A stretch of DNA of 58,229 nt, taken from positions 169,893 to 228,121 of the forward strand of contig SAJS01000010.1 of NCBI GenBank assembly GCA_004017535.1, read 5' to 3'. This stretch comes from Mesorhizobium sp. (GTDB lineage: Bacteria; Pseudomonadota; Alphaproteobacteria; Rhizobiales; Rhizobiaceae). Position numbers and translations under genes: made by a program. The notes under the pieces were generated by a model. That model saw only the letters and a program-made list of their open reading frames with translations. It was not told where the DNA came from and made no database searches. This document shows positions 1 through 58,229 of this stretch, in pieces. How positions within the stretch are numbered: the first letter of the stretch is position 1; each line of letters opens with the position of its first letter.

Positions 1-1652
1 CCGGCCTCGTCGATACCGCGACCGGCCAGGCGGTCGTCCTCTCGGTCAACGGCAGCGGCGTTGTCGAAGGCCGCACCGTCACGAGCAACGACCTAGTCTT
101 CACGGTCTCTGTCAGTGGCACCGGCAGCGTGACCCTGGATCAGATCCGCGCGGTGGTCCATCCGACCACGGACCCGGACGAGAGTAAGACCCTGGCCGCG
201 GACAATTTGATTCAGCTCACCGCGACTGTGACCGACAAGGACGGCGACCACCATTCAGCCACCCTCGACATCGGTCAGAACCTCAACTTCAAGGACGACG
301 GCCCGACCATCACGAAGCCATTCGATGGTGACCAGAGCGCCGGCAACGGCACAGGGACCCATGAGACTTTGAGCAACATCGTCGGCCAACAAGCAACGGG
401 CGACTTCGGTTACAGTATCGGCAGCGACCAGTTCGCAGCCTACGACGCCACACACTCGGACTTCGTAGACCAGGACAGCGTGGCAGCCGGCAACCAGCTC
501 AGCCTTACTGGCTACCTCACCGGTCTTGTCCCTAACACACAGACTCAGCTGATCAGCTCATACGCGACGCTCCAGTCGGAGAGCGCCACCTCGGCGACGT
601 TCGACTGGCAAATCTCCTACGACAGCGACCCGAACACTGCGGGCGACCAGACAGCCACGGCGGGCGGCACCCTTGTCTTCAACAAGACTGCTGGCACCTA
701 CACCATCACGTTGAACGACGCGGCGGATGGCTTCAGCTTCGACGTTCTCCACACCGCCGAGCTTGTCGCCAAGCAGCCTACGAGCAACACGGGCCACCCG
801 CCCATCGTACTGGAAACGTTGGTGGCGGATGACCCGAACACGCAGGCTCACGATGGCTTCTATGTGCAGTTCACCGGCAATTTGATCGACAAAACCCATC
901 CGTTCAGCGTGACGAGCGACGGCGAAGGGTCATCCACCGACACCACGTTCAACTCGACACCACCGACGCCGGCCGGCACCCACGATATGATCAGTAACAG
1001 CAATGAAACGTGGGTGTCCGCGACGCAAAGCACCAACGGCGTCGCCGGTGATACGATCCAGAAAGGCGAACTGCTGACCTTGCGGTTCTTCGACAGCAAT
1101 GTCGGCATCCAGACCGAGGCCACCGATCCATCGGCCTCCGCCAGCGCCGTGGCCCTGAAGTTCGACGGTATCGGCAGCAGCGAAGACCTGATGATGATCC
1201 TCGACCTCACAGACGGCACCAACGAGATCACGCGGGCCATCTACGTGTCGAACTCCGACATCTACAGGATGGGCCAGGTCCCGTCCCCATACAACGGAGA
1301 GTTCACGCTCGACAACAATGACGGCCTCGTGATCATCGAGCAGAACGACTATAACGCCGCCGGCGAGCACTATGTGATCCAGGGCATCCAGATCATGCAG
1401 TCAGGCAACGGCATCACTGGCCAGGCGATCGACCTGAACGGGACCACCGGCACGCTCAATGGCGGCAGCAGCGCGACCAGCAATCTGGTAGCCTTCGACC
1501 CTGTCGATAATGACGTGCTGAAGATCACGGACATCGGCTTCGTCTCGACGCAGACCACGACACCGGATGCGCACCTCGACTTCGGCGTCCAGATCGCGGA
1601 TGCGGACGGCGACACGACCACCGTCCAGCACATCCTCGTCGACATCGCCTGA
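1..1652 (+). CDS. C-terminal part of a large repeat-rich type I-secreted protein (DUF5801/VCBS-like), 5' end outside window
   Basis: The frame is already open at the left edge (codons in phase from base 3), so these ~549 residues are the tail of a longer protein and no start is visible. Composition is typical of extracellular beta-sandwich repeat proteins: rich in Gly, Thr, Asp, Asn and Ser, with no Cys. The motif DKDGDHHSATLDI followed by FKDDGP, and a related ADADGDTTTV near the end, are the boundary signatures I associate with DUF5801/VCBS-type repeats of giant RTX-like adhesins. The C-terminus is short and aliphatic (HILVDIA), as in uncleaved type I secretion signals. No GGxGxD nonapeptides are seen in this part. 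The ATPase and fusion protein genes that follow on the same strand support export by a type I system. A role in adhesion or biofilm is inferred. Confidence 0.8.
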   Translation, partial: GLVDTATGQAVVLSVNGSGVVEGRTVTSNDLVFTVSVSGTGSVTLDQIRAVVHPTTDPDESKTLAADNLIQLTATVTDKDGDHHSATLDIGQNLNFKDDGPTITKPFDGDQSAGNGTGTHETLSNIVGQQATGDFGYSIGSDQFAAYDATHSDFVDQDSVAAGNQLSLTGYLTGLVPNTQTQLISSYATLQSESATSATFDWQISYDSDPNTAGDQTATAGGTLVFNKTAGTYTITLNDAADGFSFDVLHTAELVAKQPTSNTGHPPIVLETLVADDPNTQAHDGFYVQFTGNLIDKTHPFSVTSDGEGSSTDTTFNSTPPTPAGTHDMISNSNETWVSATQSTNGVAGDTIQKGELLTLRFFDSNVGIQTEATDPSASASAVALKFDGIGSSEDLMMILDLTDGTNEITRAIYVSNSDIYRMGQVPSPYNGEFTLDNNDGLVIIEQNDYNAAGEHYVIQGIQIMQSGNGITGQAIDLNGTTGTLNGGSSATSNLVAFDPVDNDVLKITDIGFVSTQTTTPDAHLDFGVQIADADGDTTTVQHILVDIA

Positions 1653-1734
1653 TACGTGACCAAACGGGGCAGCCACTGGCTGCCCCGTACCAACCTCAGC
1701 GAACAGCCGTGAAGCATCGAAGCGGGGGGTATCC

Positions 1735-3483
1735 GTGATGCAGCCGAGACCACAATTCCAGGAGGTGATGCATCTGGCGCGCCACCAGGTGCCCGCCCTG
1801 CTCCTCTTCAGCCTGCTCGCCAACGTCCTCCTGCTTGCCAGCACCGTCTACATGCTGCAGATTTACGATCGGGTGCTGTCGAGCGGCTCCATCGACACGT
1901 TGTTCTGGCTTACCCTTGCGGTCATCGGCGCCATAGTCGTCTACGGCATGCTGGAACATGCCCGCCGGATGATGCTGGGGCATATCAGCCAGTGGCTCGA
2001 CGACCAGCTCAGCGTTCCGGTGATCGAACGCGTCATGGACGCGCGGCTCGCCGGCAGCAGCCTCGAAGCCGGCCTGAAGGACGTCGGGGATCTGCGCGCC
2101 TTCATCGCCGGCGACGGCATCCTGACCTTTCTCGACGCGCCATGGACGCCGGTCTTTCTGGCATTCATGTGGTTTCTGCATCCGGCATTGGGCATGGTCG
2201 GCATTGCCGGAGCTGTGCTCCTTTTCTGCGCTGCGCTCGCCAATGATTTCCTCACCCGCCGCAAGGGCCAGGACGCCGCGGCCGCACTACGCCGCAGCCA
2301 GGCGGCCGTCGGGCAGTTTGTCGACGGCGCCGAGACCTTGCGCTCGCTCGGCATGACCGAGCCGGGGTTGCGGCGTTGGGAACAGACCCAGCAGTCGCTG
2401 ATGGATATCCAGACTCGGCTTCTGCGACGCACCACCATTATCGGCAGCCTGTCGCGTTCGCTTCGGCTCGCCCTTCAGGTGGCCGTGCTGGGGCTTGGCG
2501 CATACCTGGTCTTGCGCCGCGAGCTGACTCCCGGCTCGATGATCGCCGCATCGATCCTGCTCAGCCGCGCGTTGGCGCCGATCGAGCGCTCGATCGGCGC
2601 CTGGCGCAGCCTGGTCAGCGCACGAACAGCACGCCGCAATCTTATGAAGCTTTTCGCCGACACGCGGTCGATCCAGCCAACCGGTGTCACCCTGCCCCGC
2701 CCGCAAGGTCGGCTGAAGCTCGAGAACCTTCATTACCGCGCGCCGGGAACCTCGCAAGCGCTGCTGAACGCGATAGGCTTCGACGTCGAGCCCGGCCAGA
2801 CCTGTGGCGTGATCGGTCCGTCCGGATCCGGCAAGACCACGCTGTGCCGACTAATCGTTGGAGTGCTGCAGCCCTCGCTCGGCCACGTCAGGCTGGACGG
2901 AGCCGAGATTTGGAACTGGCCTTCGGATGAACTGGGCCAGCATGTCGGCTATCTGCCGCAGCAGATCGAACTCTTCCCAGGAACAATCGCTGAGAACATT
3001 GCACGCCTGCGTGACGTCGACAGCAACGCGGTCATCGCCGCGGCGCAGCTTGCAGGCATCCACGAGATGATCCTGCGGCTGCCGAACGGCTATCGAACCG
3101 AAGTGGGACCGCATGGCGCCAGGATTTCGCGCGGCCAGTGTCAACGCATTGCGCTGGCCCGAGCCCTGTTCGGCGATCCGCCGCTGATCGTTCTGGACGA
3201 GCCGAATACCGGCCTTGACGGTGAAGGCGAGGTCGCGCTGTTCAACGTGCTACAGCAGTTGAAGGAGCGCGGCCGCACGGTCGTTGTGATCAGCCACCAG
3301 ACCAATCTTTTACGCACCGCCGACCATATCCTCTTCCTGCGAGAGGGGTCCGTTTCGATGTTTGGCACGCGCGACGAAGTGCTCGGCGCGCTGGCAGGCC
3401 AGCCCAAACGAATCCCGGTGCCGGCGGCCATGCTGGACAAGATCGTCGCCAATGCGCCGGCGAATCTGAAGGCAGCGGAGTAA
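1735..3483 (+). CDS. type I secretion system permease/ATPase (PrtD-like)
   Basis: This is a half-size ABC exporter of 582 residues. The N-terminal ~300 residues carry the transmembrane domain (hydrophobic segments from about residue 20). The C-terminal nucleotide-binding domain has Walker A GPSGSGKTT (about 361), Walker B LIVLDEP (about 484) and the switch His in VVVISHQ (about 517). It would energise export of the upstream repeat protein directly from cytoplasm to outside, together with the fusion protein that starts 3 bases after its stop and a TolC-like pore not in this window. The signature loop reads ISRGQCQR instead of LSGGQRQR, an Arg in place of the first conserved Gly. The start is GTG 1735 or the adjoining ATG 1738, behind a run of six G. 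No peptidase C39 domain is present, which fits C-terminal-signal substrates. Confidence 0.9.
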   Translation: MMQPRPQFQEVMHLARHQVPALLLFSLLANVLLLASTVYMLQIYDRVLSSGSIDTLFWLTLAVIGAIVVYGMLEHARRMMLGHISQWLDDQLSVPVIERVMDARLAGSSLEAGLKDVGDLRAFIAGDGILTFLDAPWTPVFLAFMWFLHPALGMVGIAGAVLLFCAALANDFLTRRKGQDAAAALRRSQAAVGQFVDGAETLRSLGMTEPGLRRWEQTQQSLMDIQTRLLRRTTIIGSLSRSLRLALQVAVLGLGAYLVLRRELTPGSMIAASILLSRALAPIERSIGAWRSLVSARTARRNLMKLFADTRSIQPTGVTLPRPQGRLKLENLHYRAPGTSQALLNAIGFDVEPGQTCGVIGPSGSGKTTLCRLIVGVLQPSLGHVRLDGAEIWNWPSDELGQHVGYLPQQIELFPGTIAENIARLRDVDSNAVIAAAQLAGIHEMILRLPNGYRTEVGPHGARISRGQCQRIALARALFGDPPLIVLDEPNTGLDGEGEVALFNVLQQLKERGRTVVVISHQTNLLRTADHILFLREGSVSMFGTRDEVLGALAGQPKRIPVPAAMLDKIVANAPANLKAAE

Positions 3484-3486
3484 GCC

Positions 3487-5013
3487 ATGAGCGATCGATT
3501 TGGCGACTTCTCAGCGACGCTGGACCAACTGGCGGACAGCGTGCATGAACTCACCGATAAGCTGATCGCTTCCGCCAATGACCTGAGCGCAGCGGTATCG
3601 GTTCGGTTGGGCGGCATCGACCAGCAGTCTCGCACGGCGCTGTTGGCGGCGGCCGGCGGCCTCTTCCTGATCTTGATTGCAGCGCTGGTCCGGCAACGCT
3701 CACGCGCTTATCGTGCCAGCAGGCGCGACCTGAAGCGGCGGACGCGGCCGGCGCGGCTGCTAGGCTACGCTTCGGCCATCCTTTTCGTTGGCGGCACCGC
3801 CGCCTGGTCCAGCGTGGCTCTCTTGGCGAGCGCCGTCGTTGCCAATGGCGTCGTCAGCCCGGAAGGCTATCGCAAGACCGTCCAGCATCTGGAAGGCGGC
3901 ATCATCGGGGCGATCCATGTCAAGGAAGGCGAAAAGGTCCGACCCGGCCAGGTTCTGATCAGTCTCAAGACAACCGAGGCCCAAGGCCGCTACGACGAGT
4001 TGCAGGGACATTACATCCGCCTGTTGGCGACCGAAGCCCGGCTGGTTGCGGAGCTTGCCGGTCAAGACCGGATCATCTTCCCCAAGGAGTTGACGTCGAT
4101 AGACAGCGACATCGCGCGAAAGGTTGCCGTCGAGGAACAGGCGCTGCTCGACAGCCGCCTGGCAACCCGTGAGGGTCGCACCCAGATCCTGAACAAGCGC
4201 ATCGCCCAGATAGAAGAGCAAAGCACCGGAGCGCGGGACGTCATGGCCGCCGAGGCCGAGCAGCTCGGACTGATCGACCAGGAGATCGCCTCCGCGCAGG
4301 AGATGTACAAGAAGGGCCTCGAACGCCTGCCGCGGATATTGGCGCTGCAGCGCTCCCAGGCCGACATTCGCGCCAACCAGGCATCGAACCGCGCGCAGGT
4401 GGCGAAGAACGACCAACAGATCGGCGAGACTGAGTTCCAGCTCCTCAACCTGCGCCAGCAGGACAGCGAGAGCGCCAATGAGGATCTTGCCAAGGTGCGC
4501 AACGACCTCGCCGAATTGCGCAGCCAGCTGCCTTCCCGCCAGGATGTGCTGACGAGGACGGACATCGTCGCGCCGATCGCCGGAACGGTGATGAATGTCC
4601 GCGTAACGACCGAGTCGGGCGTGATTGCCAGCGGTCAGGCGCTTCTCGATATCGTTCCGGACGAGCCCAATCTGATCATCGATTCACGCATCAGGCCCAC
4701 GGATATCGACGTCGTCCATCCGGACATGCCCGCCCGCGTCGTGCTGTCGGCCTATCCGAGCCGGCATCTGCCGCAGATCCACGGCCTGCTCGTCTCGGTG
4801 TCGGCCGACCGGCTTACGGATGAGAAAACCGGCGAGCCCTATTTCCTCGCCAAGGTCAAAGTGGACACTGCCGATCTTGCAGAGCTGCATGATGTGCGCC
4901 TGTCCCCCGGCATGCCGGCGGAAGTCATGATCCTGACCGGCGAACACACTTTGCTCGACTATATGCTGGCCCCGGTGCAGGCTTCCCTTACTCGCTCCTT
5001 CAGGGAGAATTGA
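3487..5013 (+). CDS. HlyD/PrtE-family membrane fusion protein of type I secretion
   Basis: This 508-residue periplasmic adaptor links the inner-membrane ATPase to an outer-membrane TolC-type channel. The lipoyl-like half motif LEGGIIGAIHVKEGEKV (about 135-151) and its partner DIVAPIAGTVMNV flank a long Ala/Glu/Gln/Arg-rich coiled coil (about 165-340). A beta-barrel domain with RIRPTDIDVVHPDMPARV and PYFLAKVKV follows. The N-terminus is unusual: an amphipathic stretch, then two hydrophobic segments (about 51-68 and 91-113), whereas most members have one anchor. ATG 3487 lies 3 bases after the ATPase stop, so the pair is translationally coupled. It is about 70 residues longer than typical PrtE because of the N-terminal part. 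Confidence 0.88.
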   Translation: MSDRFGDFSATLDQLADSVHELTDKLIASANDLSAAVSVRLGGIDQQSRTALLAAAGGLFLILIAALVRQRSRAYRASRRDLKRRTRPARLLGYASAILFVGGTAAWSSVALLASAVVANGVVSPEGYRKTVQHLEGGIIGAIHVKEGEKVRPGQVLISLKTTEAQGRYDELQGHYIRLLATEARLVAELAGQDRIIFPKELTSIDSDIARKVAVEEQALLDSRLATREGRTQILNKRIAQIEEQSTGARDVMAAEAEQLGLIDQEIASAQEMYKKGLERLPRILALQRSQADIRANQASNRAQVAKNDQQIGETEFQLLNLRQQDSESANEDLAKVRNDLAELRSQLPSRQDVLTRTDIVAPIAGTVMNVRVTTESGVIASGQALLDIVPDEPNLIIDSRIRPTDIDVVHPDMPARVVLSAYPSRHLPQIHGLLVSVSADRLTDEKTGEPYFLAKVKVDTADLAELHDVRLSPGMPAEVMILTGEHTLLDYMLAPVQASLTRSFREN

Positions 5014-5076
5014 GCGGATAGGACGAGGCATCCGAAAGCAGATGCCGCCAAAGCGAGCGCGGAAGCCGCGCGCCTG

Positions 5077-6895
5077 TTATGCCCGGAACGATCTTCGCGG
5101 GATGTCGAGCCGTAAGGCTTCGGTCGTTCTATCGCGGTCGGCGGCCCTGTCGAAGAAGTATCCTTGAGCGAAGCGGCAGCCAAGGCGTTTGAGCTGCATC
5201 GCCTGATCGGCCGTCTCGACGCCTTCGGCAATGACACGCATGGCAAGCCCGTTCGCCATATCGATAATGGCTTTGACGATTATTTCGCCCGCGCCGCCAT
5301 CGGACATCTGATCCACGAAGCTCTTGTCGATCTTGATGATGTCGACAGGAAAGTTCAGCAGATGAGTGAGCGAGGCATAGCCTGTTCCGAAATCGTCCAG
5401 CGCCACGAGCAGCCCATCGGCACGCAATTCCTCGATTGCCCCGGCGACCTTGCCATCGCTGTCATCCATATAAACAGACTCCGTCACCTCAAGAACGACG
5501 TGTCCGACCGGAATGCCATGACGCGCAAAGGCGCGAGAAATCCGCTCGCGCAGGCTTCCCTTCTGAAAATCCGCCATCGAGACATTTACGCTGACATATT
5601 GCAGCGGTATCGCTTGCTCGAGCCAGTATTTGATGGCGCTCGCCACCTGATCCAGCATTCGGTCGGTCAGGAGATTTCCCATGGAAAAATCCTGCAGCGC
5701 GTCCGACAGCAGGCCGGCCGAGATGATTTCGCCGTCCCGCGTGCGAACGCGGCAAAGCGCCTCCAGGCCCACCGTTTTTTCGGTGCTCAGATCCACGATC
5801 GGTTGATAGTGAGCCTCGACGCGGCCTTCAGCCAGCGCGCTCGTTGCCGTTTGCAGAATGCGGAACTGCTGAGCGATCGTGCTGGCAAGATCTTCATTGT
5901 AGAGCACGAAGCTTCCTCGTGCCGCCTGCTTGGCATGGTGAAGCGCAAGATTTGCATGCTGCAGGAGTATTGGCACTTGGCAGGATTGCGATTGATTGGA
6001 CAATGCCCCGCCAGAACTGACCGATAGGGAGAATGTGGCCTCCTCGCCGGGAAAGGAGTGTTCCTCTGTCGCCTTCAATATCTGCGAGGCGATCCTCGAC
6101 AGGCTGATGGCCGGGCTCATCCCCTCGATCAATACGGCAAATTCATCCGCGTCCACTCTGAAAGTCTTTGCAGGTGCGGCGATCCGCGCAATGGTGCGGC
6201 CTACGCTGCGGATCACTTCGTCGCCGGTCGCATGACCAAAGGTGTCGTTGACGCGACCGAGGTGATCGATATCAACCAACAAGATTGCGAGTGGATCCTC
6301 GCCTGCGTTGGAAGCCATTTCCAACGCCTTGATGAAATGCGCGCGATTTCCCAGCCCTGTGAGCAGATCATAATATGCCAGGCGCTGGTTTTCTGCCCTT
6401 GCTTCCTCTCGCTCCAGCGCGAGTGAGCAAAGATCAACGCATCGGTTGACGATCAACCACTCTTCGTCCGTCGGTCCTCGATGCTCCCGATAATAAAACC
6501 CGAAGGCTCCGAGCACGCGGCCATCACTTTGCATGATCGGACTGGACCAGCAGGCCTTGACGCTATGATCCCTGGCTAAAATGCCGGCAAGCGCCTGATA
6601 GGGAACCCAAAGAGGGTCGGTGAAGATGTCTTGGACCGCGACAGGCGTCCGCAGGAAGGCGGCGGTTCCACATGAACCGATATTGGGTCCGATCGTCCAA
6701 TGCGGAGGAGTAGTCACTCGATAGGTTTGGCCCGGCCAGCGGATGGATGATCCCTTCGCGATCGATTGTAATGATCGAGCAGAGCGTGTCTGCCGAAAGG
6801 TCTTCGGCATAAAGGCAGATATGGGCCGCGGTTTCCTCGATCGATCGTCCCTTGGCTATCATATCCAGGACGGCTTGTTGAAGGTGCTCCGGCAT
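5077..6895 (-). CDS. GAF-GGDEF-EAL cyclic-di-GMP protein; GAF domain broken by a frameshift near 6694
   Basis: The main frame (5077 up to about 6693) encodes the end of a GAF domain (GPNIGSCGTAAF), a GGDEF domain and a complete EAL domain. The EAL domain keeps VGLEALCRV, VTESVYMDDSD, DDFGTGYASL, IKIDKSF and AEGVETADQA, so phosphodiesterase activity is plausible. The GGDEF signature is degenerate (VDADEF), so cyclase activity is unlikely. The start of the GAF domain lies in another frame, from ATG 6895 (MPEHLQQAVLDMIAKG) to GAC at 6695-6697. One base later the downstream frame resumes with IGPNIGSCG. Related proteins have a few more residues at this join, so a deletion of 2 or 8 bases would explain it. 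The gene converges on the fusion-protein gene. If the shift is real, the sensory domain is lost and the remainder would need an internal start. Confidence 0.82.
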
Positions 6896-7312
6896 GAGGC
6901 TTTTCCGCAGTCACCTTTGTGTGGACTGTTGAGCTGGCAGCATGATCATCCTTTTCCGCATGTTGATTTCCCCCCACATTCTTCTTCGTCGTTTGGCGTA
7001 CCGCACCTACATCGGTTAGATCTTGGGCATCGGCCGGTCCCGTGTTGCAGATCAATGTGACGAGGCAAGTTGCCATGGTTTCATGTCATTGCCGAACGCG
7101 GTGGCATACCGAGCCGGGTAATATTTTGACTCCCCAAAGTTAACATCTTCGAAAATCTCCTGTCGCAGCTCCGCCTTTTGAAAGCCGTCGACCGAGTGCG
7201 GCGACACTGGCAGGCCGCATCGCGATCAGGCGGCCGCGCAAGGCCGAGCAGGCCCATTGACCTGTATACAGGAGTTCAGGTATGCCGATCGTCAACAGGA
7301 GGCGATCGGCAA
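6896..7312. other. intergenic region between divergent genes, with a promoter/operator at its right end
   Basis: These 417 bases separate the divergent EAL gene and aldolase gene. I see no convincing gene. A minus-strand open frame (up to 7076) has no family features and overlaps the GAF start. The right end holds TTGACC (7257-7262) overlapping a perfect palindrome (7261-7272), a weak TATGCC 18 bases further on, and the aldolase ribosome-binding site AGGAGG (7297-7302). Confidence 0.5.
7261..7272. promoter_or_regulatory. GTATAC-centred 12-bp palindromic operator before the aldolase gene
   Basis: CCTGTATACAGG is a perfect 12-base palindrome that overlaps a TTGACC -35-like element at 7257-7262. 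A 10-of-12 match lies at 8981-8992, directly before the GntR gene. GntR/FCD regulators often bind short palindromes of this kind. Assignment to the local regulator is inference. Confidence 0.6.
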
Positions 7313-8038
7313 ATGACTTCATCCACCGAGGCGGCGATGCGCCAGGATCTTGCGGCGGCCTACAGGCTCATTGCCCATTTCGGCATGGACGACCTGATCC
7401 ACACACATATTTCAGCGCGACTGCCCCACGAGCCGAACCACCTGCTGATCAACCGCTACGGCGATCTGTTCCAGGAAGTCACCGCGGACTCGCTGGCGGT
7501 GATCGACCATCAAGGACACCAGGTGCGGGGCACGCAGGTTCCGATCAACACTGCAGGCATCGTCATCCACACGGCGGTCCATTCGGCACGGCCCGACGCC
7601 ATATGCGTCATGCATACGCACACCGCCGCGGGCGTGGCGGTCAGTTGTCTCGAGGAAGGCCTGCTGCCGCTTAACCAGACCGCCCTGCTCTTCTACGGCC
7701 GTGTCGGATATCACGCTTTCGAGGGGATCGCCCTCGATCGCGACGAGCAGCAGCGCCTGGTCGCCGACCTCGGCGACAATCGCGCCATGATCCTGCGCAA
7801 TCATGGCCTGCTGACGGTTGGCCGTTCCGTCGGTGAGGCGTTTTCCCTGATGTACAACCTCGAGCAGGCGTGCCGCATCCAGCTTGCCGTGCTTGGCAGC
7901 GGTCGGCCCGTGCATCTTCCCTCCAGCGACGTGTGCGAACGCACCGCCGCGCAATACGAGGCCGACCCGGACGGTGCCGCAGAACTGGAGTGGCTGGCAT
8001 TGCGTCGGCTTTCGGGCCTCGCCTTCGACGGCCGTTGA
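7313..8038 (+). CDS. class II aldolase/adducin-domain protein
   Basis: This 241-residue protein belongs to the class II aldolase/adducin family (fuculose-phosphate aldolase fold), whose members cleave or epimerise sugar phosphates and related hydroxy acids with a divalent metal held by His residues. The metal-binding HTHT lies about residue 100 (CVMHTHTAAG), and the later His in RNHGLLTVG is near 162. ATG 7313 is chosen over an upstream in-frame codon because AGGAGG sits 10 bases before it and the family start (about MRQDLAAAYRLIAHFGM) follows soon after. The dehydrogenase reading frame begins 4 bases after the stop, so the two were an operon. A palindromic operator lies about 45 bases upstream. 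The substrate cannot be read from the sequence. Confidence 0.88.
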   Translation: MTSSTEAAMRQDLAAAYRLIAHFGMDDLIHTHISARLPHEPNHLLINRYGDLFQEVTADSLAVIDHQGHQVRGTQVPINTAGIVIHTAVHSARPDAICVMHTHTAAGVAVSCLEEGLLPLNQTALLFYGRVGYHAFEGIALDRDEQQRLVADLGDNRAMILRNHGLLTVGRSVGEAFSLMYNLEQACRIQLAVLGSGRPVHLPSSDVCERTAAQYEADPDGAAELEWLALRRLSGLAFDGR

Positions 8039-8042
8039 CGCC

Positions 8043-8977
8043 GTGCGGGTCGTGCTTGCCGATCCTCTCGCCTATTCGGATGCGTTCGATATCGCGTTGC
8101 GCTCTGCCTGTCCCGGCGTGGAATTCCGCCGCTGGACCGAATGCGCGCCGGACACCGACTACGACCTGCTGGTGGCCTGGGCATTTCCACCGGACATGGT
8201 GCAACTGCCTGCTTCGACGCGCGCTGTGCTCTGCCTGGGCGCCGGCACGGATCAATTGACGTCCGATCCGCGCCTTCCCGGCGATATGCCTGTCTTGCGC
8301 CTGCGCGATCCCGCGCAGGCACAGCAAATTCTCGACTACGCCATGCACGCGGCATTCGCCCGCCAGCAGGACGATTTTTCCGTTCGTCGCAACCAGAGCG
8401 CACGCAGGTGGCAGTGGGCTGTTTCCGAGATCCGCGACCGCAGCGCCTTGTCGATCGCGGTGCTTGGCCTGGGCATGATCGGCGGTCACGTCGCGTCGGG
8501 CCTCGCGGCAGCGGGCTTCCTGGTCTCGGGCTGGTCGCGCACGCCCCGCGAACGTGTCGGCGTGACCGCCCTTCATGGCGAGTTCCGGCCGTCACGGGGG
8601 CCGATCTCCTTGTCAACCTGCTGCCGTCCAACCAGCACACGCGCGGCATTCTCGATGGGCGGGTCTTCGGCCTGCTGGCGCCGGGTGCCTATGTGGTCAA
8701 TCTGGGGCGTGGCGATCATCTCGACGAGACCGCGCTTAGGGAAGCGCTGGACAGCGGCCATATCGCCGGCGCCTGGCTCGACGTTTTTCTCCAGGAGCCG
8801 CTACCGGCCGATCATTGGGCCTGGGCGCATCAAAAGGTGCGCATCACACCCCATTGCGGCGGCCTGCCAACGCCTGAGGGAACCGCGGCCGCGATCGCGG
8901 AGGCGCTCAAAGCGCTGGCCGATCCACGAAATCCGCTGGTTTCCGCCAAACCACTTCTTGACTCCCAAAACTCCTGA
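8043..8977 (+). pseudogene. D-2-hydroxyacid dehydrogenase (GhrA-like), interrupted by a one-base frameshift at 8582/8583
   Basis: From GTG 8043 the frame gives a GhrA-like N-terminus and the NAD-binding loop VLGLGMIGGHVA, running to ...TALHGE (codon 8580-8582). It then turns into a frame without family features. One frame over, the expected sequence continues: VPAVTGADLLVNLLP, NLGRGDHLDE (catalytic Arg), DVFLQEPLP (Glu) and ITPHCGG (His), to the stop at 8975-8977. Restoring a single G after 8582 rebuilds a continuous HGEVPAVTGADLL, so one lost base explains everything. The intact protein would be ~311 residues and would reduce a 2-keto acid such as glyoxylate or hydroxypyruvate, a fitting partner for the aldolase. 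Either a true pseudogene or a sequence error. Confidence 0.85.
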
Positions 8978-8980
8978 ATG

Positions 8981-8992
8981 CCAGTATACAGA
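8981..8992. promoter_or_regulatory. second GTATAC operator, just before the GntR gene
   Basis: CCAGTATACAGA fills the 16-base gap between the dehydrogenase stop (8977) and the GntR ATG (8994). It matches the palindrome at 7261-7272 at 10 of 12 positions and keeps the GTATAC core. The location is typical for autoregulation. This is inferred, not shown. Confidence 0.55.
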
Positions 8993-8993
8993 T

Positions 8994-9707
8994 ATGCTGA
9001 AGCTGAACGCACCAATCGTGACCGAGCAGAACGAGCGACGGAACACGATATCGGCCAGGGCCTATCAGGAACTGCGCGAGGCGATCATCACCGCGCGTGT
9101 CCTGCCGGGTGCGAGCCTTGCCGAGACTGATGTCGCGCAGGCGATGGGCATCAGCCGCACGCCGGTGCGCGAGGCCTTCACCCGGCTCTTCGACGAGGGG
9201 TTGATCGAGATTTCGCCGCAGACCGGCACCCGCGTCTCGCTTATCGACATGACCCGGGTGCGCGAAGCCGTGTTCATCCGCTCGACCCTGGAAAGCGCGG
9301 TCATCGCCAACAGCGGCGTCCATCCGGATCCCGGCACGCTCGACGAAATCGAGCTGTCCTTGCGGGCCCAGGAGCGGCTGGTCGACAGCGACGACATGGG
9401 CGCCCTGCACCGCGCCGACATGGCCTTCCACTCGGGCCTGACGGCTGCCTTCGCGCATCCCCGCGCCTGGGCAGCCTGCCAGCATATATCGGCGGACATG
9501 ATGCGCGTTCAGTTCCTGATCGGCATGAAGCCGGATCACATCCGCTCGATCATCGCCGAACATCGCGCGATCCTCGATGAAGTCCGTGCCGGCAAGACTG
9601 GCGAGGCCGCGCGCCTTATGGCCGCGCACATTCGCAATGTCGACTTCGACCAGGCCACCCTCAAGCGCGAGCATCAGGAGTTCTTCCGTGCGGGAGACGT
9701 CCTGTGA
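8994..9707 (+). CDS. GntR-family transcriptional regulator, FCD subfamily
   Basis: This 237-residue regulator has an N-terminal winged helix-turn-helix (about 20-85: LAETDVAQAMGISRTPVREA, then LFDEGLIE) and a C-terminal FCD ligand domain. Likely metal/ligand residues can be seen: Asp and His in RADMAFHSGL, His in AEHRAILDEV and His in AAHIRN. FCD regulators usually respond to small organic acids and control adjacent catabolic genes. ATG 8994 follows the operator-like palindrome at 8981-8992. A related palindrome precedes the aldolase gene, so it probably represses both the aldolase operon and itself. Its TGA overlaps a GTG in the LacI frame, but a terminator-like element after it suggests the LacI gene is a separate unit. 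Confidence 0.9.
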   Translation: MLKLNAPIVTEQNERRNTISARAYQELREAIITARVLPGASLAETDVAQAMGISRTPVREAFTRLFDEGLIEISPQTGTRVSLIDMTRVREAVFIRSTLESAVIANSGVHPDPGTLDEIELSLRAQERLVDSDDMGALHRADMAFHSGLTAAFAHPRAWAACQHISADMMRVQFLIGMKPDHIRSIIAEHRAILDEVRAGKTGEAARLMAAHIRNVDFDQATLKREHQEFFRAGDVL

Positions 9708-9742
9708 TCGCTCCCGTCCGTGCCCTCGCCTTGTCAGGTCCG

Positions 9743-9764
9743 GAGCCGGCGGCCTCTTTTTTTT
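9743..9764 (+). terminator. small hairpin followed by eight T, after the GntR gene
   Basis: GAG-CC at 9743-9747 pairs with GG-CTC at 9751-9756 (one bulged C, loop GGC), directly followed by T8 at 9757-9764. The stem is short, so strength is uncertain. Its position inside the extended LacI open frame argues that the LacI coding region starts further downstream. Confidence 0.5.
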
Positions 9765-9776
9765 GGGCGGTCTACG

Positions 9777-9786
9777 AAACCGGTTT
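9777..9786. promoter_or_regulatory. LacI-type operator (AAACCGGTTT) upstream of the LacI gene
   Basis: A perfect 10-base palindrome with a central CG, the usual symmetry centre of LacI-family operators, lies between the T8 terminator and the likely LacI start. It would let the LacI protein control its own operon, including the ABC importer genes. This is inferred from position and symmetry. Confidence 0.55.
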
Positions 9787-9829
9787 ACCAGCCAAGTTCA
9801 ACATCATCCTGCCGGGAGCGTTGAAGCGT

Positions 9830-10954
9830 TTGTCGGATCGATTGAAGATCACCATCCGGGATGTCGCGCGGGCGGCGGGCGTCTCGGTAACCTCCGTGTC
9901 GCGCCATCTTAACGGCCGCATCAGCCTGCCCGACTCGACAGCGCTGAAGATCGAGCAGGCGGCTGCGCGCCTCGGCTATCGTCCCAACGCCATTGCCCGG
10001 CGGCTGACGCGCGGCAGCAGCGAGACGCTCGGCTTGATAACCTCCGACATCGCCTATCCGTTGTTTGCCGCCATCGCCTCCGCATCCGAAGCGGAGGCGG
10101 CGCGGCACGGCTACAACCTGCTGATGCTCAACAGCCGCAACCTGGTGGATCATGAGCTCGCCTTCTTGGCGCGTATCGAGGACCACCAGGTGGACGGCAT
10201 CCTGCTTCTCACCAACCATTCGGACGACGGCCGGCTGGTCAAATGCATCAACCGGACCGGCGGCGTAGTCCTGCTGGACGAGGATGTGCCGGGCGCCCGG
10301 GCGCCGCGCCTGTTTGCCAGGAACGCCGACGGCGCCCGCATGGCAACCAGCCATCTGATCGAGAAGGGCCATCGCCGCATCGGCGCGATCGCCGGCCCGC
10401 ATGGGCTGCTCAGCACGACCGAGCGGCTGTCCGGCTATGCCGAGGCGCTGGAAGCGGCGGGCATGGCGGTCGACAACCGGCTGGTGATCCATTGCGACTA
10501 TGATGAAAACCAGGCTGTCGGCGCTTTCAAGGAGCTGTTCGAGCAGCCCGATCCGCCGACCGCCGTCTTCACCTGCGGCGATATGCTGGCGCTTGGCGCC
10601 ATGCGCGCGGCGCGCGGCATGGGCCTGCGCATTCCCGAGGATGTCTCGCTCATCGGCTTCGACGATATCAGCAATGCCGACCTTCTTTCGCCGGCGCTGA
10701 CGACGGTGCGGCAGTCTCCGGCCGAATTCGGCCGGCGCGGCGTCGCCATGCTGCTGGACCTCATCACAGGCAGAAAAACAGAAGCGGTCACCGAACGCAT
10801 CGGCGTCGAGTTCGTCGTCCGTGCATCGGTCGCGCCGCCATCAGGCCGCCGGCAACGGCGGTCTGCAAGCAATACCGGTTCCGAGCCGCCAATCGGCGGC
10901 TTGGCGCCGGCCCGGGAGGAAGTCACCGAAAACCAGGACTCCAGACGGACATAA
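9830..10954 (+). CDS. LacI-family transcriptional regulator
   Basis: The N-terminal helix-turn-helix ITIRDVARAAGVSVTSVSRH is followed by the hinge (LGYRPNAIARRLTRG) and a periplasmic-binding-protein-like sensor domain with the usual GLITSDIAYPLFAAI, GHRRIGAIAGP and ISLPDST-type segments. The DNA-binding helix ends LNGRISLP. The open frame reaches back to GTG 9704 (416 codons), but LacI proteins normally start within ~10 residues of the helix, and 9704-9829 holds a hairpin-T8 and a palindromic operator. I therefore prefer TTG 9830, with GGGAG 11 bases before it (TTG 9842 is the alternative). This gives ~374 residues, still with a 40-residue Arg/Ser/Glu-rich C-terminal extension. It lies 14 bases before the binding-protein gene and probably regulates it. 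Confidence 0.85.
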   Translation: MSDRLKITIRDVARAAGVSVTSVSRHLNGRISLPDSTALKIEQAAARLGYRPNAIARRLTRGSSETLGLITSDIAYPLFAAIASASEAEAARHGYNLLMLNSRNLVDHELAFLARIEDHQVDGILLLTNHSDDGRLVKCINRTGGVVLLDEDVPGARAPRLFARNADGARMATSHLIEKGHRRIGAIAGPHGLLSTTERLSGYAEALEAAGMAVDNRLVIHCDYDENQAVGAFKELFEQPDPPTAVFTCGDMLALGAMRAARGMGLRIPEDVSLIGFDDISNADLLSPALTTVRQSPAEFGRRGVAMLLDLITGRKTEAVTERIGVEFVVRASVAPPSGRRQRRSASNTGSEPPIGGLAPAREEVTENQDSRRT

Positions 10955-10968
10955 AAAGGGGAACAGTC

Positions 10969-12069
10969 ATGTCCAGCAACCGCTTTGGTCAAGACGCAGC
11001 GTTAATAGCAATCGAGAAGTTCAAATCCGGTCGGATCGACCGTCGCTCCTTCCTTACCGCTATGGCCGGCCTCGGCCTCGCTGTCGCGGTGCGGCCCGGC
11101 GCGGCATCGGCGGAAGCCAATGAGATCGTCGTCTGCAATTGGGGCGGCGCCGCGCTCGACGCCTTCCAGAAGGCCTATGGCGACCCCTTCACCAAGAAGT
11201 CGGGGATACAGGTCGTGATCGATGGCGCCGGCCCGGAAACGGGCGCGATCCGCGCAATGGTCGATTCCAAGAATGTGACCTGGGACACCACCGACGGCGG
11301 CATGACCGACGCGCTCGTGCTCGGCAAGGGTGGCTATGTCGAACCGATCGACTACTCCATCGTCGACAAGAGCCTGGTCGGCGACGGCCTTGCCGCCGAA
11401 TTCGGCATCTGCAACTACACCTATTCCAACGTGCTCGCCTACGATTCCAAGAAGCTCTCGACCGCGCCTTCCAGCTGGGCCGACTTCTTCGATCTTGAGA
11501 AATTCCCCGGCAAGCGCACGATGTGCAAATGGATCCAGGGCCAGCTCGAGGCGATCCTGCTCGCCGACGGCGTCAAGCCGCAGGATATCTATCCGCTCGA
11601 CGTCGACCGCGCCTTCAAGAAGCTGGAGCCGCTTCTGCCGAACCTGATCTTCTGGGAGTCGGGCGCGCAGAGCCAGCAGCTCTTCCGTGACGGCGAGGTG
11701 GTGATGGGCAACATCTGGCACACCCGCGCCAACCTGCTGCGCAAGGAGAACCCCCAGTTCACCTGGACCTGGAACAACAACCTGATGTTTGCCAGCGCAT
11801 GGTCCGTGCCGAAGGGCAACCCCGCCGGCAAGAAAGTGTTCGACTTCATCAACTCGTCGATGGAGCCGGAGGGCCAGATCACCCTGCTGCGCATCATGGG
11901 GAATGGCCCGTCCAATCCCAAGGCGCTCGCTCTCATGACCGAGGAAGACAAGGCGGTCTATTCGCTGGCGCCGGAGAACGCCAAGACAGGCTTGAAGATC
12001 TCGGCCCAGTATTACGCCGAAAACGAAGCCGCGCTGCAGAACAAGTTCCTCGATTTTATCTCTCGCTGA
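10969..12069 (+). CDS. ABC transporter substrate-binding protein, polyamine/opine type (PotD/PotF-like)
   Basis: This 366-residue periplasmic solute-binding protein has a Tat-like signal: RIDRRSFL then a hydrophobic core (TAMAGLGLAVAV) and an Ala-rich cleavage region ending ASAEA. The mature part begins EIVVCNWGGAALDAFQKAYG, the usual opening of the family that binds spermidine, putrescine and related cationic amines. The start ATG 10969 follows GGGGAA. Two permeases and, further on, an ATPase complete the importer. A strong stem-loop after the stop probably raises its expression over the permeases. The nearby amidinotransferase-like enzyme suggests a guanidino or polyamine-like ligand. This is inference. 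Confidence 0.88.
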   Translation: MSSNRFGQDAALIAIEKFKSGRIDRRSFLTAMAGLGLAVAVRPGAASAEANEIVVCNWGGAALDAFQKAYGDPFTKKSGIQVVIDGAGPETGAIRAMVDSKNVTWDTTDGGMTDALVLGKGGYVEPIDYSIVDKSLVGDGLAAEFGICNYTYSNVLAYDSKKLSTAPSSWADFFDLEKFPGKRTMCKWIQGQLEAILLADGVKPQDIYPLDVDRAFKKLEPLLPNLIFWESGAQSQQLFRDGEVVMGNIWHTRANLLRKENPQFTWTWNNNLMFASAWSVPKGNPAGKKVFDFINSSMEPEGQITLLRIMGNGPSNPKALALMTEEDKAVYSLAPENAKTGLKISAQYYAENEAALQNKFLDFISR

Positions 12070-12076
12070 TCAGGGA

Positions 12077-12104
12077 CGGCCACCGGCTTCCAGGCCGGTG
12101 GCCG
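12077..12104 (+). promoter_or_regulatory. 11-bp stem-loop between binding-protein and permease genes
   Basis: Bases 12077-12087 and 12094-12104 form a perfect 11-bp GC-rich stem with a 6-base loop and no T run. Such hairpins commonly stabilise the upstream binding-protein message or attenuate transcription into the permeases. The permease ATG lies 10 bases after it, so it may also limit translation. Confidence 0.7.
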
Positions 12105-12114
12105 GATAGCCGCC

Positions 12115-12954
12115 ATGTCGTCTTTCCAGCGTTGGGCCTTCGGCCTGACGGTGCCGGCCGCGCTATTGACGATCTGTCTCTACGTGGTCCCCATCCTTCA
12201 GATGCTGGCGCTCTCATTCACCGAGCCGACCTTCGGCTTCGGCAACTATGTCGAGATGCTCGGCAGCGCCGCGATCGGGCGGGTCGTGCGCACGACGATG
12301 ATCGTCTCGGCGGTGACGACCGTGCTGACGATCGTCATGAGCTATGCGGTCGCCTTCGCGCTGGTCCACATGCGGCCGGCCGCGCGCCGCGTCGCGCTGT
12401 TCATGGTCATGGTGCCGTTCTGGGTCTCGGTGCTGGTGCGCGCCTTTGCCTGGATCACCATCCTGCGCCGCAACGGCGTGCTCAATTCGGCGCTGGTCGG
12501 CAGCGGCGCGATCGCCGAGCCGCTGGAGCTCGTCTACAATCAGTTCGGCGTGATCGTCGGCATGGTCCACTACATGATGCCGTTCGCGATCCTGCTGCTC
12601 TACGCCAACCTTTCCGAAATCGACCCGCGCGTAATTCAGGCAGCGCGGTCGCTTGGGGCGAGGCCCGTTACCATCTTCACCCGCGTCTGGCTGCCGCTCA
12701 GCCTGCCCGGCCTTGCGATCGCCAGCCTGTTCATCGTCATCTTCTCGCTCGGCTTCCTGGTGACACCGGCCATCCTCGGCGCCGGCCGCGTGCTGATGGT
12801 CGCCGAATATATCTCGGTGCAGATCTCCTCGACCTTGCGCTGGGGGGTGGCAACCGCCCTCTCCACGACACTGCTGATTGTCGTCGGGCTGCTGGTCGCG
12901 GTCGCCGCGCGCAGTCCCGCGCTTCGCGCCGCCTTCGAGGGCGGACGCCGATGA
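12115..12954 (+). CDS. ABC transporter permease (PotB-like)
   Basis: This 279-residue inner-membrane permease of the binding-protein-dependent family has six or so hydrophobic helices, starting with LTVPAALLTICLYVVPILQM. The cytoplasmic EAA loop that docks to the ATPase is RVIQAARSLGARPVTIFTRV (about 172-191). It is the first of two permeases in this importer. Its TGA overlaps the ATG of the second (ATGA at 12951). ATG 12115 comes straight after the intergenic stem-loop. Confidence 0.9.
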   Translation: MSSFQRWAFGLTVPAALLTICLYVVPILQMLALSFTEPTFGFGNYVEMLGSAAIGRVVRTTMIVSAVTTVLTIVMSYAVAFALVHMRPAARRVALFMVMVPFWVSVLVRAFAWITILRRNGVLNSALVGSGAIAEPLELVYNQFGVIVGMVHYMMPFAILLLYANLSEIDPRVIQAARSLGARPVTIFTRVWLPLSLPGLAIASLFIVIFSLGFLVTPAILGAGRVLMVAEYISVQISSTLRWGVATALSTTLLIVVGLLVAVAARSPALRAAFEGGRR

Positions 12955-13760
12955 GCCCGCGTTTGCGTCGCATAGGGGAGCGCTGGCTGCCCTGGACCCT
13001 GGCATGGCTGCTGCTTGCCTTCCTGTTCGTGCCCGTCCTGGTGGTCGTGCCGGTGGCGCTGACGGCGAAGGATTATTTGTCGTTGCCGACCACCGGCATC
13101 TCATTCCAGCACTTTGCCTCGCTTGCGGACTGGCGCGCCGGCTGGCTGCCAAGCATCCTGACCAGCCTGGGCATAGCGCTCGGCTCCAGCATCGTTGCTA
13201 CCGGCGTGTCGGCGGCCTTTGCCATCGGCGCCTGGGTCTATGCCGGGCGATGGCCCTCGACCCTGCGCATCATTCTGCTCTCGCCGCTTATCGTGCCGCC
13301 GATCATCTACGCCGTCGGCATGGTGCGGCTGTGGTCGAAGCTGTCGCTGCTCGACAGCTGGCTCGGCGTCACCATCGTCCATGTCATCCTGGCGATGCCG
13401 CTTGCCGTTCTGGCGATCGGCGCCTCGCTGTCGAATCTCGATCCGCGCCTCGTCCAGGCCGCGCGTTCGCTGGGCGCCCGCCCGCCCACGGTCTTTGGCA
13501 GGGTGATCCTGCCCAATATCCTGCCGGGCACGATCGCCGGCGCCATCCTGGCCTTCATCGTCTCCTGGGACGAGATCACGGTCACGCTCTTCATCACCAG
13601 CCGCCGGCTCGTGACGCTGCCGCGCAAGATATGGACAAGCATCGCCGACGCCGTCGACCCGGCGCTGGCCGCCATCGCCACTGTCATGCTCGTCATCACC
13701 ATCATCTGCCTGTTGCTGCGCATGACCGTTTGGGAGCGTCTTGCGCAGCGCCGGTCGTGA
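12951..13760 (+). CDS. ABC transporter permease (PotC-like)
   Basis: This 269-residue second permease begins with MSPRLRRIGERWLPWTLAWL, a cytoplasmic basic start then the first helix. The EAA-type loop is RLVQAARSLGARPPTVFGRV. The ...VSWDEITVTLFI segment is typical of PotC/PotI-type proteins. Four-base ATGA overlap with the preceding permease shows translational coupling. With the binding protein and ATPase it makes a complete type I importer for a small, probably cationic, solute. Confidence 0.9.
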   Translation: MSPRLRRIGERWLPWTLAWLLLAFLFVPVLVVVPVALTAKDYLSLPTTGISFQHFASLADWRAGWLPSILTSLGIALGSSIVATGVSAAFAIGAWVYAGRWPSTLRIILLSPLIVPPIIYAVGMVRLWSKLSLLDSWLGVTIVHVILAMPLAVLAIGASLSNLDPRLVQAARSLGARPPTVFGRVILPNILPGTIAGAILAFIVSWDEITVTLFITSRRLVTLPRKIWTSIADAVDPALAAIATVMLVITIICLLLRMTVWERLAQRRS

Positions 13761-13800
13761 ACCCCATCCAGTCCGCAAGTTCAGAAAGGAAATCAAGGAC

Positions 13801-14820
13801 ATGTCAGCACACACCGCCGCAATGAGCGAACACGAATATCGCGAGGCGAAATTCTTCCAGACATTCGGATCGGTGCCGACGCCGGCTTTCCACGATCCAG
13901 AGGAGCAGACGCGCGTCTGGGGGCGCCCATGGGGCTGCACCAACGATGTCGGCAAGCTGCGCGCGGTGCTGATGCATCGCCCGGGCGAGGAGATCAACGT
14001 CGTCGACAAGAACAAGCCGATGCCCGAGATCGGCGGCTTCGGCGACCCGGAGAAGGGTTGGTACTTCATGGGCAAGACGCCGCCGGATCTCGCCGCCATG
14101 CAGGTCGCCCATGACGCCTTCACCGCGCTGCTTCGCTCGGAAGGCGTCGATGTGATCCTCACCGAGAAGGCGGCGCCCGGTGCGCTCAAGTCGACCTTCT
14201 GCCGTGACAGCGTCATCGGTGTCAAAGGCGGCGCCATCGTCACCCGCCTTGCCCGGCGCGCTCGCCGCGGCGAGGAACTGATGGTCACCCAGGCCCTTGC
14301 AAAGGCCGGCTGCCCGATTCTGGGAACGTTGCATGGCGAAGCGGTGTTCGAGGGTGGCGGCTTCGCGCTGATCGACGAAAAGACGGCGGTCTGCTCGCTC
14401 TCCGTCGCCTGCAATGAGGAAGGCATCCGTCAGGTCGAGATGATCCTCAACAGCCTCGGCGTCGAGCTGATCAAGGTGCCGATGCCGGGCTACCGAATCC
14501 ACATCGACGGCAGCTTCATGATGATCGATCACGGGACCGCCATCATCAACATCAACGAGCTCCCCTACTTCTTCATCGACTACCTCAAGAAACGCGGCAT
14601 GAATCTTATCGAGCTCCCGCCCGAGGACAATGCCTTCTCATTGAACTGCCTGGCCATCGCGCCCGGCAGGGTCGTCATGCATGCCACCCGCACTCCCCGG
14701 CTCGCCGAGCGTCTGGACAAGGTGGGCATCACCATCTTGACGCTCGACTATGAATGCATCGAACTGAACGGCGGCGGCATCCATTGCTCGACAGGGCCGC
14801 TCGCCCGGGATCCGAACTGA
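13801..14820 (+). CDS. amidinotransferase / dimethylarginine dimethylaminohydrolase-family enzyme
   Basis: This 339-residue member of the guanidine-modifying (arginine deiminase) superfamily has a beta/alpha propeller fold. The catalytic triad elements are seen: acid in FEGGG (Glu 184), His 234 in HIDG, and nucleophile Cys 329 in NGGGIHCST. The family hydrolyses or transfers the amidino group of arginine, methylarginines or related guanidino compounds. ATG 13801 has AAGGA-type sequence before it. The longer frame from 13741 would overlap the permease. It lies inside a transporter operon, between permease and ATPase genes, and its stop abuts the ATPase ATG, so its substrate is probably what the importer brings in. 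The exact substrate is unknown. Confidence 0.85.
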   Translation: MSAHTAAMSEHEYREAKFFQTFGSVPTPAFHDPEEQTRVWGRPWGCTNDVGKLRAVLMHRPGEEINVVDKNKPMPEIGGFGDPEKGWYFMGKTPPDLAAMQVAHDAFTALLRSEGVDVILTEKAAPGALKSTFCRDSVIGVKGGAIVTRLARRARRGEELMVTQALAKAGCPILGTLHGEAVFEGGGFALIDEKTAVCSLSVACNEEGIRQVEMILNSLGVELIKVPMPGYRIHIDGSFMMIDHGTAIININELPYFFIDYLKKRGMNLIELPPEDNAFSLNCLAIAPGRVVMHATRTPRLAERLDKVGITILTLDYECIELNGGGIHCSTGPLARDPN

Positions 14821-15879
14821 ATGGCCTTCCTCGACATCCGCACGCTTCGCAAGGCCTACGGATCGGCAATCGCGCTCGACGGCGTCGACCTGTCGATCAA
14901 CGAGGGCGAATTCGTCACCTTGCTCGGCCCATCCGGCTCGGGCAAGACAACCCTGCTGATGTCGATCGCCGGTTTTACCAGGCCGGACTCAGGAACGATC
15001 CTGCTCGACGGCGCCGACATCACCGGCGTCGATCCCGAGGACCGCAATTTCGGCCTGGTTTTCCAGGGTTATGCGCTGTTTCCCCATCTGTCGGTGGCAA
15101 ACAACATCGCCTTCCCCTTGCGCGTGCGCAAATGGGACAAGGCGCGCATCGCCGCGCGCGTTGATGAAGTGATGAAGCTGGTCGGCCTCGACAAGCTCGC
15201 CGCACGCAAGCCGCGCGAATTGTCCGGCGGCCAGCAGCAGCGCGTGGCCATCGGCCGCGCGCTTGCTTTCGGGCCAAAGATCCTGCTGCTGGACGAACCC
15301 CTCTCGGCGCTTGATCGCAAGCTGCGCGACGCCATGCAGCGTGAGTTGAAGCGTCTCCACCAGGAAACCGGCGTCACGTTCGTTTTCGTCACGCATGACC
15401 AGGAAGAGGCCTACGCCATGTCGGACCGCATTGCCGTCTTCCAGAACGGCAACATCGTTCAGATCGGCGGTCCGCGCGAAATTTACCGTGCGCCGGCCTC
15501 GCGCTTCGTCGCGGGCTTCCTCGGCGGCAACAACATCCTCTCGGCCCAAGCGGACGGCGCGCAACTCGATCTTTTCGGCATCCGCATGCCTATGCCCGCC
15601 GCCTATGACCGGATGCGTCACGGCGACGGCGCGATCACGGTCTGGGTCCGCCCGGAAGACATCACCCTCGGTGATGTGGCGCCCGGCGCGGTCTCCTTCT
15701 CCGTCACGGTCGCGGACGTGTCCTTCGTCGGCACGTCGGAACGCGTCACCGTCATCACGACCGACGGGCAGGAACTGAGCGTGCTCGCGCCCTCCGCGGC
15801 AGCCCGCGAGTTGACCCCCGGCAGCACGGCAACCTGCGCCCTCCTGCCATCGGTCATCGGATTTCTGGCGCGCGAATAG
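14821..15879 (+). CDS. ABC transporter ATP-binding protein (PotA-like)
   Basis: This 352-residue ATPase has Walker A GPSGSGKTT (about 36-44), a Q-loop in VFQGYALFPHLSV, signature LSGGQQQR (about 135), Walker B ILLLDEP (about 156) and switch His in VFVTHDQEEA. A C-terminal TOBE-type domain follows (VWVRPEDITLGD). All key residues are intact, unlike the secretion ATPase at the left of the window. The ATG is immediately after the amidinotransferase TGA, so the genes are coupled. It energises the polyamine-type importer encoded just upstream. Confidence 0.92.
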   Translation: MAFLDIRTLRKAYGSAIALDGVDLSINEGEFVTLLGPSGSGKTTLLMSIAGFTRPDSGTILLDGADITGVDPEDRNFGLVFQGYALFPHLSVANNIAFPLRVRKWDKARIAARVDEVMKLVGLDKLAARKPRELSGGQQQRVAIGRALAFGPKILLLDEPLSALDRKLRDAMQRELKRLHQETGVTFVFVTHDQEEAYAMSDRIAVFQNGNIVQIGGPREIYRAPASRFVAGFLGGNNILSAQADGAQLDLFGIRMPMPAAYDRMRHGDGAITVWVRPEDITLGDVAPGAVSFSVTVADVSFVGTSERVTVITTDGQELSVLAPSAAARELTPGSTATCALLPSVIGFLARE

Positions 15880-15946
15880 CGTGCCTGCCACCCCAAGCCG
15901 GTCGTCCGTCGCGGCGCCATCGGCAACAGCATCAACGAGGACAGAA

Positions 15947-17308
15947 ATGACCGTCACCCTGCGCAACGTGGACATCCCGGATTTCGGCCTTCCGGTGGAG
16001 CGCCCCGCCATCCCGGCCGCGACGTATGAAACGCGCTGCGCCCGCGCCATCAACAAGTCCGGCGCCGACTGGCTGGTTGTCTATGCCGATCGCGAGCACG
16101 CCGCCAACATCGCCTTCCTGACCGGCTTCGAGCCTCGCTTCGAGGAGGCTCTGCTGCTTCTGGGCAATGCAGGCCAGCGCATCATAGTCACCGGCAACGA
16201 GAACATCGGCTACACGCCGATCGCCGGCTTGCCCGGCATCGTCACGATGCTTGCCCAATCACTGAGCCTGATGGGCCAGGATCGCAGCCAGAAGCCGCAT
16301 CTTGTCGCGGTTCTGCGCGAAGCTGGGCTCGGGTCCGGCGATACGATTGGCGTCGTCGGCTGGAAGTATCTCGAAGGCGAGGAGTGGGATTTGGCGAATC
16401 CGACCTTCTTCGCGCCGTCTTTCATCGTCGATGCGATCGTAGCGATCGTCGGCCCGTCCGGTGTCGTGGACGCCACCCGCGTGCTGATGCACCCGGTCGA
16501 GGGCCTGCGGGCCGTGGTCGACGCCGACCAGATCGCCGAGGCCGAGTGGGGAGCGTCGAGGGCATCGATGGCGGTCTGGCGGATCGTCACGGGCTTCACC
16601 CTTGGCGACAGCGAGCTCACGGCCGCGTCCCGCATGGGCTATGCCGGCGAACCGATGAGCTGCCATCCGATGTTCGCCTCCAATGATGCGAGCGGCCCGG
16701 TCATCGGCCTGCGCAGCCCGACAGGTCGGGTGCCGCGGCGCGGCGAGGGTGTAACCACGGCGGTCGGTTACTGGGGCGGCCTGACGGCTCGCGGCGGCCT
16801 GATCGCCGAGGCCGACGCCGCTTTCCTGGAGATGGCCAGGGCCTATTTCGACGGACTGATCGCCTGGTATGAAACGGCCGGAATCGGTGTCGAAGGCGGC
16901 GCGATCCACGAGGCGGTGATCTCAACCCTGGCCCGAGGCAGGCTGCGGCCGGCCCTCAATCCCGGCCATCTTGTCGGCCTCGACGAATGGATGCACTCGC
17001 CGATCCGTCCGGGCTCGAGCGAGCGCCTGGCGTCCGGCATGCCGTTCCAGGTCGACATCATTCCCGTGCCGATGCCTGACGGCGTGACGCTCAACTGTGA
17101 GGACGCCGTCACCTTCGCCGACGCGGGCCTGCGCGCGACCATCGCCGAGCGCTATCCAACGCTCGCGGCGCGTTTCGCCGCGCGCCGGCGCTTCGTCGCC
17201 GCTGAGCTTGGCGTCGAGGTCAAGGACGACATGCTTCTGCTGTCGGCCATCCCGCTTAGCCTGCCGCCATTCTGGCTGACGCCCCAAAAACTGTTGGCGC
17301 GGAACTGA
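15947..17308 (+). CDS. M24 'pita-bread' family protein (Xaa-Pro peptidase/creatinase-like), metal ligands mostly missing
   Basis: This protein of ~453 residues has the two-domain M24 layout: a creatinase-type N-terminal domain (NIAFLTGFEPRFEEALLLL) and a C-terminal pita-bread domain with GHLVGLDEW (family GHGIGL) and LASGMPFQVDI (family LEPGM). The His of GHL and the Glu of NCEDAV are kept. The two metal-binding Asp of the family (DxG...D.TR) appear replaced in the TTAVGYWGGLTARGG stretch, and the EP motif reads VDI. Creatinase, which cleaves creatine to sarcosine and urea without metal, shows that loss of ligands can go with guanidino chemistry, but that reading here is inference. ATG 15947 has GAGG 7 bases upstream; a GTG at 15881 is in frame but poorer. 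Last gene of the importer operon. Confidence 0.82.
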   Translation: MTVTLRNVDIPDFGLPVERPAIPAATYETRCARAINKSGADWLVVYADREHAANIAFLTGFEPRFEEALLLLGNAGQRIIVTGNENIGYTPIAGLPGIVTMLAQSLSLMGQDRSQKPHLVAVLREAGLGSGDTIGVVGWKYLEGEEWDLANPTFFAPSFIVDAIVAIVGPSGVVDATRVLMHPVEGLRAVVDADQIAEAEWGASRASMAVWRIVTGFTLGDSELTAASRMGYAGEPMSCHPMFASNDASGPVIGLRSPTGRVPRRGEGVTTAVGYWGGLTARGGLIAEADAAFLEMARAYFDGLIAWYETAGIGVEGGAIHEAVISTLARGRLRPALNPGHLVGLDEWMHSPIRPGSSERLASGMPFQVDIIPVPMPDGVTLNCEDAVTFADAGLRATIAERYPTLAARFAARRRFVAAELGVEVKDDMLLLSAIPLSLPPFWLTPQKLLARN

Positions 17309-17326
17309 CTTAGTCGGACATTGTCG

Positions 17327-17367
17327 AAAAAGAGGGCCCGCCGCGCCGACATCGGCGCGGGGCCCTC
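17327..17367 (-). terminator. rho-independent terminator for the SPFH-gene transcript
   Basis: Bases 17332-17367 form a long GC-rich hairpin (two 8-bp helices separated by a 2-base bulge, 4-base loop). On the minus strand it is followed at once by TTTTT (17331-17327). It lies about 100 bases after the SPFH stop. On the plus strand no T run follows it. Confidence 0.8.
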
Positions 17368-17389
17368 GCCCAGGATCGTCGCTCAGCCT

Positions 17390-17432
17390 GGCGCCGCGCC
17401 TCAAGGCGTAGACATTGCCCATCGACGCGCCA
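17390..17432 (-). pseudogene. remnant of a DUF982 gene 3' end
   Basis: The minus strand encodes GASMGNVYALRR, nearly identical to the last residues (GASMENVYALRR, stop) of the intact DUF982 protein at 19983-20285. About 28 of 30 bases match over the core. The stop codon is changed and nothing upstream resembles DUF982, so this is a scar of another copy. It sits about 2.6 kb from the intact copy in the same orientation, with the SPFH gene between them. Confidence 0.65.
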
Positions 17433-17467
17433 CGCGAAATGAGCCGGTGCGACCGGCCCATCCCCAA

Positions 17468-19513
17468 TCATTCCTCCTCAACGGGTTCCGGGACCGCATC
17501 CGGCAGGTTTTGTCGTCCGACCCGGTCTGCGACGAGCATCGAAAGCATCATCTCGACAAGGCCATTGGCGGCCCCCTTCTCGCGGCCATTGGCGCCGATT
17601 TGGATCTGCGGCACGAGCGGCAGCCTGCCATTCTCGATCGCCTCGGCGAAGCGCATGAGAACCTGCGAGTTGAGCTGATAGTCCGGTCCGCCGAAGGCCG
17701 CGACCTTCTTCTCGGTGGCCTCGGCCTCCGCCAAGCCAAGCGCGCGCACCTTCTCGGCCTCCGCGAAACCGGTCGCCTTGATGCGCTCGGCATCGGCAAG
17801 GGCGACAACCTTGATCATATCGGCCTCGCCCTGGCCGGCGAGACGCACCTTCTCCGCCTCCGCCTTGGCGGTGACCTGAATGGTTTCCGCCTCCTGCCGG
17901 GTGCGGGCGAGTTGCGCCTTGCCCTCGTTCTCGCTGATCTCGATGGTAAGTGCCGAGGTCGTGATCTTGGCTTGCTGTTCGGCCAGCGCCTCTTTCTCAC
18001 GCAAAGTGCGTTCCTGAGTGGCCGCCCTCTCCTGCAATTTGTAGGTCTCGACCTTTTCGACCGCAATCTGGCGCTCGCGCAGCTGGATCAGGATCTGCTC
18101 TATGCTGTTCTGGCCATTGGCGGCACGCGGCGTGCCAATCAGCACTTCCTGCAGCTCTAGGCTGTAGGAATTGAATTTCTCGCGCATCTCTTCGCCCGAC
18201 TTGCGCTGGATGTCGCTACGCTCCTGCAAAAGCTGGATCAGCGTCTTTGTCTGGGCGATGTTCTTGAAATAGGCGGAAACCATCGGATCGAGCGTCTGTT
18301 CGACCAGCCGCTTGATGTCACCAAAACGCTGCACCACGAGCGGCGCCTTCATATAGTCGATATGCACCACGACCGAGAGCGGGAGCACAGGCTCGAACGC
18401 ATCCTTGGTGATCAACGACACTTCGGACAGGTTCTCGTCCAGCCTGTGTTCGCCGAACTGCTCCTTCGTCCATTTGAGCACGAAGTTGGTGGTCGGCACG
18501 ATGATGATGTTGCCGGCATAGGTGTTGAACGCATACTTGCCCGGCAGCAGCGGCGTCGACCAGACACCCCGCGCGCCGATCTCGACCAGCTCGCCGTGAC
18601 GGTACGCCTGCCCGGATATGTCCGCGCCGTGGCGGCCGTTATACGAGACGACGACACCCACCGTCCCGACGTCGATGATCGTCTTCTCGACCAGTTCCAC
18701 GGTCGCAAAGATGCGATTGAGGAAGTAGCTGCCGTCGGCCAGCACCTGCAGCTGCCGGCCGCGGTAGCCACCGGCATTGAGAAACTTCTCCGGGTCCTGG
18801 AAATTGTTGTGGAAGTTCGGGTCGTTCGGATCGTTGGCCACGGTCGGCGCGATGATCTCGCCGTCCGGCAGGGCCGGACCGTCATGGATGGTGACGATAC
18901 CGATCATGTCCTCGGCATTGTGGATGACGACCGGCTCAAAGCCGCCCCGCTCCGAGATCATGCTGGACATGTTGGCAAAAAGGTTTTGTTCCGACGAACT
19001 CAAATTGACGGCATAGATCGACTGGGCGGTGAGCACGATGAATTGCGCGAGATTGATGGCATAGGTGCCTTCACGCAAGATCTTGCGCTGCGGTCCTTTC
19101 TGTCCGCCTTTCACAAGAAAGCCGCGCACATCCTGGAAATCGTCGGCATCTGTGTTGGAAGCAAGTGTCTGCGTCGGAGGCAGCGGCTTGCCGTCACGGG
19201 CAAAGACATAGCCGATCTGGCCCTGCGGGATAGTGACGAGATTGGCGCGGTGCATCGAATATTGGAACGGCATGAAGAAATGCAGGCCGCCACGCACGAC
19301 TTCCGGCTGGTAGCCAGCCCCACGGTTGAGCGCTATGAAGCCATCACTGACGGAGCCGCGAAAGCTCCATAGTTTTTCCAGGATGCCAAGCCTGTCGTTC
19401 GGGATGTAGCGGACCATGCCGCTCCGCCAGAACAGGATCGCCAGCACGATAATCGGCACGGCGATCTCGATCGCCGCCCATTTCATCGGGCCGAGATATT
19501 CTAGGGCTTCCAT
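17468..19513 (-). CDS. SPFH/band 7 domain protein (flotillin-like)
   Basis: This 681-residue protein has one N-terminal membrane segment (IEIAVPIIVLAILFW, about 14-28), then GMVRYIPNDRLGILEKLW and a long SPFH domain. A C-terminal coiled coil (about 470-640) is rich in Ala, Glu, Lys and Arg with flotillin-like repeats (EAETIQVTAKAEAEKVRLAG). The last residues are acidic (PEPVEEE). Flotillins scaffold membrane microdomains. The role here is not specified by the sequence. ATG 19513 is chosen because AGGAG lies 8 bases upstream; the frame extends to 19738 without family features. It stands alone with its own terminator at 17327-17367. Confidence 0.87.
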   Translation of the reverse strand: MEALEYLGPMKWAAIEIAVPIIVLAILFWRSGMVRYIPNDRLGILEKLWSFRGSVSDGFIALNRGAGYQPEVVRGGLHFFMPFQYSMHRANLVTIPQGQIGYVFARDGKPLPPTQTLASNTDADDFQDVRGFLVKGGQKGPQRKILREGTYAINLAQFIVLTAQSIYAVNLSSSEQNLFANMSSMISERGGFEPVVIHNAEDMIGIVTIHDGPALPDGEIIAPTVANDPNDPNFHNNFQDPEKFLNAGGYRGRQLQVLADGSYFLNRIFATVELVEKTIIDVGTVGVVVSYNGRHGADISGQAYRHGELVEIGARGVWSTPLLPGKYAFNTYAGNIIIVPTTNFVLKWTKEQFGEHRLDENLSEVSLITKDAFEPVLPLSVVVHIDYMKAPLVVQRFGDIKRLVEQTLDPMVSAYFKNIAQTKTLIQLLQERSDIQRKSGEEMREKFNSYSLELQEVLIGTPRAANGQNSIEQILIQLRERQIAVEKVETYKLQERAATQERTLREKEALAEQQAKITTSALTIEISENEGKAQLARTRQEAETIQVTAKAEAEKVRLAGQGEADMIKVVALADAERIKATGFAEAEKVRALGLAEAEATEKKVAAFGGPDYQLNSQVLMRFAEAIENGRLPLVPQIQIGANGREKGAANGLVEMMLSMLVADRVGRQNLPDAVPEPVEEE

Positions 19514-19982
19514 GTCTTGTCTCCTAAGGGCGCGCGGGTTCGTCCACCCGGCCGCCACCCGGCTGGTGTTGATTGACAAAGCGGGGAGATTTCGCGCCGA
19601 GACGCTCGACGCACCAAAGGCGTGTCGAACGTTAGGGCTGCTCATTGTTTGGAAAAGTGACCGCGCCTCCCGAGTCCCCCGTAAGAAAGGCGTGGCGTAA
19701 GCGATGTTACATCGGTGTTGCCTTGCTAGACATAACAACGATGACGTAGGGATAGCGCCAATAGGTTTAAAGATACTTCACGCCAAAATCGCATAAGTAT
19801 TTTCAACGTTTTTGTTGCTTCGAAGCGTCAACTTTAGAAATTAGCAGAGAGCGAAACGGCGCTCTTGATGAGTCAAAACATTGGCTCCCAAGCCGTCCAG
19901 GTGCGGAATCTGGGATCCACAAAAACCCAACGCGATGCGCCGTCGCCGACGCAGCACCTAATTTCAAAAGGATTTTTCGAGC
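19514..19982. other. intergenic region upstream of the SPFH gene
   Basis: These 469 bases hold no gene I can support. About 19735-19860 is AT-richer than its surroundings and includes a perfect 10-base palindrome GCTTCGAAGC (19817-19826) and an interrupted one at 19702-19714 (CGATG-TTA-CATCG). These are possible regulatory sites for the SPFH gene; no clear -35/-10 pair is seen. Confidence 0.4.
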
Positions 19983-20285
19983 CTAGCGCCGCAGCGCGTA
20001 GACATTTTCCATCGACGCGCCACCCAGCGGCAGCGCCATGTCGTCGTCGAGCAGCCGGGTGATGCGGGCAAAGCCGACAAAGGCTTTCCTCGCTTCCTCA
20101 GCCGACATCTTGCCCGACATAGCCGCCGTACAGCAATTCAGGGCGCATTGATAAACCGGGCCGCGTCTTCCCGTTGGCCATTTCCGCAGGAACACCATCG
20201 CCTCGGAGACGCTATCGACTTCCTCCACAGGGTATCCCTGCCCACGCGCAATTCGCACTGGGGTAAAGAAATGCAAGCGATCCAT
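19983..20285 (-). CDS. DUF982 domain-containing protein
   Basis: This small protein of 100 residues is of the DUF982 family, a rhizobial family of unknown function present in many copies per genome. Seen pattern: FFTPVRIARGQGYPVEEVDSV, ...FLRKWPTGRRGPVYQCAL, then an Ala-rich helix (EEARKAFVGFARI). GGGAGG lies 6 bases before ATG 20285. A second ATG at 20291 abuts the Shine-Dalgarno sequence and is less likely. Two adjacent Cys (LNCCTAAM) stand out. Divergent from the NCS1 permease gene. A 3'-end scar of a second copy lies at 17390-17432. Confidence 0.8.
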   Translation of the reverse strand: MDRLHFFTPVRIARGQGYPVEEVDSVSEAMVFLRKWPTGRRGPVYQCALNCCTAAMSGKMSAEEARKAFVGFARITRLLDDDMALPLGGASMENVYALRR

Positions 20286-20590
20286 GATCATCCTCCCGGC
20301 CGACCGCAGTACAGTCGAACCCGCATAAACGCACGTTCGGCGGATTGGTTCCAAACAAATTTGGTTGCCGTTGGAAAAACTTCGGAACCCGCCGCCCGGC
20401 CCCTGTGCGATCAACGGGTGCCATGGCGACTCGGCCCGGAGCAGGCTTGGAGGCGGCGATAACGGCGATTCTCATTGAATATCTTTAAGGCGAAAGCCTG
20501 CAAATGGATTGCTTGCCGTTTCCCCGGCGTCAGGCTTAACCTCTGCGGTCAAACGCGTGAGGGCGCGTTTGCTAGAAGGGGAACAACAAC
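20286..20590. other. intergenic region between divergent DUF982 and NCS1 permease genes
   Basis: These 305 bases must carry both promoters. I see only the AGAAGGGGA ribosome-binding site before the permease ATG and the GGGAGG before DUF982. No palindrome, RNA gene or clear riboswitch was recognised. Confidence 0.4.
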
Positions 20591-22048
20591 ATGACCATTC
20601 AAGGCGCTTCGCCTGACCTCTATAACGAGGATTTGGCTCCGGCAACGGTCAGGAACTGGGGACCGTTTTCGATCTTCAATGTCTGGACCTCGGACGTCCA
20701 CAGCCTATGGGGCTACTATCTGGCAGCCAGCCTGTTTCTGTTCTGCGGCGGCTTTGTCAATTTCATCATCGCCATCGGCATCGGCTCGCTGATCATCTAC
20801 GCGCTGATGAACATGGTCGGCTATGCCGGGGTGAAGACCGGCGTGCCCTATCCCGTGCTTGCCCGTGCCTCCTTCGGCATCTGGGGCGCCAACATTCCGG
20901 CGCTCGTGCGCGCCATCGTCGCCTGCTTCTGGTATGGCGCTCAGACGGCCGCGGCGTCGGGCGCCATCGTGGCGCTGCTGACGCGCCTGCAATGGTTCGA
21001 CGAGTTCAACAAGAGCTCGCATCTTCTGGGACATTCGACCTTGGAGGTGATCTGCTTCGTCGTCATCTGGGCATTGCAGCTGCTGATCATTCAGAAGGGC
21101 ATGGAGACGGTGCGCCGCTTCCAGGACTGGGCCGGGCCCGCCGTCTGGGTAATGATGCTGCTTCTGGCCATCTATCTCTGCGTGAAGTCCGGAACTTTCG
21201 CTTTCACCAGCGACATCCCCATGGATGTGCTGCGCGAGAAGACCGCCGACGCCGGCATTCCGGGCGATCCGGGGTCGTGGACCGCGCTCTTCGGTGCCGC
21301 GGCGATCTGGGTGACCTATTTCTCGGCGCTCTATCTCAACTTCTGCGATTTCGCCCGTTATGCGCCGGACAATGCCGCACTTCGCAAGGGCAATATCTGG
21401 GGCCTGCCGGTCAATCTGATCCTGTTCTCGCTAGTCGCCGGCGTCACGACGATCGCTGCCTACGACGTCTACCATGAAGTGCTGCTCCATCCCGACCAGA
21501 TCTCGGCCAAGTTCGACAGCTGGTTCCTGGCTGCCCTTGCAGCGCTCACCTTCGCGGTGGCGACGCTGGGCATCAACGTCGTGGCGAATTTCGTCTCGCC
21601 GGCCTTCGACTTCTCCAACGTCTTCCCGCGCCAGATCGACTTCAAGAAGGGCGGCTACATCGCGGCGTTGATCGCCCTGGTGCTCTATCCCTTCGCGCCC
21701 TGGGAGGGCAGCGCCGCGCATTTCGTCGGGATCATCGGCGCGACGATGGGACCGATCTTCGGGGTGATGATGGTCGACTACTATCTGATCCGCAAAAGCG
21801 AGGTCGATGTTCAAGCGCTCTATCGCGAGGACGGCGAATTCCGCTTCCAGGGCGGCTGGCACGTCAACGCCTTCATCGCCGCCGGCATCGGCGCGATCTT
21901 CTCTTCGATCCTGCCCAATTTCACCAACCTGCTGCCGTCCTGGTGGGGCGTCTATGGCTGGTTCTTCGGTGTGGCCATCGCCGGCGCCGTCTACTACGTC
22001 CTGCGCACCATGGCGCTCGGCGCCGGGGCGAAGATGGCGAAGGCATAA
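20591..22048 (+). CDS. NCS1-family permease (cytosine/purine/allantoin-type cation symporter)
   Basis: This 485-residue inner-membrane carrier has ~12 hydrophobic helices. The family opening is well kept: NEDLAPATVRNWGPFSIFNVWTSD, then LFLFCGGFVNFIIAIGIGSL, and KTGVPYPVLARASFGIWGANIPALVRA. The central YLNFCDFARYAPD and late FDFSNVFPRQIDFKKGG segments are also typical of NCS1 transporters for nucleobases, hydantoins or allantoin. The substrate is not decided by these motifs, and no catabolic partner lies next to it. ATG 20591 follows AGAAGGGGA by about 8 bases. It converges on the DUF1697 gene. Confidence 0.88.
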   Translation: MTIQGASPDLYNEDLAPATVRNWGPFSIFNVWTSDVHSLWGYYLAASLFLFCGGFVNFIIAIGIGSLIIYALMNMVGYAGVKTGVPYPVLARASFGIWGANIPALVRAIVACFWYGAQTAAASGAIVALLTRLQWFDEFNKSSHLLGHSTLEVICFVVIWALQLLIIQKGMETVRRFQDWAGPAVWVMMLLLAIYLCVKSGTFAFTSDIPMDVLREKTADAGIPGDPGSWTALFGAAAIWVTYFSALYLNFCDFARYAPDNAALRKGNIWGLPVNLILFSLVAGVTTIAAYDVYHEVLLHPDQISAKFDSWFLAALAALTFAVATLGINVVANFVSPAFDFSNVFPRQIDFKKGGYIAALIALVLYPFAPWEGSAAHFVGIIGATMGPIFGVMMVDYYLIRKSEVDVQALYREDGEFRFQGGWHVNAFIAAGIGAIFSSILPNFTNLLPSWWGVYGWFFGVAIAGAVYYVLRTMALGAGAKMAKA

Positions 22049-22049
22049 G

Positions 22050-22128
22050 AATGGGGGAGTAAGGGACTAGGTCAGTAAGGGAGTAGGGAGACAACGCTCC
22101 CCCTATTCCCCTATTCCCCTAACTATCT
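22050..22128. repeat. simple-repeat inverted element between convergent genes (GGGAGTA / GAATAGGGG modules)
   Basis: GGGGGAGTAAGGGACTAGG and GGGAGTAGGGAG on the left face CTCCCCCTATTCCCC repeats on the right, giving an imperfect hairpin between the permease and DUF1697 stops. The right arm encodes the last residues (RGIGE) and stop of DUF1697. The same modules recur at 41848-41925. Likely a shared terminator or mobile simple repeat. Confidence 0.6.
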
Positions 22129-22651
22129 CCGCCAGCCGGCGCACCGTGTTCCAGTTGCGCGACGTGCCGACGCCGAAGCGCTTGTGATTGGCGGCTGCCA
22201 GCAGCCGCGAGCTCGGCCGCTCGCGTGAGAATACAAGCCAGATGTCGCCGTTGACCCAAAGCACTTTCTCGTCGACGCCGGCATGAACCTGGAGCGCTTC
22301 GACGGCGTCCGCCGGCACCCTCTCACGCATCACCCGAACCGCGACCTGGTCGCCGGCTTCAGCCGATTCGCCAGGGAACGGATTGGACGCCGCAAGCTTC
22401 AACCAATCCTCGGCGCCGCGCACGATGATGTCGACGTGGCGGCCGAAAGTCTTTTCGAAGGTCTGTTCCAGCCGCTGTTCGAGCTTCGAAATTTCACCTG
22501 TCCGCGCCTCGAACACCAGATTGCCGGTGGCCACCAGCGAGCGGACGTTTTTCAGCCCGAGTTCCTCGGCCATGGACTTGAGGTCGGCCATGACGACCCG
22601 CCGCCCCTCGCCCAGAATGATGCTGTAGAGCAGCGCGACGTAGGTTTGCAT
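22103..22651 (-). CDS. DUF1697 domain-containing protein
   Basis: This 182-residue protein of the DUF1697 family has no known function. Seen features: the N-terminal TYVALLYSIILGEGR (family usually TYVALLRGINVGG), VMADLKSMAEELGLKNVRSLVATGNLVF, then a middle VDIIVRGAEDWLKLAASNPFP and the end LLAAANHKRFGVGTSRNWNTV. The usual Arg-Gly-Ile-Asn in the first motif is replaced by YSII, an oddity. The ATG lies 22 bases after the pyrG stop on the same strand, so it may ride on the pyrG transcript. Its last codons lie in a simple repeat. Confidence 0.82.
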   Translation of the reverse strand: MQTYVALLYSIILGEGRRVVMADLKSMAEELGLKNVRSLVATGNLVFEARTGEISKLEQRLEQTFEKTFGRHVDIIVRGAEDWLKLAASNPFPGESAEAGDQVAVRVMRERVPADAVEALQVHAGVDEKVLWVNGDIWLVFSRERPSSRLLAAANHKRFGVGTSRNWNTVRRLAEIVRGIGE

Positions 22652-22673
22652 AGCTGGTTCGCCAGCCGATGGT

Positions 22674-24314
<1,641 letters not shown>

Positions 24315-24391
24315 TTAACGCGGCCTGATTGATTCCGCCAGAGAAAAAACCGCCGCGAAGGCTTTTTCCCAAAATGGCGCGGGTGCCTCTA

Positions 24392-24439
24392 GAGCATGAT
24401 CCGAAAAGTGGAAACCGGTTTTCGGGAAAGATCATGCTC
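24392..24439. repeat. rhizobial intergenic palindromic repeat
   Basis: Arms GAGCATGAT and ATCATGCTC (9 bp) with inner arms CCGAAA and TTTCGG enclose AGTGGAAACCGG. I recognise this as a palindrome found in many intergenic sites in Rhizobiales. It lies between pyrG and the L,D-transpeptidase terminator. No function is known to me. Confidence 0.8.
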
Positions 24440-24465
24440 CACAAGGAACAGCCTTGGATTAAGTC

Positions 24466-24494
24466 AAAACAAAAGGGCCGGCGGTGCCGGCCCT
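24466..24494 (-). terminator. rho-independent terminator of the L,D-transpeptidase gene
   Basis: A perfect 9-bp stem (AGGGCCGGC / GCCGGCCCT, 3-base loop, 24474-24494) is followed on the minus strand by TTTGTTTT. It begins 22 bases after the stop codon at 24517. Confidence 0.85.
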
Positions 24495-24516
24495 TTCGGC
24501 AGATTGATGGAAACCC

Positions 24517-25647
24517 TTAGATAATAACGACCTTGGTGCCGATCTTGACGCGGCTGTAGAGGTCCATGACGTGCTCGTTGATCATGCGGAAGCAGCCATT
24601 GGAGGCGCTGGTTCCGATCGAGTTCGGCGCGATCGTGCCGTGGATGCGCAGATGCGTATCCTTCTTGCCGTCATAGAGATAGATGGCGCGCGCGCCGAGC
24701 GGGTTCTCGCCGCCGCCGGGCATGCCGTCCTTGTACTGGCCGTAATGCTTAGGCTCGCGCTTCTGCATGTCGAGCGTCGGGATCCAGCGGGGCCATTCCT
24801 GCTTGTCGCCGACCGCCACAGTGCCCTTGAACTGCAGGCCTTCACGGCCGACAGCGATGGCATAGCGGCGCGCAGTGGAAAACGATTCGACGAGGTAGAG
24901 GCGGCGGGCGCCGGTGTCGATCACGATGGTGCCCGGCTCATAGCCGGTGAACGTGACGTCCTGCGGCACGAATTCCGGCTTCACCTTGAAGGGTCGCTTG
25001 GCGTCCTTCTTGGCCAACGCCGAATCGAGCGCGCGTGTCTCCGGCAGATAGTTGATGGAGGTCACCTGGGCGCCGCCGAAGAGGCCGGCGAACAGCCCGC
25101 CGCTGCTCGTCTGCTTCTGGCCGGGGTTTTCGCTGCGCAATTCGCCGTTGTTGCCGGTGGCGGTGATGTTCATAGCTTCCGCCGGGATCGGCTCTTCGGC
25201 CTTGACCGGAACGAGCGGCGCTATCGGCTCCAGGGGCGCGAGGATATTGGTGGTCTTCTTCGCCGGTTTGGCGTCGGCGACTTCAGATGCGACCGCCGCG
25301 CCGCCCTTCTTGGCAAGCCATTCCTGGCGCGCCGCGTCTGCCTTGGCCTTTGCTGCCTCGCGCATCGCCAACTTGCGAGCCTCGAGCGCCTTCTGCTTGG
25401 CGGCTTCCTTGTCGGCCGCGATCTTGGCCTCGAGCTTGCTGATCTGCGCAAGGTCGTCCGAGGTCGGGTTTTTCTTCTTCTTGAGAAGCCTCAGCTGCGA
25501 TGCGTCGCTCTTGGCGGCGGCGACTGGAATTGCGTCGGTCGTCTCTACCGACGGGGAAGTGGCCAGGTTTGCCGGTCCGGCAAGGGCCGCGGAACCCATG
25601 CCGAGGACGGCACAGACTCCCAGGAGGATGAAGCTGCGAAGCTGCAT
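24517..25647 (-). CDS. L,D-transpeptidase (YkuD domain), periplasmic
   Basis: This 376-residue peptidoglycan cross-linking enzyme has a signal peptide MQLRSFILLGVCAVLGMGSAALA, a Lys/Ala-rich coiled middle (about 60-140) and a C-terminal YkuD domain. The YkuD domain has LRIHGT and the catalytic motif SNGCFRM (Ser-x-Gly-Cys-x-Arg). These enzymes form 3-3 cross-links or attach proteins to peptidoglycan, and several copies are usual in rhizobia. ATG 25647 is chosen because the signal peptide starts there; the frame extends further upstream without sense. It has its own terminator at 24466-24494. Confidence 0.92.
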   Translation of the reverse strand: MQLRSFILLGVCAVLGMGSAALAGPANLATSPSVETTDAIPVAAAKSDASQLRLLKKKKNPTSDDLAQISKLEAKIAADKEAAKQKALEARKLAMREAAKAKADAARQEWLAKKGGAAVASEVADAKPAKKTTNILAPLEPIAPLVPVKAEEPIPAEAMNITATGNNGELRSENPGQKQTSSGGLFAGLFGGAQVTSINYLPETRALDSALAKKDAKRPFKVKPEFVPQDVTFTGYEPGTIVIDTGARRLYLVESFSTARRYAIAVGREGLQFKGTVAVGDKQEWPRWIPTLDMQKREPKHYGQYKDGMPGGGENPLGARAIYLYDGKKDTHLRIHGTIAPNSIGTSASNGCFRMINEHVMDLYSRVKIGTKVVII

Positions 25648-25861
25648 GGCGAAGATCCGATTGTCAAAAGCAAGTTGCCCACGGCATCGCCCGGCGCCCC
25701 CCAAGGACGCCGATAAAGTGCCGCGGGCAATCTATAATCGATTAGCCGTCATCGCCTCAAGCTGAGGCAGGCGCCACGCCCGGTTGAATCTTTGTGATCG
25801 GACGCGCATTTGCCGCGACTGTGTTCAAAGAACAACAGATCGCGGCCCGGTCCTTGGCTGG

Positions 25862-26341
25862 CTACTGGTTCGGAACCTGTGGCGTGACCGGCAAGGTGAC
25901 GCCGTTGGCTGCCGGCGCCGGCGCAGCCGGAGCAGGCGTTGTCGCCGGAGCCGGTGCAGGCGCCATGGTGCCGTTGGCAAGAGGCGTCGTGGTCGTCGTG
26001 CCGCTGGCCGGAGCCGCGGGCTTGGAGGTGCCCACCGGCCCATTGGAACCCGGCAGCTGGTTGAGCACGCCGCTGCCTTGGCTCGACGTCGCCGGACGGT
26101 CGAGAATGTCGATGGGCTTCTCGCCGTAGCGGGCAAGGATCGAGAGCGCTAGAGAGGTCACGAAGAACGCAGCCGCCAGGATTGCGGTGGCGCGGGTCAG
26201 CGCGTTCGCAGCACCTCGCGCGGTCATGAAACCGGAACCGCCGCCGATGCCCAGGCCGCCGCCTTCGGAGCGCTGCAGCAGCACCACGCCGACCAGGGCG
26301 AGCACGACCATGAGGTGGATGACGATCAGTACGGTTTCCAT
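25862..26341 (-). CDS. secG: preprotein translocase subunit SecG
   Basis: This 159-residue inner-membrane protein of the SecYEG channel has two helices (about 2-22, and 47-68) flanking the conserved LLQRSEGGGLGIGGG and GFMTARGAANALTR. The C-terminal half is a Pro/Ala/Thr-rich tail, longer than in E. coli but common in rhizobia. ATG 26341. The upstream neighbour tpiA on the same strand gives the tpiA-secG-pyrG order common in bacteria, here with an L,D-transpeptidase in between. Confidence 0.95.
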   Translation of the reverse strand: METVLIVIHLMVVLALVGVVLLQRSEGGGLGIGGGSGFMTARGAANALTRATAILAAAFFVTSLALSILARYGEKPIDILDRPATSSQGSGVLNQLPGSNGPVGTSKPAAPASGTTTTTPLANGTMAPAPAPATTPAPAAPAPAANGVTLPVTPQVPNQ

Positions 26342-26633
26342 AATTTATCCTGGCGAGGCCAAGCGCTGCCGCGCATACGACCGATGTTTTGGAGGCGGCT
26401 CCTTACAATGCTTTGGCGGCATTTCCAAGCCCGTGGCCGGGAATATGGGAAGCAATGCGGCCAATACAACGATTTATGCCGCTGAAGCCAAGAGACCGTT
26501 TCGAAATTCGCTCCGACGAGTCATATGGTGGTGGTTTCGAGAACCGGAGCGCAGCGGACATTCAGGTCCGTGAGCACCGGAAGCGCAGAAAACGCCGCCA
26601 GATGGCCGCCGGAGTAGAATTTCCAAACGGTCT
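26342..26633. other. tpiA-secG intergenic region
   Basis: These 292 bases have lower GC than neighbours and carry the secG leader. The open frames on the plus strand here have no family features. No RNA gene or terminator could be made out. Confidence 0.35.
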
Positions 26634-27401
26634 CTAGGAGATGTTCATGTAAGCTTCCGCGATGGCGAGGAAGTCGGCCGCCTTCAGGCTGGCGCCGCCG
26701 ACCAGCGCGCCGTCGACATTCTCGACGCCGAGCAGTTCCACAGCGTTGGACGGCTTGACCGAGCCGCCATAGAGAATGCGCATCCTGGCCGCGGCATCAC
26801 CGAGCAAGCCGGTCAGCTTGCCGCGGATATGCGCATGTGCCTCGGCGACGTCGGCCGCCGTAGGGGTCAGGCCGGTGCCGATCGCCCACACCGGCTCATA
26901 GGCGATGATGGTGTTCGCCGCGGTGGCGCTGGTCGGAACCGATCCCTCGATTTGACGCGACAGGACATCGAGCGTGGCGCCCGCCTCGCGCTCGGCACGC
27001 GTCTCGCCTATGCAGATGATGGCCACCAGACCTGCCCGCCAGGCTGCCGATGCCTTGGCATGGACCGTCGCATCGTTGTCGCCGAACAGTTCGCGGCGCT
27101 CGGAATGGCCGACGATGACGTGGCTCGCGCCAGCGTCCTTCAGCATCTCGGCGGAAATCTCGCCGGTAAAGGCGCCGTTCTCCCGGGGATGGCAATCCTC
27201 TCCGCCGGCCCGCACCGGCGTGCGCGACAGGATCTCGGCTGCGCGCTGGAGCAAAGTCGCCGGCACGCACACCACCGCTTCGGTCTCGGCGTCGAGTCCG
27301 CTCATGAACCCATTGCCTATCGACCGCAGCTCGTTGAGCGAGGCGCTGGTGCCGTTCATTTTCCAGTTGCCGGCGACAAGCGGGCGGATTCTAGGGGTCA
27401 T
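26634..27401 (-). CDS. tpiA: triosephosphate isomerase
   Basis: This 255-residue TIM-barrel enzyme interconverts dihydroxyacetone phosphate and glyceraldehyde 3-phosphate. Catalytic Lys in GNWKMNG, His in [10 protein letters not shown], Glu in [10 protein letters not shown] and the phosphate loop ILYGGSV are all seen. ATG 27401 ([15 protein letters not shown]) fits the family; the frame extends to 27464 without support. It is divergent from the PpiD-like foldase gene, with 143 bases between. Confidence 0.96.
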
Positions 27402-27544
27402 GGGACGCGTTCTCCGAGCGACATTAAGCAGCGCCCTCACTACCAAAATCAGGCCACAAAGCAATCGACAGTGGACCGGAAGGGCGCTATTGCGCTTGTT
27501 TCAGACTCGGCGCATGCGAAAATGCGCAAAACTCGGAAGTATGC

Positions 27545-29440
27545 ATGCTTGGTATATTGAGAAGCGCGGCGGGCACCTGGGTCGCGAAAGCGTTGCTGTT
27601 GTTGCTGGTCCTAAGCTTTGCCGCCTGGGGCATTACCACGCGCATGGTGGGCGGCGTTCTGGGCGGCCATCACGCGGTGATCACCGCCGGCGGCACCGAG
27701 GTCTCGATCAACGAATACCGCCTCGCCTATAATCGTCAGCTCTCGATGTTGTCGCAGCAATATGGCCAGCGGGTCACCCAGGAACAGGCCAAGCTGCTCG
27801 GCGTCGACAACCAGGTGCTGGCGCAGCTCGTTTCGGGCGCCGTGCTCGACGAGCAGGCGCGCAAGCTCGGGCTCGGCCTTTCCAAGGACCGGCTGGCCGA
27901 ACTGACGCGCGAGGATCCGGCTTTCAAGGGCCCCAGCGGCCAGTTCGATCGCCGGACGTTCGAATACCTCCTTCGCCAGCTCAACATGCGGCCCGAGGAT
28001 TATCTGAAGAACCGCTCGCAAGTGGCCGTGCGCCAGCAGATCGTCGAGGCGATCTCCGACGGGCTGAAAGTGCCGCAGACCTTCCTCAAGGCGGTCTCGA
28101 TCTATCGGGGCGAGGATCGCACGATCGACTATCTGGTGCTGCCGAAAACGCTGGTGCAGCCGATCGAGGCGCCGTCCGACAGCGCCCTCAACGCCTATTT
28201 CGACGCCAACAAGAAGAACTATGCCGCGCCGGAATACCGCAAATTCTCCTATGTCCGGCTGGAACCGCAGGACATCGCGGATCCGTCGGCGGTGACCGAC
28301 CAGCAGGTCAGCGATGACTACAAGAAGAACATCGCGCGCTACACGACGCCCGAGATGCGCACCATCGAGCAGCTGGTGTTCAAGACGCCGGATGCGGCCA
28401 AGGCGGCTTTGGATTCGCTGAAGGCAGGCGCCACCTTCGACAAACTCGTCACCGCTGAAGGCAAGACGCAGGCCGACACGCTGCTCGGCACGCTGTCTAA
28501 GGACAAGGTCGCCGACAAGGCGGTTGCCGACGCGGCCTTCTCGCTCAATGCCAACGAGGTAAGCCAGGTCGTCCAGGGCGCCTTCGGTGCTGTGCTTCTG
28601 CGCGTAACGGAGATCAAGCCACAGGTCGTGAAGCCGCTTTCGGAAGTATCCGCTCAGATCCGCAAGGACCTCGCGCTCGGCGAGGCAAGCCGTATCCTGC
28701 TCGACGTGCATGATAGTTACGAGGATACCCGCGCCTCGGGCGCCTCGCTTGCCCAGGCCGCCGACAAGCTGAAGCTCAAGGTCGTCACCATCGACGCCAT
28801 CGACCGCACCGGCCAGCGGCCGGACGGCACCGTAGTCAACGACCTGCCGCAATCGGCAGATCTCATCAAGGCGGTGTTCGCGGCCGAGCCCAATACCGAG
28901 AATGAAGGCCTGACGACCGCCGACAACGGTTTCGTCTTCTACGAGGTGCAGTCGATCACGCCGGCGCGCGACCGCACGCTGGATGAGGTCCGCAAGAAGG
29001 TCGTGGCCGACTGGACGGAAGCCGAGACCGACAAGCGGCTTGACGCGAAGGCGCAGGAGCTTGAGAAGCGCCTCAAGGCCGGCACCACGCTCGACGTCAT
29101 CGCCGGCGAGCTGAAGCTCGACAAACAGACCAAGCGCGGCTTGAAGCGAGAAGCCGACGATGCCGATTTCGGCAAGGAGGGCGCTGCGGCCATGTTCAGC
29201 GTCGGCGAAGGCGGCACTGGCCTGATCCCCTCGCCCACCGGCGACGGCCAGATCCTGTTCAAGGTCGCCGAGGTCTTCGAGCCGGCGGGCGCGGATGGCA
29301 GCACGGTGCCGGACGAGGCGCAGAAATCCTTCGGCGCCGGCATGTCCGACGACCTGCTCGACCAGTTGGTGGCGCAGTTGCAGTCGCAATATGACGTTCG
29401 CATCGATCCGAACGCCGTTTCGCAAGCACAGACACGATGA
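27545..29440 (+). CDS. peptidyl-prolyl cis-trans isomerase, SurA/PpiD type
   Basis: This 631-residue periplasmic foldase is anchored by one N-terminal helix ([17 protein letters not shown], about 14-30). A SurA_N-type chaperone region follows ([21 protein letters not shown]). A parvulin-like domain lies about 260-375 ([16 protein letters not shown] and [15 protein letters not shown]), and a second helical C-terminal region ends the protein. It helps outer-membrane proteins fold, in keeping with the bamA gene further along. ATG 27545 has CGGAAG before it. Its TGA overlaps the ATG of trpD (ATGA at 29437), an arrangement usual in alphaproteobacteria. Confidence 0.9.
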
Positions 29441-30447
29441 GCGCGCTGAAGACACATATCGCCAAGGTCGCCACCGGCACCGCGCTTTCCTTCGAGGAAG
29501 CACGCGAGGCGTTCGACATCATCATGTCGGGCGACGCGACGCCCGGCCAGATCGGCGGCTTCCTGATGGCGCTACGCGTGCGCGGCGAGACCGTGGGCGA
29601 GATATCCGGCGCGGTCGCCACGATGCGCGCCAAGATGCTGCGTGTCGACGCGCCGCAGGGCGCAATCGACATCGTCGGCACCGGCGGCGACAATTCGCAC
29701 TCCGTCAACATCTCGACCGCTTCGGCCTTCGTCATCGCCGCCGCCGGCGTGCCGGTCGCCAAGCATGGCAATCGCGGCCTCTCTTCGCTGACCGGCTCGG
29801 CCGATGTGCTGACGGCGCTGGGCGTCAAGATCGATATCTCGCCGGAAATGATCGGCCGCTGCATTCATGAGGCCGGCGTCGGTTTCATGTTCGCGCCGGC
29901 GCATCATCCGGCGATGAAGCATGTCGGGCCGACCCGCGTCGAGCTCGGCACGCGCACCATCTTCAATCTGCTTGGACCACTGTCGAACCCCGCCGGCGTC
30001 AGCCGCCAGATGGTCGGCGTTTTCCTGCCGGAATGGATCATGCCGGTGGCCGAGACGCTGAAGGCGCTAGGCGCCGAGCACGCCTGGGTCGTCCATGGCG
30101 ATGGCTATGACGAGATCACCACCACGGGCGAGACCCAGGTTGCGGAGCTTGCCGGCGGCGAGATCCGCACCTTCACCCTGACGCCGGAAGCCGTCGGGCT
30201 GAAGCGGCACACCAAGGAAGAGCTGCGCGGCGGCGACGCGGCCTACAACGCCAGGCAACTGCGCGATATGCTGGGCGGAGCCGCCGGCGCCTATCGCGAC
30301 ACGGTGCTGATGAACGCCGGCGCCGGTCTGGTCGTTGCCGGCAAGGCGACGACGCTTGCCGACGGTATCGCCGCGGCAGCGCAAGCGATCGACAGCGGCC
30401 GCGCCCTTGCGGTGCTGGACAAGCTCGTCGAGATTTCGAACGGATAA
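29437..30447 (+). CDS. trpD: anthranilate phosphoribosyltransferase
   Basis: This 336-residue enzyme joins anthranilate to PRPP in the second step of tryptophan synthesis. Seen motifs: [14 protein letters not shown] (PRPP loop), [16 protein letters not shown] and [19 protein letters not shown]. Full length. The start overlaps the foldase stop, and trpC follows 4 bases after its stop. A kynureninase gene lies 3.5 kb downstream and makes the same substrate, anthranilate, by another route. Confidence 0.97.
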
Positions 30448-30451
30448 GGCC

Positions 30452-31264
30452 TTGTCGGACATCCTGCGCAAGATCGAAGCCTATAAGCGCGACGAGATCG
30501 CCGCGGCGAAGGCGAAGATACCGCTGGGCGAGATCAAGGCGAGCGCAAAGGATGCCGGTGCGACGCGCGGTTTCTTGGCGGCGCTCGAGGCGAAGCGCAG
30601 AGCTGGGAGCTTTGGGCTGATCGCCGAGATCAAGAAGGCCAGTCCTTCGAAGGGGTTGATCCGTGCCGATTTCGACCCCCCGTCATTGGCCCAGGCCTAT
30701 CAGCAAGGTGGCGCCGCCTGCCTTTCGGTGCTTACAGACGCCCCGTCTTTCCAAGGTGCTCCGGAATTCCTGACGGCCGCGCGCGCAGCAGTGCGCCTGC
30801 CGGCCCTGCGCAAGGATTTTCTGTTCGATCCGTACCAGGTCTACGAAGCACGCGCCTGGGGCGCCGATGCTATCCTCATCATCATGGCGAGCGTCGACGA
30901 CGCGCTGGCCAGCGAGCTCGAAGCGACCGCCTTTGAGCTCGGCATGGATGTTCTCGTCGAGGTGCATGACGAGAAGGAAATGCAACGCGCGCTCACCTTG
31001 TCGTCGCGGCTGATCGGCATCAACAACCGTGATCTCAGAACCTTCCAGACCAGCCTCGACGTTTCGGAGCGGCTGGCCGCCATGGTGCCGGCGGATCGGC
31101 TGCTGGTCAGCGAGAGCGGCATCTTCACGCATCAGGATTGCCGCCGGCTCGAGAAGAGCAAGATCGGTACTTTCCTCGTCGGCGAGAGCCTGATGCGACA
31201 GGCTGATGTGGCGGCGGCGACCGAGCTTCTGCTGACAGGCAAGGCAGCGGCCGAGGCCGTTTGA
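30452..31264 (+). CDS. trpC: indole-3-glycerol phosphate synthase
   Basis: This 270-residue TIM-barrel enzyme acts in the fourth step of tryptophan synthesis. Seen: [48 protein letters not shown] and LLVSESGI. I take TTG 30452 as the start, since the family begins close to [13 protein letters not shown] and ATAAGG lies upstream. The longer frame from 30335 overlaps trpD. Coupled to trpD before it and moaC after it. Confidence 0.96.
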
Positions 31265-31266
31265 GA

Positions 31267-31746
31267 ATGCCCGCCCTCACCCATCTCGGCGCCAAGGGCG
31301 AAGCCAACATGGTCGATGTCGGCGACAAGGCCGAAACGACCCGCACGGCAATCGCCGAGGGCTTTGTCTCGATGCTGCCCGAAACGCTGGAGATGATTCT
31401 GGCCGGCGACGCCAAGAAGGGCGATGTGCTGGGCACCGCCCGCATCGCCGGGATCATGGCGGCGAAGAAGACGCATGAGTTGATCCCGCTTTGCCATCCG
31501 CTGCTTCTGACCAAAGTGGCCGTCGAGATCGAGCCGGACCACACGCTGCCTGGCCTCAAGGTCACAGCGCTTGCCCGCGTCACCGGCAAGACGGGCGTGG
31601 AGATGGAGGCGCTGACCGCCGCCTCGGTTGCCTGCCTCACCATTTACGATATGGCCAAGGCCGCGGACCGTGGCATGGCGATTTCCGGCATCCGGCTGGT
31701 CGAGAAGACCGGCGGCAAGTCCGGCGACTACAAGGCAGATGCCTGA
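31267..31746 (+). CDS. moaC: cyclic pyranopterin monophosphate synthase MoaC
   Basis: This 159-residue enzyme acts in molybdenum cofactor synthesis, completing formation of cyclic pyranopterin monophosphate. Family marks: [33 protein letters not shown] and [22 protein letters not shown], with the catalytic Lys in [12 protein letters not shown] 31267 lies just after the trpC TGA; TTG 31261 is a possible upstream start. Its TGA overlaps the ATG of moeA. Confidence 0.96.
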
Positions 31747-32951
31747 TGGCGCTGGTTCCGGTCGCCGAAGCGCTCGCCCGCCTGCTCGACGGCGCAGCAC
31801 CTTTGACGGGCGAGAGCGTGCCGCTGGCGGACGCGGCCGGACGGGTCCTGGCGGAACCGGTGGTGGCGCTGCGCACGCAACCGCCCTTCAACGCGTCCGC
31901 AATGGATGGCTATGCCGCGCGTTCCGCTGATGTTGCCTCAGTGCCGGCGCAACTCGAGGTCATAGGCATGGCGCCTGCCGGGCGTGGCTTCTCCGGGACC
32001 GTCGGCGAACGCCAGGCCGTGCGCATCTTCACCGGCGCGCCACTGCCTGAAGGCGCCGACACCATCGTCATCCAGGAAAACGCCCGCGACCTCGGTAATG
32101 GCAAGATCGAGGTGACGGAGCAGACCGCCGAAGGACGCAACGTCCGCCGCCGCGGGCTCGACTTCGGCGGGGGCGACATGCTGCTCGAAAAAGGTCGCGT
32201 ACTCGATGCGGCGGCCCTTTCGCTGGCTGCGTCGGCCAACCACCCTTCCTTGAATGTCGTGCGCCGACCGCTGGTCGCAATCATCGCCACTGGCGACGAA
32301 TTGCTGCCGCCGGGCAGCAAGCTTGGTCCGGATCAGATAATTTCCTCCAATGCCTATGGCGTTGCCGCCGCCGCGCAGTCGGTCGGCGCGCGGGCGCTCG
32401 ATCTCGGCATCGCCGCCGACCGCAAGGAGGCGATCGCCGCGCTAGTCAGGAAAGCGGTCCAGGCAAGCGCCGACGTTATCGTCACGCTCGGTGGCGCCTC
32501 GGTCGGCGATCACGACCTGATCCATGACGTGCTCACCGGCGAAGGCATGCGGCTCGACTTCTGGAAGATCGCCATGCGCCCCGGCAAACCGTTGATGTTC
32601 GGCCGGCTTGGCAATGTCCGCTGCATCGGCCTGCCCGGCAATCCGGTGGCAAGCATCGTCTGCTCGCAGCTCTTCCTGAAGCCGCTGCTTGCGCGGCTCG
32701 GCGGCCGCGGTTTCAGGCAGGACGTGCGAACGGCCCGGCTGGGCACCGCGATGCCGGCCAATGATGTCAGGCAGGACTATGTGCGCGCCGTTGTGCGCGA
32801 AGACGCCGGCGCCCCGATCGCGACCCCGTTCGGCATCCAGGACTCCTCGATGCTCAAGATGCTCGCCGACGCCAACGGCCTGATCGTGCGCGAGCCCTTG
32901 GCGCCGGCCGCGGAGGTCGGCGCCGAATGCAGCGTGCTAATGCTGCGCTGA
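31746..32951 (+). CDS. moeA: molybdopterin molybdenumtransferase MoeA
   Basis: This 401-residue enzyme inserts molybdate into adenylylated molybdopterin. Seen motifs: PPFNASAMDGYA near the N-terminus, IFTGAPLPEGADTIV, the MPT-binding TGDELLPPG and VTLGGASVGDHD, and GLPGNPVAS. Start ATG 31746 overlaps the moaC stop (TGATG). Full length. Last gene of the foldase-trpD-trpC-moaC-moeA run. A 24-base tandem repeat begins in its stop codon. Confidence 0.96.
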   Translation: MALVPVAEALARLLDGAAPLTGESVPLADAAGRVLAEPVVALRTQPPFNASAMDGYAARSADVASVPAQLEVIGMAPAGRGFSGTVGERQAVRIFTGAPLPEGADTIVIQENARDLGNGKIEVTEQTAEGRNVRRRGLDFGGGDMLLEKGRVLDAAALSLAASANHPSLNVVRRPLVAIIATGDELLPPGSKLGPDQIISSNAYGVAAAAQSVGARALDLGIAADRKEAIAALVRKAVQASADVIVTLGGASVGDHDLIHDVLTGEGMRLDFWKIAMRPGKPLMFGRLGNVRCIGLPGNPVASIVCSQLFLKPLLARLGGRGFRQDVRTARLGTAMPANDVRQDYVRAVVREDAGAPIATPFGIQDSSMLKMLADANGLIVREPLAPAAEVGAECSVLMLR

Positions 32952-33022
32952 TACATCGACAACGCCGATCGTTCATACGTCGACGAAGTCGATCGTTCAT
33001 GGGCCGACGAAGTCAATTGCTA
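32951..33022. repeat. three tandem 24-base units between moeA and the hydrolase gene
   Basis: Units 32951-32974, 32975-32998 and 32999-33022 share ATACrTCGACrAAGTCGATC-type sequence. Units 1 and 2 match at about 20 of 24 bases; unit 3 is more diverged. The array fills the whole gap between the convergent stops of moeA and the hydrolase and overlaps both. Confidence 0.75.
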
Positions 33023-33850
33023 TTCGTCCACCAGCGTTCGGGTCAGGGGATGGTCCGGATCTGCGAGGCCATCCACAACGTCGAAATGATGTCGGTCCGG
33101 CTCGATCACCGAATCGGTGGCGGCGCCGAGTCCGGTCCAGATGTTGGCGAGCAATGCGCTCTGGCGCAGGAACTCCGAGCGCTCGCCGCCGCCGACCCAA
33201 CAGGTGATGCGAACTCCCTGCCGGGGCCGCAGCAAAGCCGGGCTTTCGCTCAACGCTTCCCGCTCGTCGATGTTCAGGGTCTCATTCAGGGCGGTGAACA
33301 TCAGCGGCCGCAGGTCGTGCAGGCCTGAAATCGAAACGACTTTGCGCGTGCGCCGCGCCACATCGGAGGCTAGCGGTGAGGCCTCGGCCACCATGCGGCT
33401 GGCGAGATGTCCGCCGGCCGAGTGACCGGTCAGCATCAGCGGGCCATCAACCATGGCGGCCGCCTTGCCGATCGCAGCCGCGACTTCATTGACGATGCCG
33501 CTGATCCTGGTTCGCGGGCAAAGCGTATAGGAAGGCATGGCGACGGCAAAGCCGCGACCAACAGCGCCGGCGGCCAGATGCGACCAGGAGTTCTTGTGTG
33601 ACTCCATCCAGTAGCCGCCGTGGATGAACACCACGAGCCCCTTGGGCGCATTAGGCGGGACGAAGAGATCGAACCGGCTGCGCGGCGCCTCGCCATAGAC
33701 GATGTCGAGCCGCGCCCTGCCCTGCGCCGATAGCTTTTCGCGAAATGCCTGAGCCGGGCCGTCCCAGGCCGCCGGCCAACGGTCGCCGCCGGCGATGTTC
33801 GCGCCGTTGGCGTAGGCGTCGTCCCAGTCGACAATGCGGTGTCCCAGCAT
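33020..33850 (-). CDS. alpha/beta hydrolase, kynurenine formamidase-like
   Basis: This 276-residue alpha/beta-hydrolase has the oxyanion motif HGGYW, nucleophile elbow GHSAGGH, and a likely Asp-His pair (catalytic His in DRHHFDVVDG). HGGYW is shared with eukaryote-type arylformamidases, which convert N-formylkynurenine to kynurenine and formate. The gene lies 59 bases after the kynureninase stop on the same strand, which strongly suggests that role. Other esterase functions cannot be excluded. The start ATG 33850 agrees with the family length. No tryptophan 2,3-dioxygenase gene is next to it. Confidence 0.85.
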   Translation of the reverse strand: MLGHRIVDWDDAYANGANIAGGDRWPAAWDGPAQAFREKLSAQGRARLDIVYGEAPRSRFDLFVPPNAPKGLVVFIHGGYWMESHKNSWSHLAAGAVGRGFAVAMPSYTLCPRTRISGIVNEVAAAIGKAAAMVDGPLMLTGHSAGGHLASRMVAEASPLASDVARRTRKVVSISGLHDLRPLMFTALNETLNIDEREALSESPALLRPRQGVRITCWVGGGERSEFLRQSALLANIWTGLGAATDSVIEPDRHHFDVVDGLADPDHPLTRTLVDE

Positions 33851-33909
33851 CGGCCCCTCCAGCGATCAGATCAATTTCGAGTTGTCTTTGTTCGGCATGC
33901 CATTCGAAG

Positions 33910-35157
33910 TCAGGTGACGGCCTCCTTGATCGCATAGCGCGCCTCCTGCCAGGCGCCCGTGCGTAGTATGTCTTCCAGCACCTCGACGGCGTCCCAGACG
34001 TCCCGGTAGCCGACATAGAGCGGGGTGAAGCCAAAGCGAACGGTCGACGGCGCGCGGAAATCGCCGATTACGCCGCGCTCGATCAAGGCGCGCATCACCT
34101 GGTAGCCGTGCGGATGGGCAAACGACACCTGGCTGCCGCGATCAGCGCCGTTGCGAGGGCTTTCCAGCTCGAGACCGAACGCGCCGCATCGAGCTTCGAC
34201 AAGCCGGATGAACAGATCCGTCAGCGCGACGCTCTTCTCGCGCACGGCCGTCATGTCGACTTCGTCCCAGAGATCGAGCGCGCCTTTCAGCGCTCGCATC
34301 GACAACACTGGCTGCGTTCCGCACAGGAACCGCCGGATGCCCGTGCCGGCGGCGTAGCCTTGCTCGAACGCAAACGGCCGGGCATGGCCCCACCAGCCGC
34401 TGAGCGGCTGGCTGATATCGGGATGATGGCGGGTGGCGGCATAGATGAAGGCCGGCGCGCCCGGCCCGCCATTGAGATATTTGTAGGTGCAGCCGATGGC
34501 GAAATCGGCATTCGAGCCGTCGAGTTCCACCGGCAGGGCACCGGCCGTGTGGCAGAGGTCCCAGACGATCAGCGCACCGGCGTCATGGGCCTTGCGAGTC
34601 AGGGCCGCCATGTCGCGCAACCGGCCGGACTTGTAATTGACGTGGTTGACCAGGATGACCGCGACATGGTCGTCGATCAGGTCCTCGATCTTCGGCGCAT
34701 CGACGCCTTCGAGCCGCAGCACCGTGCCGGGCAGCGTCGAGGCCACCCCCTCCGCCATGTAGAGGTCGGTCGGAAAGCTGTCGCCTTCGGCAACGATCAC
34801 CGGGCGGTCGGGTCGCATTGCGAGCGCCGCATGCAGGACCCTGTAGATGTTGATCGAGGTGGTGTCGCATACCACCGTCTGGCCAGGCGCGGCGCCGATC
34901 AGACACCCGAGCCGGTCGCCCAGAGTGACAGGCATGTCGAACCAGCCGGCGGTGTTCCAGGCGCGGATGAGGTCCTGCGCCCATTCCTGCTTCGCGGCCG
35001 TCTCGATCTCGTTGAAGACATTGATCGAAGCAGCGCCCAGCGAATTGCCGTCGAGATAAATCACTCCTTTCGGCAGGACGAAGCGATCGCGCAAGGGGCG
35101 CAGCTGGTCCGCGGCGTCCATCGCCTCGACCTCGGCAAGATCGGGAATTCCCCTCAT
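33910..35157 (-). CDS. kynU: kynureninase
   Basis: This 415-residue PLP enzyme hydrolyses kynurenine to anthranilate and alanine. Seen: LPKGVIYLDGNSLGA at the N-terminus, DTTSINIYR, NHVNYKSGRL, IVWDLCHTAGALPVEL, and the PLP-lysine motif CTYKYLNGGPG. The substrate-binding GWWGHARPF and RRFLCGTQPVLSM segments are also typical. First gene of a two-gene unit with the formamidase-like hydrolase. Its promoter must lie in 35158-35610, shared with the divergent lexA gene. Confidence 0.96.
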   Translation of the reverse strand: MRGIPDLAEVEAMDAADQLRPLRDRFVLPKGVIYLDGNSLGAASINVFNEIETAAKQEWAQDLIRAWNTAGWFDMPVTLGDRLGCLIGAAPGQTVVCDTTSINIYRVLHAALAMRPDRPVIVAEGDSFPTDLYMAEGVASTLPGTVLRLEGVDAPKIEDLIDDHVAVILVNHVNYKSGRLRDMAALTRKAHDAGALIVWDLCHTAGALPVELDGSNADFAIGCTYKYLNGGPGAPAFIYAATRHHPDISQPLSGWWGHARPFAFEQGYAAGTGIRRFLCGTQPVLSMRALKGALDLWDEVDMTAVREKSVALTDLFIRLVEARCGAFGLELESPRNGADRGSQVSFAHPHGYQVMRALIERGVIGDFRAPSTVRFGFTPLYVGYRDVWDAVEVLEDILRTGAWQEARYAIKEAVT

Positions 35158-35610
35158 GTGCTACCGCCTCCATTTCGACCCAGGCCGCTACATCCCTCCG
35201 GCGACCAAGGCGGTTGTCCCATCACCGTCCGCAACCCGGCAAGAACCTTCTGTCCTATGTTAGCTGGTCCATAGACGGCAAAGGCTGAGGATCGGAATCG
35301 TAGCCAAGGTTGGCATTTTGAGTTCGTTTCGTTCACGTTACGGTACATGGTTGGGTCAGCTGACTGGATCCCTTCAGCACCTTCGCGACGATGTCGCCTC
35401 TCAATTTCAGCATAAGGAGAATTGCAAAATCGAGCGGAATCAATGACACAGCCCAACCGGTGGCGGCCGGGCAGCGTCCGATGCAACATTCTTTCGGCAG
35501 CCTTAAGAAATTCATTAAACTTTAAACGGTTGCGGAACACAACTGGAACAGATAGTGTTTGTTCTGGGTTTGTTTTTCTGATTCTGGTTTCGGAACCCGT
35601 GGGGCCGCCA
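35158..35610. other. divergent control region between kynU and lexA
   Basis: These 453 bases hold the SOS box at 35535-35549 and AT-rich DNA on the lexA side. The kynU side (35158-35420) has no operator I can name. An in-frame extension of lexA back to 35422 has no family features, and no other gene is supported. Confidence 0.5.
35535..35549. promoter_or_regulatory. LexA box (SOS operator), GAAC-N7-GAAC
   Basis: GAACACAACTGGAAC is an exact match to the alphaproteobacterial SOS box, 61 bases before the lexA ATG. It lies in the 17-base spacer of a possible promoter, TTGCGG (35530-35535) and TAGTGT (35553-35558). A weaker GTTC-N7-GTTT follows at 35561-35575. Autoregulation of lexA is expected. 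Confidence 0.88.
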
Positions 35611-36345
35611 ATGCTGACGCGCAAACAACATGAACTCCTGATGTTCATCCATGAACGCCTGAAGGAGAGCGGAATCCCTCCATCCTTCGACGAGATGAAG
35701 GAAGCGCTGGACCTGGCCTCGAAGTCCGGCATCCATCGGCTGATCACGGCGCTGGAAGAACGCGGCTTCATTCGCCGGCTACCGAACCGGGCGCGCGCGT
35801 TGGAAGTCTTGCGCCTGCCCGACTCGATCGCTCCCGGCCTGAACGCCGCGAAGAAATTTTCGCCAAGCGTCATCCAGGGCGGCCAGGGCAATCTAAGCCG
35901 CCAGGTGAAGCCGGCAACGCCCTCGCGTACGCCGACACCCAGCAATGATGACGACGCCGCTTCGGCCGTGTCCATTCCGGTGATGGGCCGAATCGCCGCC
36001 GGTGTGCCGATCGACGCCATCCAGCACCAGACGCATTCGATCTCGGTGCCGCCGGACATGATCATGGGCGGCGAGCACTATGCGCTGGAGGTCAAGGGCG
36101 ACTCGATGATCGAGGCCGGCATCTTCGACGGCGACACCGTCATCATCCGTAACGCCAGCACGGCGAGCCCGGGCGAGATCGTGGTGGCGCTGGTTGACGA
36201 TGAGGAGGCAACGCTCAAGCGCTTCCGCCGCAAGGGCGCCTCGATCGCGCTGGAGGCCGCCAACCCGGCCTACGAGACCCGCATCTTCGGGCCGGATCGA
36301 GTCAAGGTGCAGGGCAAGCTTGTCGGGCTGATCCGCCGTTACTGA
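35611..36345 (+). CDS. lexA: LexA repressor
   Basis: This 244-residue SOS repressor and self-cleaving protease has the N-terminal winged helix [30 protein letters not shown] and [18 protein letters not shown]. It has a linker typical of rhizobia and a C-terminal S24 domain with the Ala-Gly cleavage site in GRIAAGVPI. The catalytic Ser is in GDSMIEAGI and the Lys in EATLKRF. ATG 35611 fits the family exactly. An exact SOS box lies upstream. Its 3' end overlaps the convergent comEC gene by 7 bases. Confidence 0.97.
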
Positions 36346-38807
36346 TCCGGCTGCGAGGGCTTGGCCCTCTCAGGCTTTTCGTAAGGCGGCAGTCCCCTCG
36401 CCTCGCGCGTGTACTTCCGCTGCTCATGCCAAGGCCGGTAAGGCTTTTCGACGGCGTATTGGATGGCTGCTCGCGCTGTTGCCGATTGTGGATCGAAGAA
36501 GACGGCGGCGCTGCCGTCACGCGCCAGTTGGCGCTTGGTGACGACAAGCACGCGCTGATCCCAGCAGGGATTGTAGGCCGTCGCATCGTTGATGACGATG
36601 AGGTCGGCAAAGCCGCAGGCGGGCCGTGCGCTGTCGCGGTTTTCGGCGAGCGCGACAATCGCGCCGGAAGGATGCCGGCCAATGCAGAGGTCGCCGGTGC
36701 AATAAAAGGGCGAGCCGGGCGGCAGGTCGACCGGGTCGGCGATACCGAGTGCATCCTTGGCAAATGTCTCGGGCGGCACGATGTCCTCGGCCTTCAGCGC
36801 CCGCTTCCAATTGTCGGTGGTGAACTCGTTGGAGCGTTCGCGGTTGACGGCAAGTTCGCCGCCGCCGATCGGCATCGCCACGAGATGCGCATCCTCCGAG
36901 ATCAGCACATCCGGCGTGCGCACATGCGGGATGGCCAGCAGCGCGGCGAGCGCGAAGGGCACAGCGGCAAGCCTTAGCCAGGTGGTGGCCATGGTTGCGA
37001 TGACGAGCGCGATTGTCGCCAGCAGCACCGACTGGATCGAGATCAATCCCACGGCATCGACTGGCGAGCGATCGGAAATCCATGCCGAAATGGCGATCAT
37101 CGCTGTCAGGCCCTTGCCCATCACATAGAGGAAGGGACCGTCGAAGCCGAACGGCATGGCGAGCGCGCTCAACACGGCGAACGGCATGACGATCAGCGAG
37201 ACGATCGGCATGACCGCCAGATTGGCGAGCAGGCTGAGCGGCGACACGCGCTGAAAATGCCAGATAGCAAACAGCAACGTCGCGCTGCCGGCGATGAGCG
37301 AGGTCACAGCGGCGCCGCCTACGCCAACCGCCAGTTTTCGGGACAGGAACCTCAGGAACGAACGCTTCACCGGCGGCGCGGTCGTTTTGCCGGCGCGATA
37401 ATCGGCAAAGCCGGCATAGGCGCCGACCAGGGCCGCGGTAGCGGCAAAGGACATCTGGAAGCTCGGGCCGACCACTTCATGCGGCGAGACAAGGATGACG
37501 GCAATCGCCGAGATCGCCAGGTTGCGCATTGTCAGCGCCGCGCGGTCGAAGAGCACGGCGACAAGCATCACCGCTAGCATGATGAAGCTCCGTTCGGCCG
37601 CCACCACGATACCGGAGATGACGAGGTAAGCGGCGATCGAGGCCAGCGCGATCGCCGCGGCGTATTTCTTCACCGGGCGCCGGGACGAGAAATCAGGAAA
37701 TAGCGCGAAGGCGCCGCGCAGCAGGAACATGATCGTGCCAGCGGCCAGCGCCATATGCAGACCGGAAATCGAGATGATGTGATAGATGCCGGTCCGTCGC
37801 ATCGACTCGTTGATCGCTTCCGGAATGCCGGCGCGCACGCCGACGATCAGCGCCGCCGCGATCTCACCCTCGGACCCGCCAATGCTGCTCCGGATGTGGT
37901 CGGCGATCCCTTCGCGCGCATTTTCCACGGCCGACGTGATGCGCGCGACGATGGGTGCCCCCGTTGGCGACGTCGAAGCCGGAGCTAACAGCTTTGGGTC
38001 ACCCAGGAAAAAGCCGCTGCCGCCGATTCCGCTAAAGTAGCTGTCGAAGGAAAAGTCGTAGCTCTCCGGCCGGACCGGACCGGTCGGCGGCAGCAGCTTG
38101 GCGTAGCCGGTCAGCATCGACCCGGCCGTCATGCCGGGCGGGATCCTGCGCGCCGAAACCCTTACGCGGCTCGGCGCGTAGCGCAGCGTAGGATGCTCCG
38201 TGGACACGAGATCGATGGTCAGCCGCACACGGCCGTTGGCCATCGCCTCGGCGACGACGAGGCGACCCGTCAGCCGTGTCTGGATCTCGGACCCCAGCAT
38301 CGGGGTCGCCATCCGCCAGGTCTCCACCTTGGCCGCGAGAAAGCCGAGCGCGCATAAAAGCGATGCCATGAAGAAAAGGTGCGTTCTCTGCCAGGAGCGC
38401 GACACCGCTGCGCAGAGAGCCACCAGGGCCACCGCCGCCAGCGGCCTGTAGAGGTCCGGCTCGGTGTTCAGGGAGAAGTAATAGATCACGCCGGCGGCCA
38501 GGAACACCGGAACCAGCAGGAAGCCGACGCCCCGGTCGAGCTCCGTCTCCATGGCGACGGCGATGCCTCGGCGCAATGCGGGGAGCGAGGCGCGGCCAAG
38601 CTGTCTGCGGATTCGGCCGATCGTTGCTGTTGGGGAGACCGGCAGTACTGCGCGGTCGCCATCAGGCAGACGCTCGGCTGGTGCGCGCGGCTGAGGAAGC
38701 TGGATGGGCGGCGCCTCTTGGGGCTCGGCACGAGCAAACATCAGGCGCTCGCTGACGCCTGCTGTCGTTTCCCCGTCCTCCCTCACGCCCCGGCCACGTC
38801 CAGCCAT
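36339..38807 (-). CDS. ComEC/Rec2-family DNA uptake channel protein
   Basis: This integral membrane protein of ~822 residues is of the ComEC/Rec2 family, which passes single-stranded DNA across the inner membrane in transformation. A ~95-residue cytoplasmic N-terminus precedes the first helix. A DUF4131-type region ([20 protein letters not shown]) follows, then the Competence domain with the hallmark [15 protein letters not shown] and [19 protein letters not shown]. The C-terminal part lacks the HxHxDH motif of the metallo-beta-lactamase domain, as is usual for alphaproteobacterial members. ATG 38807 is preferred over 38855. Divergent from gltX. Whether this strain is transformable cannot be told. 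Confidence 0.88.
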
Positions 38808-38908
38808 CGGGTCTGCCCCTTGCGCCCCAGACCGCCTATGGTACATGAACGCCAACCGCGCGAAAGCCCGCGTGAAATATGCCGTTTCAGTGCTTCTTCG
38901 AGAGTTTC

Positions 38909-40333
38909 ATGTCCGACAAGGTCGTCACCCGTTTCGCCCCCTCGCCCACCGGTTACCTGCATATTGGCGGGGCGCGCACGGCGCTGTTCAACTGGCTCCA
39001 TGCCAAGCACACCGGCGGCACGATGCTGCTGCGTATCGAGGACACCGATCGCGAGCGGTCCACCGAAGCCGCCACGGCCGCCATTCTCGACGGATTGACC
39101 TGGCTTGGCCTTTCCTGGGATGGCGACGCCGTCTCCCAGTTCGAGCGCGCCCCGCGCCATCGCGAGGTGGCCGAGGAGCTCGTGCGCCTGGGGAAGGCCT
39201 ATTACAGCTATGAGACGCCCGCGGAGTTGGAGGCGATGCGCGAGGCAGCGAGAGCCAAGGGCCTGCCGCCGCGTTACAACGGCCAGTGGCGCGACCGCGA
39301 TCCGTCCGAAGCGCCGGCTGGCGTCAAGGGCGCGATCCGCATCAAGGCGCCGACCGAGGGCGAGACGGTCGTCCATGACCGCGTGCAGGGCGAGGTGCGC
39401 TTTCCCAACAAGGATCTCGACGACTTCATCATCCTGCGCTCGGACGGTAACCCCACCTACATGCATGCCGTCGTCGTCGACGACCACGATATGGGCGTCA
39501 CCCACATCATCCGCGGCGACGATCATCTGACCAACGCAGCGCGGCAGACGGTGATCTACAACGCCATGGGCTGGGCGGTGCCGTCGATGTCGCATATCCC
39601 GCTGATCCACGGCGCCGACGGCGCCAAGCTGTCGAAGCGGCACGGCGCGCTGGGCGTCGAGGCCTATCGCGCCATGGGCTATCTGCCGGAAGCCTTGCTC
39701 AACTATTTGGCGCGGCTCGGCTGGAGCCATGGCGACGACGAGGTGATGTCGATCAAGGACATGATCGCCTGGTTCGACATCGGCGACGTCAACAAGGGCG
39801 CTGCCCGCTTCGACTTCGCCAAGCTCGAGGCGCTGAACGGCGTGCATATGCGCAAGATGGACGATCGGGCGCTGTTCGATATCTTCGTCGCCACTCTGCC
39901 CTATCTCGAAGGCGGTCCGGCGCTCGCCGCAAAGCTAGATGACAAGCGAAAGGCGCAGCTGCTTGCCGCCATGCCCGGCCTCAAGGAGCGGGCAAAGACC
40001 CTGCTGGAGTTGGTCGACGGCGCGGCTTTCCTGTTTGCCGAGCGTCCGCTGTCGCTGGACGAGAAGGCGGCAGGCTTGCTCAGCACGGATGCGCGCGCGA
40101 TTTTGCGCGGCGCGCATGGGGCCTTGTCTTCCATCTCGGGTGACTGGAGCGCCGCTTCGGCAGAGGCTTCGATCCGCGAGTTTGCGCAGGCCGGCGGATA
40201 CAAGCTCGGCGCGGTGGCCCAACCGCTGAGAGCCGCGCTGACCGGCCGCAGCACGTCCCCCGGCGTGTTCGACGTGCTGGCCGTGCTGGGCCGCCAGGAA
40301 AGCCTGGCGCGCATTGGAGATCAAATCGATTAG
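38909..40333 (+). CDS. gltX: glutamate--tRNA ligase
   Basis: This 474-residue class I aminoacyl-tRNA synthetase has the HIGH-type motif in [17 protein letters not shown] and the KMSKS-type [36 protein letters not shown] and [12 protein letters not shown] are also family marks. It charges tRNA-Glu, and in alphaproteobacteria often also tRNA-Gln for the amidotransferase route. ATG 38909 matches the family start; the frame extends upstream to 38879 only. It lies between comEC (divergent) and gltA, a usual rhizobial order. Confidence 0.95.
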
Positions 40334-40514
40334 GAGCGAACTGGCCTAAGAAGATTGGCATTGAAAGGTGTGTTTCGCAGTGCAACATTAGGCCTTGGCC
40401 CAATCTGGCACGCACCTCCTAAAATGCGGTGGCGAGTTCGCGCATTCCGGTGACTTCGACGTGTCGTTTGCAGGAATTGCCTTGCCGGCATGAGTATACA
40501 AAGGGAGTTTGAGA

Positions 40515-41843
<1,329 letters not shown>

Positions 41844-41847
41844 TTGA

Positions 41848-41925
41848 GCGAATAGCGAGATAGCGAGTAGCGAATAGGGGAAGAAGGCAACCCGATAGCC
41901 CCACTCGCTACTCCCTATTCGTTCT
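41848..41925. repeat. simple-repeat inverted element between gltA and lpxB (GCGAGTA / GAATAGGGG modules)
   Basis: Left arm units GCGAATAGCGAGATAGCGAG and TAGCGAATAGGGG face CCCCACTCGCTACTCCCTATTCG on the right, an imperfect inverted repeat around AAGAAGGCAACCCGATAG. The right arm encodes the last residues (TNRE) and the stop of lpxB. It uses the same GAATAGGG/GGGAGTA words as the element at 22050-22128. Confidence 0.65.
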
Positions 41926-43089
41926 CTTGATACACCCCATCACCACTTCCGCGGCGATCTCGCCGGAGGGCCGTTCGGTCGCCATGCGCCGGGCAATTTC
42001 GTCAAAGCCCGCCTTTTGCCAGGCACGCATGCCGGTGTCGGCAAACAGGGCCTCAAGTTGCCGAGCAAGGTTTTCCGGCCGGACATACTGGTCGTAGAAT
42101 TCCGGAACCAGCGTGCGGTCGGAAATCAGGTTGGGCAGCAGGGCCGACCAAGTCGTCACCATATGCTGCAGCAGCTGGCGCGCAATCGGGTCGAGCTTGT
42201 AGCAGGACACCATCGGAACGCCTGCAAGCGCCAACTCGAGCGACACCGTTCCAGACGCGATCAATGCCGCATCGGCCTTGCCGAAGGCCTGCCATTTGCG
42301 CTCCGGCTCGATGATGATTTCCGGCTTGTCGTCCCAACTGGCGACCGAAGCCTTCACCAGCTCGGTGACATGCGGCACTGTCGGCAACAGCAGGCGCAGG
42401 CGATGGCCGCGTTGGCGCAGCGCCGACATCGCCTTGCCGAACGGTTCCATCAGCCGGCGGACCTCGCCGCGGCGCGAGCCGGGCAGCACCAGCACCGTCT
42501 TGAGACGGTCGTCGGAGAGGTCGCGCGGCTGGCTCTGCGCCTTGGCGGCGCTAAGCACGCCCGGATCCCGCGTCAGCCGGTGACCGACATAAGTGCCTGG
42601 TGGTCCGCCGAGACGGGCAAGCGCCTTCACCTCGAACGGCAGGATGCACAGGATATGGTCGACATAGGGCTTCATCGCCACCGCCCTGCCCGGCCTCCAG
42701 GCCCATACGCTCGGGCAGACATAGTGGACGATCGGGATGGCCGGCGCCTTTGCGCGGACCTTCTTCGCCACGCGCAGCGAGAAGTCGGGGCTGTCGATTG
42801 TGACGAGGCAATCGGGCCGCTCGGCCGCGATCATTTCAGCAGTCTGGCTGATGCGGCGCATCAGCCGCGGCAGGTCACGCAGCACCGCGCTGAAACCCAT
42901 CAGCGCGATTTCGCTGCCGTCAAACAACGGCGTCAGCCCCAGTTGCTGCAGGTGCCGGCCGCCGATGCCGACAAGCTGAACCTCGCGGCCGGTCGTACGC
43001 TCGAGCGCCAGCACGATATCGGCGCCGAGCAGATCGCCGGATTCCTCGCCGGCGACGATTGCGAGCTTGATCGGCTTGTCAGCGCCCAT
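41908..43089 (-). CDS. lpxB: lipid-A-disaccharide synthase
   Basis: This 393-residue GT19 glycosyltransferase makes the lipid A disaccharide from UDP-diacylglucosamine and lipid X. Seen: AIVAGEESGDLLGADI, DSPDFSLRVAKK, HYVCPSVWAWRPGRA, LPGSRRGEV and ASGTVSLELALAGVPMVSCYK. Its start ATG 43089 overlaps the lpxI stop by one base. It is the last gene of the minus-strand envelope cluster, and its final codons lie in a simple-repeat element. Confidence 0.97.
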   Translation of the reverse strand: MGADKPIKLAIVAGEESGDLLGADIVLALERTTGREVQLVGIGGRHLQQLGLTPLFDGSEIALMGFSAVLRDLPRLMRRISQTAEMIAAERPDCLVTIDSPDFSLRVAKKVRAKAPAIPIVHYVCPSVWAWRPGRAVAMKPYVDHILCILPFEVKALARLGGPPGTYVGHRLTRDPGVLSAAKAQSQPRDLSDDRLKTVLVLPGSRRGEVRRLMEPFGKAMSALRQRGHRLRLLLPTVPHVTELVKASVASWDDKPEIIIEPERKWQAFGKADAALIASGTVSLELALAGVPMVSCYKLDPIARQLLQHMVTTWSALLPNLISDRTLVPEFYDQYVRPENLARQLEALFADTGMRAWQKAGFDEIARRMATERPSGEIAAEVVMGCIKRTNRE

Positions 43090-43997
43090 CAGCCGGCTCC
43101 CCCTTTGTCCAGCCCCGGCGCGGGCAGGCCGACGATGAAAAGGCCAAAGGCGTTCGCGCGAGCAAGCGTGGTCGGGCCTTCAAGGATAAGCGAACGGCCG
43201 GCCTCGACGGCTATGCCGGCAAGGCCTGCCGCATGAGCGGCCTCGACCGTCTGCGGGCCGATGGTGGGCAAGTCGGCTCGCAATTCCTGACCCGGCTTGG
43301 CGCATTTGACCAGCACGCCGCGCGCCTTGCCGGCCAGCCTGCCATGACCGCGCAAATCCCGCATTCTGTCGAGCAGACCGGCTGTGCCCTCAATGCCTTC
43401 CAGCGCCACGGCGCGACCTCCGATCGCAATCGCCGCCTGGCCGATATCGAGCGCGCCGATGGCCTTGGCCGCCTTGCGAGCGGCCTCGATGTCGCGCCAG
43501 TCGGACTGGTTTGGTCCGGCCGCTGTCAATGTGCCTTCGCCCGCCGTCAGTTCCGGAACGACCTCGTGCGCGCCGACGACCTTGACGCCTCGCGTCTCGA
43601 GGGCTCGGGTCAATATCTTCAGCAAGCCATCGTCACCGCGTCGCAAAGCTCTGATCACAGAGGGAATTATCGCCAGCAGACCAAGTGTCGGCCTTATATT
43701 GCTCAACCGTGGCCTGCGTTTGATCTCGCCGGCAAGGACGAGGTGGGTGATGCCGTGGCGCCTCAGCAACGGAAACAGCAGCCCGATTTCCTCCAGCGCA
43801 AGTTTTTCCTGATCGTAGGCCGCAAAGTCGGCCTCGCGGTCGACCTCACCGGCGGCGATGATGATAAAAGGCGCAAAACCGTGCTTGACCAAGCCATCGG
43901 CGACTTCGACGGGCAGGCTGCCACCGCCGGCAATGATGCCGACCTTCGAGCCCGGCGCGAGTTGGAACCCTGATGCGGCGCGCTCAGGCCTCGTCAT
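43089..43997 (-). CDS. lpxI: UDP-2,3-diacylglucosamine diphosphatase LpxI
   Basis: This protein of ~302 residues is of the LpxI (DUF1009) family, the alphaproteobacterial replacement for LpxH, which cleaves UDP-diacylglucosamine to lipid X. Seen: VGIIAGGGSLPVEVADGL, HLVLAGEIKRRPRL, LLKILTRALE, VVGAHEVVPEL and the C-terminal ADLPTIGPQTVEAA. The start is ATG 43997, inside the lpxA 3' end (14-base overlap); ATG 44021 is also in frame. It lies between lpxA and lpxB, the expected pathway order. Confidence 0.95.
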   Translation of the reverse strand: MTRPERAASGFQLAPGSKVGIIAGGGSLPVEVADGLVKHGFAPFIIIAAGEVDREADFAAYDQEKLALEEIGLLFPLLRRHGITHLVLAGEIKRRPRLSNIRPTLGLLAIIPSVIRALRRGDDGLLKILTRALETRGVKVVGAHEVVPELTAGEGTLTAAGPNQSDWRDIEAARKAAKAIGALDIGQAAIAIGGRAVALEGIEGTAGLLDRMRDLRGHGRLAGKARGVLVKCAKPGQELRADLPTIGPQTVEAAHAAGLAGIAVEAGRSLILEGPTTLARANAFGLFIVGLPAPGLDKGGAG

Positions 43998-44829
43998 CGC
44001 CGCTGTCATCGTCGCCGCCACCCTTCAGCGGCGGGACCGCATAGTGCCGCTTGCCGCCGCCGGCGATGAAGTCGATCATCTTCGTGGCGGCAGGAGACGA
44101 GGAGCCGAATTCCGCCCTGGCGAGATCGATATTCTCCGCAACGCTGCGGGAACGGTCGAAAATCGACCGATAAACCTTGCGCAGCAGGTAGATTTCCGAG
44201 CGCGGCAGGCCAGAGCGCTTGAGTCCGATGATGTTCAGGCCGCGCAGCTTGGCGCGATTGCCGGCGGCGATCGCATAGGGAATGATATCGCCGACAACCG
44301 CCGAGCAGCCGCCGATGAACGCGTTGTCGCCAATGCGCACGAACTGGTGAACGGCGGTCAGCCCGCCGATATAGACGTTGTCGCCTATCTCGCAATGGCC
44401 GCCGAGCGTCGCGCCATTGGCGAAGGTCGCGTTCTTGCCAACGACGCAGTCATGGGCAATGTGGGCATAGGCAAGGAAATTGCCGTTGTCGCCGACACTC
44501 GTCTCGCCGCGGCTGGAATCGGTGCCGACATGCATCGTGACGCCTTCACGGATGGTGCAGTTCTCACCGACGATCAGGGTGGTGCGTCCGCCCTTGTGCT
44601 TGGTGTTCTGCGGCGGCGCGCCAAGCGTCGCCATCGGATAGACCTTTGTTCCTGCTCCGATGGTTGATGCGCCCATCACCGACACATGGCTGACCAGCTC
44701 GACGCGGTCCCCGATGATTGAATCGGCGCTGATATGGCAAAAGGGTCCGATGCGGACACCTTTGCCGAGCCGGGCTCCTTCTTCGACCACCGAGGAAGGA
44801 TGGATGGATGTCTCGACTTTCATGAGCAT
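43984..44829 (-). CDS. lpxA: acyl-ACP--UDP-N-acetylglucosamine O-acyltransferase
   Basis: This 281-residue left-handed beta-helix trimer acts in the first step of lipid A synthesis. Hexapeptide repeats run from SIHPSSVVEEGARLG through IGPFCHI to HQFVRIGDNAFIGG. Catalytic His is in AYAHIAHDCVVG. The C-terminal helical part ends in an Asp-rich tail (GGGDDDSGDDEA), longer than in E. coli. ATG 44829 or 44823. Nine bases after the fabZ stop, in the lpxD-fabZ-lpxA-lpxI-lpxB operon. Confidence 0.97.
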   Translation of the reverse strand: MLMKVETSIHPSSVVEEGARLGKGVRIGPFCHISADSIIGDRVELVSHVSVMGASTIGAGTKVYPMATLGAPPQNTKHKGGRTTLIVGENCTIREGVTMHVGTDSSRGETSVGDNGNFLAYAHIAHDCVVGKNATFANGATLGGHCEIGDNVYIGGLTAVHQFVRIGDNAFIGGCSAVVGDIIPYAIAAGNRAKLRGLNIIGLKRSGLPRSEIYLLRKVYRSIFDRSRSVAENIDLARAEFGSSSPAATKMIDFIAGGGKRHYAVPPLKGGGDDDSGDDEA

Positions 44830-44838
44830 TTCGAACCG

Positions 44839-45300
44839 TCAGCCGGTGACCATCATGGCCGAAACCTCGGCCTCGGCGGCTTTCGCCCCGTCAACCATCG
44901 CCTCGCAGGCGAATTTCAGCAGATTGCCGCGCTTTTTGATCTTCTTGACGTGGATCCTGAGCTGGTCTCCCGGAACCACTGGCCTGCGGAATTTCGCGTT
45001 GTCGATGGTCATGAAATAAACCAGCGAGGGTTTTTCCGTGTTGAGGCTGCGAATGCAGATCGCGCCGGCGGTCTGGGCCATCGCCTCGATGATCAGCACG
45101 CCGGGCATGACCGGCTGCTGCGGGAAATGGCCCTGGAAATGCGGCTCGTTGATGGTCACGTTCTTGATGCCGACAGCGGATTCATCGCCATCGATATCGA
45201 CAATGCGATCGATCAGCAGGAACGGATAGCGATGCGGCAGGAGCTTCATCAGCCCCATGATGTCGACCGCCTCGAGTGTCGTTGCCACCATGTCAGCCAT
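44839..45300 (-). CDS. fabZ: 3-hydroxyacyl-[ACP] dehydratase FabZ
   Basis: This 153-residue hot-dog-fold dehydratase of fatty acid elongation has catalytic His in [19 protein letters not shown] and Glu in [23 protein letters not shown] at the N-terminus is the family opening. Its ATG lies within the lpxD 3' end (8-base overlap), so the two are coupled. The link balances acyl-ACP use between membrane lipid and lipid A. Confidence 0.97.
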
Positions 45301-46348
45301 TTCCGTCGCCTTGCTTGCGCGTCCTGGCCATCTTGCGCAGCATCGCTATCTCGCGCATGGCTTCCGCCATCGGCTGTGCCGGATAGCCTCCCCAGATCTC
45401 GCCTGCCGGCACGTTGTTCATGAATCCACTTCTCGCAGCAAGCTTGGCTCCCGGCCCGATGGTCAAATGATCGGCGAGGCCGACACCGCCGCCCATGGTG
45501 ACGTTGTCGCCGACGACGACGGAACCGGAAATACCCGAAAGACCAGCTATAATGCAATTGCGGCCGATGCGAACATTGTGGGCGATCTGCACCAGATTGT
45601 CGATCTTGGTGCCCTGGCCGATGATGGTATCGGACATCGCGCCGCGGTCGATGGTCGAATTGGAGCCGATCTCAACATCGTCCTGGATGATGACGCGGCC
45701 GATCTGCGGCACGCGTTCAGGTCCCTTGGCGCCGCCCACGAAACCGAAACCGTCCTGGCCGATCCTTGCGCCGCCATGGATGATGACGCGATTGCCGAGA
45801 AGCGCATATTGGATGCTGGCACCCGGACCGATGAACCCGTCGCGGCCGATCTGACAGGAACGGCCAACAACGGCGTGAGGTGCAATGACCGTGCCGCTGC
45901 CGATGGACACGCCGGGACCGATCACGGCGCCCGCTTCGACGATCGCCCCTTCCTCGATATGGGCGGACGGATCGACAAAGGCATGCGCCGAGACGCCCGT
46001 TTCTCCGGTCATTGGCCCCGGAGTTGCGGCATGCGGAAACAAAAGGCGCCCAACCATCGCGAAAGCCTGTTGCGGACGAGGATGCATAAGCACCGCGACC
46101 CCTGGCGGCGCCTTGCTGGCAAAATCGGCGGGACACAGGACCGCGGCCGCCCTCAGCGACTGCATCAGCGCGAAATTGCGCTTGCCGTCGACAAAGACGA
46201 GCGCGCCGTCGCCGCCCTCATTGGCGGGAGCCAGCGCTTCGATGGCAATTTCAGCCTGCGCGGTATCAAGCAGGCTGGCGCCGGTCAGATTCGCGACCTC
46301 GCCAGCCGTATACCGGCGTGAAGGCGCGAAGAACACCGGATCGGTCAT
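45293..46348 (-). CDS. lpxD: UDP-3-O-(3-hydroxyacyl)glucosamine N-acyltransferase
   Basis: This 351-residue enzyme acts in the third step of lipid A synthesis. The N-terminal uridine-binding domain ([22 protein letters not shown]) is followed by a hexapeptide-repeat beta-helix ([20 protein letters not shown]) and a C-terminal helix with [12 protein letters not shown]. The conserved [20 protein letters not shown] segment and catalytic His in QIAHNVRIG are present. ATG 46348 lies 78 bases after the bamA stop. Confidence 0.97.
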
Positions 46349-46426
46349 TCCAGAAGCAATATCCAGCTGGGTCGGCTCAGTCCAGTCCGGGCCGTCAAGC
46401 GGCCCGGAAACAACGCAACCGCTAAC

Positions 46427-48796
46427 TTAGAAGCGGGTCGCTATGCCGAAGTTGAATTCCTGCGTTTTGTCGGTCGACTCTTTCTTGACCGGGATCGCAT
46501 AGTCGATGCGGATCGGCCCAAACGGGGAGGCCCACATTAGGCCGACACCAACCGAAGCGCGAAGCTTCATGCCCACAGACGACTGATCGACTAAGCTCGG
46601 ATCAAGCTTGTTGCCATAAAGGGTTGCGGCATCAGCAAATACCGCACCGCGCAATCCGAAGCTCTCCGGAATGACTGGGAGCGGGAACTGAGCCTCCGCA
46701 GAAGCATTAAAATAGGTTGTACCGCCGAGATGATCGCCCGCCCCGTTGCTATCGACAGGACCGATGCCGCCATATTCAAAACCGCGGATCATCCGGTCAT
46801 TGCTCTGGAAGTGATCAAAGATGCGTAGATCCCCATTACCGTAGCCGGCAATGTACCCGGCGCCGCCCGAGACGAGACCGACAAGGTCAAGCTGCTCCGA
46901 CAAGGTCTCATAGACACTCGCACGTCCAGTCACCTTCACCCACTTGGCATCGCCGCCGAGGCCGGCAAATTCGGTGGTACCGGTGATGTAGAGACCCTCA
47001 TGCGGGTTCTTCATGTCGTCGATAGTGTTGTAGACAAGGCCCAGACTGACCGATGACTTCAGCCACGGACTTTCTGCGATACCAGCTTGAATTGCGTCCG
47101 AAACATTGCACTTCGCCGTGTCTAGCGAACCGTCAGTCAAGCAATGGTCTGGGTAGTCATACTTTTCCTGCGAGATGTTATACGCCAACTGCGTCGAAAC
47201 GCTGTCGGTGATCGGCAGGCCGAAGCGAATGGTCGCGCCGGTGGTGTCCGTGTCGTAGTGGTCGTATTCGCGGGTCGACTTGTAGATGTCGAAGCCCGCC
47301 GCGATGCGCCGGCCGAGGAAGTAAGGCTCGGTGAAGGACAGGGCGAAGTCGCGCGAATGCTTGCCGCCGCCGGCCGACAGCTTGATGTACTGGCCACGGC
47401 CTAGGAAATTGCGTTCGGTAATCGAACCCTCGACGGAAGGACCGGGCGTGTCGCCGCCGGTCGAATAGCCGGCACCGACCGAGAACTCGCCGGTCGACTT
47501 CTCAACCACGGTGACCACGAGAACGACCTGGTCCGGTGCCGAGCCCGGAACTGTCGAGATGTCGACGGACTGGAAGTAATCAAGGCCTTCCAGCCGCTTC
47601 TTCGCGCGCTGGATGAGGACCTGGTTGAAGGCGTCGCCCTCGCTGACATCGAATTCGCGACGGATGACATAGTCGCGCGTGCGGTCGTTGCCGCGGATTT
47701 CGATGCGCTCGATATAGGCCTTGGTGCCCTGGTCGATGGTGTAGACGACCGAAATGGTGTGGTTCTCGAAATTGCGGTCGCCGCGCGGCGTCACCTGGGC
47801 GAAGGCATAGCCTGAGCCCGCGACCTTCTCGGTCAAGGCGACGATCGAATCCTCGACGTCCTTGGCGTTGTAGACATCGCCCTTGTGGGTTTCGACAGCC
47901 GATTCCAGCGCCTTGGAATCGACCTCCGGAATGGTGCTTTCCACACTGACGTCGCCAAATGTGTACCGATCGCCTTCCTGCACGGTGATCGTGACCGTGT
48001 ATTTGTTGGTGGCGTCGTCAAGCTCGCCGACGGCCGAGACGACCTGGAAGTCGGCATAGCCATGGTTGTAGTAGAAGCGGCGCAGCAGCTCCTGGTCGGC
48101 GCGTAGCTTGTCCTCGTCATAGACGTCGTCGCGCAGCACGAAGGACAGCCAGGACGAACGCTTGGTGTTGATGACGTCGGACAGGCGGCGGCTGGAGTAG
48201 GCGTGATTGCCCACGAAATTGATCGCCGCGATCTGGGTACGACCGCCTTCGTTGATGTTGAAGACCACGTTCACGCGGTTGTCGCCGAGATCCATGATCT
48301 GCGTCGTCACGGCGGCGTCGTCGCGGCCAATGCGCCTATAGGCGGCCTTGACCGCCTCGACATCGGCATCGAGCGCCTGCTGCGAGAAGGTCGCGCGCGG
48401 CTTCAGCTGGATAGCGGCCTGAAGCGCGTTGTCCTTCAGCTTCTTGTTGCCCTGGAACAGGACCTGGTTGACGACCTTGTATTCGGAAACCTTGACCACA
48501 AGGCTCGAGCCGACCTGGTTGATCTGGACGTCCGAGAAAAGGCCCGTGCCGAACAGCGCCTTGACGGCGTCGTCGATATCGGAGCTGGAGAAAGGCTTGC
48601 CCGGCTTGATCGAGATGTAGTTGCGGATCGTCTCCGCATCGACGCGCTGGTTGCCGCTGACCTCGACACGCGAAATGACCGCGGCCTCGGCCACCGAGGT
48701 GGCAGCGAACTGCACTGCGAGCGCGCCTGGCACGACCAGAGCGGCGGACAAAGCCGCCGCGGAAGCGGCGCTCAGAAACTTGGATGCTGCCTTCAT
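46427..48796 (-). CDS. bamA: outer membrane protein assembly factor BamA
   Basis: This outer-membrane insertase of ~789 residues has a signal peptide (MKAASKFLSAASAAALSAAL...ATSVAEA). Five POTRA domains follow, from VISRVEVSGNQRVDAETI to about residue 430, and then a 16-strand barrel. The barrel ends in IATRF with the terminal Phe typical of Bam substrates. The lid motif region MIRGFEYGGIGP (family VRGF) is present. ATG 48796 is set by the signal peptide; the frame reaches 48829. It lies between rseP and lpxD as in most proteobacteria. Confidence 0.97.
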   Translation of the reverse strand: MKAASKFLSAASAAALSAALVVPGALAVQFAATSVAEAAVISRVEVSGNQRVDAETIRNYISIKPGKPFSSSDIDDAVKALFGTGLFSDVQINQVGSSLVVKVSEYKVVNQVLFQGNKKLKDNALQAAIQLKPRATFSQQALDADVEAVKAAYRRIGRDDAAVTTQIMDLGDNRVNVVFNINEGGRTQIAAINFVGNHAYSSRRLSDVINTKRSSWLSFVLRDDVYDEDKLRADQELLRRFYYNHGYADFQVVSAVGELDDATNKYTVTITVQEGDRYTFGDVSVESTIPEVDSKALESAVETHKGDVYNAKDVEDSIVALTEKVAGSGYAFAQVTPRGDRNFENHTISVVYTIDQGTKAYIERIEIRGNDRTRDYVIRREFDVSEGDAFNQVLIQRAKKRLEGLDYFQSVDISTVPGSAPDQVVLVVTVVEKSTGEFSVGAGYSTGGDTPGPSVEGSITERNFLGRGQYIKLSAGGGKHSRDFALSFTEPYFLGRRIAAGFDIYKSTREYDHYDTDTTGATIRFGLPITDSVSTQLAYNISQEKYDYPDHCLTDGSLDTAKCNVSDAIQAGIAESPWLKSSVSLGLVYNTIDDMKNPHEGLYITGTTEFAGLGGDAKWVKVTGRASVYETLSEQLDLVGLVSGGAGYIAGYGNGDLRIFDHFQSNDRMIRGFEYGGIGPVDSNGAGDHLGGTTYFNASAEAQFPLPVIPESFGLRGAVFADAATLYGNKLDPSLVDQSSVGMKLRASVGVGLMWASPFGPIRIDYAIPVKKESTDKTQEFNFGIATRF

Positions 48797-49014
48797 CGGG
48801 CTTTTGTACCTTTTTCTCGTAGTCCCCACGGCGAGAAAACCGGACGTGCGGTATTTTCCCTTACCGTATTAACCGGATTTTCCCTACACGCAAGGCTCCC
48901 GGTTAATTTGTATTTACTTAACCGTACCGCGTGGCTTTCGCGTCACGCATATCCCCACGCATGGTAAACGGCATCTCAATATGACCGGCGCTGAAGCCAA
49001 ATTTCTTCATGATT

Positions 49015-50157
49015 TCAGCACCCAAACAGATCATTCCAAAAAACGAAGCCCATGAAACCGAGCACCAGGAACAGCCCGGTCCGATAGGCCATCTCCATCA
49101 TTCGCTCCGAAACGGGCCGCCTTATGACGGCCTCCACGCCGTAGAACAACAGGTGGCCGCCGTCGAGAGGGGGAATCGGCAGGAGATTGAGAAATCCTAT
49201 CCCGACTGACAGAAATGCAACAAGCTGCACCAGCCACTCGAAGCCGAGCTTGGCTGCCTGGCCCGACATCTTCGCGATCTTGATCGGGCCGCCCAACTGG
49301 CATTTGTCCTCGCGTCCAAGCGCAAAGCGCTGCAGGAACTGCCCAGTGCGCTCGATCACATGTCCGGTTTCCTCCACCGCCGCCACCACGGCGCCGGCCG
49401 GCGTATAAGAGATCAGGCGTGGCTGGCCGAGCTCGGCATTGTTGATGACGCCGATAACCGCGACCTTGATCTTGTTGCCCAGCGCATCCTGCTGCTCCAT
49501 CGGCTCCGGTGTCGTCGTGACGGCGATTTCCTTGCCGTCGCGCAGCATGGTGAAGGTGATGGCATCGCCTGCCCTGCCTGAAACCAGGCGCTGCACGTCG
49601 GCGAAGGTCTCCACCTTGCTGCCGTCGACTTTGACGAATCGGTCGCCAGGCTGGATTCCGGCTTTCTCAGCCGGACTGCCCGCGGTGACTTGGGCCACCG
49701 TGGGTTCCAGGACCGGACGGCCATAGAGGGAAAACAGCACCGTAAACACGGCGATCGTCAGCAGGAAGTTGAACAGCGGCCCTGCAACCACGGTCGCGGC
49801 GCGCTTCCAGATGGGCTGCGTGTGGAAGGCGACCTCGCGCTCGGCGTCGGTCAGTGATTCGATCTCCTCGGCGCTCGGCTGGCTCGACGTCGCGTTCATG
49901 TCGCCGACGAATTTGACGTAGCCGCCAAGTGGAATGGCGCAAAGCTTCCAGCGCGTCCCACGGCGATCGTTAAAGCCGACGAGCTCGGGGCCGAAACCGA
50001 TGGAAAAGGCCTTCACGCCGATGCCGCACCAGCGGCCGATGAGATAGTGGCCCATCTCGTGGACGAACACGACCACGGTCAGCACGAACAGAAACGGCAC
50101 GAGCGTGCCAAGGACGAAGCCTTGCGTGCTGAAGACCGCGTGAAAAATGTCGTTCAA
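49015..50157 (-). CDS. rseP: RIP metalloprotease RseP (site-2 protease)
   Basis: This 380-residue intramembrane zinc protease has the zinc motif HEMGH in the first helix (VVVFVHEMGHYLIGR) and the third ligand in LLPIPPLDGGHLLFYG. A PDZ domain lies between (AGSPAEKAGIQPGDRFVKVDG). It cleaves membrane anti-sigma factors or leftover signal peptides. The start appears to be TTG 50157 with GAGGGCATGAG before it; the near ATG is out of frame. A gap of 218 bases separates it from bamA. Confidence 0.95.
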   Translation of the reverse strand: MNDIFHAVFSTQGFVLGTLVPFLFVLTVVVFVHEMGHYLIGRWCGIGVKAFSIGFGPELVGFNDRRGTRWKLCAIPLGGYVKFVGDMNATSSQPSAEEIESLTDAEREVAFHTQPIWKRAATVVAGPLFNFLLTIAVFTVLFSLYGRPVLEPTVAQVTAGSPAEKAGIQPGDRFVKVDGSKVETFADVQRLVSGRAGDAITFTMLRDGKEIAVTTTPEPMEQQDALGNKIKVAVIGVINNAELGQPRLISYTPAGAVVAAVEETGHVIERTGQFLQRFALGREDKCQLGGPIKIAKMSGQAAKLGFEWLVQLVAFLSVGIGFLNLLPIPPLDGGHLLFYGVEAVIRRPVSERMMEMAYRTGLFLVLGFMGFVFWNDLFGC

Positions 50158-50263
50158 CTCATGCCCTCAAATTCGCCCGCACACGACACTCCGCCGCGAC
50201 TGTGGCATCAATCCGGGCGAAACCGTGGCGCGCGCCGTTTTTCGCCTTGACCATTAGCGTCGT

Positions 50264-51079
50264 TTAGTTCGGAAACAGCCCCAGTGCCGGATGCTCGGCG
50301 CCCGCCGCGACCCAACCAATGACGTACAGCGCCAACGCGGCCGCGACAAGCCCATCGACCCTGTCCATGACGCCGCCATGGCCGGGAATGAGGTTGCTGG
50401 AATCCTTGGCGCCATGCCGGCGCTTGACCCAGGATTCGAACAGATCGCCGATCTGCGAAACGATCGACAGCGCCAGCGCGACGAGGCCGAGCTGGACGAG
50501 ATTGCCGGCGCCGGCTGCAATTGCCAGCAGCAGCCCGGCGGCAAGGCCGCCGACCGCGCCCCCAACCGCGCCGCTCTGTGTCTTGCCGGGCGAGATCGAT
50601 GGCGCAAGTTTCGGGCCGCCGACCGCGCGGCCGACGAAATAGGCCGCGATATCGGTCGCCCAAACGACAGCGAACAGGAAGAGAATCGCAATCAGCCCGG
50701 AATGGTTGTCGTCGCGCAGATAGGCGAGCGAGAAGCCGGATAGTGCCGCGTAGGTCACCCCGGAGGCTTCCCACTGCGCGGCCCCCCTGATCCAGGCGGC
50801 GATGGCCGCGACCGCCACAAGGATCACGACCAGCAGCAACAGCCACAAGGCCGGCAGGCCGGCAATCAGCGCGCCGATGAAGACCAGAATCAGCGCTTCC
50901 GGCAGAAAACCGAGCGCCGCGCCGTTGCCGGCGCGCTCCATGCGCGTCCATTCATAGAAGATCAACGCTGCGATTGCCCCACAGAACAGCCGGAACGGCA
51001 ATCCGCCGAGCCAGGTGAGCGCAAGCGTCAGCGCCGCCATCACGATTGCCGAGATGACGCGCTGCTGGAGGTTGCTCAT
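50264..51079 (-). CDS. cdsA: phosphatidate cytidylyltransferase
   Basis: This 271-residue inner-membrane enzyme makes CDP-diacylglycerol from phosphatidate and CTP. About eight hydrophobic helices, then the family signature KRRHGAKDSSNLIPGHGGVMDRVDG. ATDIAAYFVGRAVGGPKLAPSISPGKT is the second conserved block. ATG 51079 lies 12 bases after the uppS stop. CTP for this reaction comes from pyrG, also in this window. Confidence 0.95.
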   Translation of the reverse strand: MSNLQQRVISAIVMAALTLALTWLGGLPFRLFCGAIAALIFYEWTRMERAGNGAALGFLPEALILVFIGALIAGLPALWLLLLVVILVAVAAIAAWIRGAAQWEASGVTYAALSGFSLAYLRDDNHSGLIAILFLFAVVWATDIAAYFVGRAVGGPKLAPSISPGKTQSGAVGGAVGGLAAGLLLAIAAGAGNLVQLGLVALALSIVSQIGDLFESWVKRRHGAKDSSNLIPGHGGVMDRVDGLVAAALALYVIGWVAAGAEHPALGLFPN

Positions 51080-51091
51080 GTGTGGCGTCGC

Positions 51092-51811
51092 CTAAAGCGC
51101 GACATCGCGGGCGGCAAGCCCGCCGAAGCGCCGTTCGCGGCCGGCAAAGTCGCGCAAAGCATCGGCCAGATGTTCGCGGCTGAAATCCGGCCAGTAGCAA
51201 GGCAGAAAGACAAGCTCGCTATAGGCCGCCTGCCACAAAAGGAAGTTTGATAGCCTGAGCTCGCCGCTGGTGCGGATCACAAGCTCAGGATCAGGAATGC
51301 CCTGCGTGTCGAGCGAAGCGGCGAAGCTCTCCGCCGTGATCGCGTCCCTCGCCATGTCGCCGCGCGCGACGGCGTCCGCCAGCTTGCGAGCGGTGCGCAC
51401 GATCTCGTCGCGGCCGCCATAGTTGAAAGCGATGATGAGCGTCAGCGCCTCGTTGCCGGCGGTCAGCGATTCGGCTTCCTGCAGCAGGCCCCTGATGTCG
51501 GGCTGCAGCCCTTCCTTGTCGCCAATTATCCTCACCCGCACGCCGTTCTGATGCAGCTCGGCAAGATCGCGGCGGATGAACAGCTTCAACAGACCCATAA
51601 GGTCGCTGACTTCGGATTTCGGCCGCGACCAGTTTTCCGAGGAAAAGGCGTAGACAGTCAGGTAGGAGATGCCGAGATCGGGCGCGGCGCGCACTGTCTT
51701 GCGCAGCGCCTCTACGCCCGCCCGGTGGCCGGCAAGGCGCGGCAGACCGCGCGCCTTGGCCCAGCGTCCGTTTCCATCCATGATGATCGCGACATGCGCG
51801 GGCGTTGCCAT
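51092..51811 (-). CDS. uppS: isoprenyl transferase (undecaprenyl diphosphate synthase)
   Basis: This 239-residue cis-prenyltransferase makes the lipid carrier for peptidoglycan and LPS. Family marks: [22 protein letters not shown] (catalytic Asp), [25 protein letters not shown] and the C-terminal [18 protein letters not shown] with AYSELVF. ATG 51811, 29 bases after the frr stop. Full length for the family. Confidence 0.96.
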
Positions 51812-51840
51812 AATCTCGCTTTCGAGCCGGAAACCCGACC

Positions 51841-52395
51841 CTAAACCTGCATGATTTCAGCTTCCTTATCGGAAAGCAGGTGATCGATCGTGCTGATCAT
51901 CTCGTCGGTCAGCTTCTGCACCTGGTCGGAGCGCTTGCGCTGATCGTCCTCGCTGATGGTGCCATCCTTTTCGGCCTTCTTGAGGAAATCCATGCCGTCG
52001 CGGCGGACGTGGCGAACCGCGACGCGCGCATTCTCGGCGTAACCGTGCGAGATCTTGACCAGCTCCTTGCGGCGCTGCTCGTTGAGCTCGGGCAGCGGAA
52101 TCCGGAGCGTGGTGCCGTCGACGATCGGGTTGAAGCCCAGATTGGCCTCGCGGATGGCGCGGTCCACCGCGCTGACCATCGACTTGTCCCAGACCGACAC
52201 CGAAATCATGCGTGGCTCCGGCACCGAGACGTTGGCCACCTGGTTGATCGGCATCGCCGTGCCGTAGGCCTGCACCTGGACGGCGTCGAGCAGGTTGCTG
52301 GAGGCGCGGCCGGTGCGCAGCGAAGCCAGATCGTGCTTGAAAGCGGCGATCGCCCCGTCCATGCGTCGCTTCAGGTCTTCATACTCGCCACTCAT
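51841..52395 (-). CDS. frr: ribosome recycling factor
   Basis: This 184-residue factor splits post-termination ribosomes with EF-G. The three-helix bundle/hinge sequence is well kept: [56 protein letters not shown] and the end [22 protein letters not shown] is 6 bases before ATG 52395. A second ATG at 52401 abuts the Shine-Dalgarno sequence and is unlikely. Lies after pyrH in the usual order. Confidence 0.97.
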
Positions 52396-52485
52396 GATCA
52401 TCTCCTCGACCCGTTCGCCGGGTTCACTGTTTCTATCGTTGTTCGGTTCGCGGTTCCGCAGTCGCTTGGCGGATTCCGGGGCCTG

Positions 52486-53208
52486 TTACTTGTCCGTGAC
52501 GACCGTGCAATGGCCGCCGCCCCTCAGAATATCGCCGAAACCACCCTTTTCGTGGATCGAATAGACGATTATCGGAATGTTGTTTTCGCGCGCAAGTGCA
52601 ATCGCGGCGGTATCCATGATCGCAAGCCCGCGTTTGATGACTTCGGCGTGGCTGATGCGGTCGAAACGGACAGCGTTCGGATCTTTCTTGGGATCGGCCG
52701 AATAGACCCCGTCGACCTGCGTGCCCTTGAACAGCGCATCGGCGCCGATCTCGGCAGCGCGAAGGGCCGCGGCCGAATCGGTGGTGAAGAACGGATTGCC
52801 GGTGCCGCCGGCGAAGATCACCACCTTGCCCTGATTCATATAGGCGGTCGCCTGGCGCTGCGAAAAGCTCTCGCAGAGCTCGGGCATAGCGATCGCCGAC
52901 AGAACGACGGCGTCAACGCCGATCTTATTCAGCGAGGTGCGCAGCGCCAGCGAGTTGATGACGGTGGCGAGCATGCCCATGTGATCACCGGTGACGCGGT
53001 CGCCGCCTTTGGAGGCCACAGCAACGCCGCGGAAGATGTTGCCGCCGCCAATGACGACGCCCACTTCCACGCCCAGCGCGCGCGCCTCGGCAATGTCGGC
53101 GGCGATGCGGTCGACCACCGAGACGTCGATGCCGAAATGCTGCTCGCCCATCAACGCTTCGCCCGAAGCCTTCAGCACGACACGTCGATAGAGGGGCTTA
53201 TCCGTCAT
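52486..53208 (-). CDS. pyrH: UMP kinase
   Basis: This 240-residue bacterial UMP kinase (amino acid kinase fold) phosphorylates UMP to UDP. Seen: RVVLKASGEALMG, VVIGGGNIFRG, GDHMGMLATVINSLAL, VVIFAGGTGNPFFTTDSAAALRA-type nucleotide loop and the GVYSADPKKDPNA segment. ATG 53208. Usually tsf sits directly upstream; here a 2.9-kb accessory segment separates them. Confidence 0.97.
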   Translation of the reverse strand: MTDKPLYRRVVLKASGEALMGEQHFGIDVSVVDRIAADIAEARALGVEVGVVIGGGNIFRGVAVASKGGDRVTGDHMGMLATVINSLALRTSLNKIGVDAVVLSAIAMPELCESFSQRQATAYMNQGKVVIFAGGTGNPFFTTDSAAALRAAEIGADALFKGTQVDGVYSADPKKDPNAVRFDRISHAEVIKRGLAIMDTAAIALARENNIPIIVYSIHEKGGFGDILRGGGHCTVVTDK

Positions 53209-53299
53209 CTTGATCCTCGAAAATCTCGGCGCGGCAATTTTGGAGGCAAAACCGCCCCCGCTTCATCCGGCGATGCTGTCATGACGGGTTGACCCGATA

Positions 53300-53336
53300 C
53301 ACGAAGGGCGCGGCGATGTCACGCCGCGCCCTCGTG
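53300..53336. terminator. GC-rich hairpin between the aldo/keto reductase and pyrH genes
   Basis: Bases 53300-53315 and 53322-53336 pair over 15 bp with one bulged A. No T run follows on either strand, so it may end or pause transcription only weakly, or stabilise the message end. Confidence 0.45.
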
Positions 53337-53393
53337 CAAAATTCCAGGCTTTTTTCGGTCAGTTGCCGCCTTTTGATCTTTGCCCTTTTTCAA

Positions 53394-54503
53394 TCAGTCG
53401 CTTGAGATGCTGACCGCTTCGCCTTCGATGATGACGGGAGCGCAATAGCCTGCCGGCTTGTCGCCAGTCACCACGCCACCGGTCACCCGCACCTGGATCT
53501 CGGAGCCGAAATAGGAATGCGGGAACGGCGCCGGCGTGGCGCTGACCTTTTCCAGTCGCGCGCGAAGCTCGGCTGGGATCGAGAAATCGAGCGCGCCTAG
53601 GTTGTCCTCGACCTGGTCGAGCCTCGTCGCTCCAAGGATGACGGAGGCGATGCCGGGCTGGGTCACCGCCCAGTTGAGCGCGACCTGCGCCATGCTGCGG
53701 CCAAGCTCGGCCGCCACCTTCTCGAGCTCCGCCACGATCGCCCAGTTGCGGTCGCTGAACTTCTGGAAGCCGGGATGTGTGGTGTTGCGGAAGCCGTCGA
53801 GCCGGCCGGCATTCCCGGCTTGCGTCGGCCTGTATTTGCCGCTGAGCAGCCCGCTGGCCAAAGGGCTCCACACCATAATGCCCGCGCCATGACGGGTGGC
53901 GAAAGGCACATATTCATGTTCGATGGCGCGCTCGGCCAGCGAGTATTCGAGCTGCAGCGCCGAGACCGGCTCGTAGCCGCGCAATTCGGCGATCACCTGG
54001 GCGCGGCCGGCATACCAGGCCGGCACGTCGGAGAGGCCGATATGGCGCACCTTGCCGGCGCGTACAAGATCGTCAAGCGTGCGCAGCACCTCCTCGGCCG
54101 GAGTGATGCGATCCCAGACATGCAGAAGGTAAAGGTCGATATAGTCGGTACCGAGCCGCTTCAGCGAGGCGTCCACAGCGCGCATGATGTTCTTGCGGCC
54201 ATTGCCGCCGGCATTCGGATTGCCGGCTTGGGAATTCATGGTGAATTTGGTGGCGATCACCGCCTTGTCGCGTAAGCCACGCTCGGCGACGAATTCGCCG
54301 AGCCAAGTCTCGGCCGTGCCGCCGGTATAGAGATCGGCGGTGTCGAAGAAGTTGCCGCCCGCTTCGACATAGGCGTCGAACATCGCGCGGGCGGTGCCCC
54401 TGTCCGCGCCCCAGCCCCATTCGGTGCCGAAGGTCATTGTGCCGAGCGCCAGCCGGCTGACGCGCAGCCCGCTGTTGCCAAGCGTGTAATAGGTCATGGT
54501 CAT
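53394..54503 (-). CDS. aldo/keto reductase
   Basis: This 369-residue NADPH-dependent oxidoreductase (TIM barrel) has catalytic Asp/Tyr in FFDTADLYTGGTAETWLG, Lys in VIATKFTM and His in LYLLHVWD. The nucleotide-binding end is GIASVILGATRLDQVEDNLGA. It is about 25-30 residues longer at the C-terminus than most family members, with the tail VTGDKPAGYCAPVIIEGEAV. ATG 54503 has GGAAG 6 bases before it. It follows the NTF2-like gene by 35 bases on the same strand, so they form a unit, divergent from a LysR gene that probably controlled it. Substrate unknown. Confidence 0.9.
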   Translation of the reverse strand: MTMTYYTLGNSGLRVSRLALGTMTFGTEWGWGADRGTARAMFDAYVEAGGNFFDTADLYTGGTAETWLGEFVAERGLRDKAVIATKFTMNSQAGNPNAGGNGRKNIMRAVDASLKRLGTDYIDLYLLHVWDRITPAEEVLRTLDDLVRAGKVRHIGLSDVPAWYAGRAQVIAELRGYEPVSALQLEYSLAERAIEHEYVPFATRHGAGIMVWSPLASGLLSGKYRPTQAGNAGRLDGFRNTTHPGFQKFSDRNWAIVAELEKVAAELGRSMAQVALNWAVTQPGIASVILGATRLDQVEDNLGALDFSIPAELRARLEKVSATPAPFPHSYFGSEIQVRVTGGVVTGDKPAGYCAPVIIEGEAVSISSD

Positions 54504-54538
54504 GGTGGTCTTCCGATTCTGAACTGATGTGCTGCGGG

Positions 54539-55066
54539 TCACTGGCCGGGGGTCGCCTTGACCCAGGGATTGCCGCGCTCATGCGTCATGCGGAAGGTGA
54601 AGCCGTCGACCTTCCAGTCGGCAGCCGATCGGGTCAAATGATGCTCATACGTGCCCCAGACTTCCCAGAGCGGATCGCCATTGCCTTCCATCCGGTTCCA
54701 GGCATAGCCGTTGGAGCGGACGGTCGCGGCATCGGCCTCGAGCACGACCTGATGGTTGGTGCGCAGATGCAGGCTTGTCTTGCTGCCCTTGAGGTTACCC
54801 GCCCAGGCGCCGATCAGGTCGTCGGAGGCGATGTTGGCCGCGGGCTGGCCGGAGAGACTGCTGAAATCGGCGGTGACGCGATCGGCGAAATAGCTGCGCG
54901 CCAGCTTCCAGTCCTGCGCATCCACCGCGCGGTCGATGGCGTCGGCAATGCGGATCACCGCGCGCTCGTCGGCAAGCGCCTGCCAGCCGGTCGCCTCCGC
55001 GCCGCCGGCATCGACCGGCGCCAATGCCACGCCCGCTGCAAAGGTTACATGTCTCAACGCATTCAT
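54539..55066 (-). CDS. NTF2/SnoaL-like protein with signal peptide
   Basis: This 175-residue protein has an Ala-rich exported-type N-terminus (MNALRHVTFAAGVALAPVDAGGAEA). An NTF2/SnoaL-like cone-fold domain follows: ADERAVIRIADAIDRAVDAQDW, ARSYFADRVTADFSSLSG, and LHLRTNHQVVLEADAATVRS. AAGGAGA lies 8 bases before ATG 55066. Such proteins can be small hydrolases or isomerases, or simply binders, so no activity is assigned. First gene of the unit with the aldo/keto reductase. Confidence 0.82.
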   Translation of the reverse strand: MNALRHVTFAAGVALAPVDAGGAEATGWQALADERAVIRIADAIDRAVDAQDWKLARSYFADRVTADFSSLSGQPAANIASDDLIGAWAGNLKGSKTSLHLRTNHQVVLEADAATVRSNGYAWNRMEGNGDPLWEVWGTYEHHLTRSAADWKVDGFTFRMTHERGNPWVKATPGQ

Positions 55067-55173
55067 TTTCGTCTCTCCTTGAAGCATCAGCCCGCCGCCG
55101 ATGTGTTGATGCCAATATGGGCTGGCTTGAGAGCATCGATAATATTGCATTGTTCGCAAAGACTATGCGATAT

Positions 55174-55185
55174 CATTCATGAATG
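55174..55185. promoter_or_regulatory. 12-bp palindrome spanning the LysR start codon
   Basis: CATTCATGAATG is a perfect palindrome that includes the ATG at 55183-55185. Upstream, GCAT at 55147-55150 and ATGC at 55165-55168 form spaced inverted arms in an AT-rich stretch, the usual setting of a LysR site between divergent genes. Inference only. Confidence 0.4.
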
Positions 55186-56105
55186 GATCGCGATCTGCTC
55201 GCACATTTGCCGGTTATCGTCGCCGTCGCGCGGCGCGGCGGCTTCGCGCTTGCCGCGGCTGAGCTCGGCATGAGCCCGTCTGCCGTCAGCCATGCGGTCC
55301 GCCTGGTGGAGGAGCGCATCGGCCAGCCGCTCTTCGCCCGCACGACGCGCAGCGTCTCGCTGACCGAAGCCGGCAAGGCGCTGGTGGAGACGGCGGCCCC
55401 GGCGCTCCAGGACATCGCCGAGCGGATGGACCGCGTCCGCGGCGTGAAGGGAAGGCCGGCCGGCCTGCTCAGGATCAACGCCTCCAACATAGCGATCCCC
55501 CTGGCGGTGACGCCGGTGGTCGCGGCGATGGCCGAACGCTACCCCGATGTGACGAGATCGTGGCCGACCAGGGACTTATCGATATCGTCGGCGAAGGTTT
55601 TGACGCCGGCATCCGGCTGGGCGAGATGATCGCGCAGGACATGGTCACCGTCAGGATGACGCCGCCGTTCAAAGCCGTGATCGTCGCCTCTCCCGCCTAT
55701 GTCGGAAAACACGGCCGTCCGCGCGCCGTGGCCGATCTCGCCAACCACAACTGCGTCGGCTACCGGCTGGTTCGGTCCGGCGCGCTTTACCGCTGGGACC
55801 TGAATGACAACGGCAAGGATGTCGTTGTCGAGACACGCGGCACGGCCATCGTCACGGATTCGCTTGGCGCCATCGATCTGGCGCTGGCCGGCGTCGGGCT
55901 TGCCTACGTCTTCGAACCGCTGGTGCGCGCCGACCTTGCTGCCGGCCGCCTCGTCCAGATCCTGCCGCAGACGGCGATGGAGGAGCCGGGCCTCTTCCTC
56001 TATTTTCCGCGCCGCGCGTCGATGGCGCCGAAGCTCAGGGCCTTTATCGACACCGCGCAAGAAATCGGCCGAGCATCCATGCGGACACCCGGCCGAGTTG
56101 CCTGA
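55183..56105 (+). pseudogene. LysR-family transcriptional regulator, frameshifted near 55550
   Basis: From ATG 55183 come a normal LysR helix-turn-helix (LPVIVAVARRGGFALAAAEL, MSPSAVSHAVRLVEERIG, LFARTTRSVSLTEAG) and the start of the effector domain to YPDVT. The frame then loses family likeness. In the next frame EIVADQGLIDIVGEGFDAGIR follows at once and runs through VIVASPAYVGKHGRP, LGAIDLALAGVGLAYVFEP to the stop at 56105. Relatives have one residue between (PDVT-x-EI), so loss of 4 bases, or of 1, explains the shift. The intact protein would be ~308 residues. It is divergent from the NTF2-like/aldo-keto reductase pair and probably regulated it. Confidence 0.85.
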
Positions 56106-56159
56106 GCTCGTGAGCTCTTCACCTTAAGGGAAACGCGATGCGCTCCCCTTGGATCGGAG

Positions 56160-57080
56160 CTATTTCTTGGCCGCTGCCGCGACTTCCGCCGCGAAATCGG
56201 TCGTTTCCTTCTCGATGCCCTCGCCCAGCGCGTAACGCAGATAGGCGGTGATCTTCGCCGGAGCGCCGATCTCCTTCTCGGCATCCTTCAGCGCCTTCTC
56301 GACGGTGATGTCGGGATTGAGCACGAAGGCCTGCTTCAAAAGCACGACCTCTTCGTAGAACTTGCGCAAGCGGCCCTCGACCATCTTCTCGATGATGGCT
56401 TCCGGCTTGCCCGACTGCCGCGCCTGATCGGAGAAGATCGCCTTCTCGCGCTCAACCAGCGCCGGATCGACTTCCTCGGCGGTCAGCGCGACCGGGTTGC
56501 TGGCCGCGACATGCATCGCGACCTGGCGGGCAAAGGCATTGGCCGCGTGCTCGTTGCCGGTGGTCTCGATCGCCACCAGCACGCCGAGCTTGCCGAGGCC
56601 GTCGGCAACCGCGTTGTGGACATAGGTCGCCACCACGCCATGCGGTACGGTGAGCTTCGCCGAACGGCGGAAGCCCATGTTCTCGCCGATGGTGCCGACC
56701 GCGTCCTTGATGGTGTCGGTGACCGACTTATCGGAGCCCGGATACTTGGCAGCAGCCACAGCCTCGGTCGTGCCGTAGGCGAGCGCGACCTTGGCCACGT
56801 TGGCCACGATCTCCTGGAAGGCCGCATTGCGGGCGACGAAGTCGGTCTCGGAATTGACCTCGACGACGGCGGCTTCACGCAAGCCGGCATCGACGCCGAT
56901 CAGGCCCTCGGCGGCGGTGCGCCCGGCCTTCTTGTCGGCCTTCGAGATACCCTTCTTGCGCAGCCAGTCGACGGCCGCTTCCATGTCGCCGTTGGTCTCG
57001 TTCAACGCCGCCTTGCAGTCCATCATGCCCGCGCCGGTCAAGTCGCGGAGTTCTTTGACCTGTGCAGCCGAAATCGTCAT
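56160..57080 (-). CDS. tsf: elongation factor Ts
   Basis: This 306-residue nucleotide-exchange factor for EF-Tu has the N-terminal UBA-like region with [20 protein letters not shown], the conserved [12 protein letters not shown], and GVVATYVHN-type core. C-terminal [18 protein letters not shown] follows. ATG 57080 follows a Shine-Dalgarno AAAGAGGCG. rpsB lies 121 bases upstream with a hairpin between, so tsf is probably read through from the rpsB promoter at a reduced level. Confidence 0.97.
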
Positions 57081-57176
57081 TGTCGCCTCTTTGTTTCAAA
57101 TGCGCCGACGCACCAACCGGGATTCGGGTGATGCGCTCGGCAAAAGCGCTTTAGCGCGCCAACTTATTGGAAAGAT

Positions 57177-57197
57177 GAAGGCCGGGTTCCGGCCTTC
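57177..57197 (-). terminator. hairpin (attenuator-type) between rpsB and tsf
   Basis: A perfect 9-bp stem GAAGGCCGG / CCGGCCTTC with a 3-base loop lies 5 bases after the rpsB stop. On the minus strand it is followed by ATCTTTCC, a weak T stretch. A partial terminator would let S2 be made in excess over EF-Ts. Confidence 0.65.
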
Positions 57198-57201
57198 GAT
57201 A

Positions 57202-57981
57202 TCAAGCTTCCGGAGCTTCGCTGGCCGGAGCGTCGAGCGCCGGCTCGACCGGAGCCTCGGCCGAAGCGCCGATGTCGACGCCGAGCGCGCCCTGCTGGCG
57301 GGCGATGCCGTCGATGGCAGCCTTGGCGATCAGATCGCAATAGAGCTGGATGGCGCGGGCCGCGTCGTCATTGCCGGGGATCGGGAAGTCGATCTTGTCC
57401 GGATCGCAGTTCGAATCGATGATGGCCACGACCGGAATGCCGAGGCGCTTGGCCTCGAGGATGGCGATCGCTTCCTTGTTGGTGTCGATGACGAACATCA
57501 GGTCCGGCGTCGAGCCCATGTCCTTGATGCCGCCGAGAGCCTTGTTGAGCTTCTCGCGTTCGCGGTCGAGGTTCAGGCGCTCCTTCTTGGTGAGGCCCTG
57601 GGCCTCGCCGGCCAGCGTCTCGTCGAGCTTGCGCAGGCGCTGGATCGAGTTCGAGATCGTCTTCCAGTTGGTGAGCATGCCGCCCAGCCAGCGCGAGTTG
57701 ACATAGTACTGAGCCGAACGCTGCGCGGCGTCGGCGACGATGTCGGAGGCCTGGCGCTTGGTGCCGACGAACAGCACGCGGCCGCCCTTGGCGACGGTGT
57801 CGGACACCTGCTTCAGGGCCTGGTGCAGCAGCGGCACCGTCTGCGACAGGTCGATGATGTGGATGTTGTTGCGGGCGCCATAGATGTAAGGCGCCATCTT
57901 CGGGTTCCAGCGATGGGTCTGGTGGCCGAAGTGAACACCAGCTTCCAAAAGCTGGCGCATGCTGAAATCTGGCAGAGCCAT
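57202..57981 (-). CDS. rpsB: 30S ribosomal protein S2
   Basis: This 259-residue small-subunit protein has the opening [59 protein letters not shown], and [19 protein letters not shown]-type core ([21 protein letters not shown]). The C-terminus is a short acidic Ala/Glu/Pro tail seen in rhizobial S2. AAGGAAC lies 6 bases before ATG 57981. The leader of about 120 bases from the promoter at 58110-58138 may hold a regulatory structure, but I could not define one. Confidence 0.97.
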
Positions 57982-58109
57982 TCTTTAGTTCCTTTCCGGT
58001 TGGCCTCCACGGACACAGGCATTTCGGACGCGATGTCCTGATGCCACCGGAGGTTTCAGCCGGATTTCTCCCGGGCAGACACCAAAGTCCGTGTGTGGAA
58101 TGAGCGCGC

Positions 58110-58138
58110 ATATAGAGGGGAAGTCCCTTAAACGCAAG
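58110..58138 (-). promoter_or_regulatory. rpsB promoter (CTTGCG-N17-CTATAT)
   Basis: On the minus strand, CTTGCG (58138-58133) and CTATAT (58115-58110) are exactly 17 bases apart. They match the rhizobial housekeeping consensus CTTGAC-N17-CTATAT at 10 of 12 positions. It lies about 130 bases before rpsB. Confidence 0.75.
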
Positions 58139-58168
58139 CCGGGTGCCGGAAAACTGTCGTAAGCACAT

Positions 58169-58204
58169 GAGTTGTCCGGGTTAGGTAGCACAGGAGTTGT
58201 CCGG
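58169..58204. repeat. direct repeat GAGTTGTCCGG at the right edge, possible mobile-element end
   Basis: The 11-mer occurs at 58169-58179 and 58194-58204, 25 bases apart. It is not part of the rpsB promoter. Closely spaced direct repeats like this occur at transposase-binding ends of some insertion sequences. The element itself would lie beyond the window. Confidence 0.4.
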
Positions 58205-58229
58205 TTTTATCGCCAGCGAATGGAGGCTG

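Follow-up and report, generated by a model that had tools for sequence, protein, structure and literature searches.

Guanidino compounds are rich in nitrogen and widespread in legumes, soil and the sea, and to our knowledge the importers that carry guanidino acids into the cell have been little characterised. On the enzymatic side, the arginine transaminase route employs a 2-ketoarginine decarboxylase and a guanidinobutyrase. M24 metallopeptidases hold their metals with the set Asp, Asp, His, Glu, Glu, and creatinase belongs to the M24-like fold family with the metal aspartates missing. Ectoine hydrolase is a further M24 member, and the ectoine ring is an amidine. Among enzymes related to arginine deiminase, the citrulline hydrolases act on a substrate that is not a guanidine, as does NnhA, a superfamily member that hydrolyses a nitroimidazole (PMC11659421). 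Ectoine catabolism proceeds through a ring-opening hydrolase (DoeA/EutD) and then a deacetylase (DoeB/EutE; PMC5924519), and in the GABA-binding protein (Pf622/Atu4243) the amino group of GABA is held by the aspartate D228 (PMC12999171).

Here we describe a block of ten genes, all on the + strand, at positions 7313-17308 of the window, a stretch of 58,229 nucleotides from Mesorhizobium sp. whose positions are used throughout. We propose, with a probability of about 0.5, that this cassette imports a guanidino carboxylic acid that would be deiminated and then hydrolysed at a C-N bond; the reactions, their order and the identity of the substrate are all inferred. An earlier note made from the sequence alone had named an importer, two hydrolases, an aldolase, a dehydrogenase and two regulators here, and the open reading frame list with Pfam and NCBIfam scans confirms every one of these genes (Table 1). 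The D-2-hydroxyacid dehydrogenase is frame-shifted in the window, where an alignment against its relative in L065 shows a ten-base gap, and is a single intact frame in all 16 relatives checked. Mesorhizobium sp. ORS3359 (L065) and Kaistia hirudinis DSM 25966 (L072) are examples of strains in which the gene is intact. This break in the window genome also speaks against the guanidino reading.

Table 1. Genes of the block, in window positions, with the evidence for each assignment
Feature	Position	Strand	Evidence
Class II aldolase (PRK07044 type)	7313..8038	+	PF00596 165.7 bits; NF005451 319 bits, cut-off 207
D-2-hydroxyacid dehydrogenase, GhrA-like, frame broken near 8581	8043..8977	+	Two half-frames: PF02826, GhrA/D-2HDH models
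GntR/FCD regulator	8994..9707	+	PF00392 and PF07729
LacI regulator, HTH from about 9836	9704..10954	+	PF00356 and PF13377
Solute-binding protein, GABA/opine-type with altered pocket	10969..12069	+	PF13416; PDB matches Pf622, Atu4243, agropine permease
ABC permease 1	12115..12954	+	PF00528; best NCBIfam PotB 144 bits, below cut-off 348
ABC permease 2	12951..13760	+	PF00528; best NCBIfam PotC 113 bits, below cut-off 326
Arginine-deiminase-like (ADI) hydrolase, guanidine-modifying enzyme superfamily	13801..14820	+	PF02274 60.9 bits, cut-off 22.8; aligned catalytic set
ABC ATPase	14821..15879	+	Reading of the open reading frame, family libraries not applied; 69% identical Shinella gene annotated ABC transporter ATP-binding protein
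M24-fold ('pita-bread') protein, two of five metal-ligand positions lost	15947..17308	+	Profile to prolidase/aminopeptidase P, E 2e-08; 14/36 relatives match PF00557

The block is supported as one co-inherited cassette. Seventeen further loci are collinear with it from the binding protein to the M24 gene, so that the association of binding protein, ADI-like enzyme and M24 protein pointed out in the earlier note recurs in other genomes. All 17 carry the aldolase, 15 the dehydrogenase and 11 the LacI regulator, and the GntR/FCD regulator was matched in all of them, in L052 over just 47% of its length. These counts exclude L064, whose contig ends inside the ATPase, as well as L070 and L071, in which the binding protein and permeases stand in a second, inverted set; permease counts from the clustering were not used because both permeases fell into one cluster. 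In L055 two additional genes separate the ATPase from the M24 gene. When loci were gathered from genome contigs by ADI similarity alone, 12 of 13 had M24 beside the ADI and ATPase genes, and in the remaining one the contig stops inside the ATPase. In a sample of 397 genomes of the order, a close ADI copy (at least 73% identity) was found in 7 genomes, every one of which also has M24, a gene present in 30 of the 397 (hypergeometric P 7e-09, uncorrected for relatedness). Across the phylum, a search with ADI at E 1e-30 returned 2 of 398 genomes, the window's own included. The resulting distribution over several genera of soil and plant-associated bacteria is patchy, and the cassette has probably spread horizontally. 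No description of the operon appeared among the literature matches listed, which is weak evidence of absence given that few subscription papers were covered.

The importer had been described in the earlier note as polyamine-type, a label that fits the permeases insofar as PotB and PotC are their best, sub-cut-off, matches, and that does not fit the binding protein, which is of the GABA/opine type. Its best matches among solved structures are GABA proteins (E 4e-57 and 3e-56), followed by the agropine permease (8e-44), with PotD at 7e-05 and the PotD model NF007048 at 26 bits against a cut-off of 582. A spermidine importer was rejected on these scores.

The likeness to Pf622, Atu4243 and the agropine permease extends over most of the protein and includes R205, which would contact the carboxylate, but the cassette proteins differ at D228, Y264 and T13. 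By alignment, the GABA-site positions of the window protein are W58, A62, Y150, Y152, W250, R253, S276 and N312, with S276 in place of D228 and N312 in place of Y264; over 32 aligned proteins of the cassette and its sister loci, D228 is replaced by S, G or A, Y264 by N, G, Q or C, and T13 by A. We surveyed the neighbourhoods of 60 loci of our own choosing (40 of higher and 20 of lower identity), scoring one binding protein per locus and placing three proteins with mixed pockets (L168, L193 and L195) in neither group. An ADI- or ureohydrolase-type gene lies within 8 kb in 18 of 38 altered-pocket loci, compared with 1 of the 19 loci whose binding protein retains the aspartate (Fisher p 0.002). 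This comparison confounds pocket type with overall identity, and the window's own genus supplies 6 of the 18 positives. The other 20 of the 38 altered-pocket loci have no guanidino enzyme by the same test. These observations bear on the possibility that this is an ordinary GABA or polyamine importer which the enzymes adjoin by chance. The PotB and PotC scores of the permeases and the nearness of the binding protein to GABA proteins would suit such a view, but it is largely refuted, and we hold it to be very improbable, given the collinear co-inheritance across several genera and the change, in every cassette binding protein aligned, of the Asp that serves the GABA ammonium and of the Tyr.

The enzyme encoded inside the transporter operon, earlier described as amidinotransferase- or DDAH-like, is indeed a member of the guanidine-modifying superfamily (PF02274) with its catalytic residues kept by alignment. 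Like arginine deiminase, DDAH and agmatine deiminase it has the Cys-His-Glu/Asp set, with R135, D136, E184, H234, D236 and C329 at the aligned catalytic positions, and the GGGIHC motif. D136, E184, H234 and R155 are found in all 29 relatives, C329 and R135 in 28, and D236 in 27. It differs from arginine deiminase and DDAH in falling far below their curated cut-offs, scoring 57.4 bits against 489 for arcA (TIGR01078; arcA-type models give 57-59 bits against 414-489) and 25.9-53.4 bits against 300-450 for the dimethylargininase models NF045658, NF045659 and NF045660. In a quick tree the close copies also form a clade of their own, situated within the importer operon. As a profile, the family matches DDAH at 1e-29, arginine deiminase at 7e-26 at best, and NnhA, over its length, at 1e-21.

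The alignment with NnhA, together with the low curated scores and the presence beside some relatives of genes that are PuuE-like (88 bits against a cut-off of 425) or biuret-hydrolase-like (277 bits against 370), could mean that the enzyme acts on a cyclic amidine, a ureido acid or an imidazole-like ring, and that the cassette degrades a compound of that kind. We regard this as improbable, because 27 of 29 relatives retain an HxD pair that the printed alignments show in the two arginine deiminase rows and not in the DDAH rows, and because creatininase-like, ureohydrolase-family and 2-ketoarginine decarboxylase genes adjoin relatives of the importer.

The last gene of the cassette encodes a protein that by itself matches no Pfam or NCBIfam family (E 0.001; E 0.01), and a search of its own genome with PF00557 returned ten other places and not this one (15947-17308). 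We assign it to M24 because, among 36 relatives, 14 match PF00557 and 15 match PF01321, and because the nearest solved relatives of the family profile are prolidases and aminopeptidase P (Table 1). By alignment, the metal-ligand positions read A272, A281, H341, D370 and E385, an incomplete five-ligand set, and Asp is absent from both aspartate positions in 36 of 36 relatives. The residues R64, E66, E67, K140, R282, H341, E347, D370 and E385 are invariant.

The missing metal aspartates and the fold family are shared with creatinase, and a creatinase-like role had been suggested on that account. Profile matches up to E = 1 include none named creatinase, and at aligned positions 254-258, which would correspond to the catalytic pocket His of creatinase (which we take to be His232), no His occurs in any of the 36 proteins, three having one at 253, in an alignment that contains no creatinase sequence. 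M24-only loci are, moreover, nearly devoid of guanidino genes, with ADI in none and a ureohydrolase in one of the 23 examined with the same probes, and a creatinase-like role is accordingly not supported. In one M24-only locus, L040, an annotated citrulline hydrolase, CtlX, lies about 7.4 kb away.

The M24 clade occurs without a close ADI in 23 of the 30 order genomes that have it and in 62 of 64 plasmid records, and copies 53-66% identical belong to import loci for sugars and other solutes. On a quick tree, cassette and non-cassette copies are intermixed, with 4 label changes of which at least 3 are forced. Since the close ADI copies form a single clade, an M24 gene of this clade either came to lie beside ADI repeatedly or left that position; the same intermixing led us to reject M24 as a guanidine-specific marker.

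Sister loci offer other partners for the ADI-like enzyme. Some binding-protein and ADI relatives adjoin ureohydrolase-family, DDAH-like and 2-ketoarginine decarboxylase genes. In a second ADI clade, for which 14 of 19 places were retrieved and examined, three loci (L115, L116 and L119) combine the gene and this importer type with two further genes, one of the ureohydrolase family and one biuret-hydrolase-like. In three others (L117, L118 and L120) the gene and this importer type are joined by a long M20-like amidohydrolase, and in seven (L121-L127) the same probes detect neither such an importer nor any gene of the ureohydrolase, M20-like or aldolase type. The decarboxylase family of the arginine transaminase route appears in sister importer loci L129, L136 and L149, the last of which also has a ureohydrolase-type gene; neither gene of that route is in the window cassette, which has the aldolase and dehydrogenase in their stead.

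An M20-like hydrolase lies near the ADI-type gene, within about 8 kb on each side, in 14 of 16 ADI-bearing survey loci. In L070 and L071 M24 adjoins an M20D gene, a likeness to ectoine catabolism; the L071 product exceeds the TIGR01891 cut-off (354 bits against 154) but falls short of the one for DoeB2 (329 bits against 550). The cassette differs from that pathway in that no M24 profile match up to E = 1 is named ectoine hydrolase, and the account of the pathway consulted (PMC5924519) names no ADI-like step. The frequency of M20-like neighbours, the L071 scores, the closeness of the M24 profile to prolidases and the kinship of the binding protein with agropine and mannopine proteins suggest another substrate, an N-acyl or peptide-like (opine-like) conjugate of a guanidino amino acid from which the M24- or M20-like enzyme would first cleave the amide and the ADI-like enzyme would then deiminate the released acid. 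Such a conjugate is conceivable but unlikely. The M24 protein has lost two metal aspartates of peptidase M24 and, at the aligned position, the pocket His; the long M20-like protein reaches 107.5 bits on TIGR01891, short of the cut-off of 153.75, which leaves its acylase type unsure; and in L115, L116 and L119 the ADI gene is accompanied by ureohydrolase- and biuret-hydrolase-like genes rather than acylases.

Uptake of a guanidino acid, the reading proposed at the outset, is favoured by the kept catalytic set, the altered pocket and its enrichment for guanidino enzymes, and weakened by the half of the second-clade ADI genes that lack such an importer and by an M24 partner that is not specific to guanidines. 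Its direct support, drawn from sequence, consists of gene content, co-inheritance, catalytic residues and a pocket change read from alignments, and guanidino enzymes near some sister loci. The ABC importer would take up a carboxylic acid with a guanidino (or similar amidine or ureido) head, and the ADI-like cysteine hydrolase would attack the guanidino carbon through C329, with H234, E184 and two aspartates, releasing ammonia and leaving a ureido compound. The leftover C-N bond may be cleaved by the M24-fold protein, a step that the M20-like amidohydrolases or ureohydrolase-family enzymes near ADI might take in sister systems. For the remaining genes we infer that the aldolase and dehydrogenase process the carbon skeleton, by then a hydroxy or keto acid, and that the GntR and LacI regulators sense the substrate. 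Two Acetobacteraceae plasmids group an ADI-family gene with a GhrA-like dehydrogenase and an aldolase of the same kind, alongside another transporter; we count this in favour of the earlier suggestions that two hydrolases act in turn and that the aldolase and dehydrogenase handle a hydroxy acid.

A more specific and decidedly speculative version, which we consider improbable as a whole, would have a guanidino acid that carries a hydroxyl group as substrate; candidates suited to legume and soil niches include 4-hydroxyarginine and related 2- or 3-hydroxy guanidino acids. The M24 protein would then be a metal-free ureido (carbamoyl) hydrolase with a new catalytic set drawn from the invariant residues R64 to E385 given above, and the aldolase would cut the hydroxylated chain. 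The cassette would then belong to a wider and so far unrecognised clan of importers for guanidino acids, in which an ADI-type hydrolase or a ureohydrolase works with a partner that can be either M24 or M20.

The tie between an altered pocket in binding proteins of the GABA/opine family and loci with guanidino enzymes offers a sequence criterion, open to test, by which such importers could be sought, and the cassette brings to light a branch of M24 that is without the usual metal ligands and is carried between uptake loci.

The ten genes form one compact block on the forward strand, in the order class II aldolase, D-2-hydroxyacid dehydrogenase, GntR/FCD regulator, LacI regulator, solute-binding protein, two permeases, arginine-deiminase-like (ADI-like) enzyme, ATPase and M24-fold ('pita-bread') protein. 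The ADI-like gene is flanked by the second permease and the ATPase, bearing out the earlier note's placement of this enzyme inside the transporter operon. The aldolase scores 319 bits with NF005451 (curated cut-off 207). The dehydrogenase reading frame in the window splits into two near position 8581, where alignment with the copy of Mesorhizobium sp. ORS3359 (L065) opens a ten-base gap; all 16 relatives checked have a single unbroken frame, and the change in the window may be a true break or an assembly error. On our reading, the ABC importer would take up a guanidino carboxylic acid, the ADI-like enzyme would deiminate it to a ureido acid, the M24 protein would then cleave a C-N bond, and the dehydrogenase and aldolase would consume the remaining hydroxy- or keto-acid skeleton. 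A large membrane protein gene resembling nucleobase (NCS1-type) transporters, read by eye, lies 3.3 kb downstream of the cassette. A similar gene also trails the cassette in L065 and was not called in L067, a second Mesorhizobium locus, so it is probably chromosomal flank.

Coordinates of the cassette, its collinear counterparts and neighbouring or related features
Feature	Sequence	Coordinates	Strand	Remark
Ten-gene cassette	window	7313-17308	+	short gaps or overlaps between consecutive genes
NCS1-type-like transporter gene	window	20591-22048
Locus with two ADI-like paralogs	L070 (Rhizobium)	8462-17135
Locus with two ADI-like paralogs	L071 (Rhizobium)	9992-18683
Second, related system	L174 (window's own genome, contig 55)	191940-209010
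GATase1-like gene	L055	7148-7915		PF07090
GATase1-like gene	L062	8172-8903		by clustering
GATase1-like gene	L066	13537-14307		by clustering
Collinear cassettes, binding protein to M24	L039, L043-L045, L050, L052, L055, L063, L065-L069, L072-L075

Collinearity from the binding protein to the M24 gene extends to 17 loci besides the window, two of them (L039 and L074) from the same species, Shinella sumterensis. All 17 have the aldolase and GntR genes (GntR in part in L052), 15 the dehydrogenase and 11 LacI, and the hosts include Mesorhizobium, Shinella, Kaistia, Hoeflea and Pseudooceanicola. When named genomes were searched by similarity to the ADI-like protein alone, 12 of the 13 loci had an M24 gene adjoining the ADI-like and ATPase genes; in the thirteenth (L064) the contig stops within the ATPase. 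Co-inheritance was also examined in 397 genomes sampled evenly across the order, the sample having the same size and the same genome handles for both proteins. The M24 protein is present in 30 of these genomes and the ADI-like protein in 25 (E 1e-40 or better). Seven of the 25, counting the window's genome, hold a close ADI-like copy (at least 73% identity), and all seven have the M24 protein (hypergeometric P 7e-09, uncorrected for relatedness); among the remaining 18 (43-53% identity), M24 occurs in three (G135, G228 and G322), at 38-43% identity. In a plasmid collection, 64 records have M24, and the two with a close ADI-like gene (80-90%), both from Shinella, also carry it. The cassette is accessory, since the eight other genomes of the window's genus group listed in the order sample have neither an ADI-like match at E 1e-40 nor M24, though the named Mesorhizobium genomes L065 and L067-L069 have the cassette.

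The ADI-like enzyme belongs by PF02274 to the guanidine-modifying superfamily, and falls far under the curated cut-offs for arginine deiminase and dimethylargininase. In an alignment of 29 relatives, the putative catalytic residues D136, E184 and H234 are kept in all, C329 and R135 in 28 and D236 in 27. The arginine of an RxGE motif (R155), likewise kept in all 29, would presumably bind the carboxylate of the substrate, its role in ADI and DDAH. Close copies form one clade together with the second copies of L070 and L071 (SH-aLRT 100, in a quick tree with long branches elsewhere). In those two Rhizobium loci, a cassette-type copy sits with the ATPase and M24 genes, and the second, inverted copy lies with an M20D hydrolase and with the importer's binding protein and permeases. 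Profile matches are best with bacterial DDAH (1e-29) and ADIs (at best 7e-26), and 2-nitroimidazole nitrohydrolase (NnhA) is also matched across its length (1e-21); a third reading of the cassette would give the enzyme a non-guanidine substrate, as for NnhA. A Cys-His-Glu triad has been described for the cysteine hydrolases ADI and DDAH, and a similar mechanism has been suggested for NnhA (PMC11659421).

The permeases score best against PotB and PotC, but the binding protein groups with GABA and opine proteins (Pf622 4e-57, Atu4243 3e-56, agropine permease 8e-44, mannopine-type proteins 5e-37 and 7e-35, against 7e-05 for PotD). The GABA site described for Pf622 comprises W9, T13, F100, Y102, W202, R205, D228 and Y264, and it is D228 that holds the ligand's amino group (PMC12999171). 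Across 32 aligned binding proteins (the window's, 19 from cassette-type loci and 12 from sister importer loci), R205 is always kept, T13 is always Ala, D228 is replaced by Ser, Gly or Ala, and Y264 by Asn, Gly, Gln or Cys. Pairwise alignments read by eye give Thr/Tyr at 228/264 in 4i1d and Glu/Tyr in agropine permease. As aligned, the altered pocket would fit a carboxylate-bearing ligand whose head is no ammonium group.

The pocket was surveyed more widely among the binding-protein matches listed in 77 of 387 genomes of the order sample (E 1e-50), from which 60 loci were fetched, 40 of higher and 20 of lower identity. An ADI-type or ureohydrolase-type gene lies within about 8 kb on either side in 18 of 38 loci whose binding protein has a small residue at 228 and lacks Tyr at 264, against 1 of 19 with Asp at 228, three mixed-pocket loci being excluded (Fisher p 0.002). 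Because pocket type tracks overall identity and six of the 18 come from the window's genus, the association holds at the level of clades and does not amount to 57 independent trials. The pocket varies more here than in the cassettes (Ser at 13, Met at 264, Gly at 205 in L153). An M20-like amidohydrolase is also present at 14 of the 16 loci with an ADI-type gene, and the aldolase occurs in 3 of the 38 altered-pocket loci against none of the 19. The window's own genome has a second system (L174), in which a same-type binding protein (40% identity) is joined by a DDAH-like gene (91% identical to its counterpart in plasmid locus L129) and a long M20-like amidohydrolase. This set recurs at five of seven other same-genus loci fetched (L164, L167, L169, L170 and L173; not L152 or L153, from whose genomes part of the further binding-protein matches were fetched), and may thus be genus core.

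Alone, the M24 protein matched no Pfam or NCBIfam model, and among 36 relatives PF00557 matched 14 and PF01321 15. By profile, prolidases and aminopeptidase P come closest (2e-08); up to E = 1, no match bore the name creatinase or ectoine hydrolase. At the five metal positions the window has A272, A281, H341, D370 and E385; the first two are Asp in none of the 36, and the aligned pocket-His positions 254-258 are His in none. Likeness to creatinase is a lead only. Twelve residues (R64, E66, E67, W139, K140, R282, W307, H341, E347, W348, D370 and E385) are invariant in all 36, which argues for strong constraint. Copies 53-66% identical occur at various importer loci, among them sugar ABC loci that carry ROK or LacI regulators. 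Of 23 M24 loci of all identities lacking a close ADI-like gene, none gave an ADI match with the probes and one (L056) a ureohydrolase match; in L040 a citrulline hydrolase, CtlX, is annotated about 7.4 kb away. Given these contexts, and a quick tree in which the cassette copies do not form a single group (four changes, at least three forced by starred branches), M24 is an interchangeable part of uptake loci, which became linked to the ADI-like enzyme, or separated from it, more than once. M81 (MlrC-type) or M20 metallohydrolase genes lie near M24, mostly with sugar ABC genes, in L040 and L041 (annotated) and in L049, L057 and L076 (by clustering), which suggests a common amide-type substrate class at those loci. 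A 39% identical copy lies amid sulfatase genes on a plasmid of the haloarchaeon Halomontanus rarus (L042), and in three different contexts a GATase1-like gene adjoins M24 or lies within two genes of it. The main rival to deimination followed by C-N cleavage is that the hydrolases act in reverse order, with an amide conjugate cleaved first.

All component families are already known; among the matches listed by literature searches in a library lacking most subscription journals, none described the gene combination, the pocket rule or the M24 branch. Gene content, co-inheritance, the catalytic residues and pocket change as aligned, and guanidino-type company at part of the sister loci are observed, while the uptake and the reactions are inferred. 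Seven of 14 loci examined with more distant, second-clade ADI-like genes (L114-L120) adjoin a binding-protein operon of the cassette importer's kind; the other seven (L121-L127) do not, and there the non-ADI probes matched only one metallo-beta-lactamase (L122). Further genes in L115, L116 and L119 encode a ureohydrolase-family protein (PF00491; under agmatinase cut-offs in L116), a metallo-beta-lactamase, a biuret-hydrolase-like isochorismatase and a PuuE-like deacetylase (in L116, 277 bits against a cut-off of 370 and 88 against 425). In L117, L118 and L120 the additional gene is for a long M20-like amidohydrolase (in L117, 107.5 bits against 153.75 for TIGR01891), and L114 has a PuuE-like gene together with the aldolase and a TPP enzyme. 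The annotated plasmids L128, L129 and L130 combine the cassette importer type with M20-like and DDAH-like genes, L129 also encoding a 2-ketoarginine decarboxylase (739 bits, cut-off 500), and a Bosea locus pairs this importer type with two agmatinase-type genes, one above the TIGR01230 cut-off, and a creatininase-like gene under its own. An amino-acid importer takes the cassette-type importer's place in Kozakia L082, beside ADI, M20-like, aldolase and deacetylase genes. Such an importer also occurs in Kozakia L131 and Komagataeibacter L133, accompanied by three genes that are neighbours in L131 and lie scattered across about 7 kb in L133: one of the ADI family (24-25% identical to the gene in the window), one for a GhrA-like dehydrogenase (34%) and one for an aldolase of the same kind (54-55%). 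Many sister loci follow a common formula of an importer, a guanidino-type enzyme and a C-N hydrolase whose fold is interchangeable, and the aldolase turns up repeatedly as an addition.
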